Shown piece by piece: positions 1 to 61,046 of a stretch of 61,046 nucleotides of DNA. Each line of letters starts with the position of its first letter. The stretch's first letter is position 1. The notes under the pieces are model-generated. The model saw only the letters and a program-made list of their open reading frames with translations. It did not search any database and was not told the origin of the DNA. The position numbers were made by a program, and so were the translations under genes. This DNA is from Oscillospiraceae bacterium (GTDB lineage Bacteria; Bacillota; Clostridia; Oscillospirales; Oscillospiraceae): contig JAFQBN010000038.1 in assembly GCA_017416685.1 (NCBI GenBank), positions 1 through 61,046 on the forward strand. Direction: 5' to 3'.

Positions 1-27
1 AAAGCCTTTCATCTTGCCTTTTTTCAA
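1..27 (-). CDS. ftsH: Probable FtsH N-terminus, cut by the window edge
   Basis: Only nine codons lie inside the window: a TTG start at 25-27 reading MKKGKMKGF leftward, about 12 bases after a strong AAGGAGG. A short basic leader fits the cytoplasmic start of the membrane AAA+ protease FtsH, and tilS-hpt-ftsH is a common gene order in Firmicutes. The name rests on gene order, since no FtsH domain is visible. ATG at 10-12 is an alternative start. Confidence 0.4.
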
Positions 28-75
28 TGTGGGTCAAATCCTCCTTGGTAAAATGCTGTAAAGAGGCGCTCGGAA

Positions 76-621
76 TCAGTTTTCGCCGTATACCGAGGGC
101 TTCAGAATGCCGATATACGGCAGATTGCGATATTTTTCCGCGTAGTCCAGCCCGTAGCCCACCACGAACGCGTCGGGAATGGTGAAACCGGAGTAGTGTA
201 CCTCCACGGGCTTGACCCGGCGGTCGGGCTTGTCCAGCAGGGTACACAGGCGGATAGAGGCGGGGTGGCGCTGCGCCAGCAGACGCAGCAGATAGCTCAG
301 GGTGTTGCCCGAGTCCAGAATGTCCTCCACTACGATGACGTCCAGACCGGTGATATCTTCGGACAGGTCCTTGGTGATCTGTACCTGACCGGAGGAAGAA
401 CTGCCCTTGCCGTAGGAGGACACGGACATGAAGTCAACCAGACAGGGATGCTCTATCTTGCGCACCAGATCGGCCATAAAGACGAAAGAGCCGCGCAGCA
501 CGCTGACGAGGATGAGGTTCTTGCCCACATAGTCGCGGTTGATCTCCGCGGCAATTTCCCCCACGCGCTTGTCGAGCTGTTCCTCGGTAAAGAGGACCTC
601 CAGAATATCCTGTTCCATCAT
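76..621 (-). CDS. hpt: Hypoxanthine phosphoribosyltransferase
   Basis: A 181-residue purine-salvage enzyme that transfers ribose-5-phosphate from PRPP to hypoxanthine or guanine, giving IMP or GMP in the cytosol. The PRPP-binding loop VVEDILDSGNT lies at about residues 97-107, and the length is normal for the family. The open frame extends further upstream, but the ATG at 621 is preferred because it follows AAAGGA by about ten bases and overlaps the tilS stop codon as ATGA, the usual coupled arrangement. It is the last complete gene of a leftward dnaB-tilS-hpt-(ftsH) operon. Confidence 0.95.
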   Translation of the reverse strand: MMEQDILEVLFTEEQLDKRVGEIAAEINRDYVGKNLILVSVLRGSFVFMADLVRKIEHPCLVDFMSVSSYGKGSSSSGQVQITKDLSEDITGLDVIVVEDILDSGNTLSYLLRLLAQRHPASIRLCTLLDKPDRRVKPVEVHYSGFTIPDAFVVGYGLDYAEKYRNLPYIGILKPSVYGEN

Positions 622-1946
622 GGTGTTGATTTCCTTTCTATATTTGGGATATATCGCACAAACCAGCAGGGCTGGCCAACGGTTGGAAGAAACGCGGCGT
701 CCGGACCAAGGCCCACAACGCCGGCCACCTGACCGCCGCAATCCAGCACAGGCAGCGCATGGCGCAGGTGGCGGGGGATCTTTTCGTCGATCATCAGCTT
801 TTTCACCGCCTTGCCGGGCCGGCCGGGACGGGTCAGCCGGTCACCGGTTTTCCGGGGGCGCGGCAGGGGTTTTTGCTCAGATGCGAGGTAAAACGCGAAT
901 GGCTCGTGAAGCTGTCCGCTGTAAACGGCGGCGGTGATTTCGATACCACCGAAAAGGGCGTTTGCCTGATGCACCAGCTCCAGCCTGTCGTACACCCGCC
1001 GGGCGGTGATGCCGCCGGGCAGGGCACATTGGGCGGAGGGGTCGGTGCTGCGGCACAGGTCCAGCACCCCCTGCAGGTGGGCGGCGGTGCAGCGGCGGTT
1101 GCCGGTGAGCTGCTCCAGCAGCAGGCGCAGACCACGCACAGCGATGGGAACGGGCAGGTCGGCCACCGCAGCGGCACCCACGCTCAATCCGTCAGCGATT
1201 GATTCGGCCTTCGGGAATTGTTTTTTTGTCTGCTCCAACAGGTATTCCTCATCTGCCCGCAGGCGGGCGATGGTCCGGGTCATTTGCTCCGCCGCGCCGG
1301 GAAACAGTTGCACCAGCAGCGGCAGCAGCTTGATGCGCACCCGGTTGCGGGTGTAGCGCAGGTCAGTGTTGGAGCCATCCTCTACGTGGGGGAGGTCGTG
1401 CGCGGTGAGATAAGCCTCAATATCCCGGCGGGGGGTGGTCAGCAGAGGACGCACGATGTTGTCCCGGCGGGGCGGGATGCCGCACAGGCCGTTCAGGCCG
1501 CAGCCGCGCATGAGGTTGAGCAGAAAGGTCTCTGCATTGTCATTTGCGTTGTGGGCGGTGGCGATAACGTCGGCATGGACATCCCGGGCCGCCTGCTGCA
1601 AAAAGGCATAGCGCATGTCGCGGGCTGTCTCTTCGATGCCCTGCCTGCGTTCAGCGGCGGCAGCGGTCACATCGCCCCATTCCACCACCAGGTCTACATC
1701 GGGGAGGCAGGACACAAGACTGCGGACAAACTGCTCATCCCGGTCGGACTGAGCGCCCCGCAATTGATGGTTATAGTGAGCGGCGATCAGTCGAAAGCCG
1801 TATTCCTCCCTCAGGCTGTGCAACCAGTGAAGCAAACACACGGAGTCTGCTCCGCCGGACAGGGCGCACAGCACCGTGCCGCCATGGGGGAGCATATCAT
1901 ACTGCGCACAAAGCCGGTGGGCGTGGGGCAGGTCAATACTCTTCAT
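618..1946 (-). CDS. tilS: tRNA(Ile)-lysidine synthase
   Basis: A 442-residue enzyme that attaches lysine to the wobble cytidine of the CAU-anticodon isoleucine tRNA using ATP, so that the tRNA reads AUA. The N-terminal PP-loop SGGADS marks an N-type ATP pyrophosphatase. A substrate-binding middle domain and a small C-terminal domain follow, and the length is typical. The ATG at 1946 is chosen over a TTG seven codons earlier; it overlaps the end of dnaB by 14 bases with no obvious Shine-Dalgarno, which suggests translational coupling. Its stop overlaps the hpt start. Confidence 0.93.
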   Translation of the reverse strand: MKSIDLPHAHRLCAQYDMLPHGGTVLCALSGGADSVCLLHWLHSLREEYGFRLIAAHYNHQLRGAQSDRDEQFVRSLVSCLPDVDLVVEWGDVTAAAAERRQGIEETARDMRYAFLQQAARDVHADVIATAHNANDNAETFLLNLMRGCGLNGLCGIPPRRDNIVRPLLTTPRRDIEAYLTAHDLPHVEDGSNTDLRYTRNRVRIKLLPLLVQLFPGAAEQMTRTIARLRADEEYLLEQTKKQFPKAESIADGLSVGAAAVADLPVPIAVRGLRLLLEQLTGNRRCTAAHLQGVLDLCRSTDPSAQCALPGGITARRVYDRLELVHQANALFGGIEITAAVYSGQLHEPFAFYLASEQKPLPRPRKTGDRLTRPGRPGKAVKKLMIDEKIPRHLRHALPVLDCGGQVAGVVGLGPDAAFLPTVGQPCWFVRYIPNIERKSTP

Positions 1947-3282
1947 GGGTGCGCTCGATACCGGCAAAGGTGGTGTACTCGGGCAGCCACTGCAGCTCTA
2001 CCGTGCGGGTCTCGCCGTGGCGGTTCTTGGCCACGATACACTCGGCCAGATTGGGGTTTTCCGACTCTTTGTTGTAATAACCCTCCCGATAGAGGAACAT
2101 GACGATGTCGGCATCCTGCTCGATGGCGCCGGACTCACGCAGGTCGCTGAGCATGGGGCGCTTGTCAGTGCGGCCCTCAGGTCCGCGGGACAGCTGGGAC
2201 AGACACAGCACGGGTACGTTCAGCTCCTTGGCCATGATCTTCAGGGCTCGGGAGATGTCGGACACCACCTGCTGGCGGTTCTCGCCGGCATAGGAACGAC
2301 CGCCGGCAGACTGCATCAGCTGCAGGTAGTCGATGACCACAAGACCCAGATTTTCCACACGGCGGCACTTGGCGTTCATGTCGGCCACGGACAGGGAGGG
2401 GTCGTCGTCGATCAGAATTTTGGTCTGATTCAGGGCCGCGGCTGCGGCGGCCACGCGGGTCCAGTCCTCCTCGTCTAGCTTACCGGTGACCAGCTTTTTG
2501 TTGTCCACAAAGGACTCGCCGGAGATCAGACGCATGGCAAGCTGTTCCCGGCTCATTTCCAGGGAGAAGAATACCACGCTCTTGCCGGAGAATTTGCCCG
2601 CGTGGAGCAGCAGGTTCAGGGCCATGGAGGTCTTGCCCATGCCGGGGCGGGCGGCCAGCAGGATGAGGTCGGACTTGTTCAGGCCGGAGATGGCCCGGTC
2701 AAGATCGCCCAGACCGGTGGACAGGCCGGGGATGGCGCTGTCGCTGGCGGCCAGTTCGTTGAGCCGGTCGTAGACGTTCAGAATAACGCTGGAAATGGGA
2801 GTCAGCCCCCGGGCGGCGCGGCCCTGACGCAGGGCGTAGATCTTCTGCTCCGCAGCCTCCAGCACGTCGTGACCGGTGCCGGTTCCGCCCTGCACAAGGG
2901 AGTTGACCTCGTCGGCGGTCTCCGCCACCCGGCGCAAAAGGGCCTTGTCCTGCACGATCTCCACGTACTCACCCACGTTGGCGGCGGTGGGGGTGGTGTC
3001 CATCAGCTGCAGGATGTAGTTGCGGGAGTTGTTCTCGTCATATACGCCATTTTGGCGCATCTGTTCCAGCACCGTCACCGGGTCGATGGTGGCGGAGAAG
3101 CTGAACATGGAATAGATGGTTTCGTAGATGTCCCGGTTCTGGCGCAGATAGAAGTCCTCCGGGCGCAGATGTTCGATGACCTGAGGGATGCAGCGGGAGT
3201 CAATGAGCATGGAACCCAGAACGGCCTGCTCCGCCTCCACGCTGTGGGGCAGCTGCCGCATCAGCAGTTCTTCATCCTGCAT
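1933..3282 (-). CDS. dnaB: Replicative DNA helicase DnaB
   Basis: A 449-residue hexameric helicase that unwinds the chromosomal fork ahead of DNA polymerase III. The N-terminal primase-interaction domain begins with PHSVEAEQAVLGSML, and the RecA-like motor carries Walker A ARPGMGKT at about residues 211-218. The first ATG (3288) is only two bases from the AAAGGAGG ribosome site. The ATG at 3282 gives eight bases and is preferred. It lies downstream of rplI, a very common Firmicutes pairing (rplI-dnaB). The 72-base gap between them holds a short tandem repeat. Confidence 0.95.
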   Translation of the reverse strand: MQDEELLMRQLPHSVEAEQAVLGSMLIDSRCIPQVIEHLRPEDFYLRQNRDIYETIYSMFSFSATIDPVTVLEQMRQNGVYDENNSRNYILQLMDTTPTAANVGEYVEIVQDKALLRRVAETADEVNSLVQGGTGTGHDVLEAAEQKIYALRQGRAARGLTPISSVILNVYDRLNELAASDSAIPGLSTGLGDLDRAISGLNKSDLILLAARPGMGKTSMALNLLLHAGKFSGKSVVFFSLEMSREQLAMRLISGESFVDNKKLVTGKLDEEDWTRVAAAAAALNQTKILIDDDPSLSVADMNAKCRRVENLGLVVIDYLQLMQSAGGRSYAGENRQQVVSDISRALKIMAKELNVPVLCLSQLSRGPEGRTDKRPMLSDLRESGAIEQDADIVMFLYREGYYNKESENPNLAECIVAKNRHGETRTVELQWLPEYTTFAGIERTHEEY

Positions 3283-3300
3283 GGTCATAACCTCCTTTGA

Positions 3301-3347
3301 AAGAGATGTGAGGGTATCTCATATCTCTTATCTCATATCTCTTATCT
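3301..3347. repeat. Short tandem and inverted repeat between rplI and dnaB
   Basis: A 14-base unit, TATCTCATATCTCT, occurs twice in tandem at 3315-3342 and begins a third time. The first unit can also pair with AAGAGATGTGAG at 3301-3312 (11 of 12 positions), so the rplI-dnaB transcript could form a hairpin just before the dnaB ribosome site. A role as a processing or stability element is possible but unproven. Confidence 0.55.
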
Positions 3348-3354
3348 TGCCGGG

Positions 3355-3801
3355 TCAGGCCTCCACCACCATCACATTGACGGTGCCGACCACTTCGTAG
3401 CCCAGTTTAGCCTTGATCTTGTAAGTGCCGCAGGCCTTGATAGGCTCGTCCAGCACCAGCTTGGCCTTGGCGATGGACAGGCCGGTCTGCTCGTTCAGGC
3501 ACTCGGAGATCTCCTTGGAGGTGACGGCGCCGAACAGACGGCCGCCGTCGCCGGCCTTGGCAGAAACCTTGACGGTGACGCCCTCCAGCTGCTTGGCAAC
3601 GGCCTCGGCCTCGGCCTTTTCGGCGGCCTCCTGAGCCTTGCGGGCCTTTTCCTGCTGCTTCATGGTGTTGACGTTTTCGGCGGTGGCGATGACAGCCAGT
3701 TTTTTGGGCAGCAGGAAGTTGCGGGCGTAGCCGTCGGACACGTCCACCAGCTGGCCCTTCTTGCCCTGACCCTTAACATCCTGCATCATAATAACTTTCA
3801 T
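3355..3801 (-). CDS. rplI: 50S ribosomal protein L9
   Basis: A 148-residue ribosomal protein with the expected two-lobed form: an rRNA-binding N-domain (MKVIMMQDVKGQGKKGQLV, ending in the YARNFLLPKKLA segment), a long charged helix rich in Lys, Ala and Glu, and a C-terminal domain. The start at 3801 follows a CGGAGGA site. It sits between gdpP and dnaB, the usual gdpP-rplI-dnaB order of Firmicutes. Confidence 0.96.
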   Translation of the reverse strand: MKVIMMQDVKGQGKKGQLVDVSDGYARNFLLPKKLAVIATAENVNTMKQQEKARKAQEAAEKAEAEAVAKQLEGVTVKVSAKAGDGGRLFGAVTSKEISECLNEQTGLSIAKAKLVLDEPIKACGTYKIKAKLGYEVVGTVNVMVVEA

Positions 3802-3843
3802 AATTGGTTCCTCCGTTTATGTGATTGGTTGTAGTTGTAGTGG

Positions 3844-5826
3844 TTATTGATCCAGATATTCGTCGATGGCCTGATGGAGCAGCTGCTCCACCTCGTCCAC
3901 GGACCTGCCGGTGATCTGACCGCCGGCAGCGGCTGCGTTGCCGCCGCCGCCCAGCTTTTCCAGAATGACCTGCACGTTCAAATCGTCCAGAATGGAGCGG
4001 GCGGAAATGGTGACCTGCTCCCCATCGGGGAACATGACAAAGGAGGCGTTCACGCCCACAATGTTCAAAAGCTCGTCTGCGGCCTGTGCGGCGGTGACCC
4101 GGCCCACAGTTCGGTCGGACACCGCGATGGCGATGCCGGGACGGTAGATTTGCGCGTTTTGGATAAGAGCGTACTTGGCAACTGTGGAATCAAAGTCGTT
4201 TTGGAACACTTTTTTCACGTCGCCGGTGTCGGCACCGCTGCGGCGCAGGAAGGCCGCCGCTTCGAAGGTGCGGCCGCCGGTGCGCAGGGTGAAATTCTTG
4301 GTATCCAGTACGATACCGGCCAGCAGAGCCTCCGCCTCGGTGCGCAGCAGGTCGGCAGGCTCCATGATATACTGGGCCAGCTCCGCCACCATTTCGCTGG
4401 CGGAGGAGGCGTAGGGTTCGTGGTAGTTCAGGGCCGCACCCTCGATATAGGTAGCGGCGCGGCGGTGGTGGTCGATGACCGCCACCCGGTTGCAGGACTC
4501 CAACAGCTCCGCCGCCTGCACCTGATCGGGGCGGTTGGTGTCAACCACCACCAGCAGGGAGCGGGAGTCGGCGATGAGCAGGGCATCCTGGGCGGAGAGG
4601 AAGCAGTCATTGTACTGCTCCAGTTCCTCCAGCTTGTCGGTCATGATTTTGGAGGGGGAAGCGCTGTCGCGGACAATGTGGGCGGGAACGCCCAGCTTGC
4701 GGGCAATGGCGCATACGCCGGCGGCGGCGCCGGAGCAGTCCAGATCGGGGAAACGGTGGCCCATGACGAACACCCGGGACGAATCGCTGATGAGGGAGGA
4801 CAGGGCGTTGGCCATGACACGGCTTTTCACCTTGGTGCGCTTTTCCACCTCGGTGGAGCGGCCGCCGTAGAACTCAAAGTTAAAGCGGTTGCGGATGACG
4901 GCCTGATCGCCGCCCCGGGACAGGGCCATGTCCAGCGAGAGGTTGGCAAACTGCAGCAGTTCCTGCAGGCTGTCGGCATCCTTACCGATGCCAACGGACA
5001 GGGTGGCCTCAATGCCGTTGGGGTTGACCACTTCATGGACCAGGTCCAGAATTTCAAACTTCTTGTCTATGAAAGAGGACAGGTACTGTTCCTGGAAGAT
5101 GAACAGGTAGCGGTCGCGCTCCAGCCGGCGCAGGACACCGTGGGCGTGTTCCGTCCAGGAATCCAGATGGTTGTTGATCTCGCTCAGGAGCAGGGAACGC
5201 TGGTTTTCGTTCAGCCCCTTCATCAGATCTTCGTAGTTGTCCAGCAGGATCAGGGCGGCGATGGGGCGGGTGGCCTCCAGCGTCTGGCGGCTGATGGAGT
5301 ATTCGGTCACGTCCACCCAATAAGTAGTGGCCAGCAGGCTGGTGCCCTTGTCACCGGTGCGGATCATGTGGCCAAAAACCAAAAAGCGGCGGCCGGCAAA
5401 CGTGACCTCACCGGGGAACTCGCTCTTGCCCTCCATGAGCCAGCGGCTGTCGAAGCCGGGAACCAGTTCGCTGAGCTTGAAATCGTATACCTGATCGCCC
5501 CGGTCACTCAGGTGCAGGAAGCGGTCGTTGCTCCACACGATCTCGTCCCGGTCAGGGCGGAAGATCAGCATGGGCAGGGGGGAGTTGACGACACTTTCTT
5601 TGCTTGCCTCACCCACCGAGCCGGTCAGGTTATCGATGTACTTGGCAATCTCGCGCTTGCGGCGGCGGGAGGTGTAGCGCAGGTGCAGGGCGATAATGAG
5701 AATGGCCGCACCCTGTGCTGCGGCCAGATAGACGTTGAAAAACGAACTGACTACCGCAAACAGGACAAGACAGATGAAATACAGGGCATAACTCGGCTCC
5801 AGAAGCCGGGACAGTTTCTTGTTCAT
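3844..5826 (-). CDS. gdpP: Cyclic-di-AMP phosphodiesterase GdpP (DHH family)
   Basis: A 660-residue membrane enzyme that degrades c-di-AMP to pApA and so tunes osmotic and cell-wall homeostasis. Two N-terminal membrane helices (about residues 13-48) are followed by a PAS-like region, a degenerate GGDEF domain (LSVGIGKDADSLQELL then SRGGDQAVIR), and the catalytic DHH/DHHA1 half with MGHRFPDLDCSGA, VVDTN, VIDHHRRA and GGGGNAAAAGGQI. The usual His of the GGGGH motif appears as Asn here. The start at 5826 follows AAGGAGGGGATCAC. It is the first gene of the gdpP-rplI-dnaB-tilS-hpt run. Confidence 0.93.
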   Translation of the reverse strand: MNKKLSRLLEPSYALYFICLVLFAVVSSFFNVYLAAAQGAAILIIALHLRYTSRRRKREIAKYIDNLTGSVGEASKESVVNSPLPMLIFRPDRDEIVWSNDRFLHLSDRGDQVYDFKLSELVPGFDSRWLMEGKSEFPGEVTFAGRRFLVFGHMIRTGDKGTSLLATTYWVDVTEYSISRQTLEATRPIAALILLDNYEDLMKGLNENQRSLLLSEINNHLDSWTEHAHGVLRRLERDRYLFIFQEQYLSSFIDKKFEILDLVHEVVNPNGIEATLSVGIGKDADSLQELLQFANLSLDMALSRGGDQAVIRNRFNFEFYGGRSTEVEKRTKVKSRVMANALSSLISDSSRVFVMGHRFPDLDCSGAAAGVCAIARKLGVPAHIVRDSASPSKIMTDKLEELEQYNDCFLSAQDALLIADSRSLLVVVDTNRPDQVQAAELLESCNRVAVIDHHRRAATYIEGAALNYHEPYASSASEMVAELAQYIMEPADLLRTEAEALLAGIVLDTKNFTLRTGGRTFEAAAFLRRSGADTGDVKKVFQNDFDSTVAKYALIQNAQIYRPGIAIAVSDRTVGRVTAAQAADELLNIVGVNASFVMFPDGEQVTISARSILDDLNVQVILEKLGGGGNAAAAGGQITGRSVDEVEQLLHQAIDEYLDQ

Positions 5827-5897
5827 GTGATCCCCTCCTTGATGGGAATACTACATTATAACAGAGAATAAAAAGAAATGCAACAGCGGACAGCGGG

Positions 5898-6587
5898 TCA
5901 CGCCCGGTCAATGGAAATCACCGTCAGGGTGTCGCCCGCCACGGTAAAGCGCACATTGAACCCGGCAAAGCCGAAGCCGTACACCCGCCGGGGGTCGTCC
6001 TGATAGGAGGGGCGGGGGTCCTGCGCCAGTACGGCCAGCAGGCCCTCGCGCCGGTCGGCAGGCAGGGGGGTCAGCAGTTCCTCCGGGCAGTTGACCTGCA
6101 GGGTGGCTACCTTGGGCGCGCTGGCGAAGCCGCCTGCGGCTTCCGGCTTGCAGTCGGCATAGGGCAGATAGGGTTTGATGTCGTAGATGGGAGTGCCGTC
6201 CATCAGGTCGGCCCCCGCCACGTGGATCACCGGCCCCAGATTAGGGTGCTGTTCCACCTGCAAAAGCCGCACGCAGGACAGACCGATGGGGTTGGGGCGG
6301 AAGGGGGAGCGGGTGGCGAAGACGCCCATGCGCTCGTTACCACCCAGCCGGGGCGGGCGGACGGTGGGGGACCAGTCCTCACGCACGGCTTTGGAAAACT
6401 GCCAGATCAGCCACAGGTGGGAAAAACCCTCCAACCCGCGCAGGGCGTCCGGGTTGCGGAACTCCGGCTCGAACACAATTGTGGCGCGCAGCTGCTCCAC
6501 CAGACCACTCTGGCGGGGGATACCGAACTTTTCTGTAAAGTCGCTGTGGATGCGGGCGATGATTTTCAGTTGAGATACTTCGGACAT
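5898..6587 (-). CDS. trmO: tRNA (N6-threonylcarbamoyladenosine37-N6)-methyltransferase TrmO
   Basis: A 229-residue SAM-dependent methyltransferase of the TsaA/YaeB beta-barrel family that methylates t6A37 in threonine tRNAs. The family signatures FPEKFG-like FTEKFGIPRQSGLV, GLEGFSHLW, the ATRSPFRPNPIGLS block and DLMDGTPIYDIKPYLPYAD are all visible, followed by the small C-terminal domain. The length is normal. It stands alone, leftward, between gdpP and a membrane protein gene. Confidence 0.92.
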   Translation of the reverse strand: MSEVSQLKIIARIHSDFTEKFGIPRQSGLVEQLRATIVFEPEFRNPDALRGLEGFSHLWLIWQFSKAVREDWSPTVRPPRLGGNERMGVFATRSPFRPNPIGLSCVRLLQVEQHPNLGPVIHVAGADLMDGTPIYDIKPYLPYADCKPEAAGGFASAPKVATLQVNCPEELLTPLPADRREGLLAVLAQDPRPSYQDDPRRVYGFGFAGFNVRFTVAGDTLTVISIDRA

Positions 6588-6604
6588 GGCAAAAATCCTT
6601 TCTC

Positions 6605-7276
6605 TTACCAGACGAAGGGGATCAGGCGGTATTTTACGCGGGTTTTGTAGTCTGCGTAGCCATCCAGTCCGGCGGTCAACACCTGTTCTTCATTTTGGAT
6701 GCGGCGGATGAGTATGCCGGGGAAGAGCAGAAACAGCACCAGGGCAGGCCAGCTGCCCAATATCAGCGGCATGGACAGGAACATCAGCAGCACGGCGGTG
6801 TACATGGGGTGGCGGACCACGGCGTAAGGGCCGGAGGCCACCAGTTGCTGACCCGGCTGAATTTCAACGGTGCGGGCCAGCCAGCGGTTGTGGGCGATAA
6901 CAATGCCGTACAGGGCGTACCCCAAAAGGAACACGGCGCAGGCGGACCAAACCGCCCAATGGGGGACGAGAAACCGCCGAAAGCGGAAACACAGTCCCGC
7001 CAGCACGAAGCCGAGGACAAACACAACAGCGCTGGCACCGATCACCCGGCGCTGAGTTTGCTCCTGCTCTTTGGCCTTGAGCCGTTTTTTCAAAAGGTCG
7101 GGATTTTTGATCATCAGTACCACACCGGCAATCAGCATGGGGATAAACAGCACTGCTAAAAGCAGCCAGCCGTTGGGAAAGTGCCACGTGCCGGCGGGCA
7201 GGAAAATCAGAACGCAAACAAGAATCATGCCCGCAAGGACCTTGCCTATGGCCTGAAAAAACAGAGATTTATCCAT
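6605..7276 (-). CDS. Isoprenylcysteine carboxyl methyltransferase-like membrane protein
   Basis: A 223-residue integral membrane protein with about five hydrophobic segments and the family motif GPYAVVRHPMYTAVLL near residue 155, followed by a C-terminal EEQVLTAGLDGYADYKTRVKYRL tail. Proteins of this ICMT/phospholipid-methyltransferase-like family bind SAM and methylate lipid or protein substrates at the membrane, but bacterial members usually have no assigned substrate. The ATG at 7276 follows GGAGGG by about seven bases. The frame extends 17 codons upstream without a ribosome site. Confidence 0.82.
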   Translation of the reverse strand: MDKSLFFQAIGKVLAGMILVCVLIFLPAGTWHFPNGWLLLAVLFIPMLIAGVVLMIKNPDLLKKRLKAKEQEQTQRRVIGASAVVFVLGFVLAGLCFRFRRFLVPHWAVWSACAVFLLGYALYGIVIAHNRWLARTVEIQPGQQLVASGPYAVVRHPMYTAVLLMFLSMPLILGSWPALVLFLLFPGILIRRIQNEEQVLTAGLDGYADYKTRVKYRLIPFVW

Positions 7277-7339
7277 GTGTATCCCTCCGTGGAAAAAAGA
7301 ATGGGAGCGCCGGAAAGACGCTCCCACCCGTTTGTGGTA

Positions 7340-7684
7340 TCAGAAGGGCAGACCCATGCCGCCGGTCAGCTTCTGCATGGAACTGCCGGCATCCTCTTCT
7401 GCGGCGTGCATGGCCTGATTGACCGCAGCCACGATCATGTCCTGCAGCATCTCCACATCATCGGGGTCCACAGCCTCGGGGTCGATGGTCAGCTCCTTCA
7501 GCTCACGCTTGCCGGTGACACAGGCGGTGACCACGCCGCCGCCGGCGGTGGCGGTGTACTCCTTGGTCTCCATTTCCTGCTGCATGCGAAGCAGATCCTG
7601 CTGCATCTTCTGAGCCTGCTTGATCATATTCATGTTCATGCCGCCGCCCATGGGCATGCCGCGGCCTCCAAATCCTTTTGCCAT
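7340..7684 (-). CDS. YbaB/EbfC family nucleoid-associated protein
   Basis: A 114-residue DNA-binding protein of the YbaB/EbfC family. After a Gly/Met-rich start come a coiled stretch (IKQAQKMQQDLLRMQQEME) and the conserved core TATAGGGVVTACVTGKRELKELTIDPE. It directly follows dnaX with a 15-base gap and a clear AAGGAG site. The dnaX-ybaB(-recR) order is conserved across bacteria, linking it to recombination and replication functions whose exact nature is unsettled. Confidence 0.92.
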   Translation of the reverse strand: MAKGFGGRGMPMGGGMNMNMIKQAQKMQQDLLRMQQEMETKEYTATAGGGVVTACVTGKRELKELTIDPEAVDPDDVEMLQDMIVAAVNQAMHAAEEDAGSSMQKLTGGMGLPF

Positions 7685-7699
7685 GTCGATTTCTCCTTA

Positions 7700-9391
7700 T
7701 CAGTTGATGGTGATGTTATCAAATTTGCCGAAGTCCAGCAGGGCATCCAGCGCGTCGGGGGCGTCCTGCGCCGGAGCAGGGGAGGGAGCATTGACTGCTT
7801 CCGCCGGGGGCGTACCCACAGCAAAGGCCACCCGGACACTGCCGCCGAAACGGGCATTTGCGGCTTTGGCCATCACCTCGGTGACGGCGGGTTTGTTCAG
7901 AATGGTCTTGGTAAAGTCATCGGGGACCCAGACGGTGAGAACACCGTCCTTCCATGTGCCGCGGACCTGAGCGCGGTTGGACAGGTAGGGGTAGGCGGCC
8001 ATGGAGATCTGACCCCGCAGGCCGGCAACAAAGCTGTCCCAGAAAGCACCGCCGCTTTCACCGGAAGGAGCCGGTGTGGGAGCGGGCTTGGGCGGTTGCG
8101 CAGGGGCCGGAGCCGGTGCGGGAACAGGGGCGGGCTTTGGCTCGGATGCCGCTTCCTCCCAAGGGGGCAGGTCGCCAACAGGGGCAGGTGTCGCAGGCTT
8201 CGCGGCCGCCTTGGAGGCGGGCGTGGGAGCAGGGGCGGGAACGCCGCCGCTTGTCATCATTTCTTCCAGCCGGGTCAACCGGGCGGACAGACCGGACAGG
8301 GATTCGTCCAGCGTCACGTCGCACAGGCGAATCAGACACAGCTCCGCATCGGTGCGGCGGCTGGTGCTGCGGGGAAGGTCGCCGGCAGTCTGCTGCAGCA
8401 GGGTCAGCATCTGCATCAGCCGGGGGGCGGAGAACCGCTCGCCCAAAGTGCGCAGGGTGGTCTCGTCAAAACCGCCGGTAAGCAGGCCGGCCGCACCCTG
8501 AGGGGCGGTGCGGCGCAGGAGCAGGTCACGGGTCAGGCAGGACAGTTCGCCCAAAATGGCGCCCACATCCTTGCCCGCGGCGTACAGGCGGCCCAGCAGC
8601 TCCAGCGCGGCGGCGGTGTCGCCGTCGGCGATATGCTCCATCAGTTTGGCGGTGTCCAGATTGCCCGCAAGGCCCAAAGTGTCCAGTACCCGGGCGTCGT
8701 CCACGGTGGCGCCGGCAGCGGCGCACTGGTCCAGCAGGGACAGGGCGTCGCGCATACCGCCGTCGGCCAGTCGGGCTAGCAGGGCGGCGGCGCTGTCGGT
8801 CAGGTCGATGCCCTCCTGCCCGGCCACGTGGGTCAGGCGGGAAGCGATGTCGCCGGGCAGAATGCGTTTGAAGGAAAACTGCTGGCAGCGGGACTTGACG
8901 GTGGCGGGGACCTTGTGCAGCTCGGTAGTGGCAAGGATGAACATCAGATGCTCCGGCGGTTCCTCCATGATCTTCAGCAGGGCGTTGAAGGCGGAGGGGG
9001 AGAGCATATGCACCTCGTCCACGATGTAGACGCGCTTGCGCACGGCGGCGGGGGTATAGACCGCCTCGTCCCGCAGGGCGCGGACCTGATCCACGCCGTT
9101 GTTGGAGGCGGCGTCCAGTTCCAGCACGTCCAGAATGGCACCGCTTTCAATGCCCAGACAGGCGGGGCAGGCGTTGCAGGGGTTGCCATCCACGGGGTTG
9201 TGGCAGTTGACCGCCCGGGACAGGATCTTGGCGCAGGTGGTCTTGCCCGTGCCACGGGTTCCGGTGAACAAATAGGCATGGGAGGGCCGACCGGCGGCGA
9301 TCTGCCGCTTGAGCGTGTCGGTGATATGGGACTGGCCCACCACGTCGTCAAAGGTGCGGGGCCGCCATTTGCGGTACAGAGCCTGATACAT
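7700..9391 (-). CDS. dnaX: DNA polymerase III subunits gamma/tau
   Basis: A 563-residue clamp-loader ATPase that opens and loads the beta clamp and ties together the replisome. It begins MYQALYRKWRPRTFDDVVGQ, has Walker A GTRGTGKTTCAK, a zinc module (CHNPVDGNPCNACPAC), Walker B VYIVDEVHMLS and sensor 1. A long Pro/Ala-rich linker (about residues 375-445) precedes the tau C-terminal region. The start at 9391 follows GGGAGG by nine bases; the upstream frame extension overlaps the SRP RNA and is rejected. Confidence 0.95.
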   Translation of the reverse strand: MYQALYRKWRPRTFDDVVGQSHITDTLKRQIAAGRPSHAYLFTGTRGTGKTTCAKILSRAVNCHNPVDGNPCNACPACLGIESGAILDVLELDAASNNGVDQVRALRDEAVYTPAAVRKRVYIVDEVHMLSPSAFNALLKIMEEPPEHLMFILATTELHKVPATVKSRCQQFSFKRILPGDIASRLTHVAGQEGIDLTDSAAALLARLADGGMRDALSLLDQCAAAGATVDDARVLDTLGLAGNLDTAKLMEHIADGDTAAALELLGRLYAAGKDVGAILGELSCLTRDLLLRRTAPQGAAGLLTGGFDETTLRTLGERFSAPRLMQMLTLLQQTAGDLPRSTSRRTDAELCLIRLCDVTLDESLSGLSARLTRLEEMMTSGGVPAPAPTPASKAAAKPATPAPVGDLPPWEEAASEPKPAPVPAPAPAPAQPPKPAPTPAPSGESGGAFWDSFVAGLRGQISMAAYPYLSNRAQVRGTWKDGVLTVWVPDDFTKTILNKPAVTEVMAKAANARFGGSVRVAFAVGTPPAEAVNAPSPAPAQDAPDALDALLDFGKFDNITIN

Positions 9392-9430
9392 GAAAAAACC
9401 TCCCATTCGGGGGTGATAAGTGAAAACATC

Positions 9431-9730
9431 GCTCCGGAGCAAGACCGCACACCGGCCTTTGAAGCCTGTACTATACCCGTTACCGCGCCAGCCGGCTCAG
9501 AAACGGCATCCCCGCGGCACACGCGGCGGTCCGCTTAGTGCTGCTTGGTTCCCCACCTGACACGGTTCACGGTGCCGCGTTGCGCGGGACCGGTCCATCA
9601 TCACTGCTTAGCGCGGTCAGACGATACAATACAGGTCCGGGGGCCGGGATTCATCCCTGCTGCAGCGGGTTGCAGGAAAAGGGCACCGCTAACTCCCCGA
9701 CTAGTGCGGCCTTGCTCCGGAGCGAGCAAG
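9431..9730 (-). ncRNA. ffs: Signal recognition particle RNA, large Gram-positive type
   Basis: Read leftward, the segment holds the SRP domain IV signature GTGTCAGGTGGGGAACCAAG and the following GCAGCACTAAG at about 9543-9573, the binding site of Ffh. The two ends pair: CTTGCTCCGGAGC... near 9720 with GTGCGGTCTTGCTCCGGAGC near 9431-9450. The span of about 270-300 bases fits the Bacillus/Clostridium form with an Alu domain. The position upstream of dnaX is conserved in Firmicutes. The exact ends are estimated from the closing helix. Confidence 0.9.
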
Positions 9731-9743
9731 CCATTACCGATAT

Positions 9744-9772
9744 ATTCTACTATAAAAAACCAAAATTATCAA
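9744..9772 (-). promoter_or_regulatory. SRP RNA promoter
   Basis: On the minus strand TTGATA and TAGAAT are separated by exactly 17 bases, placing the transcription start about seven bases downstream at the 5' end of the SRP RNA. This is a near-consensus housekeeping (sigma-A type) promoter. Confidence 0.85.
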
Positions 9773-9817
9773 CAGCGGGTTTAAGAAAAAGAATTTTTGA
9801 AAAAGGCAAAAATAGTA

Positions 9818-9846
9818 TTGACAAGTTTGGTTTGCTCTGTTAAAAT
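9818..9846 (+). promoter_or_regulatory. Promoter of the tRNA-Thr/tRNA-Tyr pair
   Basis: A perfect TTGACA and a TAAAAT box are spaced by 17 bases, about 28 bases before tRNA-Thr. It is a strong housekeeping promoter diverging from the SRP RNA promoter across only 45 bases. After prophage integration it reads through tRNA-Tyr toward the prophage, but a terminator follows immediately. Confidence 0.88.
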
Positions 9847-9873
9847 AACCACCGTTGCGACAGCGCTAAATAC

Positions 9874-9949
9874 GCTGGTATAGCTCAGCTGGTAGAGCAG
9901 CTGATTTGTAATCAGCAGGTCGGGGGTTCGAATCCGTCTACCAGCTCCA
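9874..9949 (+). tRNA. tRNA-Thr (anticodon TGT)
   Basis: A 76-base cloverleaf: acceptor GCTGGTA pairs with TACCAGC, the anticodon loop is TTTGTAA with anticodon TGT reading ACA, the T-loop is GTTCGAATC, and CCA is encoded. It is the first gene of a two-tRNA transcript. Confidence 0.96.
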
Positions 9950-9975
9950 AATCTTTCGCAACCCCAAGTTCATAT

Positions 9976-10060
9976 GGAGGAGTTCCCGAGTGGCCAAAGG
10001 GGGCAGACTGTAAATCTGTTGCGTTTCGCTTCGGTGGTTCGAATCCACCCTCCTCCACCA
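9976..10060 (+). tRNA. tRNA-Tyr (anticodon GTA), prophage integration site
   Basis: An 85-base class II tRNA with acceptor GGAGGAG/CTCCTCC, anticodon GTA in loop CTGTAAATC, a long variable arm (TTGCGTTTCGCTTC) and encoded CCA. The last 53 bases belong to the attachment core and recur at 55462-55514, so the 3' half was supplied by the phage and the gene remains intact after integration. Confidence 0.96.
10008..10060 (+). repeat. attL core: 53-base direct repeat in tRNA-Tyr
   Basis: The segment from the anticodon stem through the CCA end is identical to 55462-55514 and the identity stops sharply on both sides. This is the classic product of integrase-mediated insertion into a tRNA 3' end and defines a prophage of about 45.45 kb. 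Confidence 0.95.
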
Positions 10061-10070
10061 GTAAGGAAAA

Positions 10071-10102
10071 CCCTTGCATCCCATAGGATGCAGGGGTTTT
10101 TT
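10071..10102 (+). terminator. Intrinsic terminator at the prophage left edge
   Basis: An 11-base-pair stem (CCCTTGCATCC with GGATGCAGGGG, one G-T pair, loop CATA) is followed by six T. Phage DNA thus supplies a new terminator for the tRNA transcript whose native terminator was displaced to 55519, shielding the lysogeny genes from read-through. Confidence 0.88.
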
Positions 10103-10157
10103 GATGCGCTCATTTCACAGCCAAACACACCTGGGCAAATGCGGAAAAATCCAAAAT

Positions 10158-10179
10158 ATTTGGGTCAATATTTGGGTAA
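10158..10179 (+). promoter_or_regulatory. Candidate integrase arm-binding repeats, left
   Basis: ATTTGGGTCA (10158-10167) and ATTTGGGTAA (10170-10179) lie about 100 bases inside attL. The same ATTTGGGTCA, also preceded by CCAAAATA, occurs inside attR at 55381-55390. Repeats shared by both prophage ends flanking the core are the expected form of arm-type sites for a tyrosine integrase with an N-terminal arm-binding domain. Confidence 0.5.
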
Positions 10180-10264
10180 AAATGCGCCCGGCAGGGAGGC
10201 ACTGTGGGCGTGATCCGCCTTAAATGGCATAACAAATCCAACAAGAAAAAGAGAGGGAGATGTT

Positions 10265-10615
10265 ATGTCTGCGGAAACAAAAGACGTGCTTTGGGAACGA
10301 CAGGTTGAAAAATTTTTACGCTCAATCCATATAAACGGCACTATGAAAGGACTACGGTATTTGACCTACGCAATCGCAGAGACGGTGCGTGATCCTGCGC
10401 GGACGAATTTGATCACGAAAGACCTATACTGGGAGATTGCACGTGTGTACAAAACAACGGCTTCTTGTGTGGAGAGAGATATGCGCTGGGCAATTTGCAT
10501 CAGTTGGGAATGTGCCAAAAAGAAACTTGACCAGATAGCACCATGCCATCTGGTCAAGCGGCCCACCAACAAACAGTTTATTGATTTGGTGGCATTCTAT
10601 ATTCGGATGCAGTGA
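10265..10615 (+). CDS. Stand-alone Spo0A C-terminal-type DNA-binding protein
   Basis: A 116-residue protein resembling only the effector domain of the sporulation regulator Spo0A; no receiver domain is present. The match is in the recognition segment: TKDLYWEIARVYKTTASCVE at about residues 58-77, then RDMRWAICISWE, parallel to the Spo0A pattern ...LYP.IAK.Y.TTASRVERAIRHAIE. The start at 10265 follows GAGAGGGAG. Its place at the lysogeny end suggests it acts on host or phage promoters containing 0A boxes, either mimicking or blocking Spo0A. That role is inferred; the fold assignment is fairly secure. Confidence 0.75.
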   Translation: MSAETKDVLWERQVEKFLRSIHINGTMKGLRYLTYAIAETVRDPARTNLITKDLYWEIARVYKTTASCVERDMRWAICISWECAKKKLDQIAPCHLVKRPTNKQFIDLVAFYIRMQ

Positions 10616-10662
10616 TCCTTGGGCCGGGCAGGAGTGGCAGCTTCTGCCCGGCTTTTTCGTGA

Positions 10663-11022
10663 TTATTTAGACTTGTATTTGTTTAGCCAAACGATATAAC
10701 ACACCAACGAGGCAATGATAAAGCCTAACAGGTAGCGGGAGAGTTCCGGCATGGCCCAACCCAATTTGATTGTGATTACGTAGACAGCACAGGTTCCGTA
10801 ATAGAGTCCGCAGCCAAAACCATAACTTAGATTTTCGCTGATTGGGGTTAGAACCATCAAAAACGCGGAAACAGTGGCGGGGGCGCAGAACAAAACGTAC
10901 ATTGCATAAACTGCGTTTCCAAAATCCATTCCTGCCAGAAGAAGGAAAAGGCCGAGAAAGAGGGAAAGTAGGGGAGCCATTAGAAGATAGAAAAGAATGA
11001 GTCCTTTTCTGGTTCCGAGCAT
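10663..11022 (-). CDS. Small membrane protein, unknown function
   Basis: A 119-residue protein with about four hydrophobic helices (residues 8-30, 36-58, 68-88 and 95-112) and a basic C-terminus (WLNKYKSK). The ATG at 11022 follows AAAGGGG by about eight bases; the open frame upstream has no ribosome site. A good promoter lies at 11111-11139, leaving an 89-base leader. A small membrane protein at the lysogenic end could serve superinfection exclusion, but no known family is recognised. Confidence 0.7.
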   Translation of the reverse strand: MLGTRKGLILFYLLMAPLLSLFLGLFLLLAGMDFGNAVYAMYVLFCAPATVSAFLMVLTPISENLSYGFGCGLYYGTCAVYVITIKLGWAMPELSRYLLGFIIASLVCYIVWLNKYKSK

Positions 11023-11110
11023 ATTCAATCCCCTTTCACATTGATAAATTGATTTTACCATACTGCCGTCAGTAGAAACTTGGAACTTTTTGACGAAATA
11101 TACTATCGAC

Positions 11111-11139
11111 ATTATACATCGCATTTGCCTCCCTGTCTA
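11111..11139 (-). promoter_or_regulatory. Leftward promoter of the small membrane protein
   Basis: On the minus strand TAGACA and a perfect TATAAT are separated by 17 bases. It overlaps the upstream region of the rightward ribbon-helix-helix gene, so that regulator may control it. Confidence 0.65.
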
Positions 11140-11162
11140 TAATAATTTTGGGAGGTGGGCAA

Positions 11163-11342
11163 ATGGCATATTCGGATGCGCAAAAAGAGGCGACGGCCAG
11201 GTACAACAAGAAAGTATATGATCGTATAGAAATCAAAGTGAAAAAGGGGCGGAAACGCGAAATCGTGGAGTATGCCAAGGCCCACGGGAAAAGTGTAAAT
11301 CAGTTTATCGTTGAACTGATCGAAAAGGAAACGAAACGATGA
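11163..11342 (+). CDS. Ribbon-helix-helix (Arc-like) DNA-binding protein
   Basis: A 59-residue protein of the small MetJ/Arc type: a basic N-tail with DAQKEATARYNKKVYDRI, the putative beta strand (RIEIKVKK), then two helices ending SVNQFIVELIEKETKR. It shares the layout and the SVN.FI motif with the protein at 46979-47176. The ATG at 11163 follows GGGAGG by seven bases; an in-frame start five codons earlier lacks a site. It probably represses the divergent membrane-protein gene or the neighbouring integrase region. Confidence 0.75.
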   Translation: MAYSDAQKEATARYNKKVYDRIEIKVKKGRKREIVEYAKAHGKSVNQFIVELIEKETKR

Positions 11343-11374
11343 CAGGCATACCGAAAATGGTGTGCCTGCTTTTG

Positions 11375-12523
11375 TCAATAGGTCAACTTGGCCACGTCGT
11401 TGCTGCGCATGGACAGGTCTGCATGGAGGTACAGCTGGGTGGTGGTGATGCTGGAATGGCCCAGCTGCTCCTGTACGGCCCGGAGAGAGGCGCCGGCATT
11501 CAGCAGATGGCTGGCGTAGCTGTGCCGGGATTTGTGGGGAGAAAGTAGGGGTAGCCGCTCGGATTCTTTCAAGGTGGCATTCAGATCCCGCAGAACGGCT
11601 CCGTAACGATGGGCGAACTGAGGTGGGGTCAGGAAGGGTAATTCGCCAATACCAGGGAAGACAAAGTCACCACTCTTTGGTAGGGAGGAAAACAGGGCAA
11701 CGCCGTCTGGGGTCAGAGCCACGGCGCGTTCCCGCTTGCTTTTAGTCGTATCTCGCAGGATGTAGTGGCGCAGATGTTTGAGCTTTTTTGTTTTATCCGG
11801 TGGCATGATTTGGTTTGGTTCATCTTTCACAATGACCTGATGTACGCGGATATACGGTGTGGAGCCTGTTGCATTGACGTCCTGCCAGGTGAGAGCGCAC
11901 AGCTCCTCAGTGCGCAAGCCGGTATATAGTGCAGCTTGTATATAGTAACCCCATTTATGTGTGGGAGCGTAAGCAAGGACTTGACGCACTTGCTCAAGGG
12001 TGTAGACCGTGGGAGCCTTTGCCGGGGTTCGCTGGAATGTTTCGTGTTCGGCGGGATTCTCTGTACACAGGCGGTTGCGCTTGCCGCTTTTGAAGATTCC
12101 ATTTAAGCACACTCTGATTTCATTCTTAGCAGAGTTGGACAGCTTAGCAACCTTACTGCTGGTGTATAGTTCTGCGATATGGTAGGGACGGACAGTATCC
12201 ATTTTCATATGCCCGATGGCGGGGATGATATAGTCGTTGACATAGCGTTCATAGTTGGCATACGTGCCGTAGACCACAGAAGCACGCTTGGTCTTCAACC
12301 ACAGCTCTGCCCACGATTTGACGGTCTTGACCTGCTCCAAAGCCTGTCCACCGCTGGTTTTCAGCCACTCGCGGTATTTTTTCTTAGCACCGCGGCCGTC
12401 TTTATCCTTTGAGTAAAAAGACAGAGGCGTTTTGCGGTTAGGGACTTTCACACGAAATTCCCATCTTCCGTCGGGGCGCTGGCGGAGGGAGCCTTCACCG
12501 TTGGGGGATTTTTCTTTATACAT
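11375..12523 (-). CDS. int: Tyrosine-type site-specific integrase
   Basis: A 382-residue phage integrase that recombines attP with the tRNA-Tyr attB. An N-terminal arm-binding segment ([15 protein letters not shown]) and a core-binding SAM-like domain (about residues 65-165) precede the catalytic domain with Arg204 (TGLRTEEL), His330-x-x-Arg333 ([10 protein letters not shown]), His356 (LGHSSITTT) and Tyr365 (QLYLHAD). The complete catalytic set suggests activity. The ATG at 12523 follows AAAGGAG by eight bases; the 67-codon upstream frame lacks a site. It reads toward attL, as usual. Confidence 0.95.
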
Positions 12524-12665
12524 TTCATTTTCTCCTTTTTCTTGCACCTTTGCCCTGTTTGTGGTACAATAAAAGGGCAGACTGGTGCCTTGATGTGGTA
12601 GTTGGGGTGTCTTGTGTGCAGTGCCGCCTTCGGAGTTGCAGCTCCGGGGGCGGTTTTTTATTTGT

Positions 12666-13346
12666 TCAGTTTGAAACAGGATACATTCTATCAGTGTAAC
12701 ACTCGACAATGTCGACATGCTCAATCATGGTATGTTTGGGCTTTTGTTTCATGGGATCGAGGATAAACTCCAATCCCTCTTTGCGCGCCATCTTAACAAC
12801 CGGCAGGAAATCGCTGTCGCCGGCAATCAAAATAATTTGATCAACATGGTGTCCGTTGGCCAGGGAGGCCACATCAAGGCCGATGCGCATATCAACGCCT
12901 TTCTGCTTGACATCTACTCGGAAGTCGTCTTCCACAAGGTTAGATATCCCTTTGCTTCCAGAGAGAAGCTCATCCAACACAGAGTCCTTCAAAATGTATG
13001 ACGCAGTAGATTCAGCCAATTCACCCATCCGCAATGCAACTCGATCTTTTTCAGATAGGTGTCGGTATAAGTCGTTGGCCCATTTTGTACCAGGCATCGC
13101 AGAGAAGTCGACGATGGTTCCTGTGAGCGGATGCTTGAGGGAGCGACTCATCGGGGGGCAATCATAGTAGAAAATCCTGTAGAGGTTTCGCGGCTCAGCA
13201 GGTTCGCCGATATGTAGCATGCAATATCGGTACAACTCTTCCGCGCGATCTTTCGCAGACTTTTTGCCCCAAAGAGTCATAGCTCTTGAACGATAGTACC
13301 CGCCATCGATCAAGATAGCTGTTTTCTTGGTGATTGGTGAAAGCAT
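12666..13346 (-). CDS. NYN-domain (PIN-like) ribonuclease
   Basis: A 226-residue protein with a single NYN/LabA-type fold. The acidic metal-site motifs are AILIDGGYY (about residue 12), [21 protein letters not shown] and [14 protein letters not shown] near residue 172, then [11 protein letters not shown] proteins are metal-dependent RNases, so RNA cleavage is expected, with target unknown. The ATG at 13346 follows AGGAGG by ten bases. It has its own strong promoter and a structured leader ending in an intrinsic terminator, an arrangement like type III toxin-antitoxin loci or an attenuator. It is probably expressed in the lysogen. Confidence 0.85.
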
Positions 13347-13364
13347 ACTTTTAACTCCTCCTAT

Positions 13365-13453
13365 AAAAAAGACCCTTGAGGTCGGCACATCCCGAAAGGT
13401 GGGAGGCCTCGCCCAAGGGTTGAATAAATGGCACAGTGAGTAACCCTCACTGC
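13365..13453 (-). ncRNA. Structured leader RNA with terminator upstream of the NYN RNase
   Basis: From a predicted start near 13453 the leader forms hairpin 1 (GGCAGTGAG with CTCACTGTGCC), then a linker, then a closing stem ACCCTTG (13420-13414) with CAAGGGT (13378-13372) followed by CTTTTTT. Inside lies TCCC-ACCTTTC-GGGA. Possible GGC-GCC and GAGG-CCTC pairings cannot nest and would make a pseudoknot. The T-run ends eight bases before the AGGAGG of the nuclease gene, so most transcripts may stop here. An attenuator or an RNA antitoxin are both possible. Confidence 0.6.
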
Positions 13454-13459
13454 CCCTAT

Positions 13460-13488
13460 ATAATATGCCCTTGGAAATCGTTTGTCAA
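13460..13488 (-). promoter_or_regulatory. Promoter of the NYN leader RNA
   Basis: On the minus strand a perfect TTGACA and TATTAT are spaced by 17 bases. The start would fall near 13453, at the base of hairpin 1. It is one of the strongest promoters in the prophage, which fits expression during lysogeny. Confidence 0.8.
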
Positions 13489-13585
13489 CCGACTGCGGTG
13501 CGATTTGTTTAACTTGACGAAAAGAAAAGTCTTGACAATTGCAAATTGATAAGAGTTTTCCCCTGGGCTCCGGCCTGGGGCGTTT

Positions 13586-13714
13586 TTATTTGTCCAAATC
13601 TTTCTTGAAGAACTGTACCATTTCCAACAATTTTTCTTCTTGCTCCGGGGTGATGTTGCTGGTATCAGTGCTGGTGGTGAAGGCGGGAGTGGGTGTTGGC
13701 TGCAAACAATCCAT
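13586..13714 (-). CDS. 42-residue hypothetical protein
   Basis: A small frame (starting MDCLQPTPTPAF and ending MVQFFKKDLDK) preceded by an excellent TTAGGAGG site seven bases upstream. The N-half is rich in Thr, Pro and Ser; the C-half (TPEQEEKLLEMVQFFKKDL) is an amphipathic helix. A GC-rich hairpin (13560-13580) follows the stop but its T-run is on the other strand. Nothing is recognised. It lies between the NYN and immA genes in the lysogeny block. Confidence 0.6.
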   Translation of the reverse strand: MDCLQPTPTPAFTTSTDTSNITPEQEEKLLEMVQFFKKDLDK

Positions 13715-13826
13715 AATCAATCCTCCTAATTGTCCGGTGTCAGCTGAGGGGCTGTTACTTCCAAAAATTACATGACGACATTTCCAGAAAGTACCTCTAA
13801 AATGTGTTTTGGAGGTGTTTTCGACA

Positions 13827-14420
13827 ATGAATTACAAAAATTATCAAAATGCGAGAGATGCGGCGTGGAAAATCCTGTTGGACTGTGGCGTGGAGCGGCT
13901 GCCGGTAGATTTGAAAGATATCTGCAGGCAGCTTGGGGTTCGTGTGCGCCGCTATGCGGACGTGCGGGGGATGTCTGATGCAGCACTCCAAGCTGATGGC
14001 CTGACATTCTTTTCCTGGGGTAAACCGGTGATCCTGTATAACCAGGACAAGCCACCCGCACGAATCCGCTTTACTATCGCCCACGAGCTGGGACATTTGG
14101 TGCTGGGTCACGTTGCCCCAAGACAGCGAACCACCGTCAACCGGGAGCCATCCCCTACTGATGACCCAATCGAAACGGCGGCCAATCAGTTTGCCGCCCG
14201 GCTGTTAGCCCCGGCTTGCGTGCTGTGGGGGATGGACATACATACCTCGGAGGAGATATCGGAACTATGCAACATATCAAAGCAGGCGGCAGAGTTTCGT
14301 GCGGAGCGCATGGCCGTGCTGTATCAGAGGGGGAAGTTTCTGACTTCGCCGCTGGAGCAGCGGGTCTATGAGCGGTTTCTACCCTTTATCAAAGAATATC
14401 AGGATCTTCGCCCTCAATGA
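13827..14420 (+). CDS. ImmA/IrrE-family metallopeptidase
   Basis: A 197-residue zinc protease with FTIAHELGHLVLGH (HExxH) at about residues 85-98. Relatives cleave XRE-type phage or ICE repressors upon DNA damage to trigger induction. The ATG at 13827 follows TTTTGGAGG, and a perfect 0A-box sequence TTCGACA abuts the start codon. Unusually it is not in one operon with the repressor: the two are convergent and their coding 3' ends overlap by 32 bases (14389-14420). The expected substrate is the adjacent repressor. Confidence 0.9.
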   Translation: MNYKNYQNARDAAWKILLDCGVERLPVDLKDICRQLGVRVRRYADVRGMSDAALQADGLTFFSWGKPVILYNQDKPPARIRFTIAHELGHLVLGHVAPRQRTTVNREPSPTDDPIETAANQFAARLLAPACVLWGMDIHTSEEISELCNISKQAAEFRAERMAVLYQRGKFLTSPLEQRVYERFLPFIKEYQDLRPQ

Positions 14421-14832
14421 TGAACGTAGAAGGATCGTCTTTGATTGGCTCGCCGGAGGTGCGAGCAGCCAACTCTCGGGGTGCTGCCGTATCCTGCAAG
14501 TAGTCAGACAGCACAAAACGGACTGTACTCTGCTCTTTCCCAGTAGCCTGATCATAAGCTTTAGCGATTTCCTTCGCTTCGGTGGACAGCCCACTCTCGG
14601 AAACGGGGGTGGGCGCTTTTTTGTCTGGGCTGTCAGCCCACCCCATGAGATATGCAGGTGTGGTGCGCAAAACTTTGGATAGTGGTTCAAGAATAGCACC
14701 TGGCACTTTTTCAATATCACCGTTTTCATATCTATATACGGTGGCGACAGAAACACCAAGGGCGGATGCAATATCCTCAACGGGGACACCCGTTTCCTTC
14801 CGTCGGGCCTTCATTCGGCTACCAGTAGTCAA
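14389..14832 (-). CDS. CI-type phage repressor (XRE helix-turn-helix)
   Basis: A 147-residue protein with an N-terminal Cro/C1 HTH (MKARRKETGVPVEDIASALG, VSVATVYRYENGD) and an acidic C-terminal region without a LexA-type peptidase domain, which fits inactivation by an external ImmA protease. A TTG at 14832 after GTGAGGTG is preferred because it adds the TTGSR segment common at this position; the ATG at 14814 is the alternative. It is expressed from 14853-14881 and overlaps operator O1, implying autoregulation. Confidence 0.88.
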   Translation of the reverse strand: MTTGSRMKARRKETGVPVEDIASALGVSVATVYRYENGDIEKVPGAILEPLSKVLRTTPAYLMGWADSPDKKAPTPVSESGLSTEAKEIAKAYDQATGKEQSTVRFVLSDYLQDTAAPRELAARTSGEPIKDDPSTFIIEGEDPDIL

Positions 14833-14852
14833 GATAATCACCTCACGGCTAT

Positions 14853-14881
14853 AAAATAACACATGTTTCGCAGAAATGCAA
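14853..14881 (-). promoter_or_regulatory. Repressor promoter (PRM-like)
   Basis: On the minus strand TTGCAT and TATTTT are spaced by 17 bases, about 20 bases before the repressor start. Operator O1 (14867-14882) covers its -35 box and spacer. Confidence 0.65.
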
Positions 14882-14882
14882 C
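14867..14882. promoter_or_regulatory. Operator O1
   Basis: TTCGCAGAAATGCAAC is an imperfect copy of the 6-4-6 palindrome seen at O3 and O4, with half-sites TTCGCA and GTTGCA. It overlaps the leftward repressor promoter. Confidence 0.6.
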
Positions 14883-14887
14883 AAGAA

Positions 14888-14903
14888 TTTTCAGAAGTGC
14901 AAA
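14888..14903. promoter_or_regulatory. Operator O2 (weak)
   Basis: TTTTCAGAAGTGCAAA resembles the same 6-4-6 pattern with half-sites TTTTCA and TTTGCA. It sits 21 bases from O1, two helical turns, which would suit cooperative dimers, just upstream of the rightward -35 box. Confidence 0.45.
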
Positions 14904-14910
14904 AAAATTG

Positions 14911-14939
14911 TTGACAAGCAGAACGACGTGTGCTATGCT
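14911..14939 (+). promoter_or_regulatory. Rightward early promoter (PR-like)
   Basis: A perfect TTGACA and TATGCT separated by 17 bases. The start would fall near 14946 and O3 lies directly downstream, so bound repressor would block initiation or early elongation of the whole early operon. Confidence 0.78.
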
Positions 14940-14950
14940 CAAAACATAGA

Positions 14951-14970
14951 AATTCGCATTGTTGCGAATT
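14951..14970. promoter_or_regulatory. Operator O3, perfect palindrome
   Basis: AATTCGCATTGTTGCGAATT has two perfect 8-base half-sites around TTGT. It spans about +5 to +25 of the early promoter and ends 16 bases before the cro-like start codon. Confidence 0.8.
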
Positions 14971-14985
14971 ATGGGAGGTGATTAC

Positions 14986-15216
14986 ATGCAAGTAAATGTT
15001 GCACGACTTCGCGGGAAAATTGTTGAGCGCGGAATGACGCAGGAGAAACTGGCGAGAGCACTCGATATGGATAGGAGCACTTTCTCTAGAAAAATGAAGA
15101 GTGAAGCGCTGGATTTTTCGGTGGGTGAGATGCATAGGATTGTGGAAATCTTAAATCTCAACAAGGAAGAGGCAGAAGAAATTTTTTTGTCAAAAAATTC
15201 GCATTATTGCGAATAG
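14986..15216 (+). CDS. Cro-like XRE-family regulator
   Basis: A 76-residue helix-turn-helix protein (MQVNVARLRGKIVERGMTQE, then KLARALDMDRSTFSRKM) that starts the rightward early operon. The ATG at 14986 follows GGGAGGTGATTAC. By position it is the lytic counterpart of the repressor. Its last codons coincide with operator O4, so the protein end and a DNA-binding site are encoded by the same bases. It stops with TAG. Confidence 0.85.
   Translation: MQVNVARLRGKIVERGMTQEKLARALDMDRSTFSRKMKSEALDFSVGEMHRIVEILNLNKEEAEEIFLSKNSHYCE
15197..15214. promoter_or_regulatory. Operator O4 at the end of the cro-like gene
   Basis: ATTCGCATTATTGCGAAT is a perfect palindrome with the same half-sites as O3, 245 bases downstream of it and ending within the TAG stop codon of the cro-like gene. 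A distant operator suggests DNA looping or a roadblock to read-through. Confidence 0.75.
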
Positions 15217-15232
15217 ATGACAGGAGAACATT

Positions 15233-15463
15233 ATGGAAAAGATGCGAAAAAACACAATTGCCGCCCTCGAAAAGCAGGTAGGACTGCTCAACAAGGACGG
15301 CACAGCGCCAGCAGAAACCGAAGCGGCGATTCGGGCCATTTCGGTTCTAACCGGACTTCTTGCTGTTCTTGAAGCAAAGGAACAGCAAAAGCCGAAGTTC
15401 GTACCTGAAACATCGAAAGGCCCGTGCTCGGGACCGATGGTCGAGGGGTTTACAACATCTTAA
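15233..15463 (+). CDS. 76-residue hypothetical early protein
   Basis: The frame follows AGGAGA by five bases and lies 16 bases after the cro-like gene in the same operon. The protein has a helical core (NTIAALEKQVGLLNKDG, ETEAAIRAISVLTGLLAVLE) and a Lys/Pro-rich tail. Its last 14 bases overlap the convergent Cas2-like gene. No family is recognised. Confidence 0.65.
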   Translation: MEKMRKNTIAALEKQVGLLNKDGTAPAETEAAIRAISVLTGLLAVLEAKEQQKPKFVPETSKGPCSGPMVEGFTTS

Positions 15464-15719
15464 CGAGATAGTCGGAAACGTCCTTGTCCAGATACCAGTA
15501 CGAATTATTCGTGACCTCAATGACCAGAAGCCGATCATTAGCGTCCAGATGCGGGAAGATGAGGTCATAGACGGCGTTTACACTTAACGCAGAGCGAATG
15601 ATCCAAACAGACTCCAGTGGTTTGCACCAAGTGCCATCAGAAGCGGCTTTGATGGCCTCGTATACATCGTTGTAATTCTTTCCGGGCTTATTAAGGTCGT
15701 AAGAGACGAGGTATTTCAT
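15450..15719 (-). CDS. Cas2-fold small protein ('SinR family' type)
   Basis: An 89-residue protein starting MKYLVSYDLNKPGKNYNDVY, the signature of small Cas2/VapD-like ferredoxin-fold proteins often labelled SinR family in databases. Cas2-fold relatives include nucleases and toxins, but no CRISPR array or cas1 is present. It is the only leftward gene inside the rightward early operon. It has its own near-perfect promoter and a leader that can sequester its AGGAGG site. A toxin-like or regulatory role is possible. The start at 15719 is preferred over one 19 codons upstream. Confidence 0.72.
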   Translation of the reverse strand: MKYLVSYDLNKPGKNYNDVYEAIKAASDGTWCKPLESVWIIRSALSVNAVYDLIFPHLDANDRLLVIEVTNNSYWYLDKDVSDYLVKML

Positions 15720-15769
15720 GAGAGGAACCTCCTTTCTTTCATATTGAAGGAGGCGAAGTTCCTCCAACT
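15720..15769 (-). promoter_or_regulatory. Leader able to hide the Cas2-like ribosome site
   Basis: In the mRNA the leader segment GGAGGAAC can pair either with the nearby CCTCC or with GTTCCTC just after the ribosome site, while CCTCCTTC can pair with the AAAGGAGG Shine-Dalgarno itself. The alternatives would expose or bury the ribosome site, suggesting translational control. Confidence 0.45.
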
Positions 15770-15775
15770 GCCGCA

Positions 15776-15804
15776 ATTATACCACATTTTGGTGAGTATA
15801 TCAA
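15776..15804 (-). promoter_or_regulatory. Promoter of the Cas2-like gene
   Basis: On the minus strand TTGATA and a perfect TATAAT are spaced by 17 bases, opposing the early operon. It should be active in the lysogen unless repressed. Confidence 0.8.
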
Positions 15805-15855
15805 TACCATGTGAGAACAAATGTTTGAATATACAAAATGTTGTGGAGGTGCGAG

Positions 15856-16083
15856 ATGGATTTTAACGAACCGGTCTATACGACCGAAGAGGTAGCCAAG
15901 CGGTACCGGGTGACCACTGAAACCGTGCAGCGGTGGGTGCGCACTGGGCGGCTGTCGGCACTTAATTTGGGTGGCACGCGGATGGGACCCTTTGGGATCC
16001 GGCTGTCCGATTTGGTGGAATTTGAGATGAGTGCGACGGTGGGAAAAGCCGCCGGGCAGGCAGAGGGGCGCGCGCGCGTATGA
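15856..16083 (+). CDS. Excisionase-like helix-turn-helix protein
   Basis: A 75-residue MerR/excisionase-type winged helix: YTTEEVAKRYRVTTETVQRW, VRTGRLSALNLGG, then a C-tail. Such proteins bend DNA at attachment sites or regulate promoters. It lies in the early operon, away from int, so it could be the Xis or a regulator. The ATG at 15856 follows GTGGAGGTG. The CDS ends in an ATGA overlap with the next gene. Confidence 0.75.
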   Translation: MDFNEPVYTTEEVAKRYRVTTETVQRWVRTGRLSALNLGGTRMGPFGIRLSDLVEFEMSATVGKAAGQAEGRARV

Positions 16084-16277
16084 CCACTCGAATGATTACG
16101 GTCAGCATTCCTATACCTAAGAACCCGGAGCAGAGACTGGTGCGCAAGTGTGAGCGGGATGAGGCCAGGATAATGCGCAGGTGCCAGCGCTTTGCAGATC
16201 GGCTGTTCAACTGCGTGGCGGTTGGGTACTGCGTATTTGCTCTGCTGGCTTGCGTGCTGGCTGCGTTTGCTCTGTGA
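16080..16277 (+). CDS. Small single-pass membrane protein
   Basis: A 65-residue protein with a basic N-half (RLVRKCERDEARIMRRCQRF) and one C-terminal transmembrane helix (about residues 44-65, CVAVGYCVFALLACVLAAFAL). It overlaps the preceding gene by four bases (ATGA). Function unknown. Confidence 0.6.
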   Translation: MTTRMITVSIPIPKNPEQRLVRKCERDEARIMRRCQRFADRLFNCVAVGYCVFALLACVLAAFAL

Positions 16278-16291
16278 ACGGAGTGTGAGCC

Positions 16292-16480
16292 ATGAGGGAT
16301 ATTGACGAGGTGTTCCACATACCCGCCCGGCGCTGTAAGCGCTGCGGTGGCCTGCTCACCAGCAGCAAGGCTATAAAGGATGGCTACGGCCACACCTGCA
16401 AGATGAAAACCCGTAAAGAAGAACTGGAACGCGAGGAAGCCAAAAACCAGTTCAGTCTCTTTGAGGAGGGGAAAGAGTGA
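16292..16480 (+). CDS. DUF6011-like zinc-ribbon protein
   Basis: A 62-residue protein with RRCKRCGGLLTS and GYGHTCKMK, a compact Cys3-His zinc-binding pattern common in phage early regions, then an acidic tail ending NQFSLFEEGKE that resembles a sliding-clamp-binding (QxxLF) peptide. The next gene starts at GTG within its stop codon. Role unknown. Confidence 0.68.
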   Translation: MRDIDEVFHIPARRCKRCGGLLTSSKAIKDGYGHTCKMKTRKEELEREEAKNQFSLFEEGKE

Positions 16481-17265
16481 ACGAGGTAAAGCGTGTCGCT
16501 TTCTGCTCCTTTGGTGCCGACAGCACCGCCAACGTCCTGCTGGGCATGGAACACGGGGAGCCGCCCGACGAGATCGTATATTGCGAAGTGATGTTCGACA
16601 AAGACATCAGCGGTGAAATTCCAGAACACCGAGACTTCATATATGAAACGGCCATTCCGTTTTTCGCAAGCCACGGCATCAAAACCAATGTGGTACGCGG
16701 AGAAAAAACCTTCATTTCTTGCTTCTATTCCAAAATCGGAGAGAAGGGTGCGGAACATAACCAAGGCAAAATTTGGGCCTGGCCGCTGTGTGGCCGGTGC
16801 TTTGTGCAGCGTGACTGCAAGGCAAGACCGATGTATCGATTTGAACGCACCGCTTGGGCGGGCCAGCAGATTGTAAAACTCTCTGGGATTGCGGCTGACG
16901 AAGAAGCACGTTTGCTGAGTATGTTGGGCTACGGCGGTGTATCCCTGCTGGAAAAGCACGGAAAGACCCAGACGGACGCACGGCAGATGTGCCGTAAAGC
17001 AGGTCTTCTATCTCCCATCTACCAATTCTCCAATCGTAACGGCTGTTGGTTTTGCCCTAATTCCAAGCATCGAGAGCGCCGCCACCTATACGACCACCAC
17101 CCGGATTTATGGCAGGCACTTCTGCGGCTTCAACGAGAGCCAAACAAGGCCACAGAATTGTTCGACAGACACCACACTATTGACGAGATCGACGCAATGT
17201 TCCGCATGGAGGACGCGCAGTACAGCCTCTTTTCGGACAAGCCTGTGATCCCGTATGAATTTTAG
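16477..17265 (+). CDS. PAPS-reductase-like PP-loop protein
   Basis: A 262-residue protein of the adenine-nucleotide alpha-hydrolase fold; FCSFGADSTANVLL is a PP-loop variant near residue 9. Two cysteine clusters follow, LCGRCFVQRDCK (about residue 104) and GCWFCPNS (about residue 189). Phage members resemble phosphoadenylyl-sulfate reductase or DndC, but no sulfur-modification partners lie nearby, so the substrate is unknown. The start is GTG after GAGGAGGGG, overlapping the previous stop as GTGA. Confidence 0.75.
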   Translation: MNEVKRVAFCSFGADSTANVLLGMEHGEPPDEIVYCEVMFDKDISGEIPEHRDFIYETAIPFFASHGIKTNVVRGEKTFISCFYSKIGEKGAEHNQGKIWAWPLCGRCFVQRDCKARPMYRFERTAWAGQQIVKLSGIAADEEARLLSMLGYGGVSLLEKHGKTQTDARQMCRKAGLLSPIYQFSNRNGCWFCPNSKHRERRHLYDHHPDLWQALLRLQREPNKATELFDRHHTIDEIDAMFRMEDAQYSLFSDKPVIPYEF

Positions 17266-17277
17266 GAGGCCAGGCTG

Positions 17278-17874
17278 GTGAGATACCGGGACAGGAAAAC
17301 GGAAGATTTGGTGCTGGATCAGCTGGATGCGCCTGTGCTCCCCTGCTACGAGTGGCGGAAAATTCCCGGTTATGGCGGAGCCTATGAAATCGACTGGGAG
17401 GGTAACGTGCGCACGTGGCGCTGGCGCGGCACACGCTTTTCCAAAGAACCGCGCCCTATGTCCTCCTACATGAGGAAGCAGGGGCGGATGGGTCGGGCCC
17501 GATTTGTGAAACTGACAGACGAGAACGGCAAGGCCCACGAGGTCAAAGTGCTAGCCCTTATGGTGCTGGTGTGGCTGGGTGGCCCTCGGCCCGGAATGGT
17601 TCCCTACCACAAAAACGGCGATCTGGACGACAACAGCGTAAACAACATCGGGTTTACCACCCGAAAAAGGCTGGGGCAAAAGACCGGGGCGGCCTCACGG
17701 CGAAAGCCGGTGGCCAAGGTAACGCCGGGCGGTGAAGTCGTCGCTCTGTACCCCAGCGCCAGAGAAGCCGCCCGTGCCAATCACATGAGCTATCAGACCG
17801 TGCTTGACCGCTGCAACGGCAAGGTAAAAAAGCCGTTTGCCCTGGATGGGACGACATACATCTTTGACACATAA
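17278..17874 (+). CDS. HNH endonuclease with NUMOD modules
   Basis: A 198-residue protein with an N-terminal NUMOD4-like WRKIPGYGGAYEIDWEGNVR, an HNH region (MVPYHKNGDLDDNSVNNI at about residues 106-123) and a C-terminal NUMOD1-like helix-turn-helix (VALYPSAREAARANHMSYQT). This is the layout of free-standing homing endonucleases in phages. The start is GTG after AGGAGG. It may be a selfish insertion between two early genes. No intron is evident. Confidence 0.85.
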   Translation: MRYRDRKTEDLVLDQLDAPVLPCYEWRKIPGYGGAYEIDWEGNVRTWRWRGTRFSKEPRPMSSYMRKQGRMGRARFVKLTDENGKAHEVKVLALMVLVWLGGPRPGMVPYHKNGDLDDNSVNNIGFTTRKRLGQKTGAASRRKPVAKVTPGGEVVALYPSAREAARANHMSYQTVLDRCNGKVKKPFALDGTTYIFDT

Positions 17875-17885
17875 AGGAGGACGAC

Positions 17886-18167
17886 ATGACCGTAGCCTAC
17901 TACACCAATGACGAGGGCGTTATACTGCGGCACCACAAAGTTTCCGACGATATGAACCCTCTGGAGTTGCAGGAGAAGATTGCGGAGTACAACAAGAAAT
18001 CCCGCGACAAAGCACACGTACATCAGATCCAGGAAGGGAGCCTGGAAGCATACCTTTTTGACCTTGCCAACAAGAAGCTGCGCCTGAACAAAGAAACCGT
18101 CCAGGATGCGCTGGATGCTCTGAGTGAGGCTCGCAACCACATTGAGTGTCTGATGGAGGAACTGTAA
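17886..18167 (+). CDS. 93-residue hypothetical protein
   Basis: An acidic, helical protein after AAGGAGGACGAC. The C-half (LRLNKETVQDALDALSEARN) looks like a helical hairpin. Its stop overlaps the next start by one base (TAATG), so the two are coupled. No known domain is seen. Confidence 0.65.
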   Translation: MTVAYYTNDEGVILRHHKVSDDMNPLELQEKIAEYNKKSRDKAHVHQIQEGSLEAYLFDLANKKLRLNKETVQDALDALSEARNHIECLMEEL

Positions 18168-18715
18168 TGAACCGATTGCAGGAAAGGCGCTTGGAGCTGG
18201 GCCTGTCCCAGCCGGACGTGAGCGCGAAGTTGAAAGAAATCGACCCGCGTATGGACGTGGGAATGGTGTCCAGATTTGAACGCGGCGCGTGCTTGCCGAC
18301 GCTGCCGGTCCTTATTGGCCTTGAGACCATCTTGCAAGCTCCCAGGACGGCGCTTTTTGGTGAGGACGAGCTGGGCGCTGCCCAAGAGTTCAAGGTCGTA
18401 GAGGGGCAGGAAACGTCCCCAGTGACGGAGAGACTGGCGAGTCTTGTTCCCTTTGGTCGCCACAACGCGATTTCCCGCAGGGTACTGGCCGCGAAGCTTG
18501 GCATGAATGATCGGCAGATGCGCCATGCCATTGAAGATGCACGGGGCGAGGGGCTTATCATTCTGTGCGAGTGCAATGGGCGCGGTTATTACCAAAGCAA
18601 CGATTTGGACGAAATCTACCGCCAGTACATCCAGGACACCAACCGGGCAATGGCAATTCTGAAACGACGTAGACCCATGCGCAACCTGTTGAAGCAGGCG
18701 GGCCGCTGCGTATAA
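18167..18715 (+). CDS. XRE-type HTH protein with C-terminal winged helix
   Basis: A 182-residue DNA-binding protein: an N-terminal HTH (MNRLQERRLELGLSQPDVSA, RMDVGMVSRFERGACLP) and a second DNA-binding-like domain (ISRRVLAAKLGMNDRQMRHA, IEDARGEGLIIL) resembling a winged helix, ending in a basic tail. It is probably a regulator of early or late phage transcription. The ATG at 18167 follows GGAGGAACTGTA; an upstream in-frame start is rejected. Confidence 0.75.
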   Translation: MNRLQERRLELGLSQPDVSAKLKEIDPRMDVGMVSRFERGACLPTLPVLIGLETILQAPRTALFGEDELGAAQEFKVVEGQETSPVTERLASLVPFGRHNAISRRVLAAKLGMNDRQMRHAIEDARGEGLIILCECNGRGYYQSNDLDEIYRQYIQDTNRAMAILKRRRPMRNLLKQAGRCV

Positions 18716-18739
18716 CAAATTTTTTAGGAGGAACGACCC

Positions 18740-19327
18740 ATGAAGAAACTGTTTATTTCCCAGCCTATGAGAGGCAAAACCCCCGCAGAAATCTTGGATG
18801 AACGCCGCCGCATGATCTTCCAGGCAGAAAGGATGTTCCCTGACGGGATCGAAGTGCTGGACACCTACTACAAGGACTTTGACGGTAACCGCGTGGAATT
18901 CTTGGGCCGCAGCATCGGCGATCTGGGAAAGGCTGACATTGCCATCTTTGCCCCCGGCTGGGAAGACTTCTCCGGCTGCCGCTGCGAACACGCCGTTTGT
19001 GAGGAATACGGCATTGACCACATTCACTATACGCCCCGTTCCGGTATGGATCAGGAGCTGGAGGCTACGATTCTGGAGGGCGCACTCTCTCACTTTGGCT
19101 ACGATGCACAAATCGTTAAGGCCATTGAGGAACTTGGCGAACTGACCGTTGAGCTGGCCCGCCACCGTAATGGCGCAGACAACATAGATGCTGTGCGCGA
19201 GGAGCTGGCGGACGCCTTTGTGATGCTGAACCAAATGGAGCTGGTATTCGGTGACGTGACCGAAATCGAAATTGCCAAGCTGGAGCGCTTGGAGCGTATG
19301 ATCCACGGTGGCCATGTTTCTGTGTAA
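18740..19327 (+). CDS. DUF4406 and MazG-like fusion protein
   Basis: A 195-residue two-domain protein. The N-half (KLFISQPMRGKTPAEI, then DLGKADIAIFAPGWEDFSGC) matches DUF4406, a nucleoside 2-deoxyribosyltransferase-like Rossmann fold. The C-half (KAIEELGELTVELARHRNGA, REELADAFVMLNQME) carries the EExxE...ExxD metal pattern of MazG/dUTPase-like nucleotide pyrophosphohydrolases. The fusion suggests nucleotide-pool clean-up or modification during phage growth. It follows AGGAGG by seven bases. Confidence 0.75.
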   Translation: MKKLFISQPMRGKTPAEILDERRRMIFQAERMFPDGIEVLDTYYKDFDGNRVEFLGRSIGDLGKADIAIFAPGWEDFSGCRCEHAVCEEYGIDHIHYTPRSGMDQELEATILEGALSHFGYDAQIVKAIEELGELTVELARHRNGADNIDAVREELADAFVMLNQMELVFGDVTEIEIAKLERLERMIHGGHVSV

Positions 19328-19490
19328 CCGCTGCGGCGAGGTGTTCCGGGAGCCGGACACCAAGCGCGTAACGGAGAACATGGACGGCGAAAACGGGTGG
19401 TGGACATACACCGTGGCATTCTGCCCGATCTGCGGCTCCCACAATATTGAGGAGACTGCTGAGAATAACGAGGACGGGCCGGAAGATTGA
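19314..19490 (+). CDS. Zinc-ribbon protein, 58 residues
   Basis: Two CxxC knuckles, FLCNRCGEVF and AFCPICGSHNIE, surround an acidic loop, and the tail is acidic. The frame overlaps the end of the previous gene. An alternative GTG lies two codons upstream. It is one of several tiny cysteine-rich proteins in this early operon. Confidence 0.65.
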   Translation: MFLCNRCGEVFREPDTKRVTENMDGENGWWTYTVAFCPICGSHNIEETAENNEDGPED

Positions 19491-19527
19491 CCGGTACCAA
19501 ATATGAAAACAACAGGAGGACAACACA

Positions 19528-20343
19528 ATGAGCGAGAACAATGAACTGATGGCAACAAGCGTCCAGAACGAGCAGGACGCGCTTATGGCCCTGGACTTTG
19601 ATAACGTCCTGGCCCTGGCTGATCGCGCCGACAAGATGGTTGGTGCGCTGAACAAGATCATGGCCGCCGCTATCAAGATCACAACCCCGAAAGACTGGTG
19701 CCTGATCGGCGGCACCCCCTACCTGCAGGAAACCGGCGCAAGTAAGGTGGCCCGCCTGTTCGGCATCGGCTGGAATATCCATCCCGGCTACCCCAAGGTA
19801 GAACTCGACGGCGATGGTTACCCAACCTACACCTACCGCATGACATTCCGCATGGGCGCGCAGCAGATCGAGGCGGAGGGTATGCGAAGCGCCCGCGATG
19901 AGTTTTTTGCCGGGAAGAAAACGGATAAGAACGGCAATCCCCAGCAACAGAAAACCGTGGATGAGATCGACCTGGCGGACGTGAAGCGGTCGGCTTACAC
20001 CAACTGCCTGAACCGTGGCATCAAGGGTATTTTGCCTGGCCTGCGCAATCTGGACGTTGCAGATTTGGAGCGCGGCGGCATCAACCTAAACAAGACCAGC
20101 GGCTATACGTTCAAGACTGGCTCCAAGGGCGGTAACACCGGCAAGGCAGAGGAAAGCGGCCTGGCCTGCGAGGCGTGCGGGGCCTCCATTACCCAGAGAG
20201 TGGCCAGCTTTTCCCAGGGAAAATATGGACGTGCGTTGTGCATGAATTGCCAGAAAGCCGCTGACGCCGGAGCGCTGGATGCGAATTACCAGGATGCGCC
20301 GTCGGCCATCGACGACCGGAATGCATATCCGGAGGAGCGGTGA
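19528..20343 (+). CDS. Probable single-strand annealing recombination protein
   Basis: A 271-residue protein. The core (ADRADKMVGALNKIMAAAIK, DWCLIGGTPYLQETGASKVA, KRSAYTNCLNRGIKGILPGL) resembles the Rad52/Erf-like group of phage annealing proteins, and a C-terminal zinc knuckle follows (ACEACGASITQ...ALCMNCQ). A PD-(D/E)XK nuclease is encoded immediately downstream, the usual annealase-exonuclease pairing for phage recombination. The family assignment is from pattern and context. The start follows AGGAGG. Confidence 0.6.
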   Translation: MSENNELMATSVQNEQDALMALDFDNVLALADRADKMVGALNKIMAAAIKITTPKDWCLIGGTPYLQETGASKVARLFGIGWNIHPGYPKVELDGDGYPTYTYRMTFRMGAQQIEAEGMRSARDEFFAGKKTDKNGNPQQQKTVDEIDLADVKRSAYTNCLNRGIKGILPGLRNLDVADLERGGINLNKTSGYTFKTGSKGGNTGKAEESGLACEACGASITQRVASFSQGKYGRALCMNCQKAADAGALDANYQDAPSAIDDRNAYPEER

Positions 20344-20348
20344 GCTGA

Positions 20349-21278
20349 ATGTTGACCGCAAAATACATATCTGACCGCGTGAGCGCGTTTGTGAAAAGCG
20401 AGATCAAGGTTTACCCCTGCAATAATCTGCGCGCCAGCAACATCGGCCACCCCTGCGAGCGGTACCTGTATCTGCTTATCAAGCATTGGGACGAGCAAAA
20501 ACCCCACGACGAGGGCTTGCAAAACATCTTCGACTTTGGCAACAGCGTGGAGGAGTACACGATCCAAAAGCTGAAGAACAGCGGCCTGGAAGTGGTTACT
20601 CCCACCGTGCGCAGCTGGAAAGTGGAGAACCCCTTTATTACCGGGCGCGAGGACATCCGCATCAAAGACCCGGACGACGGGCAGCTGTACCCGGCAGAGA
20701 TCAAGGGCCTTTCCCCTTATGAGTGGGAGCGTCTGAACACCGTGGAGGACTTCTACAACAGCAAGAAGCATTATGTAAGGGCCTATCCATCCCAGTTGCT
20801 TGTGTACTGCTGGAAGTTCGAAAAGGAAAAAGGCTTTTTTATCTTGACCAACAAGCTGACCGGCGAGTTGAAGATCATCGAAGTTCCCTTTGACTGGGAT
20901 CGCGCGGACGCGCTGCTGAAAAAGGGCGAGCGCGTATACGCCGCCCTGGCGGATCCCACCGGAAAGACCATCCCCGCAGCGTGCGAGGATATTACCGTGT
21001 GCGAGAAATGCGGTCTGTGCCATCTGTGTACGGCCCAGATCGAGCGCCCGGACATGGACGTGGACGACGGCGAACTGGAGGCACTGATCGACGAGAAAAC
21101 GGCCCTGAAACCCTACGTTGACCAGCACAAGAAGCTGGACGAGGAAATCAAGAAAAAGGTTGGTGAACGGGAAAAGGTACTGGCTGGCAAGTATGTTGTC
21201 ACAGCAAAGACCATTTCCAAGCAGGCATATACTGTTGCCGCGAGAGTGGAGCGCCGCTTGACCGTTTCACGCCTTTAA
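20349..21278 (+). CDS. PD-(D/E)XK nuclease
   Basis: A 309-residue nuclease of the Cas4/RecB-like superfamily: RASNIGHPCERYLYL at the N-terminus, ITGREDIRI (about residue 97) and PAEIKGLSPYEW (about residue 115) supplying the D and E-x-K residues, and a cysteine cluster VCEKCGLCHLCTAQ near residue 218 that may bind a metal or Fe-S centre. It starts five bases after the annealing-protein gene, supporting a joint recombination role. Confidence 0.82.
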   Translation: MLTAKYISDRVSAFVKSEIKVYPCNNLRASNIGHPCERYLYLLIKHWDEQKPHDEGLQNIFDFGNSVEEYTIQKLKNSGLEVVTPTVRSWKVENPFITGREDIRIKDPDDGQLYPAEIKGLSPYEWERLNTVEDFYNSKKHYVRAYPSQLLVYCWKFEKEKGFFILTNKLTGELKIIEVPFDWDRADALLKKGERVYAALADPTGKTIPAACEDITVCEKCGLCHLCTAQIERPDMDVDDGELEALIDEKTALKPYVDQHKKLDEEIKKKVGEREKVLAGKYVVTAKTISKQAYTVAARVERRLTVSRL

Positions 21279-21290
21279 GGAGGCGCAGCT

Positions 21291-22175
21291 ATGATCCCGT
21301 GGATACAGGTATATTCGAACCTGCCCCAACACCCCAAGACAACCAGGCTGGCGGACGAGCTTGGCTTGACGAGCGCAGCGCTGAACCCCAACGTGCTGGC
21401 TGTCGGTATGGTGGTCAGCCTTTGGGCCTGGGCCATACAGAACGCCCATGACGGCGATCTGTCCGGCTGTTCCGCGCGAGCCATAGCCGATGCCTGCCAG
21501 TGGAAGAAGAAGCCGGAGACGCTCGTAAAAGCCCTGCACAATGCTGGCTTCCTGGATGCAGACATGAAACTGCACAACTGGGACGATTACACCGTGATGT
21601 ATCAGGACTTGCAGGAGGACAGCAAAATAAAGCACCGGGAGCGTCAGCGCAGATACCGCGAAAAGAAAAAAGGTGACGTCACGGTGACGTCACCTTGTGA
21701 CGAAAGTGACGCGATACCTAACCAAACCAAACCAAACCTAACCAATATATTCTCTGGTGGTGATGATGCGCGTGCGCGTGCGCAAGAGGACGTGAGCTTG
21801 TTTGCCCAGTCCCGTGATTTGGACATGGATGCGTATTTCGGCGTGACACCGGAAATCCGTGCCAAGGTGGACGCACTCACCCAGGAGATATTTAACCGGT
21901 TTACCACTCGGCAGCCTACGCAGATAGATCAGGCACACGTGTTCCGGTCTGTCATGGAGCAAAGCGTGGAGCCGGAATGGAGCGTGTGTCTGAGTGAGAA
22001 CCGTAAAGGGCTGTTGCTGTACGCCTGTGAGGCGGCGGCAAAGGCGGGAAAACCGGGCGACTGGAATTACATCGACGGGGTGCTGGTCCGTTTGCATCAG
22101 CGCGGAATAAGCACTCTGGACGAAGCAGAGGACTACGACATCAGCCGCGATCAGGCTCGCGGCGGCACTGACTAA
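21291..22175 (+). CDS. Phage replication initiator (replisome organizer type)
   Basis: A 294-residue protein with an N-terminal winged-helix region (MIPWIQVYSNLPQHPKTTRL, then a HKRERQRRYREKKK-like basic stretch near residue 115), a low-complexity linker, and a C-terminal helical domain that may bind the helicase or its loader. Like lambda O, the linker-coding DNA holds a cluster of iterons and an AT-rich tract (21672-21752), the probable origin. It starts after AAGGAGG. No dedicated phage helicase is visible, so host DnaB is probably recruited. Confidence 0.72.
   Translation: MIPWIQVYSNLPQHPKTTRLADELGLTSAALNPNVLAVGMVVSLWAWAIQNAHDGDLSGCSARAIADACQWKKKPETLVKALHNAGFLDADMKLHNWDDYTVMYQDLQEDSKIKHRERQRRYREKKKGDVTVTSPCDESDAIPNQTKPNLTNIFSGGDDARARAQEDVSLFAQSRDLDMDAYFGVTPEIRAKVDALTQEIFNRFTTRQPTQIDQAHVFRSVMEQSVEPEWSVCLSENRKGLLLYACEAAAKAGKPGDWNYIDGVLVRLHQRGISTLDEAEDYDISRDQARGGTD
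21672..21752. other. Putative phage replication origin inside the initiator gene
   Basis: GGTGACGTCAC, GGTGACGTCACC, TTGTGACGAA and AGTGACG stand close together at 21672-21711. A run of TAACCAAACC-type repeats (21718-21743) and the AT-rich AATATATTCT follow. Iterons plus an unwinding tract in the linker part of an initiator gene is the lambda-type origin layout. Confidence 0.55.
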
Positions 22176-22196
22176 CAGCAAGGAGGCGAGCGCTAC

Positions 22197-22430
22197 ATGG
22201 ACTACTGGCACAAAGCATGGACGTGTCCGTTCTTCAAGTGGGACGAGCAAACCTGCGTTGGCTGTGAGGGCGGCAAGCTCCAGTTCCCGGACAAGGAAAG
22301 CGCTGTGGAGTACATGAACAAGTTTTGCGCCGGTACCGGCTGCGCCTGGGAGAAGTGCAGCGTCGCCGCATCCCTGCTGAAATATTACGACCGAAAGGAA
22401 GATACAGACCATGAGCAACCCGAAAGATAA
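22197..22430 (+). CDS. Cysteine-rich 77-residue protein
   Basis: Six cysteines (TCPFF, TCVGCEGG, FCAGTGCAWEKC) suggest a metal-binding or redox-stabilised fold. The gene follows AAGGAGG and overlaps the next by 20 bases. It is unnamed, but similar small proteins are frequent in Clostridia prophage early operons. Confidence 0.62.
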   Translation: MDYWHKAWTCPFFKWDEQTCVGCEGGKLQFPDKESAVEYMNKFCAGTGCAWEKCSVAASLLKYYDRKEDTDHEQPER

Positions 22431-22770
22431 CCGGATCAAGCAGCTGGAGGAGCAGGTGAAGGACCTGCAGACCGAGTGCAAAGCGCTGCACAATACCTGC
22501 ACGCGGCAGCGTGACAGCCTGGCCGCCCAGCAGGAGACCATTGTGCAGCTGAATATCTCCATTGACAGCACGCTTGCGTGTCTGGCAGAGAAGTACGGTT
22601 TCCCTAAAGAAAACGAGGATGGAACTACAGCCAAAGCCCTTTCGATCTCCACGGAGGCATACCCCGGCGTACTTGACCGCCTGGATGTGCGTGCTGTCAT
22701 TGAGGACGGCAATTACGTTATTACGGTGGCTCCAAAGCCCCGGGAGGACGCAAATGCTGAAACGGTTTAA
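22411..22770 (+). CDS. Coiled-coil hypothetical protein, 119 residues
   Basis: The N-half (about residues 6-55) is a heptad-rich coil starting DNRIKQLEEQVKDLQTECKA; the C-half is a short globular region. It overlaps its neighbours on both sides, as expected for a coupled early operon. Function unknown. Confidence 0.65.
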   Translation: MSNPKDNRIKQLEEQVKDLQTECKALHNTCTRQRDSLAAQQETIVQLNISIDSTLACLAEKYGFPKENEDGTTAKALSISTEAYPGVLDRLDVRAVIEDGNYVITVAPKPREDANAETV

Positions 22771-23086
22771 GGCTTGGTTGATAAAGCGTTTGGGCGGCTA
22801 CACCCAAGAGGAGTACGACGACTGGAGACGTATTCCTATTCAGAAGCCTGCCCTCCAAGAAGTTAATCGAAGTGTTATCACTCTAAAGGCAGGGCGAACT
22901 GTTGACTTCAAGGAAATCATGGAGTACGGGGAACAGCAAATGGAGATTGTCACGACCAGAGGAATAATCGACGAGCTTGCCAATGCTATGCTCCCGTTTG
23001 TTTTCTGGAAGAAAACAACTGTTGATTTCAAAATGCGCGTCGAGGGCGTGTTGATGGTCGTGGAACCGGCCAAGGAGGGGAACTGA
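22754..23086 (+). CDS. 110-residue hypothetical protein
   Basis: The start at 22754 follows GGGAGGACGC; the longer frame upstream is only a shadow of the preceding gene. The protein has a basic, tryptophan-containing N-terminus (MLKRFKAWLIKRLGGY) and a mixed alpha/beta C-part. No family is recognised. Confidence 0.6.
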   Translation: MLKRFKAWLIKRLGGYTQEEYDDWRRIPIQKPALQEVNRSVITLKAGRTVDFKEIMEYGEQQMEIVTTRGIIDELANAMLPFVFWKKTTVDFKMRVEGVLMVVEPAKEGN

Positions 23087-23087
23087 C

Positions 23088-23336
23088 ATGGCAAGGTGTA
23101 AAGGCTGTGGCGCGGAAATCGATTGGATCACGACCCGTGCCGGTAAGCACATGCCGGTTGACCCGGCTCCGGTGTTCGTGGCCGTAGGAGACGGCAAAGA
23201 CGTTTTCGTTACCGACGATGGCGAAGTGATCCACGGTCGCGCATTATCCTCCGACGACGGCAGCGCAGAAGTGGCCTTTGTATCGCACTTTGCTACCTGC
23301 CCGGTAGCTGGGAGCATTAGGCGGTGGGGGAAATAA
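23088..23336 (+). CDS. Zinc-ribbon-like protein, 82 residues
   Basis: It starts MARCKGCGAEIDWITT and ends with HFATCPVAG, giving a split CxxC...HxxxC metal site around a beta-rich region containing KHMPVDPAP. The start follows AAGGAGGGG. Proteins of this type are common in phage early regions. Its role is unknown. Confidence 0.66.
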   Translation: MARCKGCGAEIDWITTRAGKHMPVDPAPVFVAVGDGKDVFVTDDGEVIHGRALSSDDGSAEVAFVSHFATCPVAGSIRRWGK

Positions 23337-23421
23337 GCAGGGCGAAGAAGAAAATAACCCCCGCAGAAGACTCGCATAGCGATTATAAGAGACTACAACA
23401 AGAACAAAAGGAGCTAAAACA

Positions 23422-24030
23422 ATGGAAAACTACATCAACATTTGCGGTCAGCGGATCGAATTGACCGCCGAACAGGTGGAGCAGCTTAAGAGCGGTCTCG
23501 GCCTTAATCAAGTCCGACTGGCAGACATTGCAGTGAAGGATACCTTCAAGATCGGCCAGCATGAGTTTGTCGTTCTGGAACATTCAGGCGACACTACCGC
23601 GGTGATCCGCAAGGACCTTTTGGTGGAGCGAAAGGAATTTGGAGAGAACAACAACTATGCCGGCTCTTATGTCGAAGAGATCTGCAACCAGTTTGGCGCA
23701 GAGATCGAGGCTGTGATCGGCAAGGAGAACCTGGTGGAATACACCGTGGACCTGACGAGCGACGATGGCCTGAAAGACTACGGCAATATCCGCCGCCGGG
23801 TCTCTCTGCTGACGGCTGACCTGTACCGCCGGTATGTTGAGGTTCTTGATGAACACAAGCCGGACAAATGGTGGTGGCTGGCGACACCATACAGTACTCC
23901 CAAGCATGAGAACGACAGCTGGGTCAAGTGCGTCGCGCCGTCCGGCTACGTCAACTACTACTACTGCGACTACGGCCGCGGCGTGCGCCCGTTTTGTATC
24001 TTAAAATCTAATATCTTTGTATCGAAGTGA
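23422..24030 (+). CDS. Diversity-generating retroelement target protein 1
   Basis: A 202-residue protein whose C-terminal half is a C-type-lectin-like (DUF6273-type) domain: WWWLATP near residue 153, CVAPSG, then the variable positions and RGVRPFCIL. The variable repeat VR1 occupies residues about 170-190 and matches the template repeat except at template adenines. The N-terminal part is a separate helical domain. No signal peptide or membrane helix is present, so it is cytoplasmic or virion-borne. Stable lectin folds like this tolerate many surface substitutions and display ligand-binding diversity. Confidence 0.88.
   Translation: MENYINICGQRIELTAEQVEQLKSGLGLNQVRLADIAVKDTFKIGQHEFVVLEHSGDTTAVIRKDLLVERKEFGENNNYAGSYVEEICNQFGAEIEAVIGKENLVEYTVDLTSDDGLKDYGNIRRRVSLLTADLYRRYVEVLDEHKPDKWWWLATPYSTPKHENDSWVKCVAPSGYVNYYYCDYGRGVRPFCILKSNIFVSK
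23929..23992 (+). repeat. Variable repeat VR1
   Basis: Sixty-four bases aligned without gaps to template 24997-25060. In the 33-base adenine-rich core there are 9 differences, every one at a template A; all C, G and T positions are conserved. The invariant GGCGTGCGCCCGT tail marks the end of the exchange tract. Confidence 0.92.
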
Positions 24031-24043
24031 AAGGAGCATTCTT

Positions 24044-24595
24044 ATGAACCAGACCAATGAAATCAAGCGAGTCCTTTTCCCCGGCGTAAAAGATGGCGAC
24101 ACCTTCACGGTGGCCGGCATGGAGTTCATCAAATTCCCCGCCACGGCCGCTGGCACTCCTGTGGTAGCAAAGAACATCGTCTTCCGCTCTGAGTTCGGCC
24201 ACAACAACCATTTGGCCGAGAGCTGCGTGCTGGAGAAGATGAAGGCAGAGGTCCTGCCCAAGATCGTGGAGGCGTTGGGAGAGGAAAACGTGCTGCTCTT
24301 CAAAACCGACCTTACCACGCTGGATGGCTTGACACCTTACGAGGCCCTGGAGTCCAAAATCAGCCTGCCCACCTTGGACTTCTACCGGGCGAACGTCGAC
24401 ATCTTCGACCGGCACAAAGTCTGTGGCTGGTGGTGGCTGGCCACCCCTGAATCCGCACGTCCGCACGATGCCCCTGAGTGGACTCTTTGCGTCGCGCCGT
24501 CCGGCTGCTTCAACTACTACTACTACGGCGGCGACCGCGGCGTGCGCCCGTTTTTGCTCTTTGAATCTTCTATCTTTGGATCTTCTGAGGAGTAA
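24044..24595 (+). CDS. Diversity-generating retroelement target protein 2
   Basis: A 183-residue paralogue of target 1 with the same architecture: WWWLATP, LCVAPSG, variable residues, RGVRPFLLF. The N-terminal domains of the two proteins have diverged (they share only scattered motifs such as DLT.LDGL.PY and FDRHK-like stretches), while the VR flanks stay nearly identical. The ATG at 24044 follows AAAGGAGC and lies 13 bases after target 1. Like target 1 it lacks an export signal. The tail is acidic (SSEE). Confidence 0.88.
   Translation: MNQTNEIKRVLFPGVKDGDTFTVAGMEFIKFPATAAGTPVVAKNIVFRSEFGHNNHLAESCVLEKMKAEVLPKIVEALGEENVLLFKTDLTTLDGLTPYEALESKISLPTLDFYRANVDIFDRHKVCGWWWLATPESARPHDAPEWTLCVAPSGCFNYYYYGGDRGVRPFLLFESSIFGSSEE
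24484..24551 (+). repeat. Variable repeat VR2
   Basis: Sixty-eight bases aligned without gaps to template 24993-25060. In the core there are 10 differences, all at template adenines, and they form a different pattern from VR1. This is direct evidence of past adenine-specific mutagenic retrohoming. Confidence 0.92.
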
Positions 24596-24597
24596 CG

Positions 24598-24966
24598 ATG
24601 GCTGACAACGACCTGAAGGTTATCGTCAAGGCAAAAGAACTTGCGGTCCACTCCTTCAAACTGACCTCGAACTGCAATCGATATCCCAAAAAGTACCGTC
24701 ACTCCCTGGTTGATCGGATACAGGTCAAGAGCCTGGATATATACGATACCCTGTTTGAAGCCAACCGTATTAACAACATTACTCATAAATGGGAGCGGTG
24801 CGAAGCTATCACGAGAGCAATTACCTTTTGTGATCAGCTGATGTTTTACATAGAGCTGTCCATGAGCCTCGGTTTGCTGAGCGATCAATCAACAGCCTAC
24901 TGGTCCAAGATGGTATCTGATGTAAAGTTTATGTCCATTGCGTGGAGGACCAAGGAGCGCAAGTGA
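24598..24966 (+). CDS. avd: Avd-like accessory variability determinant
   Basis: A 122-residue, basic, all-helical protein matching the four-helix-bundle Avd family: KELAVHSFKLTSNCNRYPKK, YRHSLVDRIQVKSLDIYDTL, then two more helices. Avd pentamers bind the retroelement RNA and reverse transcriptase and are needed for mutagenic cDNA synthesis. It sits between the second target and the template repeat, the usual order. Confidence 0.87.
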   Translation: MADNDLKVIVKAKELAVHSFKLTSNCNRYPKKYRHSLVDRIQVKSLDIYDTLFEANRINNITHKWERCEAITRAITFCDQLMFYIELSMSLGLLSDQSTAYWSKMVSDVKFMSIAWRTKERK

Positions 24967-24992
24967 ACACCTTAGGCTGTGCGTTGTATTTT

Positions 24993-25060
24993 TCTTTGCG
25001 TCGCGCCGTCCGGCAACATCAACAACAACTACTACGACAACGACAACGGCGTGCGCCCGT
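24993..25060 (+). repeat. Template repeat (TR)
   Basis: The invariant donor of the retroelement: an AAC-rich core (17 adenines in 33 bases) encoding mostly Asn, Tyr and Asp codons, between the constant GTCGCGCCGTCCGGC and GGCGTGCGCCCGT. AAC codons maximise the range of residues reachable by adenine substitution without creating stops. It lies between avd and the reverse transcriptase in a 198-base non-coding gap. Confidence 0.93.
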
Positions 25061-25164
25061 ACTGGTGGAATGTTCGACAGAGTAGGCATAAGCCGAAATC
25101 AATACGCCACATCAAAAGAATGCACAACCTTTCCGGAAGGATAAACAAAAAGGGACTGTGTTGC

Positions 25165-26220
25165 ATGACCGAGTTTGAGAAAGTAATCGACTTCAACAAT
25201 ATGTACCGAGCGTTTCGCAGGGCTAAGTGCGGGAAAGGGTATAAAAAGAGTTCGGCGCGGTTCAATCTGACGGCGCTGGATGGCGTGAATGCCCTAATCG
25301 CCCAGCTGAAGGACAAGACCTACAGGGTTTCGGACTATAACGAGTTCAAGGTCTACGAGCCCAAGGAGCGCGTGATCCAGACGACCTCTTTCAAGGACAA
25401 GGTCATACAGCACAGTCTATGTGATAACGTGATTATGCCACGGCTGCAGCGTGTTTTTATCCGAGACAACTGCGCCGGGCAGAAGGGGAAAGGCACTCTG
25501 TTTGGCCTAGACCGGCTCAGCGAACAGATGGTGCAGTTCCACAAGAGATACGGCTTTCGTGGCTACATCCTGAAGTGCGACATTGCGAAGTTTTTCTATA
25601 ACATCTCTCATGAGCAGCTGAAGGATATTGTGGCGCATTACTTTGGGAGCGACCCGGACATTTGCTGGTTGTGCAATCTGTTCATTGACAGCACGCAGGG
25701 CAAGGGTATCCCGCTGGGCAATCAGATCAACCAGGGCTTTGCCTTGCTCTACCTGGATGGAATGGACAAGGTGATAAAGTACGAACTTGGTATTGAGTAC
25801 TACGGCAGATATATGGACGACTTCTATCTGATCCACCCGAGCAAAGCCTATTTAAGGCACTGTCTTGAGGTGATAACGGAGTATCTCGAAACGCTGGACC
25901 TGACACTGAACGGAAAGACGCAGATCTTTCCATTCAAGAACGGCGTCAATTACCTGGGCTTTCATACGCATATCGCCTCCAGCGGGAAGCCAATCCGCCG
26001 ATTAAAGAACCAGAACAAGCGCAATGCGCAAAAGAAGTTTGTGCGGATGGCCAAGCTGGTTGCAGCCGGTAAGCTGCCGGAGGAGAAGTTCTCCGCTTCG
26101 TATAATGCCTGGAAAAACCATATATCCCACGGGAATTGCTATGGGCTTGGAGAAGCCACGGACAAGAAAATAAGTGAAATTTTGAAAAACAATATTCCGA
26201 CTACGGAGGAGCGTCCATGA
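25165..26220 (+). CDS. Retroelement reverse transcriptase
   Basis: A 351-residue group-II-like reverse transcriptase of the diversity-generating class: fingers motifs KVYEPKERVIQTTSFKDK, motif A LKCDIAKFF (Asp139), QGKGIPLGNQINQG (motif 4) and the catalytic RYMDDF (Asp218-Asp219), then a thumb and a short basic C-terminus. No maturase or endonuclease domain is present. It copies TR RNA with errors at adenines. ATG 25165 follows AAAGGGA; the frame extends upstream through the TR but no ribosome site precedes it there. Confidence 0.95.
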   Translation: MTEFEKVIDFNNMYRAFRRAKCGKGYKKSSARFNLTALDGVNALIAQLKDKTYRVSDYNEFKVYEPKERVIQTTSFKDKVIQHSLCDNVIMPRLQRVFIRDNCAGQKGKGTLFGLDRLSEQMVQFHKRYGFRGYILKCDIAKFFYNISHEQLKDIVAHYFGSDPDICWLCNLFIDSTQGKGIPLGNQINQGFALLYLDGMDKVIKYELGIEYYGRYMDDFYLIHPSKAYLRHCLEVITEYLETLDLTLNGKTQIFPFKNGVNYLGFHTHIASSGKPIRRLKNQNKRNAQKKFVRMAKLVAAGKLPEEKFSASYNAWKNHISHGNCYGLGEATDKKISEILKNNIPTTEERP

Positions 26221-26330
26221 AACAGACCATTATCAAAGACGGCAAGGTGCACTGTGTAACATCTGTTCCGTACCCTGTTGAGGTTGTAAAGCAGATGAAA
26301 AAGGCGGGGTACAAGGTAAAGGAGGGCTGA
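26217..26330 (+). CDS. 37-residue hypothetical protein
   Basis: A tiny frame starting MKQTIIKDGKVHCVTSVPYP and ending VKQMKKAGYKVKEG. It overlaps the reverse transcriptase stop by four bases (ATGA) and has a GGAGGAG site; the next gene starts three bases after it. The tight coupling supports translation. Function unknown. Confidence 0.6.
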   Translation: MKQTIIKDGKVHCVTSVPYPVEVVKQMKKAGYKVKEG

Positions 26331-26332
26331 CA

Positions 26333-26770
26333 ATGGCTGAGATAAAAAAGCTGGTGTTCAACCCGGATGCAGCGGAGGAATACTTCTCCATGCTCCTAAC
26401 TTCCTACCAGGACACCGGGAACGATATTTTTCGCAGGGACAACGAGGGACGGCATGCCTCCGAGCAGCATTACTCTGCCGAGTACCAGAAGTACATCGGT
26501 ATGCAGATAGCCATGCGGGAAGTGCTGAAATACTTTGGCAAGTATGATCTAGGCGGCTGGATCAGCGCGAAAGACCAAACCCCGAAGGAGTGGAGGAAGC
26601 CGAACGGCGACATGATAAATTATCTTATTTTTGCGCCGGAGTTCGGTGTTGACATAGGAAACTATGCAGAACCTGCAAAAACGTGGGTTTGCGTGGGCAT
26701 TCCGTGTAACGTAACTCATTGGAAACAACTTCCGGATGGGCCGAGGGATGAAGAGAATGGGACTGAATAG
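26333..26770 (+). CDS. DUF551-domain protein
   Basis: A 145-residue phage protein. The C-half has the DUF551 pattern: WISAKDQTPKE near residue 75, a central strand pair, and VTHWKQLPDGPRD near the end. DUF551 proteins are frequent in phage early operons and have no assigned function. It overlaps the next frame. Confidence 0.75.
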   Translation: MAEIKKLVFNPDAAEEYFSMLLTSYQDTGNDIFRRDNEGRHASEQHYSAEYQKYIGMQIAMREVLKYFGKYDLGGWISAKDQTPKEWRKPNGDMINYLIFAPEFGVDIGNYAEPAKTWVCVGIPCNVTHWKQLPDGPRDEENGTE

Positions 26771-27224
26771 CCAAGATATAGCCCGCCTCGGGCCACGTGC
26801 GCAGAAGCAGCTGCTACAAAAGCTGGGGGCGCAGCAGCGTCAAAGGCAGTCCAAGTACAACAACGAACCTACCACCGTGAACGGTATCAAGTTCGACAGT
26901 AGGAAAGAGGCACGCCGCTATGAGGAACTCATGGTGATGCAGCGTGCCGGGGAGATCAAAAACCTGCGCTTGCAAGCCCAGTATACCCTCCAGGAGAGCT
27001 TTATTACTCCGGAGGGAACACGGATACGCGCGATCAAATACGTGGCTGACTTCGCTTACGACAGGCGCAATAAGCCCAGCCGGAACCAGCCAGACCTGAA
27101 CGAACCCATCTATTGGACACACGTTGTTGAGGACGTGAAAAGTCGCGCCACCAAAACACCTCAGTACGAAATAAAAAAGAAACTGATGTATGAAAAGTTC
27201 CGAATTGAAATTCGGGAAGTTTGA
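26757..27224 (+). CDS. DUF1064 endonuclease-like protein
   Basis: A 155-residue basic protein: a positively charged N-terminus, then VNGIKFDSRKEARRYEEL (E-x-R-R-Y) and HVVEDVKSRATKTPQYEIKK, the D/E-x-K core of the PD-(D/E)XK fold found in DUF1064. Related phage proteins are proposed Holliday-junction resolvases acting before packaging. The ATG at 26757 follows CGAGGG; starts at 26736 and 26748 are also possible. Confidence 0.78.
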   Translation: MGLNSQDIARLGPRAQKQLLQKLGAQQRQRQSKYNNEPTTVNGIKFDSRKEARRYEELMVMQRAGEIKNLRLQAQYTLQESFITPEGTRIRAIKYVADFAYDRRNKPSRNQPDLNEPIYWTHVVEDVKSRATKTPQYEIKKKLMYEKFRIEIREV

Positions 27225-27237
27225 GGAGGAATTTACT

Positions 27238-27552
27238 ATGGACGCAACAAGAAGCTTTAGCCCTATCGGCCCTGGTAGCGGTCACACCTGTGTAGAAGCA
27301 AACACCTTCATGAACGAGAAGCGACCTGCGGGCGTGTGTGAGATCATGAAGAAGAACAGTTCTGTCATGGAGGAAAACTGCCGCCTCGCTGATATCCTGC
27401 TGTCAACACTGGGCGGACACCAAAATGAGGAGAAGCGCTGCTCCCCACCCATCGACAGCCTGCTTTCCGAAGCGGTCTACCAGGAAGATTTGCTGAACGA
27501 GATCAACAGAAAGCTCAACGCGGCTATTGCACTGTTGACCGGAGAACGGTGA
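27238..27552 (+). CDS. 104-residue hypothetical protein
   Basis: The start follows GAGGAGG by seven bases. The protein is mostly helical and acidic with repeated coiled segments (EVYQEDLLNEINRKL-like in the C-half). A longer upstream frame lacks a ribosome site. Its function and family are not recognised. Confidence 0.62.
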   Translation: MDATRSFSPIGPGSGHTCVEANTFMNEKRPAGVCEIMKKNSSVMEENCRLADILLSTLGGHQNEEKRCSPPIDSLLSEAVYQEDLLNEINRKLNAAIALLTGER

Positions 27553-27561
27553 GGGAGACGC

Positions 27562-27723
27562 ATGGAAGAAAACGGTCTATACCCGATGGGGCCGGTGACC
27601 TTTGCCGTCGCCTGCGCCCACTGCAAGAACATAGGCTCTGAAAAGTGCTACCCGTGCAAGAACGAGGTAAAGTCCGGGTTTGAACTTGATCCGGGGTCAT
27701 TCGTAAAGGAGGGGCACCAATGA
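27562..27723 (+). CDS. Cysteine-rich 53-residue protein
   Basis: A small frame after GAGGGAGACGC with a CAHCKN...CYPCKNE zinc-binding pattern at about residues 17-33. It ends in an ATGA overlap with the next gene, which supports both as real. Confidence 0.6.
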   Translation: MEENGLYPMGPVTFAVACAHCKNIGSEKCYPCKNEVKSGFELDPGSFVKEGHQ

Positions 27724-27884
27724 GCCAGTACGATCTGTGCCGGCCCTGTTTGGAAGAACTGAGGGCCGAGGGGAAGAAGTTCCGCTTGATCAAGGGTGGG
27801 AGCAACAACAAGGTAACCTGCGTCTGCTGCAAGCGGAAGCGATACGGCGCCAGCTATGAGCTGGTGAAGAACAAAGCCGAATAA
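27720..27884 (+). CDS. Zinc-finger-like 54-residue protein
   Basis: It starts MSQYDLCRPCLEELRAEGKK and carries a second knuckle TCVCCKRKRYGASY, giving a CxxC...CxxC ribbon with a basic C-terminus. Its start lies inside the preceding stop. It is the last gene of the early/retroelement operon. Confidence 0.62.
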   Translation: MSQYDLCRPCLEELRAEGKKFRLIKGGSNNKVTCVCCKRKRYGASYELVKNKAE

Positions 27885-27999
27885 CCAAAGGGACTGCCCT
27901 GGGCGTGTAAAAAACGTCCAGGGTATTCCCATACCCTCTCGTGGGAGAGAGAACCATTAGGGGGGACTATAGGGGGGTTAAGGAGAGAGAGGGTTATAT
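27885..27999. other. Junction before the packaging genes (hairpin and purine-rich tract)
   Basis: CCCTGG (27897-27902) pairs with CCAGGG (27918-27923), but no T-run follows. A G- and purine-rich stretch then includes AGGGGGGACTATAGGGGGG. Packaging recognition sites (cos or pac) commonly lie just before terS, so this is a candidate. No promoter is obvious. Confidence 0.35.
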
Positions 28000-28086
28000 A
28001 TGCCCCCATATTCATTCATGCGGGAGAACTTTGAAGCGGTCTATGGGGTGAAAATGAAAAAACGCACTGTTATGCTTGAAATATAG
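28000..28086 (+). CDS. Possible 28-residue peptide upstream of terS
   Basis: A short frame starting MPPYSFMRENF and ending MLEI, after AGGAGAGAGAGGG. The Shine-Dalgarno-like tract is good but the length makes chance possible. It could be a leader peptide for the packaging genes. Confidence 0.3.
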   Translation: MPPYSFMRENFEAVYGVKMKKRTVMLEI

Positions 28087-28116
28087 GACATCCCGGAAAG
28101 GTGGTGGCATGAGCAC

Positions 28117-28629
28117 ATGGCGAAAAAAAGCAAATACGAAACCCACGTGCTGCCTAACCTGGGGAAAATCGAGGTTTGGGCAAAAAAGGGAGCAACGGCA
28201 AAAGAGATTGCTGCAAACCTGAAAATCGCGTATTCCACGTTCAGAAAGTATCTGGATGATGGGGAGAACGGCGATGAGAGGTATTCGGCACTTTCGGCTC
28301 TTTACGTGCACGCGTGCGAGGTTCCCGATCAGGAAGTGGAAGCCTCGCTATACAAGCTGGCCAACGGCTACACTGCACAGGTCGCCAAGACATTCAAGGT
28401 CAAGACGGTGGAATATGACGAGACTACCGGAAAGAAAATCCGGGAGTATGAGGAACTGAAAACAGGCATTGACGAGGTACACGTGCCTGCCAATGTTACC
28501 GCCCAAATGTTTTGGCTGGCAAACCGCGTTCCCGACCGCTGGAAATACAAACCGGAGGCCGAGCGCGAGAACGACGACGAGGGAACCGGCATCGTGATAA
28601 TCCCGGAAGTGGGTGCTGCCGATGTATAA
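28117..28629 (+). CDS. terS: Terminase small subunit
   Basis: A 170-residue DNA-recognition subunit: an N-terminal helix-turn-helix (WAKKGATAKEIAANLKIAYS, TFRKYL) and a C-terminal part ending in KYKPEAERENDDEGTG that would contact the large subunit. It directly precedes terL and overlaps it by eight bases. The ribosome site GGTGG is weak, hinting at low expression, which is normal for TerS. Confidence 0.82.
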   Translation: MAKKSKYETHVLPNLGKIEVWAKKGATAKEIAANLKIAYSTFRKYLDDGENGDERYSALSALYVHACEVPDQEVEASLYKLANGYTAQVAKTFKVKTVEYDETTGKKIREYEELKTGIDEVHVPANVTAQMFWLANRVPDRWKYKPEAERENDDEGTGIVIIPEVGAADV

Positions 28630-30130
28630 AGTCACGTTTATCGAGGGCAAACCCCACAAGGAAACCTGGGCTGAAATGGCAAAGAACGCCCATGTGATTT
28701 GGCGACCCCAGCCGAGACAGGCAGCGTTTATGGCGCGCCCGGAGTATGAAGCTCTGTACGGTGGGGCAGCCGGAGGCGGAAAGAGCGACGCCATTATCAT
28801 TGAGGCACTGCGGCAGGTACATATTCCGCATTACAAGGGACTGATCCTGCGCAAGACATTCCCCCAGTTGGCGGAGCTGATTGACAAGAGCCTGAACTAC
28901 TATCCGCGCGCATATCCGAAAGCCAGGTACAACGGCAGCAATCACACCTGGACATTCCCCAGTGGAGCAAAAATCATCTTTGGCTCCATGCAGTACACCA
29001 AGGATAGGACGAAATACCAAGGACAAGCCTATGACTTCATAGCCTTTGACGAGTTGACGCACTTTACCTGGGAGGAATATAGCTACATGTTCTCCCGAAA
29101 CCGACCAAACGGACCGGGTACCCGCGTCTATATCCGGGCATCGGCCAACCCCGGTGGCGTGGGCCACGGATGGGTGAAGGAACGCTTTATAACAGCTGCA
29201 AAGCCTATGCAGACTGTGACGGAGGACGTGGTGTGGCGTGATCCAGGGGGCAGAGAGAACCGTAGCACGCAGACGCGCATATTTGTTCCGTCCAGCGTCT
29301 TTGATAACCCGGCTCTGCTGGATAATGACCCACAGTACGTCCAGCGCCTTGCCAGTCTCCCGGAGGCAGACAGAAACGCGCTGCTTTACGGCGACTGGGA
29401 CACATTCAGCGGTCAGGTATTCACAGAGTGGCGCAACGACCACGACCACTACGCAGACCGCACGAATACTCACGTTATTTCTCCGTTCCCCATTCCGGCA
29501 GACTGGGCAATTTGGTGCGGCCTGGACTGGGGCTATTCCCGCCCATTCTCTGTGGGCTGGTATGCCGTTGACCACGACAGGCGCATGTACCGAATACGTG
29601 AACTGTACGGCTGTACCGGTGAGCCGAACACCGGCGTTCGCTGGGAGCCGTCTGCGGTAGCCAGGAAGATCAAGGAGATAGAGGCTGAGGACGTGAACCT
29701 GAAAGGGCGAATAATCCACCGCGTAGGTGACCCCGCAATCTGGGGCAGCGACGGTACCGAGAGCATCGGCGCATTGATGGAGCGTGAGCGCGTGTACTTC
29801 GAGAAAGGCGACCACGCCCGCATCGATGGCAAGATGCAGCTACACCATCGGTTGACCTTTGACGAGAACGGTTGGCCCATGCTCTATGTCTTTGAAACCT
29901 GCAAGCACTTTATACGCACGGTGCCGAACCTGGTCTATGACGAAACTAACGTGGAGGACATCGACACCGACGGCGAGGACCACATTTACGACGAGTGCCG
30001 GTATGTGTGTATGAAAAACCCGATTGCACCCAGGCCGAAACCCATTGTCAAGCCGAAACCATACGACCCGCTGGATTTGGGACAAGACCTGGCCGGGTAC
30101 GACCGCTACGAATTTTACCGAAAGTATTGA
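28622..30130 (+). CDS. terL: Terminase large subunit
   Basis: A 502-residue packaging motor. The ATPase domain has Walker A YGGAAGGGKSD and Walker B YDFIAFDELTH, followed by the ASANPGG coupling motif. The C-terminal RNase H-like nuclease has CGLDWGYSRPF and further acidic residues (GDPAIWG, DEC). It pumps DNA into the prohead through the portal. ATG 28622 is preferred over GTG 28613. Confidence 0.93.
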   Translation: MYKVTFIEGKPHKETWAEMAKNAHVIWRPQPRQAAFMARPEYEALYGGAAGGGKSDAIIIEALRQVHIPHYKGLILRKTFPQLAELIDKSLNYYPRAYPKARYNGSNHTWTFPSGAKIIFGSMQYTKDRTKYQGQAYDFIAFDELTHFTWEEYSYMFSRNRPNGPGTRVYIRASANPGGVGHGWVKERFITAAKPMQTVTEDVVWRDPGGRENRSTQTRIFVPSSVFDNPALLDNDPQYVQRLASLPEADRNALLYGDWDTFSGQVFTEWRNDHDHYADRTNTHVISPFPIPADWAIWCGLDWGYSRPFSVGWYAVDHDRRMYRIRELYGCTGEPNTGVRWEPSAVARKIKEIEAEDVNLKGRIIHRVGDPAIWGSDGTESIGALMERERVYFEKGDHARIDGKMQLHHRLTFDENGWPMLYVFETCKHFIRTVPNLVYDETNVEDIDTDGEDHIYDECRYVCMKNPIAPRPKPIVKPKPYDPLDLGQDLAGYDRYEFYRKY

Positions 30131-30143
30131 GGAGGGAAATCAA

Positions 30144-32204
30144 ATGTCTTTATTTAACGGCAAAAAGATTGTTGCACCGGTCTGGACCGGACGAGTGACC
30201 GGTGTTCCAGGCATTCAACCCAGCCAGGACGATATGACGCCTGAAATGGCGGCTATGCTGCTGACCCGCAGGGAAAGCGAGCAGGTGATCGGGGTTAAGG
30301 AAATCCGCAGGGCCGCCGAAATCCTGAAAACCTACAAGGATGGCAGAGCAAATCTGGAAGATCGCATCGTGGAGGATGAACTGTGGTGGGAACTGCGCCA
30401 CTGGGAGGCGATTCGTAACGGGAAAAAACGTGCTGGCGCACCCCACGGCGCGGACGGTACGCCTATCAATACCAGCGGAAACGCGCCTTCTACGCAGCCG
30501 GAGCCGTCCTCTGCCTGGCTGTTTAATGCCATCACCAACAAGCATGCAGATGCTATGGATAATTTCCCGGAGCCTGTGGTGCTGCCCAGAGAGAAAGACG
30601 ACGAGGCCAGTGCCAAGGTGCTTTCCTCCGTCCTGCCCGTCCTGCTGGAGTACAACAACTACGAGCAGACCTATTCCGATAACTGGTGGGAGAAGCTGAA
30701 GCATGGTACTGCAGCCTATGGCGTGTTCTGGAACAAGAATAAGGAAAACGGCCTGGGTGACGTGGACGTTAAGGAAATTGACCTGCTCAAACTATTTTGG
30801 GCACCCGGAATCACCAATATCCAGGACAGCCGAAATCTGTTCATTGTGGAACTGGTGGACGAGGACCTGCTGGATCAGGAATACCCGGAACTGCAGGGCA
30901 AGCCAAAGGGCAACGCCGTGGACGTGAAACAGTATCTCTACGATGATACCGTGGATACCAGCGAAAAGGCCGTGGTAGTGGACTGGTACTACAAGGTCAA
31001 GGCCCCCAACGGTCAAACCATCCTGCATTACGTCAAGTTTGTGGGTGACAATCTGCTGTATGCCTCCGAGAATGACCCGGATTTCCGGGAGCGAGGCTAC
31101 TACGACCACGGTATGTACCCCGTTGTCCTGGATGTGCTGTTCCCGGAAAAGGGTACGCCTGTCGGTTTTGGTTACGTCGCAATCTGCAAGGATCCGCAGC
31201 TGTACATTGACAAGCTCTCTGCCAACATCCTGGAAAACGCTATGATGGTGACCAAAAAGCGTTTCTTCGTCAGCAGCAGCACCAACGTGAACGTGGAGCA
31301 GTTCAAGGACTGGAACAATCCCATTGTTACCGTGGAGGGCGAGCTGGACGACCGGCGCATTAAGGAAATCGTCTGCCAGCCCCTCGACAGCATTTACGTG
31401 AACATCGCGCAGATGAAGATTGAGGAAATGAAAGACACGGCAGCCAACCGCGATGTGAACAGTGGCGGTGCCGGTTCCGGCGTTACTGCCGCAGCTGCTA
31501 TTGCAGCACTCCAGGAGGCGGGCAACAAGGCCAGCCGTGACATGATTGCCGCCAGCTACCGCGCCCACGTGGCAATCAATACCATGTGCATTGAGCTGAT
31601 TCGGCAGTTCTACGACGAGGTGCGCAGCTTCCGCATCACCGGAGCCTCCGGCGCAGGTTATCAGTTCGTGGATTTGAACAACGCAAAGCTGAAAGACCAG
31701 ATTGTGGGCAAGGATAGTAAAGGCAATTGGCTCTACCGCCGCCCTGTATTCGACCTGAAGATCAAGGCCCAAAAGAAAAACCCGTTCAGTCGAATGGAGC
31801 AGAACGAGCGTGCCAAAGAACTGTTTAACATGGGATTTTTCAACCCGCAGCGCGCCCAGGAAACTCTCGGCGCGTTGGACATGATGGACTTTGAGGGCAT
31901 CGACAAGGTGCGCGAGTACGTCCAGCAGGGACAAACCCTCCTAAACATCTGCATGCAGCTGAAGCAGGAAAATGAAATGCTGCGAGCAGTCGTGGCCTCT
32001 ATCACTGGCAAAGATTTAGGCATTCCCGGAGGCCCGCAGAACGCGCAGGGAGGCAGTGGCGCTGCAGGGGGCAAAGTACCTGCCGGAGACAAGGGAGCGA
32101 CCAAGAACGACCTTGCAAGTGGCGTTATGCAAGCCAAGCGACCTATGACTGGATATGAACAGGCGTTGGTGAAGCGTAGCCGACCGGACATGAGCCAGAA
32201 TTGA
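30144..32204 (+). CDS. Portal protein
   Basis: A 686-residue protein after GGAGGGAAATCAA. Its position directly after terL, its size, the central stem region and a C-terminal Gln/Gly/Ala-rich tail fit a P22-type (podovirus-like) portal, larger than the roughly 400-500-residue siphovirus kind. The upstream open frame (from 30024) overlaps terL and lacks a ribosome site. It forms the dodecameric DNA gate of the capsid. Confidence 0.82.
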   Translation: MSLFNGKKIVAPVWTGRVTGVPGIQPSQDDMTPEMAAMLLTRRESEQVIGVKEIRRAAEILKTYKDGRANLEDRIVEDELWWELRHWEAIRNGKKRAGAPHGADGTPINTSGNAPSTQPEPSSAWLFNAITNKHADAMDNFPEPVVLPREKDDEASAKVLSSVLPVLLEYNNYEQTYSDNWWEKLKHGTAAYGVFWNKNKENGLGDVDVKEIDLLKLFWAPGITNIQDSRNLFIVELVDEDLLDQEYPELQGKPKGNAVDVKQYLYDDTVDTSEKAVVVDWYYKVKAPNGQTILHYVKFVGDNLLYASENDPDFRERGYYDHGMYPVVLDVLFPEKGTPVGFGYVAICKDPQLYIDKLSANILENAMMVTKKRFFVSSSTNVNVEQFKDWNNPIVTVEGELDDRRIKEIVCQPLDSIYVNIAQMKIEEMKDTAANRDVNSGGAGSGVTAAAAIAALQEAGNKASRDMIAASYRAHVAINTMCIELIRQFYDEVRSFRITGASGAGYQFVDLNNAKLKDQIVGKDSKGNWLYRRPVFDLKIKAQKKNPFSRMEQNERAKELFNMGFFNPQRAQETLGALDMMDFEGIDKVREYVQQGQTLLNICMQLKQENEMLRAVVASITGKDLGIPGGPQNAQGGSGAAGGKVPAGDKGATKNDLASGVMQAKRPMTGYEQALVKRSRPDMSQN

Positions 32205-32214
32205 GGGTAACGCT

Positions 32215-32511
32215 ATGACGCACATATGCTTGGAACAGGTTGGGAAGCAATACACGGTTAAATGCCAGGGACACGCCACCGGCAGCGTGGAGGCATGCGC
32301 AGCGGTTTCTTGTCTGGTCTATACCCTTGCAGGTTGGCTCCGTAATACCTCCGTCGTGAAGCTGGATGAAAAGCTGGAGGCCGGCGACGCACTGATCCGG
32401 TTCTGTGGCGGAGACGCGGCAGAAACCGCCTTTGACATGATCACTGTTGGCTTTTTGCAGTTGCAGGAGCAGTACGGTGAGTACATTTCTGTTGATTTTC
32501 GCGTTATCTGA
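32215..32511 (+). CDS. Prp-like cysteine protease (candidate prohead protease)
   Basis: A 98-residue homologue of Prp, the Firmicutes cysteine protease that trims ribosomal protein L27. The family signature is present: GHATGSVEACAAVSCLVYTL, with His20 and Cys28 as the expected catalytic pair. It lies between portal and scaffold, where phages place the prohead protease. The scaffold and capsid both begin with an NLHxFDG motif resembling the Prp cleavage site, so they are the likely substrates. The spacing between His and Cys is short compared with cellular Prp. Confidence 0.82.
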   Translation: MTHICLEQVGKQYTVKCQGHATGSVEACAAVSCLVYTLAGWLRNTSVVKLDEKLEAGDALIRFCGGDAAETAFDMITVGFLQLQEQYGEYISVDFRVI

Positions 32512-32698
32512 AAATTTTCTTTTATTACGGGGTGAAAGTTCCAAAACCACAATGATAAACTGAAATTGTCCTCCTGTGCAACACCGGGGTAGGGAGAGGT
32601 AATACGCCAAAGGCAGGCCTCTCCCTGCCTCAGAGGCACAGGCAAGGACCGACGCACGGGGGCGAGACACCCGCGATTTTACAAGGGAGGAACACCTT
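32512..32698 (+). promoter_or_regulatory. Long structured leader of the scaffold/capsid genes
   Basis: This 187-base gap contains no gene. GTAGGGAGAGG (32589-32599) pairs with CCTCTCCCTGC (32618-32628) over 11 base pairs, followed by smaller GC-rich hairpins and a good AAGGGAGG ribosome site. High-level structural genes often have stabilising leaders. No clear promoter is seen. Confidence 0.5.
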
Positions 32699-33712
32699 AT
32701 GAAGTTCAAAGACATGCTGGCTATCAACCTGCACCTGTTCGACGGCGGCGCTGCTGCCGGTGGGGCAGCTGGTGGGGCCGGGGCGGCTGCTTCCGGTGAT
32801 GGCGGCGCAAAGGGCGATACCAATAGCGCAGTACCCGGTTCCACCCGCCGGGGAAAATCGGGCGAATTCAGCAACGTGCTGTTCGGAAAGCAGAATACCG
32901 GGGCGGCTGCCACCGGGACTGTTACCAACGCACAGGACCCGTCCCACGACGCCGGTGCGGACAACACTAAGGGCGTACAGAGTACGTCCGACACTCTGGA
33001 AGATCGCCGCAAGGCTTTCCGCGATATGGTCAATGGAGAGTTCAAGGACGTTTTCACCGAGGAGACGCAGCGGATCATCAACCGCCGCTTCAGCGATACC
33101 CGAAACCTGGAGGCCCAGGTGCAGGCACAGCAGCCGGTTATTGATATGCTGATGCAGCGTTACAACATCGGTGATGGCGACCTTACGAAGCTCTCCGCTG
33201 CGCTGGAAAACGACACTGCGTACTGGAGCGAGGCCGCCGAGGAGGCGGGCATGAGCGTGGAACAATACAAAGAGTTCCAAAAGATGAAGCGTGAGAATGA
33301 AGCATTCCGCGCTGCGCAGCAGGGCCGTCAGCAGCAGGAAGCACGCCAGCAACAGGCGCAGAAGTGGTACATGGAAGCCCAGGAAGTTAAGGCCAAGTTC
33401 CCTGAATTTGACCTTGCAGCCGAGCTGAAAGACCCCGCCTTTACGGCCATGCTTCGGTCCGGGACCCCCGTGGAACACGCCTACAAGGTGCGCCACTTCG
33501 ACGAGCTGATGGACAATGCTATGCAGGTGACAGCCGCCAATACGGAAAGACGTGTGGTTGGTAACGTCCGGGCCAGGGGCGCTCGCCCCGCCGAAAACGG
33601 CACCACTGCCCAGAGTGCATTCACTATCAAGGACGATGTTTCCAAGCTGTCCAAAAAGGACCGCGCGGAAATCGCCCGCCAAAGTATGCGAGGGGCAAAG
33701 ATCGTATTCTGA
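32699..33712 (+). CDS. Capsid scaffolding protein
   Basis: A 337-residue protein. After the MKFKDMLAINLHLFDGG start come a Gly/Ala-rich stretch and a long charged coiled-coil (about residues 95-250, with QQEARQQQAQ), typical of scaffolds, and a basic C-terminus (DRAEIARQSMRGAKIVF) suited to capsid binding. It directly precedes the major capsid gene. The N-terminal NLHLFDG matches that of the capsid protein and is the presumed Prp cleavage site. Confidence 0.82.
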   Translation: MKFKDMLAINLHLFDGGAAAGGAAGGAGAAASGDGGAKGDTNSAVPGSTRRGKSGEFSNVLFGKQNTGAAATGTVTNAQDPSHDAGADNTKGVQSTSDTLEDRRKAFRDMVNGEFKDVFTEETQRIINRRFSDTRNLEAQVQAQQPVIDMLMQRYNIGDGDLTKLSAALENDTAYWSEAAEEAGMSVEQYKEFQKMKRENEAFRAAQQGRQQQEARQQQAQKWYMEAQEVKAKFPEFDLAAELKDPAFTAMLRSGTPVEHAYKVRHFDELMDNAMQVTAANTERRVVGNVRARGARPAENGTTAQSAFTIKDDVSKLSKKDRAEIARQSMRGAKIVF

Positions 33713-33750
33713 TCTCCGATCTCCTCTCGCAATGAAAGGAGATTGCACAA

Positions 33751-35013
33751 ATGAAAACCATGATGGAAAACCTGGTGCTGCTGGCTATGAACCTGCACAT
33801 GTTCGACGGCGCACCCAACCCCAACACCAACGTCACTACCAGCGAGGGTCTCACCGACGAGATGAAGACCTACTACTCCGACTACCTGATCGACCTGGTG
33901 GAGCCGGAGCTGGTGCATGATCTGTTCGCACAGAAGCACCCCATCCCCAAGAACGGCGGCAAGACCATCGAGTTCCGCCAGTGGGACACCCTGCCCGAGA
34001 TGACCGCTCCTCTGACCGAGGGCGTCACTCCCGACGGCCAGAGCCTGTCCATGTCCACTGTCACCGCCACCGTCGAGCAGTACGGCGGCTATGTGACTCT
34101 GTCCGACATGTTCATGCTGACCGCCATTGACCCCGTCCTGATCGTGGCCACCAAGGCCATTTCTTCCCAGGCGGGCCGCTCCCTGGACACCATTTCCCGC
34201 GAAGTGCTGAACTCCGGCACTATCGTCCAGTATGCCGAGGGCCAGGTTAGCAGCCGTGCTGCTCTGTCCTACACCGACGAGAGCACCAACCACAACCTCA
34301 CTCCTCGCGCCATTAAGATGGCTGTCCGCTTCCTGGAGAGCCAGGATGCACCCAAGATCGACGGCTGGTACGGCGGTATCATTCACCCCTACTGCAAGTT
34401 CGACCTGACCAACGATGAGGATTGGCGCAAGCCCCACGAGTACGTGGACACCGAGAACATTTACGAAAATGAAATCGGCGAACTGTACGGCGTGCGCTTC
34501 GTCCAGTCCAGCCGGGCCAAGAAGTTTGAGGCAACGGCTCTCACTGCCGGCTCCAAGAACCTGACGGTGAAGACCGCCATCGCCAGCTCCACCACCACGG
34601 TGGCGGTGAAGGAAGCGATCACCAACGCAGACGCCACGGCCCTGGCCGGGATGAAGGTGCTGCTGGGCGCGGCAGACGCGACCATCGCCTCCGCCACCGC
34701 GGGGGCCGCCGGCTCTGCCACCCTGACCCTGACCCAGGCGATCACCACGCTGGCAGCCGACACCGTGATCACGGCGGCTGACGCCGGCGCGGGCGGCGCG
34801 GACGTCTACTCCACCCTGATCATGGGCGCAGATGCCTACGGTACCACCGAGGTTACCGGCGGCGGCCTGCAGCACATCGTCAAGCAGCTGGGCAGCGGCG
34901 GTACCGGCGACCCCCTGAACCAGCGCGCAACCTGCGGCTGGAAAGCCACCAAGGTTACCGAGCTGCTGGTTCCCCAGTACATCGTCCGTATCGAAACTAC
35001 CGCTACTCCCTAA
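33751..35013 (+). CDS. Major capsid protein, N4-gp56 family
   Basis: A 420-residue HK97-fold coat protein of the N4-gp56 type (TYYSDYLIDLVEPELVHDLF, then IEFRQWDTLPEMTAPLTEGV, GYVTLSDMF, and a C-terminal LLVPQYIVRIETTATP). A Thr/Ala-rich segment at about residues 265-350 looks like an inserted surface domain. The N-terminus LLAMNLHMFDGAPN carries the same motif as the scaffold. The codons are highly biased (for example CTG, AAG, ACC), as expected for the most abundant virion protein. RBS AAAGGAG. Confidence 0.92.
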   Translation: MKTMMENLVLLAMNLHMFDGAPNPNTNVTTSEGLTDEMKTYYSDYLIDLVEPELVHDLFAQKHPIPKNGGKTIEFRQWDTLPEMTAPLTEGVTPDGQSLSMSTVTATVEQYGGYVTLSDMFMLTAIDPVLIVATKAISSQAGRSLDTISREVLNSGTIVQYAEGQVSSRAALSYTDESTNHNLTPRAIKMAVRFLESQDAPKIDGWYGGIIHPYCKFDLTNDEDWRKPHEYVDTENIYENEIGELYGVRFVQSSRAKKFEATALTAGSKNLTVKTAIASSTTTVAVKEAITNADATALAGMKVLLGAADATIASATAGAAGSATLTLTQAITTLAADTVITAADAGAGGADVYSTLIMGADAYGTTEVTGGGLQHIVKQLGSGGTGDPLNQRATCGWKATKVTELLVPQYIVRIETTATP

Positions 35014-35030
35014 CCGTAGCGGCAACATAA

Positions 35031-35053
35031 GCCCCGCCCAGAGTGGGCGGGGC
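35031..35053 (+). terminator. Strong hairpin after the capsid gene (partial terminator or stabiliser)
   Basis: GCCCCGCCCA and TGGGCGGGGC form a perfect 10-base-pair stem with a GAG loop 18 bases after the capsid stop. No T-run follows, so it may protect the capsid mRNA 3' end or only weakly attenuate downstream transcription. Confidence 0.6.
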
Positions 35054-35074
35054 GCTTAAAAAGGAGGAATTACC

Positions 35075-35530
35075 GTGAGTAATGCAACCAAGAACAAGCC
35101 CGAAGAGGATAAAGTGCCCGCGACCGGTACTTGTCCCGATCCTACTCCTGTTTCCGCTGTCAATCCCGAAGCCGAGGCCGCGAAGATCATCGCCGATGCG
35201 GAGGCCAAGGCTGCCGCCATCGTAGCCGCCGCCGAGGCTAAGGCAAAGGCCGATGCGGAGGCCAAGGCTGCCGAAGAGCAGACTACCCCCAAGGCAGATC
35301 CTATGGAGGAACTGGTGTGGTACGAAGCTCCCCTGCTGCCCGGCGTGAAGAAGCGCGACATTCTGGTGGGTGTGAATGGCGAGACCATTCGCATTCAGCG
35401 CGGCGTGCGCGTGCAGATCAAGCGCAAGTTCTACGAGGCGCTCCAGAACGCGGCCAAGCAGGAGTACGCTGCTTTTGAGGCACGCGAGGAGATCAAGAAG
35501 CAGGGCGAAAAGGCGCTGGCATCCATGTAA
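35075..35530 (+). CDS. Capsid-adjacent structural protein with Ala/Glu/Lys repeats
   Basis: A 151-residue protein starting at GTG after AAGGAGG. The first half is low complexity with repeated AEAKA units (about residues 30-68). The second half (WYEAPLLPGVKKRDILVGVN, GETIRIQRGVRVQIKRKFYE) is a conserved block found next to N4-gp56-type capsid genes. It may be a minor capsid or decoration protein; its function is not established. Confidence 0.65.
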   Translation: MSNATKNKPEEDKVPATGTCPDPTPVSAVNPEAEAAKIIADAEAKAAAIVAAAEAKAKADAEAKAAEEQTTPKADPMEELVWYEAPLLPGVKKRDILVGVNGETIRIQRGVRVQIKRKFYEALQNAAKQEYAAFEAREEIKKQGEKALASM

Positions 35531-35542
35531 CAAACGAATAGA

Positions 35543-35626
35543 CCGCGAGACACAAAACGCGGCTGCGACACGGCGCAGCGAGGTTTGGAGAGGACCCACC
35601 TTTCCGGCTTCGCTGCGCCGTTTTGT
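35543..35626 (+). promoter_or_regulatory. Terminator/antiterminator leader element A
   Basis: GCTGCG (35562-35567), loop ACACGG and CGCAGC (35574-35579) form a 6-bp hairpin. The same 3' strand is also needed for a stronger stem CGGCGCAGCGA (35571-35581) with TCGCTGCGCCG (35610-35620) followed by TTTT. The two cannot coexist, the hallmark of an attenuator. The sequence and layout match element B at 47221. Confidence 0.62.
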
Positions 35627-35650
35627 ATGAAGAAGAAAGGAGATGATGAT

Positions 35651-36624
<974 letters not shown>

Positions 36625-36625
<1 letters not shown>

Positions 36626-37515
36626 TGGGAAAGAGAGTTGTTGACGATGCGTCTTTGAAGGCGGTTGCCGATAGGATACGCGACTGGACTGGACTGCCGG
36701 AAGAATTGGAATTTCCCGCTGGGTTTGTTGGCGGCGTTGATGCTGCGGTATCGGAAGGGTCGATACCTGCTTATAACCAGGGCCATATGGACGGCTATGA
36801 CGACGGTTATAGTGTTGGCCATCTTAATGGCAAGACCGAGGGATACGACGAGGGCAAGGCTGACGGCATCACCGAAGGCAAGCAAGCCGAGTATGACCGC
36901 TTCTGGGATGAAGCTCTGAAAATCAATACGTCGTTGTCGTGGCCGTATCGGTTTGCAGGACGCTCATGGACTAACGAAACTTTTGCACCCCCAAGGGACA
37001 TCGTGCCAGCAGGGTCAGTAAGTTATATGTTTGCTGGTTCTGGAGTTACAGATGTAAAAGGGGTATGCGAACGGTTGGGTATAAGTATTGATTTTAGCAA
37101 GGTAACGGGAGTGTATGGCCTCCTTGCAGACAGTGAAGTTCAACATTTTGTTGCTATTGATTTGCGGAGTGTATCAGCCCTTAGCAGCGGACCTTTGTTC
37201 AATGCTACGAATTTAATCAGCGTTGACAAAATCATCCTAAAGGATGATGGAAGCCAAACTATCTCCAATTTTGCGAACAACTGTCGCAGTTTGGTTGACA
37301 TTGAATTTGAGGGTGTCATTGGAGCAAGTATAAATTTCCAATGGTCTACCGAGCTGTCAAAGGCAAGTATCGAGAGCATCATGGCGGCGCTGTCCCCCAC
37401 CACAAGCGGTCTGTCCGTCACGTTCTCCGCAACGGCGGTCAGTAATGCGTTCACGGACACCGAATGGGCGACCCTTGCAAATACCCGACCCAACTGGACT
37501 ATCAACCTTGTGTAA
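36625..37515 (+). CDS. Leucine-rich-repeat-like fibre protein 1
   Basis: A 296-residue protein. The N-terminus (LKAVADRIRDWTGLPEELEF) and a Gly/Tyr/Asp-rich stretch (YNQGHMDGYDDGYSVGHLNG) precede BspA-type repeat-like segments in the C-half. The last roughly 50 residues are almost identical to those of the protein at 37691-38422. Receptor binding is a reasonable guess from position after the collagen fibre. Confidence 0.65.
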
Positions 37516-37520
37516 GGAGG
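37374..37520 (+). repeat. Duplicated 3' module, copy 1
   Basis: 147 bases ending in TGTGTAAGGAGG match 38281-38427 at all but five positions, including the stop codon and the following ribosome site. The remainder of the two genes is unrelated at DNA level, so the tail segment has been copied or kept uniform by gene conversion. Confidence 0.9.
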
Positions 37521-37526
37521 GAAACC

Positions 37527-37694
37527 ATGGCAGTTCTAAGATTTAAGGACGCAGACGGGGTCGTACATGTTGTCGAAGCAATCGTCGGACCTCCCGGCCC
37601 TGCCTACGAGTTGACCGAAGCGGACAAGGCCAAGATGGTCAACGCGGTCATCGCCGCCCTGCCTGTCTATAACGGGGAGGTCGAGGAAGTATGA
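37527..37694 (+). CDS. Small phage protein with collagen-like triplet, 55 residues
   Basis: Starts after AAGGAGGG (MAVLRFKDADGVVHVVEAIV) and contains GPPGPAYEL. It overlaps the next gene by four bases. Similar short proteins sit between fibre genes in Clostridia phages and may be adaptors or chaperones. The role is unassigned. Confidence 0.62.
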   Translation: MAVLRFKDADGVVHVVEAIVGPPGPAYELTEADKAKMVNAVIAALPVYNGEVEEV

Positions 37695-38422
37695 TCCACA
37701 ACATCGAAGTAGAAAGCGGCAAGAGCGTGAAGCTGTCCACCGCTGGCAAATACTGCGACAGGGACATCGTGGTGGCAGGTAAAGGCCCCACCGAGGCTGA
37801 CCTGCAGACGAAGTATGACGAGGGTGCACGAAGTACCATCGAGAAGATGACCAGTATTAACTACTTATTCTCTGGTACTGCAAGCACTGGTTACAACCAA
37901 GACCTGTTCGACATTTTGATGTCTGCTGACCTGTCCAATGTCAACAGGGCGCAATATGTGTTTCACACAAATAGCTGGCTGACGGAGTTTATTGTTCCAG
38001 ACACCCTTAGGCCCAAAACGGTGCATGGTTTTTTCCAACTCTGCACTACCGTTAAGCGGGTAAGTGGTTTTGACCAAATCCCGCATGGGCAAGTGCTAAC
38101 CGATGTGTTTAACGGCTGTACAAGCCTTGAAGATGCGGGGACTATCAACTTCACGGGCGTGAATTATGCGAGCAAAACCTTCCAAAACTGCACGGCTTTG
38201 AAGCACATTGTTGCCGCGGGGACGATTGCCGTCAGCTTGGATATTCACTGGTCTACGGAACTGACCAAGGCGAGCATTGAGAGCATCATGGCGGCACTAT
38301 CCACCACCACAAGCGGTCTGTCCGTCACGTTCTCCGCAACGGCGGTCAGTAATGCGTTCACGGACACCGAATGGGCGACCCTTGCAAATACCCGTTCCAA
38401 CTGGACTATCAACCTTGTGTAA
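37691..38422 (+). CDS. Leucine-rich-repeat-like fibre protein 2
   Basis: A 243-residue protein beginning MIHNIEVESGKSVKLSTAGK, a short beta domain common to phage tail proteins, followed by BspA-like repeat segments (VFNGCTSLEDAGTINFTG, TFQNCTALKHIVAAG). Its C-terminal roughly 50 residues repeat those of the protein at 36625. Probably a receptor-binding or fibre component, with the shared tail serving assembly or attachment. Confidence 0.7.
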   Translation: MIHNIEVESGKSVKLSTAGKYCDRDIVVAGKGPTEADLQTKYDEGARSTIEKMTSINYLFSGTASTGYNQDLFDILMSADLSNVNRAQYVFHTNSWLTEFIVPDTLRPKTVHGFFQLCTTVKRVSGFDQIPHGQVLTDVFNGCTSLEDAGTINFTGVNYASKTFQNCTALKHIVAAGTIAVSLDIHWSTELTKASIESIMAALSTTTSGLSVTFSATAVSNAFTDTEWATLANTRSNWTINLV

Positions 38423-38427
38423 GGAGG
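38281..38427 (+). repeat. Duplicated 3' module, copy 2
   Basis: Second copy of the 147-base segment at 37374-37520, offset by 907 bases. It spans the final codons, stop and downstream AGGAGG, so recombination between copies would delete fibre gene 2 and the small gene between them without breaking a frame. Confidence 0.9.
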
Positions 38428-38434
38428 CAACGAA

Positions 38435-38611
38435 ATGCAAGTAAGAACTGTACTGTACGCCGATGAAGGCACTGTGCTGACCAACGGCAAGGACTACGGC
38501 AACATTATTTGGCTGGCGGATGGCGTAAGCCCCGACAGCTACCATCCTATTCCCCGGGCGGAGTATGACGCCATTATGGCCGAGATGGAAAACAGCTCGG
38601 CTGATTCGTGA
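38435..38611 (+). CDS. 58-residue phage protein before the holin
   Basis: A short frame after AAGGAGG (MQVRTVLYADEGTVLTNGKD, then SPDSYHPIPRAEYDAIMAEM). The pattern is typical of small proteins preceding holin genes in Firmicutes phages. The function is unknown. Confidence 0.68.
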   Translation: MQVRTVLYADEGTVLTNGKDYGNIIWLADGVSPDSYHPIPRAEYDAIMAEMENSSADS

Positions 38612-38627
38612 TGAGGAGGAAGCGAAA

Positions 38628-39146
38628 ATGAGTGATAATTTGATTACAAGTATCAAGGTCGGCGTTGCCGGTACCTTGTCTGTGCTGACCGCCCTGTGGG
38701 GCTGGTTCGGCTGGTTGACCGTGGCGTGGGTGCTGTTGATGGTGACCGACTGGCTGGTGGGCAGCGCCGTCGCCATGAAGAAGGGGTGCTGGTCCAGCGC
38801 AAAACTTCGGGAGGGAGCGTGGCACAAGGCGGGAATGGTCGTGGTGGTGGTCGTGGCCCTGACCGCCGACTGGCTGATTGGGTCTCTGATTGACCATCTG
38901 CCGGGCGTGACGCTGCCTTTTGAGTACACGGTGCTGATTGGCCCCATGACCATAGTGTGGTACATCATTGGCGAGCTTGGCAGTCTTGCCGAGCATGCGG
39001 TTAACATGGGCGCGAAGGTGCCGAGCTGGCTACCCCGCATTTTGGACATCAGCCGTGAGGCTGTTGACGCCGCCGGCGAAGCGGTTACCCATGAGCATAC
39101 CGAACACACCGAGGCCCACGAAAGCAAGGAGGCAGACCATGTTTAA
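38628..39146 (+). CDS. Phage holin (phi29-like holin family)
   Basis: A 172-residue membrane protein with about three to four transmembrane segments (residues 10-50, 66-90, 100-120) and the family-like core VTDWLVGSAVAMKKGCWSSA, then a charged His/Glu-rich tail. Holins permeabilise the membrane to release the endolysin at the end of the lytic cycle. It overlaps the amidase gene by eight bases. The start follows GAGGAGG. Confidence 0.85.
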   Translation: MSDNLITSIKVGVAGTLSVLTALWGWFGWLTVAWVLLMVTDWLVGSAVAMKKGCWSSAKLREGAWHKAGMVVVVVVALTADWLIGSLIDHLPGVTLPFEYTVLIGPMTIVWYIIGELGSLAEHAVNMGAKVPSWLPRILDISREAVDAAGEAVTHEHTEHTEAHESKEADHV

Positions 39147-40473
39147 GCTGGCACTTGACGCGGGCCACTGGATGGGGGAGGCAGGACGCCGCTGCCCCAA
39201 GGAGCTGGACCCCAACGAGACCCGGGAATGGTGGCTGAACAGCCGCGTTATCAGCAAAGTGCAGGACAAGCTGTCGGTCTACGCGGGGGTGGAAATCCTC
39301 CGCGTAGACGACCCGACGGGCAAGACCGAGGTGCCGCTGAAAGAACGCGTCCAGCTGGCCAACGAGTGGGGTGCAGACTTCTATCTGTCCGGCCACCACA
39401 ATGCAGCCAAGGAGTACATATTCAACGGTGGGGGCCACGTGGCCTTCTGCTACGGCAAGGGGAGCAAGGTGTCCTTTGAGATGCGGGACAAGCTGTACGA
39501 TGCTCTCATCAAGCATACCGGCTTGAAGGGCAACCGGGCCAACCCCAAGGCCACGGCGGACTACTATGTGCTGATCCACACGAAGGCACCCGCCGTCCTG
39601 TTGGAAATGGGCTTTATGAATAGCCGTTTGGACTGCCCCATTGTCCTCACCGAGGAATTTGCCGACGGGTGCGCTGACGCCATCGTGGAGGTCATTGCGG
39701 AGCATTACGGACTGGTGCGCAAGCAGGAGGACACCTGCACCCTGACCGTGTCCGGTGTGCCGCAGGACGAGGCGGATAAGCTGGTCAAGGAGATGCAGGG
39801 GCGTGGCTATGTGGTGAGTGTGGAGGGCCGTGTCGAGGCCCCCGCCGAGCCGGAGGTCACCTATCCCCGCACGGTGAAGTTGGAGGGGATGCCCGCTATC
39901 CTGGCGAAGAACATCGTGCCGTTCAACCCCAACGGCCCCCTGTCCGGGTGGAACAACACCATCAGCGGTGGTTTCTCCGCCAGCGGTCAGCCCTGCTCCA
40001 TCCTGGTGCAGGACGGCAAGGCCAAGTGCAAGTACGCCTGCCACTACTGGTACGACCGGCCGGAGAGTGTGCTGTACCGGCTGACAGACGGCACGGTGGG
40101 CATGGCCCGGGTGAAGTCCACGGACGAACTGCCAAAGAGTTTGCGCTGGGCGGTTGGCGGCCTCGGCCTGCTGGACAACTACGACCCCACCGCCGAGGGC
40201 TTCTGCAAGCTGACGAAGGACGACCGCACGGAGAATTTCAGCGATGTGCTCCGGGACACCGACCACACCGTTCTCGGTTACAAGGACGGCCTGTTCCATC
40301 TCATCTACTGCAAGTCCATGACCGCGGCGCAGGTGAACGCCTACGCCAAGAAGGTGGGGCTGGAGCTGGCGGTCATGCTGGACGGCGGCCACGTGGCGGC
40401 CATCAACGGCAGCGAGAGCTGGGCTAAAATCAACACCAAGCAGAAACAGTATTACGCCATTCAGGGCGAGTAA
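39139..40473 (+). CDS. Endolysin: N-acetylmuramoyl-L-alanine amidase with C-terminal NAGPA-like domain
   Basis: A 444-residue lysin. The N-terminal Amidase_3 domain has the zinc ligands DAGHWMGE (His9), GHHNA (about residue 92) and LLEMGFMNS (Glu), and cuts the bond between muramic acid and the stem peptide. After a linker, the C-half (LAKNIVPFNPNGPLSG, GGFSASG, VMLDGGHVAAINGS) matches the phosphodiester glycosidase (NAGPA) fold, which could act on wall teichoic-like or phosphoglycan structures. Joining these two domains in one lysin is unusual. No signal peptide; release depends on the holin. Confidence 0.82.
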   Translation: MFKLALDAGHWMGEAGRRCPKELDPNETREWWLNSRVISKVQDKLSVYAGVEILRVDDPTGKTEVPLKERVQLANEWGADFYLSGHHNAAKEYIFNGGGHVAFCYGKGSKVSFEMRDKLYDALIKHTGLKGNRANPKATADYYVLIHTKAPAVLLEMGFMNSRLDCPIVLTEEFADGCADAIVEVIAEHYGLVRKQEDTCTLTVSGVPQDEADKLVKEMQGRGYVVSVEGRVEAPAEPEVTYPRTVKLEGMPAILAKNIVPFNPNGPLSGWNNTISGGFSASGQPCSILVQDGKAKCKYACHYWYDRPESVLYRLTDGTVGMARVKSTDELPKSLRWAVGGLGLLDNYDPTAEGFCKLTKDDRTENFSDVLRDTDHTVLGYKDGLFHLIYCKSMTAAQVNAYAKKVGLELAVMLDGGHVAAINGSESWAKINTKQKQYYAIQGE

Positions 40474-40485
40474 GGAGTGAGGGCG

Positions 40486-40854
40486 ATGCCCAGCATCAAC
40501 GAAGTAATCGAACGGGTGAAGCGTACCAAGCCGAACACGACGGAGGATAAGGATCAGGCGCGATGGCTGATAACGCTGGATGGTCGTGTCTATGAGGAAG
40601 TGACTAAGGTGGACGCTCCGGACCGACCTCCTGTCAAGGAATTTCCGGAGGATGGGGACAAGCCCCTGTTGGTGGATAGCCCCTATGACAACGTTTACGA
40701 CCTTTATCTGCAGGCTATGATCTGTTTCTCCTTGGGCGAGTATAACGACTACAACAACATTGTAGATCAGTTTGAAAAGACGCTCCGGGATTTCAAGGCG
40801 TGGTGGAGGCGTAGTCATGTGCCGAAAACGAGATCGCATATCGAGGTGATGTAA
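40486..40854 (+). CDS. 122-residue phage structural-region protein
   Basis: Starts after AAGGAG (MPSINEVIERVKRTKPNTTE). A mixed protein with a tyrosine-rich helical middle (YDNVYDLYLQAMICFSLGEY) resembling head-tail connector or tail-adaptor proteins found before the large neck protein. Three bases separate it from the next gene. The function is inferred only from position. Confidence 0.62.
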   Translation: MPSINEVIERVKRTKPNTTEDKDQARWLITLDGRVYEEVTKVDAPDRPPVKEFPEDGDKPLLVDSPYDNVYDLYLQAMICFSLGEYNDYNNIVDQFEKTLRDFKAWWRRSHVPKTRSHIEVM

Positions 40855-40856
40855 TA

Positions 40857-42989
40857 ATGCTTGTGAAAGCAAGAAACGCTGTTGCGGGATATGAGCGGGA
40901 GACCGTACCCTTTCTGGGGTTGAACCGGTCGGATGATGTTCGGGAGGGAGAATTTTCCGAGCAGAAGAATATGTCGGACAGACGATACCCTTATCTTGCG
41001 CCGCGGCTGCCCAGGACGAAGGAGACCTATACCGAACCGACTGCGCTGTTTGCATGGAACGGAAAGGAGATATGGGTCGAGGGCGGGATACTGCACTATG
41101 ACGGCAAGGCTTTGCTCAACGTGTTGGACGGGCCCAAGCAGTTTGCAGTGGTAAATACGAAACTGGTTGTGTGGCCAGATAAGCTGACGGTGGATTTGGA
41201 GACGCGCAATATCCAACGTATGCAGATAGAGTTGGAAAGCACGGGTGCTGCGACGTTTACCTCAAATAGCCTGATGATGCCGATTGAGTATGCAGCACAA
41301 ACGCTGGTGGACAAGTATTACGGAAAGAACATCTATGTGTACACTTACGCCTCGGTTGCGTTTGATACCAGCACAAAAGAGTGGACCGTGGAAGGCAGGC
41401 AGCTGTCCCGTCTGGAGGATTTTGAGAATGTGGTTGGACGGTATTATATTCCCGATGCAACGTATTCTACGGGAACGGATTCGTTTGCAAATGTAAGGCC
41501 CGCTTATAGTTTAGGCGGTACACCTGAAGAACCCAAGAATGAGTATGGCGTGTACGGAAAATTTCGCGCCTACGAGAGTCCTGGTGCTGATTTGGGTGGC
41601 GTGAGGTTTACATGGTACAACGACATTATTCGAACGGACAAGCTGAATGCGCCATTTGCAGATGCGTTTCGGGTGGGAGATGTCGTGTCAATTGAAGGGA
41701 GCTTTTGCGGATATTATGACAATGCGGGCATAAAACTCACCGGAATTGATGCGGAAACAAACACCTTGTTTTTCCAGGAAAACACCTTCAGAACGGGGGA
41801 TGCAATTTATGTTGCAAAATCTGATCTTGCTTCCGAAAAAAAGTATTTCCAGTATGACGATCCTTCCGGAACACGCAAACGATATGATGCAAAAAAGAAT
41901 ATCCCCGTATGCGCAGGAGATATTTTGGTAATTGACGACACAAGTCTGCACATTCTCGATGAAAGCTTTTCTGTTGTGGCAACGCATGCGCTTACCGAAG
42001 TAAATTCGGTGGGAACCGGAACGGATATACTGACATTAACGGCTTTGTCACCGCAGGAAGTACCTGTAAAAGTAAGTCGAAAATTTCCGGCGCTGGACTA
42101 CATCTGTGAACACGAGAACCGGCTGTGGGGTGTGAGCAACGCGGACAAGACGATTTATGTCTCGTCCTTGGGTGACCCGAACAATTTCTACGACTACACG
42201 GGCGAGGCCGGAGGCTGGGCTGTGGCGGTAGGCAGTGAGGGCGACTTTACTGGTATCTGCAGCTACGGTAATGCGGTGCTTTGCTGGAAGGAACGGAGCC
42301 TGCACAAGGTGCTGGGCAGCTATCCGAGCAACTATCAGACGGCGTTTTATCGGTTTGCCGGGGTGCGAGAAGGGGCGAGCAAGAGCCTTGTAAACGTGAA
42401 TGAGACTCTGTTTTTCCTGGGCCCTGATGGTGTGTACAGTTTCACAGGGAGCAAGCCTGCGCTCATCTCTCGGGCGCTGGGTGCGGACGTACTGGCCGAT
42501 GGTGTTGGTGGTACGGATGGGCGGGTGTATTACCTGTCTGCGCGGCGAGGCGAAGAATGGGAGTTATTGACCTACGACAGTCACACCGGTCTATGGTGCC
42601 GCAGCGATGAAGTGCAGGCGGTGGACTTCTGCCGGGTGGACGATAAGTTGAAGTTCCTGGCAGGGGACAGCGTTTACACTGTAGGCGGCGGTGACGAGCA
42701 GGTGGAATGGGAGGCGGTGCTTGCACCGATGTACGTGGAACGCGCGCAGCACAATAAGCTTATCTTCTATGTGCAGATACCCAAAGGAGCATATATAGCA
42801 GCGGATGTGCGCTTTGATGACGGGCGGTGGATGCAGGTGGGCATCCTTAACGGGGGCGGAGTGGGTGTAGAGCATATGCCTGTGCCTCTGAGATGCTGCA
42901 ATAAATTTGAGGTGCGATTGCGAGGTAAAGGAGATTGCTGTGTCATGAAGATGGTAAGAGAATATAGACTGCGAGCGCAATATGGCTGA
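40857..42989 (+). CDS. Large tail/neck (stabilisation-like) structural protein
   Basis: A 710-residue beta-rich protein with propeller-like repeats (NRLWGVSNADKTIYVSSLGD, GNAVLCWKERSLHKVLGSYP, ETLFFLGPDGVYSFTG). The size and repeated beta motifs resemble the tail stabilisation proteins that plug short-tailed phages (P22 gp10 type). The base composition of the middle third is more AT-rich than its neighbours. Its 3' end abuts the right end of a TnpB element. Confidence 0.68.
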   Translation: MLVKARNAVAGYERETVPFLGLNRSDDVREGEFSEQKNMSDRRYPYLAPRLPRTKETYTEPTALFAWNGKEIWVEGGILHYDGKALLNVLDGPKQFAVVNTKLVVWPDKLTVDLETRNIQRMQIELESTGAATFTSNSLMMPIEYAAQTLVDKYYGKNIYVYTYASVAFDTSTKEWTVEGRQLSRLEDFENVVGRYYIPDATYSTGTDSFANVRPAYSLGGTPEEPKNEYGVYGKFRAYESPGADLGGVRFTWYNDIIRTDKLNAPFADAFRVGDVVSIEGSFCGYYDNAGIKLTGIDAETNTLFFQENTFRTGDAIYVAKSDLASEKKYFQYDDPSGTRKRYDAKKNIPVCAGDILVIDDTSLHILDESFSVVATHALTEVNSVGTGTDILTLTALSPQEVPVKVSRKFPALDYICEHENRLWGVSNADKTIYVSSLGDPNNFYDYTGEAGGWAVAVGSEGDFTGICSYGNAVLCWKERSLHKVLGSYPSNYQTAFYRFAGVREGASKSLVNVNETLFFLGPDGVYSFTGSKPALISRALGADVLADGVGGTDGRVYYLSARRGEEWELLTYDSHTGLWCRSDEVQAVDFCRVDDKLKFLAGDSVYTVGGGDEQVEWEAVLAPMYVERAQHNKLIFYVQIPKGAYIAADVRFDDGRWMQVGILNGGGVGVEHMPVPLRCCNKFEVRLRGKGDCCVMKMVREYRLRAQYG

Positions 42990-43130
42990 TAGCCTTCGCG
43001 GTTCACCGAGCGCCCAACGGCAACTCTCCCCGCGCGTATAGGTTCGGGCGTACCCCGCCCTACCGTTAGCTACGCCGTAAGGCGCAGCCCTTCGTGTAAG
43101 ATGTTAATAGCGGCGTTGTGGTCGCGGTCA
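42990..43130 (-). ncRNA. Predicted TnpB guide RNA (omega RNA) at the element right end
   Basis: TnpB proteins work with an RNA made from the 3' end of their gene plus the element right end. Here the downstream stretch holds a GGGCG-GGGTA-CGCCC hairpin and ends near GTGAACCGCGAAGG. The guide would be the adjoining phage sequence just left of about 42990, the end of the tail-protein gene. Boundaries are estimates. Confidence 0.4.
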
Positions 43131-44182
43131 TGGACAGCACCACAGATGGGACACGTCCATTTACGTACAGCAAGGTCTTTTGTGCCGGGCCACTGAGCGC
43201 CGCAGGAGGAGCAAAGCTGACTGGACGGGAAGAAACGGTCAACGGCAACGACCTGTCGCCCATACCAGTCCGCCTTGTACTCCAACTGCCGCCGCAGTTC
43301 ACCCCACGATGCGTCCCCCACAGCCTTTGCCAAGGTGTGGTTTTTGACCATGTTGGCGGGAGATAAGTCCTCCAAGCAGATCACATCGTACTGACGGATC
43401 AGTTCGGTAGACAGCTTGTGCAGGGTATCCTTGCGCTGATTGGCAATACGCTCATGGAGCCGTGCGACCTTGACTCGCTGCTTCTCACGGCGGTTGCTCC
43501 CCTTTGGTTTTCGGGAGAGCTGACGTTGGAGGCGGGCAAGGCGCTTTTCAGCCTTAGAAAGATACTTGTGGTTGGGGTACTCTACGCCGTCTGATGTGAC
43601 GGCCAGCGACTTGATTCCCATATCAACGCCCACGGCAGCCCCGGTGCAAGGCAGGGTCTCCACCTCTTGCTCGAACATAACAGAGGCAAAGTATTTGCCG
43701 CTTGGTACTTGGGACACGGTGACGCGCACGATACGGCCCTCTTGTTGAACGCAGGGGCGCACCCGGACAAAGCCAAGTTTGCAAATGCGGAGTTTGGTGT
43801 GTTCAAAGCGGAGCGTTTTATTTCGGAAATTGTTTTGCACAGTATAACTCTGACCGTAATCAGTTCGGCGTTTGAATTTTGGATACCCGGTTTTCTGTGG
43901 GGAACGAAAGAAGTTTTGATAGGCATGGTCAAGCGCATGGAGTGAATACATCAGAGCGGAACTATCCACCTCGTTCAGCCACTCTATTTCTTTCTTCAAA
44001 GCTGTTAGCCGACGTGAACACTCATTAAATGAGACGGAGGTCTTGTCCGCCTCGTAAGCGTCCTTCCGCACAGCCAAAAAGTGATTGTAGACAAACCGAC
44101 AGCAGCCAAAGGTGCGGCGTATCTGCTCCTCCTGATATTTGGTTGGGTAAAGACGATAGACATATGAGCGCAAGATTAACAT
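43070..44182 (-). CDS. tnpB: TnpB RNA-guided nuclease (IS200/IS605 family)
   Basis: A 370-residue TnpB with an intact-looking RuvC nuclease: Asp187 ([11 protein letters not shown]), Glu271 ([10 protein letters not shown]) and Asp354 ([11 protein letters not shown]), plus a zinc finger (CSSC at 324-327, CPIC at 344-347) and an N-terminal HTH-like segment. No tnpA is nearby. The start codon lies inside the end of the preceding co-directional gene, leaving no room for a transposon left end, so it appears to be part of the operon. It stops with TAG. Confidence 0.9.
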
Positions 44183-44529
44183 TCTCGCTTCCTCCAGTCC
44201 ACGCACCCTCTCCATGTGGGGTCACGGTGCAGCGTTCTCTTTTTCTGATTGGGTGCGGTACAGTGACCGCAGCCCACAGGTTCATACCACGGATACTGGC
44301 CTGTGTATTGGAAATGCAGGACGAAATAGTGACAGGTGGTGCAGCTCTTTTCCGGCCCGTAATCACTGGTCAGTTCCGGCAGTTTGCGCAGGGCAAGGCA
44401 CTCCTTTGCGGTGGCTTGCGCCCACGCCCAGCCGTTAACGAACCCCTCAAACATGGCATTTTCCTGCGGGAGTTTAATATAGGCGGGACTGTTGGAGCAG
44501 CTTTCAAACATAGCAAGCAGTTTTTCCAT
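44176..44529 (-). CDS. Cysteine-rich phage protein, 117 residues
   Basis: A protein with a C-terminal metal-binding pattern (SCTTCHYF...[13 protein letters not shown]...GCVDW) typical of a small family in Clostridia prophages; the N-half is helical and acidic. The start follows AAAGGAGA. It ends seven bases into tnpB. Function unknown. Confidence 0.65.
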
Positions 44530-44579
44530 GGTGTTCTCCTTTCGTGATGGATGTGCCTTGATGTGGTTGGTAGTTGGGG

Positions 44580-44780
44580 TTATGCGTTGCGCTGCGTAAG
44601 TGCCAGGATAAATTGAGCGGCCACGTTGCTGTCCCGTTCATCGGCCACGGCCAAGCAGAAGCTGATCGTGGCAAAGTGATGGTTACGCATAGCACGCAGG
44701 AGCGCACGCCGCTGGGTGATGGTGTATGTCCGGACTTCCCGCATAATCTCGTCCAGTACGGCTTGGTTTTTGGAGGTCAC
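44580..44780 (-). CDS. 66-residue hypothetical protein
   Basis: Helical, slightly basic (starting MTSKNQAVLDEIMREVRTYT). It overlaps the upstream gene by four bases (ATGA) in the same leftward operon, the main support for it being real. No family is recognised. Confidence 0.58.
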   Translation of the reverse strand: MTSKNQAVLDEIMREVRTYTITQRRALLRAMRNHHFATISFCLAVADERDSNVAAQFILALTQRNA

Positions 44781-45019
44781 GAGGTCACCGCCTCTGTCCG
44801 TCTGTGGAGGGCGCAGATACAGCCGTGGATGTGATCGAGTGCGGGGAGGTAAAGATGCTCTGTGCGGTCTGCGAGTACAATGCGAGCTAAATCATCTTCA
44901 TTTTTGCGCCCCTGTATTTCGTCGCAATCCTCGGACATTGCCACGGTCACAATCTCAGTAATTGCGCGCAGCCCACGCAGTTCAAACCATACATCTTCCA
45001 TTGTGATGGGTTTGCTCAT
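44777..45019 (-). CDS. 80-residue hypothetical protein
   Basis: An acidic protein (MSKPITMEDVWFELRGLRAI) with a central Asp/Glu-rich stretch. ATGA overlaps on both sides tie it to its neighbours. Function unknown. Confidence 0.6.
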   Translation of the reverse strand: MSKPITMEDVWFELRGLRAITEIVTVAMSEDCDEIQGRKNEDDLARIVLADRTEHLYLPALDHIHGCICALHRRTEAVTS

Positions 45020-45339
45020 ACCACCACCCCCCGCCGCTCCATAATGTACCGGGACAAGGCCATAGGGTCAGCCGACACAGAGCGGATAGCATTTGCCACG
45101 TGGATACCATACAGGATGGCCGCGTCCACATTGGCTCCGGCAAGGGACAGCGCGGCATCGTATACTGCGCCCCCATTGGCGCATCCCTCGATTGCAGCCT
45201 CAAAGGCTTGCTCTGCGGCCTTGATTTGTGGGTCGTTGCGGAGAATGTCATTCCACCCCTCAGAGGTGACAACGGCATCCACAATGTCATTGACGGTGGC
45301 CAGCTCACGCGTGGCCGTGCAGGTAAACGGTTCTTCCAT
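45016..45339 (-). CDS. 107-residue hypothetical protein
   Basis: An Ala-rich helical protein (EEPFTCTATRELATVNDIVD, later AILYGIHVANAIRSV). A strong AAGGAGG precedes the ATG at 45339, and its end overlaps the next gene by four bases. Part of the leftward accessory operon. Confidence 0.62.
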   Translation of the reverse strand: MEEPFTCTATRELATVNDIVDAVVTSEGWNDILRNDPQIKAAEQAFEAAIEGCANGGAVYDAALSLAGANVDAAILYGIHVANAIRSVSADPMALSRYIMERRGVVV

Positions 45340-45374
45340 GTTAAAATCCTCCTTATCGAGCGGTCAAGCCGCCG

Positions 45375-45845
45375 TTAATTAGCAGGGGCAAAGCGAATAC
45401 GCAGTTTCACCCCAAGGGATACTCCGCGTCCCCAACCGCCGTAGATGGCGTGCTGCGGAATGTGGAAAGCCACTCCTGCGTCCATAAGTGGCGCAAGCAT
45501 AGCGGCAAGATCGCGGGGCAAATGCCCTGCTTGCCCTGCACAGCGGCCCCACAAGTAACCATCTACGCGGATGGCGTTGGTATCGTAGGGGTTATCCGGT
45601 TCACGCTGCAAGAGGTAGCCCACGTCTTGAATGGGGTGCTGCTCCAAACGCCGCAGGACATTTTGGCAGCCGCCAAAGGTCACGCCCACGGCACTGGTAA
45701 CAGCACTGCCTTTCTTGACAAAGGCCCACGCCTCTTTCATGGCTTGACTCTTGCTCCCCAACAGGGGGGCGGTGTTATTGGCGATCAGCATGACGCACTT
45801 TCTCGTCAACGAATGATCGTGCTTGTGTTTTGCGTCAGGCAGCAT
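45375..45845 (-). CDS. HIRAN-domain protein
   Basis: A 156-residue protein whose C-half is a HIRAN domain: TFGGCQNVLRRLEQHPIQDV, then LQREPDNPYDTNAIRVDG and GHLPRDLAAMLAPLMDAG. HIRAN domains recognise the 3' ends of single-stranded DNA or damaged/stalled replication intermediates. The ATG at 45845 follows AAAGGAGG by seven bases and overlaps the gp157 gene by 40 bases. Confidence 0.82.
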   Translation of the reverse strand: MLPDAKHKHDHSLTRKCVMLIANNTAPLLGSKSQAMKEAWAFVKKGSAVTSAVGVTFGGCQNVLRRLEQHPIQDVGYLLQREPDNPYDTNAIRVDGYLWGRCAGQAGHLPRDLAAMLAPLMDAGVAFHIPQHAIYGGWGRGVSLGVKLRIRFAPAN

Positions 45846-46267
45846 CCTTGTACCTCCTTTCCTGCTTTCAAAGCGGCCTTGATGGCCGTCTTGTCCGGTT
45901 CATACTTCACCCTCCGGAACTCCGGGGGCAGTTCGGTGTCGGGATTTACCTCCACCGCTTCGGTGCGGCGGAAGCTGACCGTTACAAGGTCGGTCTTGAA
46001 CTTCTCATGTCCGAGGTATTCACCCAAGCGCAGGGACAGCTTGGCGCCCTTTTCCTTGGTTTCCCGCTGGCGTTCTTGCAAGCGCTTGATCTCGGCTCCG
46101 ATGCTGTCCGCCTGATGCTCCAGTTCCAGCGCGTACAGAGCCAAACCCTCCACGATACGCTCGCGCTCGATGGTCAGGGAAGTCAGGGCTTCCATGTCCA
46201 ACACTTCCCCGGTCTCGGGGTCGATGCAGTCAAGGAGCTGGCGGTCAATGTGATAGATGGCGTTCAC
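45806..46267 (-). CDS. Siphovirus Gp157-family protein
   Basis: A 153-residue protein with a long coiled-coil (about residues 28-85, LEHQADSIGAEIKRLQERQR) and a C-terminal VSFRRTEAVEVNPDTELPPE segment followed by KYEPDKTAIKAALKAGKEVQ, the Gp157 pattern. Gp157 has been linked to phage resistance when expressed in streptococci and lies in phage recombination/replication modules. Its start overlaps the Hfq stop by four bases. Confidence 0.85.
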   Translation of the reverse strand: MNAIYHIDRQLLDCIDPETGEVLDMEALTSLTIERERIVEGLALYALELEHQADSIGAEIKRLQERQRETKEKGAKLSLRLGEYLGHEKFKTDLVTVSFRRTEAVEVNPDTELPPEFRRVKYEPDKTAIKAALKAGKEVQGCCLTQNTSTIIR

Positions 46268-46491
46268 GATTTCACCTCCTGTCCATACAGAGGAATGGGC
46301 CTGTCCGAAACGATGGTAGAAATGGCGTGCTTATAAATGACCTGCTGCTTGCCGTCGGTGTAGAGAACAACGGTGTGTTCATCGAAGTGTTTGATTTCAC
46401 CGCGGAGCTGAAAGCCATTCATCAGAAAGATTGTGACACTATGGCCTTTTATCGCGTTGGCGAGAAAAGCGTTTTGCACTTTGTCGTTCAC
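46264..46491 (-). CDS. Phage-encoded Hfq homologue
   Basis: A 75-residue Sm-fold RNA chaperone. Both signatures are present: Sm1 (SVTIFLMNGFQLRGEIKHFD, then EHTVVLYTDGKQQ) and Sm2 (VIYKHAISTIVSDRP), where cellular Hfq has YKHAIST. The conserved QxxF-like distal elements and the lysine-histidine of the proximal pore are retained, so U-rich RNA binding by a hexamer is expected. It is the second gene of the leftward accessory operon, overlapping both neighbours by four bases. Confidence 0.88.
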   Translation of the reverse strand: MNDKVQNAFLANAIKGHSVTIFLMNGFQLRGEIKHFDEHTVVLYTDGKQQVIYKHAISTIVSDRPIPLYGQEVKS

Positions 46492-46661
46492 GCCACCTCA
46501 CCTCCGTCTTGTTGGCGATTGTACGCCTGCAGGGCGGCTTGCCGGCACTCCGGGCAGATCACATGACCGAACCTGTCCGGGTTGGCCTCTGCGCCCCAAA
46601 GCTCGCCTTGGCAGACCACACAGTAGTCGTCCGGGAAATTTTGCGTTGTTGCAGCACTCAT
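46488..46661 (-). CDS. Zinc-ribbon protein, 57 residues
   Basis: First gene of the leftward accessory operon: YCVVCQGELWG and HVICPECRQAA give a CxxC...CxxC ribbon. The start follows AAAGGAAG. A leader of about 165 bases separates it from the promoter at 46831. The longer upstream frame is not supported by a ribosome site. Confidence 0.68.
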   Translation of the reverse strand: MSAATTQNFPDDYCVVCQGELWGAEANPDRFGHVICPECRQAALQAYNRQQDGGEVA

Positions 46662-46830
46662 TGACCCACTTCCTTTCTTTTGGTAGATCAGGCGGCGGGG
46701 GGCTTCTGTGGTGACCTCCTTAATGCAGGGTCGTTCCAAATCCCGTCCCGCTCTTATCGCTGGTTCTTTTCCTTTTGGACTTCTCCAGTTGACCTGATCC
46801 GCTTGGGGTGTTGCCCCTTGCTGTGACTGT

Positions 46831-46859
46831 ATTGTAACGTATCTACATGTAGATAGCAA
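46831..46859 (-). promoter_or_regulatory. Promoter of the leftward Hfq/TnpB operon
   Basis: On the minus strand TTGCTA and TACAAT are spaced by 17 bases. The perfect palindrome at 46840-46855 fills the spacer, so a bound regulator would exclude RNA polymerase. Confidence 0.72.
46840..46855. promoter_or_regulatory. Palindromic operator P1
   Basis: TATCTACATGTAGATA is a perfect 16-base palindrome between the -35 and -10 boxes of the leftward promoter. Its 14-base core recurs 36 bases away. Confidence 0.82.
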
Positions 46860-46875
46860 GTGGCGAAATAGACAA

Positions 46876-46889
46876 ATCTACATGTAGAT
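46876..46889. promoter_or_regulatory. Palindromic operator P2
   Basis: ATCTACATGTAGAT repeats the core of P1, flanked by ACAA and TTTGT that extend the dyad with one offset base. It lies just upstream of the rightward -35 box of the ribbon-helix-helix gene, fitting autoregulation. Confidence 0.82.
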
Positions 46890-46891
46890 AT

Positions 46892-46919
46892 TTGTGCGTT
46901 TTGCATTTGATGGTATAAT
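46892..46919 (+). promoter_or_regulatory. Rightward promoter of the ribbon-helix-helix gene
   Basis: TATAAT is perfect (46914-46919), with TTGTGC 16 bases upstream as a weak -35. Transcription would start near 46926 and cover the regulator gene about 53 bases downstream. Confidence 0.6.
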
Positions 46920-46978
46920 TGCTTTCCGATGGAAAAAGTGATATTATAACTTTGATAAGCTATGAGGAGGATAGTTTT

Positions 46979-47176
46979 ATGCCGCCAAAAACAGAAGCAC
47001 AGAAAAAAGCACAAAAAAAATACATGGAAGGGGTCGCAACAATACAAGTTAGAACTACCGAGGAACGACGCGATGCGATTAAACTTCATGCAGAAATGCA
47101 GGATGAGAGCGTGAACAGCTTTATCAACCGAGCAATAGACGAAACAATGGAGCGCGACCAACAGACAGACAAATAA
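46979..47176 (+). CDS. Ribbon-helix-helix regulator of the divergent operon
   Basis: A 65-residue RHH protein: basic N-tail (MPPKTEAQKKAQKKYMEG), the DNA-contacting strand VATIQVRTTEE, then helices RRDAIKLHAEMQDESVNSFI and NRAIDETMER. It is homologous in layout to the protein at 11163. Divergent placement and the two palindromes make it the likely repressor of both itself and the leftward operon. ATG 46979 follows GAGGAGG; the frame extends 20 codons upstream without a site. Confidence 0.82.
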   Translation: MPPKTEAQKKAQKKYMEGVATIQVRTTEERRDAIKLHAEMQDESVNSFINRAIDETMERDQQTDK

Positions 47177-47220
47177 AAACACCCCCTGCAAGAGCAGGAG
47201 GCAGTAAAAAACTAAATAAT

Positions 47221-47302
47221 CCGCGAGACCCATAAAACACTCACGACACGGCGTGGGAGGACCCGGGGGGAGAAGACCCCCTTGGTTCTCCCACGCTTTT
47301 TT
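47221..47302 (+). promoter_or_regulatory. Terminator/antiterminator leader element B
   Basis: CTCACG (47240-47245), loop ACACGG and CGTGGG (47252-47257) can pair, competing with a stronger stem GCGTGGGAG (47251-47259) and CTCCCACGC (47288-47296) followed by six T. The 5' CCGCGAGAC, the ACACGG loop and GAGGACCC are shared with element A. It precedes the internal-protein operon by 29 bases. Confidence 0.65.
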
Positions 47303-47330
47303 GTTAATGAAACTGAAAGGAGAATGAGAA

Positions 47331-47489
47331 ATGATCAGCAGAGAGATTGGCACGCCCAGCGGGGACGTGAAGCGGGACGTGCAGGAACTGTATGACTACA
47401 TCGCGTATCTGACCGAGCAGTTGGAGTACAGCAACGGCCTGATTGAGAAACGCATCAAGCTGTTGGAGAAAGGAGAGGAAACAGAATGA
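47331..47489 (+). CDS. 52-residue coiled-coil phage protein
   Basis: Starts after AAAGGAGAATGAGAA and overlaps the next gene by four bases. Residues 10-47 (KRDVQELYDYIAYLTEQLEY, SNGLIEKRIKLLEK) form a coiled coil. Probably a small virion or assembly protein. No family is recognised. Confidence 0.62.
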   Translation: MISREIGTPSGDVKRDVQELYDYIAYLTEQLEYSNGLIEKRIKLLEKGEETE

Positions 47490-48766
47490 TTGAGAAAGAC
47501 AAAGACAAACTGTTTGATCGGGAGAGTGCGCAGGGGTCGGCTTATGACAAACTGTACTTTACCGACGAGCAGCTGAAGCAGGGTACAGCAATCAATCAAA
47601 AGGCGGCTTCCGGCGAAATCAGCTGGGACAGCGCCCACAACTGGTGGGAGAATACCCGCGCTGGGTATGGTTATTCCGGCGGCGAGGACGGACACGGATA
47701 TACGGCTCTCGGAGACTTTTCCTCGGACAATATTTTGCCCTACGAAGATAAGTATTCCGCGCAGACCGACGATCTTCTGGGCAAGATCATGAACCGGGAA
47801 CCGTTTTCTTATGACCCTGCCAACGACCCTTTGTATCAGCAGTATGCGGATAGTTACACCCGCATGGGCAAGCAGGCGATGGAGGACACGCTGGCACAGA
47901 TCAGCGCACGTACAGGTGGCCTTGCAAGTTCCTACGCCGGGACTGCATCCCAGCAGACCTATGATGGGTATATGGCGGCCTTGGCGGACAAGGTACCGGA
48001 GCTGCGGCAGCTGGCTTATCAGATGTACATGGACGAGGGGAACACGATGCGGCAGGATCTAAACCTGCTGCAGCAATTGGAGGCAATTGCCTATGATCGG
48101 TACCGTGACCAGGTGGGGGACGCCCAGTGGCAGCAAAATTACAACCGCGGTGTGTTTGAGGCTGACCGAAACTTTAACTATGGCGTACGCCGAGATGAAG
48201 TGGCTGACGAGCGGTGGCAGACGGAGTATGACGACAGAAGGACCGACGCTGCCAAGTCCGATGCACAGGCTCGTATCAGTGCTTATCTAGCGGCCTACGG
48301 CAGTGTGGCAGAACTCGACCCTAAACTGGTGAGCGCCAGCGGATATACCCAGGCGGAACTTGCCGCTCTGGAGAAATATTACGCCGATCTACGCGCCCAG
48401 GAGCAGGCCGCGGATGTAAAACCGGGTGGCGGTGGCGGATGGGATAATGGCAGATACGATGAAGCCAACATCTCAAAACTGCAGGCGTGGCTCGGTATGT
48501 CGGCGACAGAACAGGACGGCAGATACGGCAAAAAGAGTGCGGAAGCCGCGAAGGCGAAGGGATATAACAGCTTGGAAGAGGCGATGGCGGCGTATCAGCA
48601 GGCAATTGCGCCATCTGCGGATACTGCCCTGAACGGACTCTATCAGAGAATCGTTGGATATATCGAGAGCGGTAGCAAGACTACGGCGGAGATTGCAACG
48701 ATGATTGAAAAATCGGCTCTCTCTGACAAGCAGCAGGACGAGCTGCTGACGATGCTGGGATACTAA
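47486..48766 (+). CDS. Internal virion / ejection-like protein, 426 residues
   Basis: A Gln/Ala/Tyr-rich helical protein. The middle (about residues 120-260) is composed of helical hairpins (MGKQAMEDTLAQISARTGGL, SSYAGTASQQTYDGYMAALA) seen in podovirus internal or ejection proteins, and the C-part includes a peptidoglycan-binding-like LQAWLGMSATEQDGRYGKKS. It directly precedes the giant protein gene, and both may travel with the DNA into the cell. The function is inferred from context. Confidence 0.62.
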   Translation: MIEKDKDKLFDRESAQGSAYDKLYFTDEQLKQGTAINQKAASGEISWDSAHNWWENTRAGYGYSGGEDGHGYTALGDFSSDNILPYEDKYSAQTDDLLGKIMNREPFSYDPANDPLYQQYADSYTRMGKQAMEDTLAQISARTGGLASSYAGTASQQTYDGYMAALADKVPELRQLAYQMYMDEGNTMRQDLNLLQQLEAIAYDRYRDQVGDAQWQQNYNRGVFEADRNFNYGVRRDEVADERWQTEYDDRRTDAAKSDAQARISAYLAAYGSVAELDPKLVSASGYTQAELAALEKYYADLRAQEQAADVKPGGGGGWDNGRYDEANISKLQAWLGMSATEQDGRYGKKSAEAAKAKGYNSLEEAMAAYQQAIAPSADTALNGLYQRIVGYIESGSKTTAEIATMIEKSALSDKQQDELLTMLGY

Positions 48767-48783
48767 TTGGAGGTGAATCTGCA

Positions 48784-51700
48784 ATGGCAACGATTGCGGA
48801 ACGGATCAACAAGGCGAAGCAAGATAATAGCAAAGCGAATGGGAACAAGACCTCCGCTTTGTCCATTGAAGAACGTATCAAGATGGCAAAGCAGGACGGC
48901 GGGAAAGTTGAGTCGAATGTGCCGCAACGCCCTGCGATACCTGCAGCAACCTCTGTAGCTGCCACCGGTTCTGTAGAACCGGTGGCGGGTGGGAGTAGCT
49001 TGGACGAGTTGCTGTCCCAGCGCACCCACGTGCAGAACGAAAAGGAGAGTTGGCGCAATAAGGCCAACTGGCTTGTCGGTGGTGGTCCGGCAAAGGAAGG
49101 CATCACCTTTGTTCCGCAGGGCGCCATCGATGAGGCGTGGGAGCGCTACAACATGTACGACCAGTGGGAAAAGGAGCTGGACGAGCAAATCGCGCAGGCC
49201 CACGCTGCCCCCGGCGCACTGGAACAGGCCAAGGCGGAGGGCGCCCACCTGCTGGATGCCGGTGCGCGCGAACAAAAGAAAACTGCCGTGCGCACCAAGG
49301 CGCAGGCGGACGCGGACAGGCTGGCCAGCTACACTTCCGCTGCCCCTGGCTCCGACCTGCAGAACATGGCGCTGCTGCTTGCCGGCGCGTCCGGGAAGGA
49401 AACGGCAGAGAAACGCGCCAAGGAGCTGGACTTCGTAGGCGAGCGACTGGAGGACACCTACACCGCGGATGGATTTTGGGGTGGCCACATCGGGCAGTTT
49501 GAAGCGAATAATGACCTGGGCCGCATCAACCAAGAGTCCGGCGAGGCGTGGGACGATTACCTGCTTAACCCCACCGAGGAAAATCGGGAGCGGGCCTTTA
49601 TGTACGCGGCCCTTGCCGAGAAGGTGGCGGGCAACGCCGAAGATGCGCTGAATTATAACAGCAAAGCTAAGTGGCTAACTCAAAGCGTGGCCGGATACCT
49701 GCCCCAGTGGTGGGACCAGACGAAGGCACAGGTCGAGGGCGGCGTGGCGGGTGCTGTCGCCGGTTCCCTGGGCGGTGCCGGCGGCATGATCACCGGGGCG
49801 CGACTGGGCGCCACCGCCGCCAGCAGCCGGGAAAGCTATCACAATATGCGCGGGCAGGCATTCCGCGACCTTGTAATGATGGGCGTGGACGAGGTAACCG
49901 CCAGAGAGGCGGCCAACGACGAGGCGTTTCTCTCTGCGCTTATTGAGGGCGCCGAGACCTACATCTCGTTTGGTGCGCTTGGCTTTGACGAATTGGTGAG
50001 CATGTTTACCGGAGCGGCGAAGAAGGCCGGTGCGAAGGGATTGACCACAAAGCTGCTGAGCAAGCTGCCTGCCAAGTGGCAGCCGGTGGCAAAGGTTGGC
50101 ATGGGTACCGTGAAGAACGCAGCAACGGAATACGCCGAGGAGTTCGCACAACAGGGCGTATCCATCGCCAACCAGCGGCGCATAGAGGCCAACGGCGAGA
50201 CCGGAATGCTGGACCTTGCGGGAGAGACTGCCAAGGTGTTTGGCGGCGCAGTGACTGGGCGGGACGCGGAGGCCCTTGGGCAGATGCACGAGGCCGGAAC
50301 GCAGGGCGCCATTCTTGGCGCATTCGGTGCCGGGACCTCGCAGGTGGTTAACCAGGCCGCTGCCGCCGTGGTGTCTCACGCGCGAGCCAAGCTCGACCCG
50401 CTGGCGCAGGCAATGATCGGCAAGAACGAACAGAACGACAGTACCCCCACCAACGACAGCGGCGATATTGCGGCGGAGATTGTGAACGCCGGCGCTACCG
50501 AGGTGGAAGCCGAAAAGCTGGCTCCCATCCTGACCGCTGTGCTGACCGGCGAGGAGATCAGTGGCAATCAGGCAGGTGCTATTGCCAAGAATAGTGCTGC
50601 TGTTTCCGTCCTGGAAAGTGCCACCGGCGAGGCAATCAACACCGATGCCCCGCTGGGAGAGATTAAAACCACCATTCGCAGCCTTGCAAGCCGCCGTGGG
50701 ACGCAGGGAGCGCAGACGGTGGCCGAGGACACCCCCGCGCAGGTGCCGCCCGCAGCGGCGCAGGAAACGGCCTTTTCACGGACTCGTTCCGGACAGATGG
50801 CTGTCAAGGAGTTTGCGGCCACTCTGGGCAAAGCTGGCGAAAAGGTCTTCAACGATATGTACGATGGGGAGCAGAATGCGGCATCCTACGTTGATGCTAT
50901 GATGAAAGCCTATAACGCCGGTAAGAACGGAGACTCCCTAGAGAGTATTTCTACCCCTGGTTCAAATCCTATGCAGACCCGGGCAGCCTATGTGGCCGGC
51001 CAGGCGGATGCAACGCGGACGGAACAGGCTGCTTACTTCGGCAAGGATGCGGGGGTGGTTGAGGACCCTATGCTGAAAAGAGCTAACCTGCGCAGCAAGG
51101 ATCGGAGGATGCTGGATGCTGTAGGCAAGGTGGCCGGAGTTAAGGTGCGCTTTGTGGACAAGCTGACGGACGAGAGCGGACGACCTGCCAATGCGCAGTA
51201 TGGAAACGGGGAGCTGCTGATCGCGCTTGATACGGCTGACCCGGTTCGGGTGGCCTTTACCCATGAGATCGTGCACCGGATGCGTGAGGTGTCGCCGGAG
51301 GCGTATAACGCGCTGGCTACCTTCGTGCAGCAGAACATGAATTCAGACAGCATGGCCGTTGTTCGGCTGGCATACAGTGAAGCTTACGGCACCGACTCCG
51401 ATGTACTGAGCGAGGAAATCGTGGCGCAAGCCGTTGGTCAAATGATGAGTGACAGTGCTGTGCTGGAACAGTTTGTGAAGGATGACCGGAATGCGGGACA
51501 GAAATTGTTAGATGCCATCAAAGATATGATCGCTGCCATTAAGCGGGTGCTGAATGGGCAGAATGTGACGCTGACTGCGGAACAGAAAGCGGACTTTGCC
51601 GAACTGCAGGCCAACCTGGAGGGGATGTCTAATGTCCTGGATACAGCCCTGAAGCAGATGGAAGTGGACGTGAAGAACAACACCAAGGAGGGCAATAAAA

Positions 51701-54700
51701 ATACCGCCACAGAGGGCGGCGAGGTGAAGCATGCCTTTAAGGGGTATGACCCAGAAACCGGGCGGGGAATCTATCAAAGTAATTTTCCTCTTGGGACGAC
51801 AAAGAAAGAAAAGGCAACGCGCATTCTAAGTTTTATACAGAATGTTTGGAGCAAAAAACCAATCGAACTGGTGGTAGAAGAAAACGGCGAAAAAAAAGTT
51901 ATTCAGGCGCAGTTTGATCCAACTTATGACGAAGATCCCAGAGTACAAACAGATGCGTCTAAAATAATGGGTGGAAATCGCCACGGGAATGCTTCGGACA
52001 AGCGAGTTACACTGAATCTTGCGGATGACTATTACAAGATTGCATCTGAGGCTGTGTACAATGGATTCAAAAACGAAACAGGCAAGGATGGCCCGACACA
52101 TAAAGATGTGACGGTGTGGCGCTACTTTATCAACGATATTCTGTATCAGGAATATGGCGAAGAAGCCGCTATGCCTTATCGTATGACAGTAAATGTGAAA
52201 CAGCGGAGCGATGGCCACTTTGTATACAGTTTTAATGCAGAGAGAGATAATGGACAATTTCAAAGCGATGTTGGCGGAACTGGACAAAACAAAAGGTCGA
52301 GCACCCGACAGACTTTACATGCTGCCGTGACGCACGCCAATGAGGGCGTGGGCAATGCTCAACCTAATAGTATTATATCCGTGGAAGACACAAAAATCAA
52401 CCCCCAAAATTCAGACGAAAAAAATTCCCTCGTTGTGGCTCGCAGCAAAGCGGCGGAGACGCTGCGCCAGGAGTTGGCCAGTATCAGAGAAGAGGGAATG
52501 AGGACGGGCAAGGATGCAGCGGAAATCGAATACGAGGTACAGCAGGCTATCGAGCGGTCGTACGAGTCGCTGGTCGATGAATACGGTGCGATTCCCACCG
52601 GTGAAAATCCCGCCCGCGACGTTCGGGTGCCGAAGCGTACCGCGGACAATCAAAAAGTCTCACAGACGGTGCGCACCATTTTGGAAGCGAAAGCCACGCC
52701 GGATGTAGCCATTCCTACTATTGAGGAACTAACGGCAACGGGGGACTTCTCCTATGAGGTCTACACGGACAAGCAGGCTATGGCCGATGCGGATAACACC
52801 ATTCGGGACAAGGGCTATAACACCGCACTGATGGACTGGACGAAATCGGTGCAGGAGGGCGAGGTGTCCAAGAGCAACACCGCTCTGGGCTGGGCACTTT
52901 ACAATCAGGCGGCCAATGCCGGCGATTTGAAAACGGCTATGGCCATCCTGACCGGTATGGTGGGACACCAGCGTAACGCGGCACAGGCCGTGCAGGCAAC
53001 TCGCATTCTCAAAAAGATGTCCCCGGAAGCGCGGTTGTATGGTGTGCAGCGGAGTGCGCAGAACCTTGCGGAGGAACTGGAGAAACGCTACGGCAAGGAT
53101 GCGCCGGACATTCGGGTGAATGAGGAGCTGGCCCGGAAATACCTGGAGGCGGAGACGGACAAGGAGCGGGAGGAAGCTATGCGCAACCTGTACCGCGATC
53201 TTGGCCGGCAAATGCCTTCCCGGTTTATCGACAAGTGGAACGCGTGGCGGTACTTGGCCATGCTGGGAAATCCTCGTACCCACGTGCGAAATGTGCTTGG
53301 CAACGCCTTTTTTGCCCCGGTAGTGGCAGCCAAGAATATGACCGCTATGGCCATCGAGGAAGCTGTGTACCGGGTGTCCGGCGGGAAACTGGAACGGACC
53401 AAGGGTTCTGTTGGCTTTGGCAAGCAGAGTCGTGAGTTGCTGAGTGCCGCGTGGTCGGATTACGAGTCAGTGGCGGATCAGGTGAGCAGCGGCGGAAAGT
53501 ACAGCGATCTTGACCACAGCAACCAGTACATCCAGGAGGGACGCCGCATCTTTAAGAACCGTGCGCTGGAGGCGGCTCGCAAGGGCAACAGCGCCGCACT
53601 GGAAGCGGAGGATATGTGGTTTAGCCGCCCGCACTATGCCTATGCGTTGGCGCAGTATTGCAAGGCGCACGGCATTACGGCAGAGCAAATGAAAAACGGG
53701 AAAGGATTGGATCGCGCCCGGGCCTATGCAATCAAGGAGGCACAGAAGGCCACTTACCGGGACACCAACGCTTTTTCCCAAACCATCAGCGAGCTGGGAC
53801 GCTACCGTGGAAACAACAAGGTGAAGAAAGGCGTAGGCGTGGCGCTGGAGGGCATTCTGCCCTTCCGCAAGACTCCGGCCAACATCCTTGTGCGCGGTTT
53901 GGAGTACAGCCCGGCAGGTTTCTTGAAGGGCTTGTTTTGGGATGTTTGGCAAATCAAGTCGGGAAAGAAAACGGCGGCTGAGGTCATCGACCACATTTCC
54001 GCAGGCCTGACGGGTAGCGGGTTGTTGGCGTTAGGTGCATTTCTGGCGGCGCAGGGGCTGGTACGTGGCGCCGGCGGAGATGATGAGGAAAAAAAGGAGT
54101 TCGAGGAGCTTCAGGGACATCAGACCTACGCTATGGAACTGCCTGGTGGTACGAGTGTGACACTGGACTGGCTTGCTCCGGAAGCACTGCCGTTCTTCGT
54201 TGGCGTGAACCTGTGGGAGCAGAAGGCGGGCAACAAGGATGGTGGAGTGACCCTGTCGGACATTCTTACGGCCACTGCCAACGTGACGGAGCCGTTGCTG
54301 GAACTGAGTTGCCTGCAGAGCCTGAATGATGTGTTTGACGCGGTTGGCTATGCGGCCTCGGACGGATTGCCGGCGCTGCCCTCCGCATTGGCGAGCGCGG
54401 CGACCAGTTATCTTACCCAGGGATTCCCCACAATCCTCGGACAGGCCGAGCGTACCGGAGAAGACAAGCGCATGTCCACCTACACGGAGAAGAATGCGTT
54501 CCTGACCCCGGATATACAGTACACGATCGGACGAATCAGCGCACGGCTGCCTGGTGTGGACTATCAGCAGATACCCTACATTGATGCATGGGGACGGACG
54601 GAGAATACCGGTACCGGGGTGGAGCGTGCGGGGAACAATTTCCTTAACCCGGCCTATACGTCCACGGTGGAGACTAGTCCGATGGAAGATGAACTGCTAC

Positions 54701-55266
54701 GGCTGTATGAGCAGACCGGAGAGGGGAGTGTGCTGCCGTCCAGAGCGGCCAAGTATTTCAACGTGGATGGGGAACGCAAAGATCTAACGGCGCAGGAATA
54801 TGTGAAGTACGCCACAGCCAAAGGCCAGACGGCGTACAAGGTGCTGACGGCGCTGACCGGGTCCCAGGCGTACCGGAAAATGAGCGATGCCGAGAAGGCG
54901 GAAGCAGTTGGTTTGGTGTATGATTACGCCAATGCCACCGCCAAGACAAAGGTGAGTGCGTACAAACCGGAAGGCTGGATTGCCAAGGCGGTCAAGACGG
55001 AAAAGGCTGCCGGGGTAAAGGCGGAACAGTACGTGACGCTGTATTTGGCTCAAAAGAACATCGAGTCGCTGAAAGAAGCGGACGGCGATACCATTGCCAA
55101 CAGTAAGAGCCTGCTGGTGATGGAGATGGTCTATGATGTCAAGGGGCTGACAGACGCGCAGAGACTGGCGCTGTTTGAGGACTTTGGCGTGGGCAAGAGC
55201 GTAATCCACTACAACAAGACGCTGGTGCAGGTGAAACTGAACGAGATGAGGCGGAAGGCTGGGTAA
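48784..55266 (+). CDS. Giant polyvalent/injected protein, 2160 residues
   Basis: One uninterrupted frame after a TTGGAGG site. N-third: charged helices, then a Gly/Ala-rich membrane-active stretch at about residues 319-345 (GVAGAVAGSLGGAGGMITGA). A zinc-protease motif FTHEIVHRMR lies at residues 825-834. Residues about 980-1215 resemble a large-polyvalent-protein-associated domain (GGTGQNKRSSTRQTLHAA, INPQNSDEKNSL) and are notably AT-richer than the flanks. The C-third has a second hydrophobic segment (about 1740-1765). Such proteins are packaged and injected early. It is the last prophage gene. Confidence 0.72.
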   Translation: MATIAERINKAKQDNSKANGNKTSALSIEERIKMAKQDGGKVESNVPQRPAIPAATSVAATGSVEPVAGGSSLDELLSQRTHVQNEKESWRNKANWLVGGGPAKEGITFVPQGAIDEAWERYNMYDQWEKELDEQIAQAHAAPGALEQAKAEGAHLLDAGAREQKKTAVRTKAQADADRLASYTSAAPGSDLQNMALLLAGASGKETAEKRAKELDFVGERLEDTYTADGFWGGHIGQFEANNDLGRINQESGEAWDDYLLNPTEENRERAFMYAALAEKVAGNAEDALNYNSKAKWLTQSVAGYLPQWWDQTKAQVEGGVAGAVAGSLGGAGGMITGARLGATAASSRESYHNMRGQAFRDLVMMGVDEVTAREAANDEAFLSALIEGAETYISFGALGFDELVSMFTGAAKKAGAKGLTTKLLSKLPAKWQPVAKVGMGTVKNAATEYAEEFAQQGVSIANQRRIEANGETGMLDLAGETAKVFGGAVTGRDAEALGQMHEAGTQGAILGAFGAGTSQVVNQAAAAVVSHARAKLDPLAQAMIGKNEQNDSTPTNDSGDIAAEIVNAGATEVEAEKLAPILTAVLTGEEISGNQAGAIAKNSAAVSVLESATGEAINTDAPLGEIKTTIRSLASRRGTQGAQTVAEDTPAQVPPAAAQETAFSRTRSGQMAVKEFAATLGKAGEKVFNDMYDGEQNAASYVDAMMKAYNAGKNGDSLESISTPGSNPMQTRAAYVAGQADATRTEQAAYFGKDAGVVEDPMLKRANLRSKDRRMLDAVGKVAGVKVRFVDKLTDESGRPANAQYGNGELLIALDTADPVRVAFTHEIVHRMREVSPEAYNALATFVQQNMNSDSMAVVRLAYSEAYGTDSDVLSEEIVAQAVGQMMSDSAVLEQFVKDDRNAGQKLLDAIKDMIAAIKRVLNGQNVTLTAEQKADFAELQANLEGMSNVLDTALKQMEVDVKNNTKEGNKNTATEGGEVKHAFKGYDPETGRGIYQSNFPLGTTKKEKATRILSFIQNVWSKKPIELVVEENGEKKVIQAQFDPTYDEDPRVQTDASKIMGGNRHGNASDKRVTLNLADDYYKIASEAVYNGFKNETGKDGPTHKDVTVWRYFINDILYQEYGEEAAMPYRMTVNVKQRSDGHFVYSFNAERDNGQFQSDVGGTGQNKRSSTRQTLHAAVTHANEGVGNAQPNSIISVEDTKINPQNSDEKNSLVVARSKAAETLRQELASIREEGMRTGKDAAEIEYEVQQAIERSYESLVDEYGAIPTGENPARDVRVPKRTADNQKVSQTVRTILEAKATPDVAIPTIEELTATGDFSYEVYTDKQAMADADNTIRDKGYNTALMDWTKSVQEGEVSKSNTALGWALYNQAANAGDLKTAMAILTGMVGHQRNAAQAVQATRILKKMSPEARLYGVQRSAQNLAEELEKRYGKDAPDIRVNEELARKYLEAETDKEREEAMRNLYRDLGRQMPSRFIDKWNAWRYLAMLGNPRTHVRNVLGNAFFAPVVAAKNMTAMAIEEAVYRVSGGKLERTKGSVGFGKQSRELLSAAWSDYESVADQVSSGGKYSDLDHSNQYIQEGRRIFKNRALEAARKGNSAALEAEDMWFSRPHYAYALAQYCKAHGITAEQMKNGKGLDRARAYAIKEAQKATYRDTNAFSQTISELGRYRGNNKVKKGVGVALEGILPFRKTPANILVRGLEYSPAGFLKGLFWDVWQIKSGKKTAAEVIDHISAGLTGSGLLALGAFLAAQGLVRGAGGDDEEKKEFEELQGHQTYAMELPGGTSVTLDWLAPEALPFFVGVNLWEQKAGNKDGGVTLSDILTATANVTEPLLELSCLQSLNDVFDAVGYAASDGLPALPSALASAATSYLTQGFPTILGQAERTGEDKRMSTYTEKNAFLTPDIQYTIGRISARLPGVDYQQIPYIDAWGRTENTGTGVERAGNNFLNPAYTSTVETSPMEDELLRLYEQTGEGSVLPSRAAKYFNVDGERKDLTAQEYVKYATAKGQTAYKVLTALTGSQAYRKMSDAEKAEAVGLVYDYANATAKTKVSAYKPEGWIAKAVKTEKAAGVKAEQYVTLYLAQKNIESLKEADGDTIANSKSLLVMEMVYDVKGLTDAQRLALFEDFGVGKSVIHYNKTLVQVKLNEMRRKAG

Positions 55267-55273
55267 AAAGGAT

Positions 55274-55303
55274 GGGCCGGGGGAAACCCCGGCCCTCTTT
55301 TTT
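55274..55303 (+). terminator. Intrinsic terminator of the prophage late operon
   Basis: GGGCCGGGG and CCCCGGCCC make a perfect nine-base-pair stem with a GAAA tetraloop, followed by TCTTTTTT, eight bases after the last phage stop codon. It insulates the chromosome from late transcription. Confidence 0.93.
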
Positions 55304-55461
55304 GAGTGTTTTCGACTTTGAAGCTTGACAATGAAACCCCGCCGTGTTAAGGTGAACGCAGGAAAACACTTCCAAAATACATTTGGGTCATGCAAGGAGT
55401 TTTGATGGGTACAAAATCTCGACCCGTTGCGGTGCAATAGATACAAGGATTTTTCAAAAGC
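55304..55461. other. attR-proximal non-coding arm
   Basis: No gene is seen in these 158 bases. They contain ATTTGGGTCA at 55381-55390, preceded by CCAAAATA, matching the left arm repeats at 10158-10179, and GTGTTTTCGAC/GGAAAACAC-type sequences. It probably holds integrase and excisionase binding sites. Confidence 0.5.
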
Positions 55462-55514
55462 CTGTAAATCTGTTGCGTTTCGCTTCGGTGGTTCGAATCC
55501 ACCCTCCTCCACCA
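55462..55514 (+). repeat. attR core: 53-base copy of the tRNA-Tyr 3' half
   Basis: Identical to 10008-10060, from the anticodon stem through CCA. The 5' half of the tRNA is missing, so this is not a functional tRNA. It marks the right end of the prophage. Confidence 0.95.
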
Positions 55515-55518
55515 AAAA

Positions 55519-55550
55519 ATCCGTTCACCCATTGGGTGGACGGATTTTTT
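55519..55550 (+). terminator. Native tRNA-Tyr terminator, displaced by the prophage
   Basis: ATCCGTTCACCC and GGGTGGACGGAT form a 12-base-pair stem (one G-T pair) with a three-base loop, then TTTTT. It begins right after the attR core, so it originally followed the tRNA gene. Confidence 0.9.
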
Positions 55551-55601
55551 ACTTGAGGGTGGATGAGACGGCGGCTCTTGGCGGTGTGCTTCAATTTTTT
55601 A

Positions 55602-55629
55602 TTTACTTTTCGACAAAACTTGATACAAT
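55602..55629 (+). promoter_or_regulatory. Promoter of the MATE transporter gene
   Basis: TTTACT and TACAAT are spaced by 16 bases. A perfect 0A-box sequence TTCGACA lies in the spacer at 55609-55615, so Spo0A, or the prophage Spo0A-like protein, could bind here. Confidence 0.55.
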
Positions 55630-55669
55630 ATCCCTTTAGAGAACAAATTAAGAAATTGCGGTGACCGAT

Positions 55670-57058
55670 ATGACTCAAAACGATACGCAAACGAATATTC
55701 CGCGGGACAACAAACTGCTTACATCGCCCATCTCGCGGCTGATCCCCGAGATGGCCATTCCTACTATCATTGCATTTCTGATCAACTCCATCTACAGTCT
55801 GGCAGACACCTATTTTGTCAGTGGTCTGGGTACGGAGGCTACTGCCGCTGTCAGTGTCAACGCGACTCTGGACCAGATCATCATGATGGCGGGGTCCATG
55901 CTGGCGGTGGGTGCCAACAGCTTTGTGGCCCGACTGCTGGGTGCAAGGGAGAAGGAAAAGGCAGATCGAGTGCTGTCCACGGCCTTTTTCCTTGCCTTCG
56001 GCCTTGGTCTGCTGCTGACCATTTTCGGCACAATCTTCATTGGACCGATGGTGGATTTGCTGGGCGCCACCCCCACCTGCCGGGACTACTCCATTGACTA
56101 CGCTACTTACGTGCTGCTGGCTGCGCCTTTGATGGCCTCATCTTTCGTGATGAACCAGTGCCTGCGTGCAGAGGGCAGCGCCATGCTGTCCATGTTCGGC
56201 ATGGGCTTTGGCGGTATTCTGAACTGTGTGCTGGACCCCATCTTCATCAACGGCCTTGGCATGGGGGTCAAGGGCGCATCCGTTGCCACGGCCATTTCCA
56301 AGCTGGTCAGCTTCGCCATTCTCGTTTATCCCTACATGGCCCGGCACAGCGTGCTGCGCCTGTCTGTGCGGTGCTTCCATCCCAAATGGAATATTTTAAG
56401 CCAGATCATCAGTGTGGGGATGCCCTCCATGCTGCGCTCCCTGCTGGCGGTGGTGACGGGCATCCTGCTCAACCGCATCGCCGGCGAGATATCCGACTCC
56501 GTTATGGCGGGTATCGGTGTGGCGACCAAAATCATGATGTTCCCCTTCAGTATCATCCTCGGCTTCGGCAGCGGGTTTCAGCCGGTGGCCGGCTTTAACT
56601 GGGGCGCCAAGCGCTTTGACCGGGTGCGGGAGAGCTATCGCTACGCCGGTAAAATGGCCTTTTGGGGCGCGGCGATCATGGCTTTGGTTCTGGCGCTGCT
56701 GGCCCAGCCCATTACCGCCCTGTTCGCCAAGGACGACCCGGAGCTGCTGCGCCTTGGCACTTTGTGCATTCAGTTCCAGTGTGTGGCCCTGCCCATTCAC
56801 GCGTGGGTGGCGGTGGTGAATATGCTGTGTGCGGGTCTGGGGTACGGCGGACTTGCCTTCCTGCTGGCCACCTCCCGTCAGGGCAGCTGCTTTTTGCCCA
56901 TCCTGTACCCCATGGCGCTGCTGATGGGGGAGATGGGCATCATCTCCGTTCAGGCGGTGGCCGACGTGCTGACGCTGCTGCTGGCTGTTCCGGTGTGCCG
57001 GGTGGTGCTGCGCCGCATCAACAGGGCGGAACAGCGGGGAGAGCGCCATGAACTATAA
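55670..57058 (+). CDS. MATE family efflux transporter
   Basis: A 462-residue, 12-helix membrane antiporter of the MATE (NorM/DinF-like) family that exports organic cations or drugs using Na+ or H+. Features are the repeated half-domains (LIPEMAIPTIIAFLINSIYS early and IISVGMPSMLRSLLAVVTGI at about residue 245) and GFGSGFQPVAGFNWGAKRFD. The ATG at 55670 is favoured over GTG 55661; neither has a strong ribosome site. It overlaps the following HAD gene by 11 bases. Confidence 0.9.
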   Translation: MTQNDTQTNIPRDNKLLTSPISRLIPEMAIPTIIAFLINSIYSLADTYFVSGLGTEATAAVSVNATLDQIIMMAGSMLAVGANSFVARLLGAREKEKADRVLSTAFFLAFGLGLLLTIFGTIFIGPMVDLLGATPTCRDYSIDYATYVLLAAPLMASSFVMNQCLRAEGSAMLSMFGMGFGGILNCVLDPIFINGLGMGVKGASVATAISKLVSFAILVYPYMARHSVLRLSVRCFHPKWNILSQIISVGMPSMLRSLLAVVTGILLNRIAGEISDSVMAGIGVATKIMMFPFSIILGFGSGFQPVAGFNWGAKRFDRVRESYRYAGKMAFWGAAIMALVLALLAQPITALFAKDDPELLRLGTLCIQFQCVALPIHAWVAVVNMLCAGLGYGGLAFLLATSRQGSCFLPILYPMALLMGEMGIISVQAVADVLTLLLAVPVCRVVLRRINRAEQRGERHEL

Positions 57059-57701
57059 GACGGTCTGCTTCGATTTTGACTACACTTTGGGCGATGCCAC
57101 GGTTGCTATCGTGGCGGCCTATGAATACGCTTTGGCACAATTGGGTCACCCCAAGCCGGAGCGGGAGGCGGTACGCCGCACGGTAGGCTACACGGTGCAG
57201 GACGGCTACACCATGCTCACCGGGGACACCGACCCGGACCGCCGTGACCGGGCGCTGGAACTGTTTCGGTCTGTGGCGAAACCCATGCAGCTGACCACCA
57301 CCGAACTGTTTGACGGAGCGACGGAGCTGCTGGCGGGTCTGCATCGTAAAGGAATTAAGCTTGCGGTAGTCAGCTCCAAGGGCGGGGACACGCTGCGAAA
57401 GGTGATGGACTATTGCGGCATCCTGCAGTATATCGATTTCATTGTGGGTGCGTGGGATGTACGCAGTCCCAAACCAGACCCGGAGGGTCTGCTGTGGGCG
57501 GCGGAACACTTTGGCCTTGCGCGGGAAGAGATCCTCTACTGCGGAGACAGCCTTGTGGATGCCCAGACCGCCCGGAATGCAGGAGTCGACTTCTGCGCTG
57601 TACTCAACGGCACTACTGCGGCGGAGGAGTTTGCCCCCTATCCCTTCGTCCATATCGCACCGGACCTGAACGAGCTGGCTCGCTGGCTGGACACAATATA
57701 A
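57048..57701 (+). CDS. HAD-family phosphatase (phosphoglycolate phosphatase-like)
   Basis: A 217-residue hydrolase with the four HAD motifs: CFDFDYTLGD (catalytic Asp pair), VVSSKG, KPDPEGLLWAA (Lys) and YCGDSLVDAQTA. A helical cap follows motif 1, as in Gph/PGP-type enzymes. The likely substrates are small phosphate esters; the physiological one is unknown. It is translationally coupled to the MATE gene. Confidence 0.9.
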   Translation: MNYKTVCFDFDYTLGDATVAIVAAYEYALAQLGHPKPEREAVRRTVGYTVQDGYTMLTGDTDPDRRDRALELFRSVAKPMQLTTTELFDGATELLAGLHRKGIKLAVVSSKGGDTLRKVMDYCGILQYIDFIVGAWDVRSPKPDPEGLLWAAEHFGLAREEILYCGDSLVDAQTARNAGVDFCAVLNGTTAAEEFAPYPFVHIAPDLNELARWLDTI

Positions 57702-57710
57702 ACCGTAAAA

Positions 57711-57744
57711 AACCGGAGAAACAGCTTGTTTCTCCGGTTTTTGT
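57711..57744 (+). terminator. Terminator after the MATE-HAD operon
   Basis: AACCGGAGAAAC and GTTTCTCCGGTT form a perfect 12-base-pair stem with loop AGCTT, followed by TTTG. The complementary A-run upstream may let it work in both directions. Confidence 0.92.
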
Positions 57745-57757
57745 TTTGCCATCCGTT

Positions 57758-57791
57758 TTCGACCTGCTTTTTCCAAAAAATGGAATATAAT
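57758..57791 (+). promoter_or_regulatory. spoIIE promoter with 0A-like box
   Basis: TATAAT at 57786-57791 is perfect, while the -35 position has no consensus. TTCGACC (57758-57764), one base from the 0A-box TTCGACA, overlaps that region. A poor -35 with an activator site is the known form of Spo0A-activated promoters such as spoIIE. Confidence 0.62.
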
Positions 57792-57841
57792 GGGGCAAAC
57801 AAGGGCGGACAAGCTGTCTGCCCGCTCAGGAGGAAACGCGT

Positions 57842-60172
57842 ATGGCGACAACAGAGAATTTTCGGACTCGGCTTGCACGGGTGCGTGCGGAGTCGATACG
57901 ATCGGGCCGGGTGGTGCTTGGGATGCCGGCAGTGTTGGGTGCGGCCCGGGCAGGGTGCTATTTCCTGCTTGCATCGGTGCTGTCCGGCGGTGTGATCATG
58001 GGGGGCAGCGCCCCCTTTGGCGTGGCGCTGGTAGGAGGCGCCGGGTCGGGCATGAATGCCGCGGCGGCTTTGCTTGGGACCTGTGTGGGGTACATTGCGC
58101 TGCTGGGTTTGGTGGAGGGACTGCGGTACGTGGCGGCCGCCATTTTGACTTTTTCCGTGGCCTTTGCCTTCTGCGACACCGGGCTGTACCGCAGTGCGTG
58201 GACCATGCCCGTGGCAGCGGCGGTGATGAATGGCTGCGCCGGTTTTATCTACCTGTCTCAACAGGGATGGCACACCCGGGATGTGATCTGCTTCGTTCTG
58301 GAAGCGGTGATGACGGCGCTTTTTGCCTGCGGATTTCGTTCGGCACTGGCAGGAACGGGGCGACAGGAGTTGGGGCAGCACCGTCTGGGCGGTACGCTGC
58401 TGCTCACGGCGGTACTCATCAGTCTTTCTCAGCTGACCCTGTTTCTTGATATCAGTTTGGGCTGCATTCTGGCCGGCGTAGTGGTGCTTGCGGCAGCCTG
58501 TCAAATGGGGACGGGTAGCGGCGCGGCCTTTGGTGTGGTGCTTGGGGCTGCCATGGACCTGGCAAGGGGGCAAACGCCCCTTTACGTTCTGTGCATGGGG
58601 CTTTCCGGCCTTACAGCGGGCCTTTGCTCCGGGCGGCGGGTGCGGGTGGCCGTCTGCTTTGCCTTGACGGGAACAGCCGGGGTATTGTGGCTGTGGAACG
58701 GCGGATTGAAGGTGGCGGTACTGTGCGAATTGTTTGCCGCAGGGGTGCTGTTTCTTATTATTCCGGCCAAACTGTGGGAGCGGGCCGGGGGACTGTTTCT
58801 GCAGGAACGTGAAGGGCAGGTACAGGACGGTGCCAGAGAGTACGTCAGCGGGCGGCTGACTGCGGCGGCACAGGCCTTTCATTCGCTGCACGAAACGATG
58901 CGCTCGGCATTTCGGCGCACACCGCCCAACGACAGCGACACAGCGGCAGTCTTTGACCGGGCGGCGGACCGGGTGTGCCGGGGATGCGCCCTGCGCAGTG
59001 CCTGCTGGGAGCGGGACTACGTCACCACCTTCAACGCTCTGAACGATGCCACGGGAGCGATGCTTCGCCGGGGCAGTGCGGAAGCGGAGGATTTTCCCGC
59101 CCATTTTTCCGGTAAGTGTATCCGGTTTCGGGAGTTTTTGGCGGCGGTCAACCGGGAACTGACCGGCCTTTTGTGCCGCAGGCAGTACGCAAGCCGTATC
59201 CGGGACAGCCGCAGAGCGGTGTGCAGTCAGTACGGCCAGCTGTCCCAACTGCTGACCGAGGCGGCGCAGGAACTGGGGCAGCCGCTGACGGCCGACCCCG
59301 CCCGCCAGCGGCGGCTGCGCCAGCATCTGTCCCTGATGGGAATGGAGGGAGACGGTGCGGTGTTTTATGACCGGGACCACCACCTGCGTGTGCGCATCTG
59401 TGGCCCGGCGGCGGGACAGCTGGCGGGGGAGCGGGAGGTGGCCAGCCTCTCCGACCTGATGGGCATGCCCCTGTACGTGCTGGAGCAGGGGGGAGAAGTG
59501 CTGACCCTTGCCCAAAGCGAGCCGTTCATGGCGGTGGCGGGCATCGCCGCCCGAAAAAAGGACCGGGAGACGGTCAGCGGCGACGCGGGGACGTGGTTCA
59601 AGCAGGAGGACGGCCAGCTCTACATGCTGCTGTGCGACGGCATGGGCAGCGGAGCCGGGGCCAACCGGGAGAGCGGCCTTGCGGTGCGTCTGCTGGAGCA
59701 GTTTTTGAAGGCGGGGGTGGAGACGGAAAACGCCCTGTCTATTCTCAATGGGGCATTGTCCCTGCGCAGTGAGGAGGAGGGCGGTTTCACCACCGTGGAC
59801 CTGCTGCAGCTGGACCTGTTCACCGGCCGGACGGCGGTGTGGAAGTTTGGCGCGGCTCCCACCTATATCCGAACTGCCGCCGGAGTGAGACGGGTCAGCG
59901 CGACCTCCCTGCCCGCGGGCATGGACCAGCGGGGCGGGCGGCCCGACTGTACCCGACTGACCCTGACCGAGGGGGATTGGGTGCTGATGGTCAGCGACGG
60001 GGTCTGCCCCGACGGGGAGGATGGCTCTCTGCGCGCCCTGCTGGCCCAGTTCAAGGGGGACAGTCCCAAGGAACTGGCGCGGATCGCATTGGAACATCAG
60101 GGGGAAAAGGCGGGGAAGGACGACCGCACCGTGCTGGCGGTGCGGCTGGCCCGCAGACCCGGATGCGGATAA
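57842..60172 (+). CDS. spoIIE: Stage II sporulation protein E (SpoIIE phosphatase)
   Basis: A 776-residue membrane phosphatase. About ten N-terminal transmembrane helices (residues 35-310) are followed by a central regulatory region with a CRGCALRSACW cysteine motif and a C-terminal PP2C domain (LLCDGMGSGAGANRES near residue 600, VLMVSDGV, KDDRTVLAVRL). It dephosphorylates SpoIIAA to activate sigma-F in the forespore and helps place the asymmetric septum. Start after AGGAGG. Its presence shows the host is a spore-former. Confidence 0.95.
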   Translation: MATTENFRTRLARVRAESIRSGRVVLGMPAVLGAARAGCYFLLASVLSGGVIMGGSAPFGVALVGGAGSGMNAAAALLGTCVGYIALLGLVEGLRYVAAAILTFSVAFAFCDTGLYRSAWTMPVAAAVMNGCAGFIYLSQQGWHTRDVICFVLEAVMTALFACGFRSALAGTGRQELGQHRLGGTLLLTAVLISLSQLTLFLDISLGCILAGVVVLAAACQMGTGSGAAFGVVLGAAMDLARGQTPLYVLCMGLSGLTAGLCSGRRVRVAVCFALTGTAGVLWLWNGGLKVAVLCELFAAGVLFLIIPAKLWERAGGLFLQEREGQVQDGAREYVSGRLTAAAQAFHSLHETMRSAFRRTPPNDSDTAAVFDRAADRVCRGCALRSACWERDYVTTFNALNDATGAMLRRGSAEAEDFPAHFSGKCIRFREFLAAVNRELTGLLCRRQYASRIRDSRRAVCSQYGQLSQLLTEAAQELGQPLTADPARQRRLRQHLSLMGMEGDGAVFYDRDHHLRVRICGPAAGQLAGEREVASLSDLMGMPLYVLEQGGEVLTLAQSEPFMAVAGIAARKKDRETVSGDAGTWFKQEDGQLYMLLCDGMGSGAGANRESGLAVRLLEQFLKAGVETENALSILNGALSLRSEEEGGFTTVDLLQLDLFTGRTAVWKFGAAPTYIRTAAGVRRVSATSLPAGMDQRGGRPDCTRLTLTEGDWVLMVSDGVCPDGEDGSLRALLAQFKGDSPKELARIALEHQGEKAGKDDRTVLAVRLARRPGCG

Positions 60173-60178
60173 TTATAC

Positions 60179-60208
60179 TTGACAAAAAGGGACGGATTGT
60201 GATATGTT
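60179..60208 (+). promoter_or_regulatory. fhs promoter
   Basis: A perfect TTGACA and TATGTT spaced by 18 bases, immediately after the spoIIE stop. The start would lie just before the ZTP aptamer. Confidence 0.65.
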
Positions 60209-60214
60209 TAACAA

Positions 60215-60319
60215 GGTCATATGACTGACGGAAGTGGATGGACCACGTGGAGTATGACCGGCTGAACGCCAAAAAAGCCGACCGTCTGGGCGCACCGAAT
60301 TTTTGGTGCGCCCTTATTT
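60215..60319 (+). promoter_or_regulatory. ZTP/ZMP (pfl) riboswitch with terminator
   Basis: The aptamer has the closing stem GGTCATA/TATGACC around ACTGACGGAAGTGG...CCACGTGGAG, then the conserved GCCGACCGTCTGGGC segment. The last bases also form the 5' arm of GGGCGCACC-GGTGCGCCC followed by TTATTTTTT. Ligand (ZTP or ZMP, alarmones of 10-formyl-THF shortage) would stabilise the aptamer and prevent termination, turning on fhs. Confidence 0.87.
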
Positions 60320-60349
60320 TTTGGGAAAGTCAAAAGGAGGACACCACCT

Positions 60350-61046
60350 ATGATGACCGATATCGAAATTGCCCAGAGTACGAAAATGCTGCCCATTGCC
60401 GACGTTGCCAAACGTTTGGGTGTGGACGAGGAACAGATGGAGATGTACGGCCGCTACAAGGCCAAGGTGGATATCACCGCCCTGCGCAATACGCCCCGCA
60501 AGGGCAAGTTGATTCTGGTCACTGCCATCAACCCCACGCCCGCAGGTGAGGGTAAGACCACTACCAGCGTGGGTCTGGCCGACGCCCTGGCCAAGCTGGA
60601 TAAGAACGTGTGCCTTGCCCTGCGCGAGCCGTCCCTCGGCCCTGTGTTCGGTGTCAAGGGCGGTGCCGCCGGCGGCGGCATGGCTCAGGTGGTGCCCATG
60701 GAGGACATCAACCTGCACTTCACCGGCGACTTCCATGCCATCGGTGCGGCCAACAACCTGCTGGCCGCCATGCTGGACAATCACATTCAGCAGGGCAATG
60801 CTCTGGGCATCGACGTCAAGCGCATTACCTGGAAGCGCTGCGTGGATATGAATGACCGCCAGCTGCGCAACATCATCAACGGTCTGGGCGGCCGTATGCA
60901 GGGCGTGCCCCGTGAGGACGGCTTCGACATCACCGTAGCCAGCGAAATTATGGCTGTGCTGTGCCTTGCCAGCGACCTTGTGGACCTGTAGGCCCGTCTG
61001 GGCCGCATGGTGGTGGGCTACACCTTTGATGATAAGCCTGTGCTGG
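60350..61046 (+). CDS. fhs: Formate--tetrahydrofolate ligase, 5' part, with in-frame TAG
   Basis: An N-10 formyl-THF synthetase that joins formate to tetrahydrofolate with ATP, feeding purine synthesis and the Wood-Ljungdahl methyl branch. The first 213 residues are standard ([18 protein letters not shown], the [15 protein letters not shown] region, [14 protein letters not shown]). At 60989-60991 the expected Lys/Glu codon is TAG, after which the same frame continues [18 protein letters not shown] to the window end, as in intact homologues. The gene is thus either broken, read through, or carries a sequence error. Start ATG 60350 after AAAGGAGG. Confidence 0.88.

Follow-up and report, generated by a model that had tools for sequence, protein, structure and literature searches.

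A diversity-generating retroelement with two small tandem target genes between the replication and packaging genes of a phage contig from an Oscillospiraceae bacterium

Phage diversity-generating retroelements (DGRs) are usually taken as a means of changing host receptors. The DGR described here, from a gut phage, has two small target genes among replication and recombination genes, which raises the question whether the variable products serve attachment to the host or bind partners inside the infected cell. The window analyzed is an entire contig of 61,046 bases (assembly total 1.86 Mb), in which no terminal repeats were found. The cassette occupies 23422-26220 on the + strand in the order T1, T2, avd, TR and RT:

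23422..24030, + strand: target 1 (T1), 202 aa, DUF6273-like, with a C-terminal variable repeat (VR); phrog_9958, 4e-39
23929..23991, + strand: VR1, 9 of 63 positions unlike the template repeat (TR), each a template A
24044..24595, + strand: target 2 (T2), 183 aa, paralog of T1 in a separate clade, C-terminal VR; phrog_9958, 4e-27
24488..24550, + strand: VR2, 10 of 63 positions unlike TR, each a template A
24598..24966, + strand: avd, DGR accessory protein, 122 aa; phrog_3206 'Avd protein of DGR', 2e-18; weak Pfam match to 23S_rRNA_IVP, E 0.045
24997..25059, + strand: TR with 17 adenines, all at first or second codon positions
25060..25164, + strand: TR-RT spacer, about 104 nt, sequence strongly conserved
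25165..26220, + strand: DGR reverse transcriptase (RT), 351 aa, YMDD; RVT_1 2.5e-13, phrog_1423 2e-105

The preliminary description had reported a complete DGR with two target genes followed by Avd and a YMDD reverse transcriptase, and every one of these parts was identified. Of the solved structures, 8ub7, titled 'Reverse transcriptase', matches RT best (7e-27); we take it to be the BPP-1 DGR RT. TR, VR1 and VR2 align gap-free over 63 nt. All mismatches to TR (9/9 in VR1 and 10/10 in VR2) are found at template adenines, and the probability of every mismatch falling on A is 1.0e-6 for VR1 and 1.5e-7 for VR2. The nine and ten differences had been assigned earlier to a '33-base core'; they hold over the full 63 nt, and the core is the variable middle of the repeat. 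Seven of the TR adenines are at codon position 1 and ten at position 2. Both VRs end with GGCGTGCGCCCGT, beyond which the VR flanks depart from the TR flank and resemble each other (putative IMH). Chance or the ordinary duplication of gene ends, which the similar ends of the paralogs T1 and T2 might suggest, has practically no likelihood and is refuted by 19 of 19 differences at template A beside RT and Avd; VR differences at non-adenine positions, named beforehand as grounds for rejecting the element, do not occur in the window. The identity of the element as a DGR is beyond reasonable doubt. A third VR was found neither in the window, whose next best match carries 18 or more non-A mismatches in 65 nt, nor in the rest of the genome, since the 18-nt constant 5' end has three exact matches in the whole assembly. 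The same constant repeat ends were not found in other viral contigs. All four cassette genes (T1, T2, avd and RT) have intact frames in the window. Ribosome-site-like sequences, judged by eye, precede T1, T2 and avd, which makes the cassette look functional. An open frame starting at GTG 24979 crosses TR into RT.

The spacer, aligned for 34 of 40 unique sequences and conserved among them, would probably form the 3' portion of the DGR RNA. Positions 25068-25182 match the Rfam RT-2 RNA (RF03077) with 28.1 bits, below the gathering threshold of 40 (E 7e-4). The same model matched two relatives at E 0.01 (L016) and E 0.06 (L004; L numbers denote individual loci) and gave no match up to E 0.1 in L006. 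RNAalifold gave a weak consensus for the spacer (-9.1). By analogy with the family, RT and Avd would copy an RNA composed of TR and the conserved 104-nt spacer, template adenines would be misread during copying (the A-only outcome is what was observed), and the cDNA would replace VR1 or VR2. The products would be two small soluble DUF6273 proteins in which the C-terminal surface varies and the remainder is conserved.

How common such two-target cassettes are was examined by RT-based scans, which gave 54 viral and 24 genome loci; two further sets comprised 80 of 88 loci and 80 of at least 595 loci. In 57 loci RT is at least 72% identical to that of the window, and the genome loci among them (n = 16) are labeled Oscillospiraceae or Clostridia. 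Forty-three of the 57 loci include the start of RT together with 1.8 kb or more of upstream sequence, and they represent 33 unique cassettes. Two VRs are present in 29 of these 33, so that two targets in series, regarded as unusual in the preliminary description, are instead the rule in relatives. Among the exceptions, L023 and L026 have one VR each, L027/L065 have a T1 fragment directly before RT with neither TR nor VR found, and L077 has both target genes with no TR found. L038 has two VRs, and its T2 is located 7.5 kb upstream of RT. The T1 of L041 looks frameshifted near its start. Tandem small targets before avd are also seen in distant cassettes with RT identities of 48 to 60% (L137, L142, L145, L146, L150, L153, L158, L161, L166, L175 and L176), in which one VR per locus was tested. 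L044 (RT 59%) has two VRs, and one VR was found in 15 loci, not all unique, with RT identities of 56 to 59% (L043, L045, L046, L048-L052, L057, L071-L074, L078 and L081). A close cassette was not found among 63 other genomes of the window's own genus, where the best RT match is 46% identical.

A tree built from 74 unique targets places T1s and T2s in two clades of their own, with support values of 98/93 and 100/99 (bootstrap not fully settled). L044 targets fall outside both clades and the two L038 targets fall one in each, so that the T1/T2 duplication must be old. The bodies of T1 and T2 are conserved across relatives while their VRs vary. Over 28 unique two-VR cassettes, differences from TR are seen at 596 of 1116 template-A sites compared to 15 of 2430 non-A sites, a non-A count that is lowered by the VR-finding rule (maximally one non-A mismatch per 45 nt). 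Three cassettes with more than two non-A mismatches each (L054, L060 and L070) were dropped from this count; with these added back the numbers are 652/1236 and 40/2668. The substitutions at template A in the 28 cassettes are G (328), T (235) and C (33). Sites mutated in both VR1 and VR2 of these cassettes carry the identical base in 86 of 170 cases, near the expected 78-81; statistically, VR1 and VR2 thus vary independently of each other. Cross-talk between the two, considered on account of five common substitutions in the window, was rejected on the same count.

Pairwise comparisons of related cassettes also show change almost only at A sites, with one exception. Between L028 and L068, VR1 differs at 9/22 A and 0/41 non-A sites and VR2 at 14/22 A and 1/41 non-A sites, and the change between the window and L004 is almost solely at A sites. 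Between L004 and L054, VR2 shows 9/27 non-A differences, an exception that is probably due to anchor misregister. Nine locus pairs (seven sets) with identical RTs have identical VRs too. Near-identical isolates were considered as a sign of activity and discarded, since identical cassettes had identical VRs; such pairs possibly represent one phage assembled repeatedly. L179 and L180 have the same TR over the aligned part, and the divergence between their VRs does not exceed that between the target bodies.

The genomic position of the cassette had also been called unusual, lying between replication and packaging genes. The relevant neighbors in the window are:

20349..21278, + strand: Cas4/RecE-like exonuclease, upstream
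21291..22175, + strand: replication initiation protein, upstream
26736..27224, + strand: Holliday-junction-resolvase-like gene (DUF1064), downstream of the cassette
28117..30130, + strand: terminase small and large subunits
35585..36625, + strand: tail-fiber-like gene of the late module, in which no VR was found

The resolvase-like gene is followed by terminase, portal and capsid genes, and the presence of the DUF1064 gene downstream places the cassette inside the DNA-metabolism region. We surveyed 28 unique loci, each with an RT identity of 72% or higher and 9 kb or more of sequence. Terminase was matched in 20 of them and no terminase match was found in the other eight. In 19 loci it follows RT on the same strand at a distance of 1.8-9.3 kb, and in L016 it is upstream on the opposite strand. 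With the window counted, terminase is downstream in 20 of 21 matched cases, so the position is conserved rather than unusual. The best terminase matches span four PHROG families, of which three cross-match, and the cassette flanks vary among relatives. Large neighbor genes, picked by size rather than by full annotation, encode DNA methyltransferases, ParB-like proteins, terminases, portals and unknown families. The targets thus travel together with their own RT between different phage backbones. Tail and lysis protein queries, mostly taken from other phages, detected tentaclin- and amidase-like genes near L170, L179 and L180 only; the missing tail matches are weak evidence because tail genes diverge quickly.

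T1 matches Pfam DUF6273 with 22.3 bits, just under the cut-off of 23.5, and T2 is unmatched. At E values up to 0.001, DUF6273 matched 24/29 T1 and 11/29 T2 sequences (window included). The phrog_9958 matches and the C-terminal VR place both proteins in a family of small DUF6273 DGR targets. The lectin-like nature attributed to them earlier is indirectly supported by these DUF6273 matches and by PMC10743442, in which DUF6273 target domains were modeled as C-type lectins. We infer from these matches and models that T1 and T2 may adopt a lectin fold. The claim that neither target carries an export signal agrees with hydropathy, the only measure used, with a highest 19-residue mean in the first 48 residues of 0.41 (T1) and 1.0 (T2). 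No virion-attachment domain was found beside the single DUF6273-like domain using Pfam profiles and a DUF6273 search of the T1 and T2 sets. Tentaclins carry their VR in an N-terminal lectin domain to which Ig-like domains are added. T1 and T2 differ from tentaclins in their small size, their C-terminal VR and in that no Ig domain was found, and from Mtd-like tail receptor-binding proteins in their DNA-metabolism flanks and in that no attachment domain was found. The variable end matches phrog_10993, a 'Hoc-like head decoration' family, in T1 (1.5e-5), T2 (0.0036), the nd12 target (1.4e-10) and the L177 target (5.5e-11). An N-terminal motif of T1 was rejected as a marker of other proteins, since in the loci examined it was found only in T1-type proteins, the L027 T1 fragment and one unrelated window ORF.

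Members of the small-target family are found in other phages as well, and two-target DGRs with DUF6273 targets have already been published (PMC10743442). In the nd4 and nd12 systems described there, a small DUF6273 target with a C-terminal VR (32% and 36% identity to T1, respectively) is located away from the tail module, an Avd-like gene accompanies RT and one TR serves two VRs, all as in the window. In contrast to the window, RT, Avd and TR are beside a large late-region tentaclin and the small target is in trans, with an A-restricted VR 11.7 kb (nd4) and 14.1 kb (nd12) from TR; the window has two small targets that form a tandem array with avd, TR and RT, and a further VR was not found. A large and a small DUF6273 target are also present in Faecalibacterium phage Lelie and candidate prophage CP11 (PMC11792537). 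In Lelie the small one, a T1 homolog (28% identity), has an A-restricted VR 15.9 kb from TR. Lelie differs from the window in that the targets are about 14 kb apart, one is large and RT is 35% identical. All three phages (nd4, nd12 and Lelie) carry the large target beside RT among late-region genes, with the small one elsewhere, away from tail genes. The nd4 small target adjoins an RNase_T-type exonuclease gene and that of nd12 is 0.9 kb after a Dam-type gene, while most genes around that of Lelie are annotated as hypothetical. In the nd12-like contigs L188 and L190, the small target is followed by terminase at a distance of 4.8 kb. Helicase, helicase loader, primase or primase/helicase genes are found within 1.6 kb of the small targets in L179, L170, L177, L178 and L161, and the L179 target is between a lysis-like gene and a helicase.

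Some of these targets are in frame with other domains. A DUF3310/nucleotide-kinase-like domain precedes the target in nd12 (2.5e-16; phrog_236, 4e-31) and L185 (9e-16), a Lar restriction-alleviation domain precedes it in L189 (3.3e-7), and in L177 a pyrophosphohydrolase-like domain follows it (phrog_2245, 2e-17). In nd12, L185 and L189 the junction has an internal ribosome site and ATG. The DUF6273 part may therefore be produced separately, in addition to or in place of the fused form, and these three may not be clean fusions. For the DUF3310-like part, passages of PMC10743442 leave both multimerization and an interface with other phage proteins possible. The L177 target shares phrog_9958 with T1, T2 and the nd12 small target, and its C-terminus gave nothing significant in PDB or Pfam. 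Armadillo matches at the N-terminus of the nd12 protein were discounted as an effect of composition. All 14 differences between the nd12 and L185 VRs are at template A (p 7e-10), and outside the VR the two differ at 60/808 positions. L189 differs from the nd12 TR, which is not its own, at 16/24 A sites and 9/59 others. No TR was found for L177, L178 and L170 in the locus DNA examined.

On balance we favor, by a modest degree of belief, that T1 and T2 are intracellular hypervariable binders of the early region rather than tail receptor-binding proteins, because they are encoded among replication/recombination genes, move with their own RT, show no export signal and have homologs in frame with nucleotide-metabolism or restriction-alleviation domains. 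Their partner would be variable and located in the infected cell, e.g., a host defense or metabolic protein, and not a host-surface receptor. The wider proposal is put forward tentatively and falls just short of an even chance: the phage DGR would wholly serve non-structural proteins, as a mobile early-region cassette for two soluble lectin-like intracellular binders, perhaps directed at variable host defense or nucleotide-metabolism factors. If early intracellular proteins are indeed diversified, phages would carry an antibody-like search system aimed at intracellular partners. What purpose is served by mutating two different target genes, a point called unclear in the abstract of PMC10743442, would then be directly testable. 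Several points speak against this reading: virion proteins can be encoded outside the structural module, the variable ends have Hoc-like phrog_10993 matches, the terminase position of L016 deviates, three of the in-frame junctions have internal starts, no TR was found for L177, L178 and L170, the L179 target adjoins a lysis-like gene, identical RTs go with identical VRs, and the neighbors of the Lelie small target are mostly hypothetical.

It is possible, and to us less probable, that T1 and T2 are virion-attached receptor- or mucus-binding proteins encoded off the tail genes, whose diversity widens adsorption as with Mtd of BPP-1. Receptor or host binding is favored for the homologous tgt2 by the authors of PMC10743442 in the sections consulted, PMC8144416 gives tail proteins as the predominant annotation of viral DGR targets in clades 1, 4 and 6, and a variable lectin-type domain with Hoc-like matches would suit such a function. 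An attachment domain beside the DUF6273-like domain is what this would lead one to expect and was not found; the early-region position kept in different backbones, the in-frame intracellular-type domains of homologs and the separation of the small target from the late-region large one in nd4, nd12 and Lelie also argue against it. A third reading, improbable to us, sees in the cassette a selfish or vestigial module that was active in past lineages and is of no present benefit to the window phage. Its occurrence as a unit in different backbones, the identical VRs of identical cassettes and the one-VR, reduced or frameshift-like cassettes (L023, L026, L027/L065 and L041) would fit such a module, while the four intact genes, the two VRs kept in most unique relatives and the conserved target bodies next to varying VRs would not.

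The DGR of the window shares RT, Avd, TR/VR and adenine mutagenesis with that of BPP-1. BPP-1, described in part in PMC10743442, has one tail-fiber-attached target with separate attachment domains, whereas the window has two single-domain targets in the early region. The cassette is not a new kind of DGR, because a non-structural target was already proposed for Quimbyvirus in passages of PMC8008677. What appears to be new on the sequence evidence is the pattern, recurring across phage backbones, of an early-region cassette that is self-contained and carries two small soluble targets; no statement on the recurrence of small DUF6273 targets in the replication region was found in passages of the literature searched. 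The proposed non-structural target of Quimbyvirus is located among defense-related genes. As described in the same passages, Quimbyvirus differs from the window in that RT is in three overlapping frames, one target is in the structural module and one is distal, and the inferred hosts are mainly Bacteroidetes.

The usual motif in the reverse transcriptases (RT) of diversity-generating retroelements (DGRs) is GxxxSQ. The RT of the window carries GIPLGNQINQ and the form in its clade is GxxxNQ. NQ was present in all 40 loci (duplicates counted) in which the motif was caught by the pattern, out of 59 scanned. The RT reading frame of the window (24979-26220) stays open upstream through the template repeat (TR), and a TR-encoded extension would be the putative product of this open frame. 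Among 40 unique cassettes, TR and RT share a frame in 22, and this frame is also open in 18 of the 40. In the region 25060-25182 of the window, the 104-nt spacer between TR and RT is strongly conserved and matches the Rfam RT-2 RNA with a score below the gathering value of that family. This hints that RT-2 RNA may form a part of DGR RNAs.

The tandem-target arrangement is also found in human gut phage DNA, in a locus with the following content:

L114 (MT839962, human gut), 4227-5589: two T1-like target genes in series, then an avd-like gene truncated at the contig end

In two other relatives (L027 and L065) the RT is immediately preceded by a T1 fragment, and T2, avd and TR are without any match. 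These cassettes look like products of deletion.

The small target is joined to a Lar domain in L189 (5935-6813) and to a DUF3310 domain in L185 (4100-4975) through an identical junction, KELFNM. The domain upstream of this junction looks as if it had been exchanged at an in-frame internal start. A window gene (18740-19327) shows matches to nucleoside 2-deoxyribosyltransferase and NTP pyrophosphohydrolase (phrog_2245). A domain of this phrog_2245 family is joined to the target of a third locus, L177.

The window also contains a large ORF:

48784-55266: ORF of 2160 aa

A PHROG search at E up to 1e-4 gave no match to this ORF. Downstream of the cassette in the related loci L011/L058 and L013/L041, sequence resembling it occurs at a distance of 6.9-9.2 kb.
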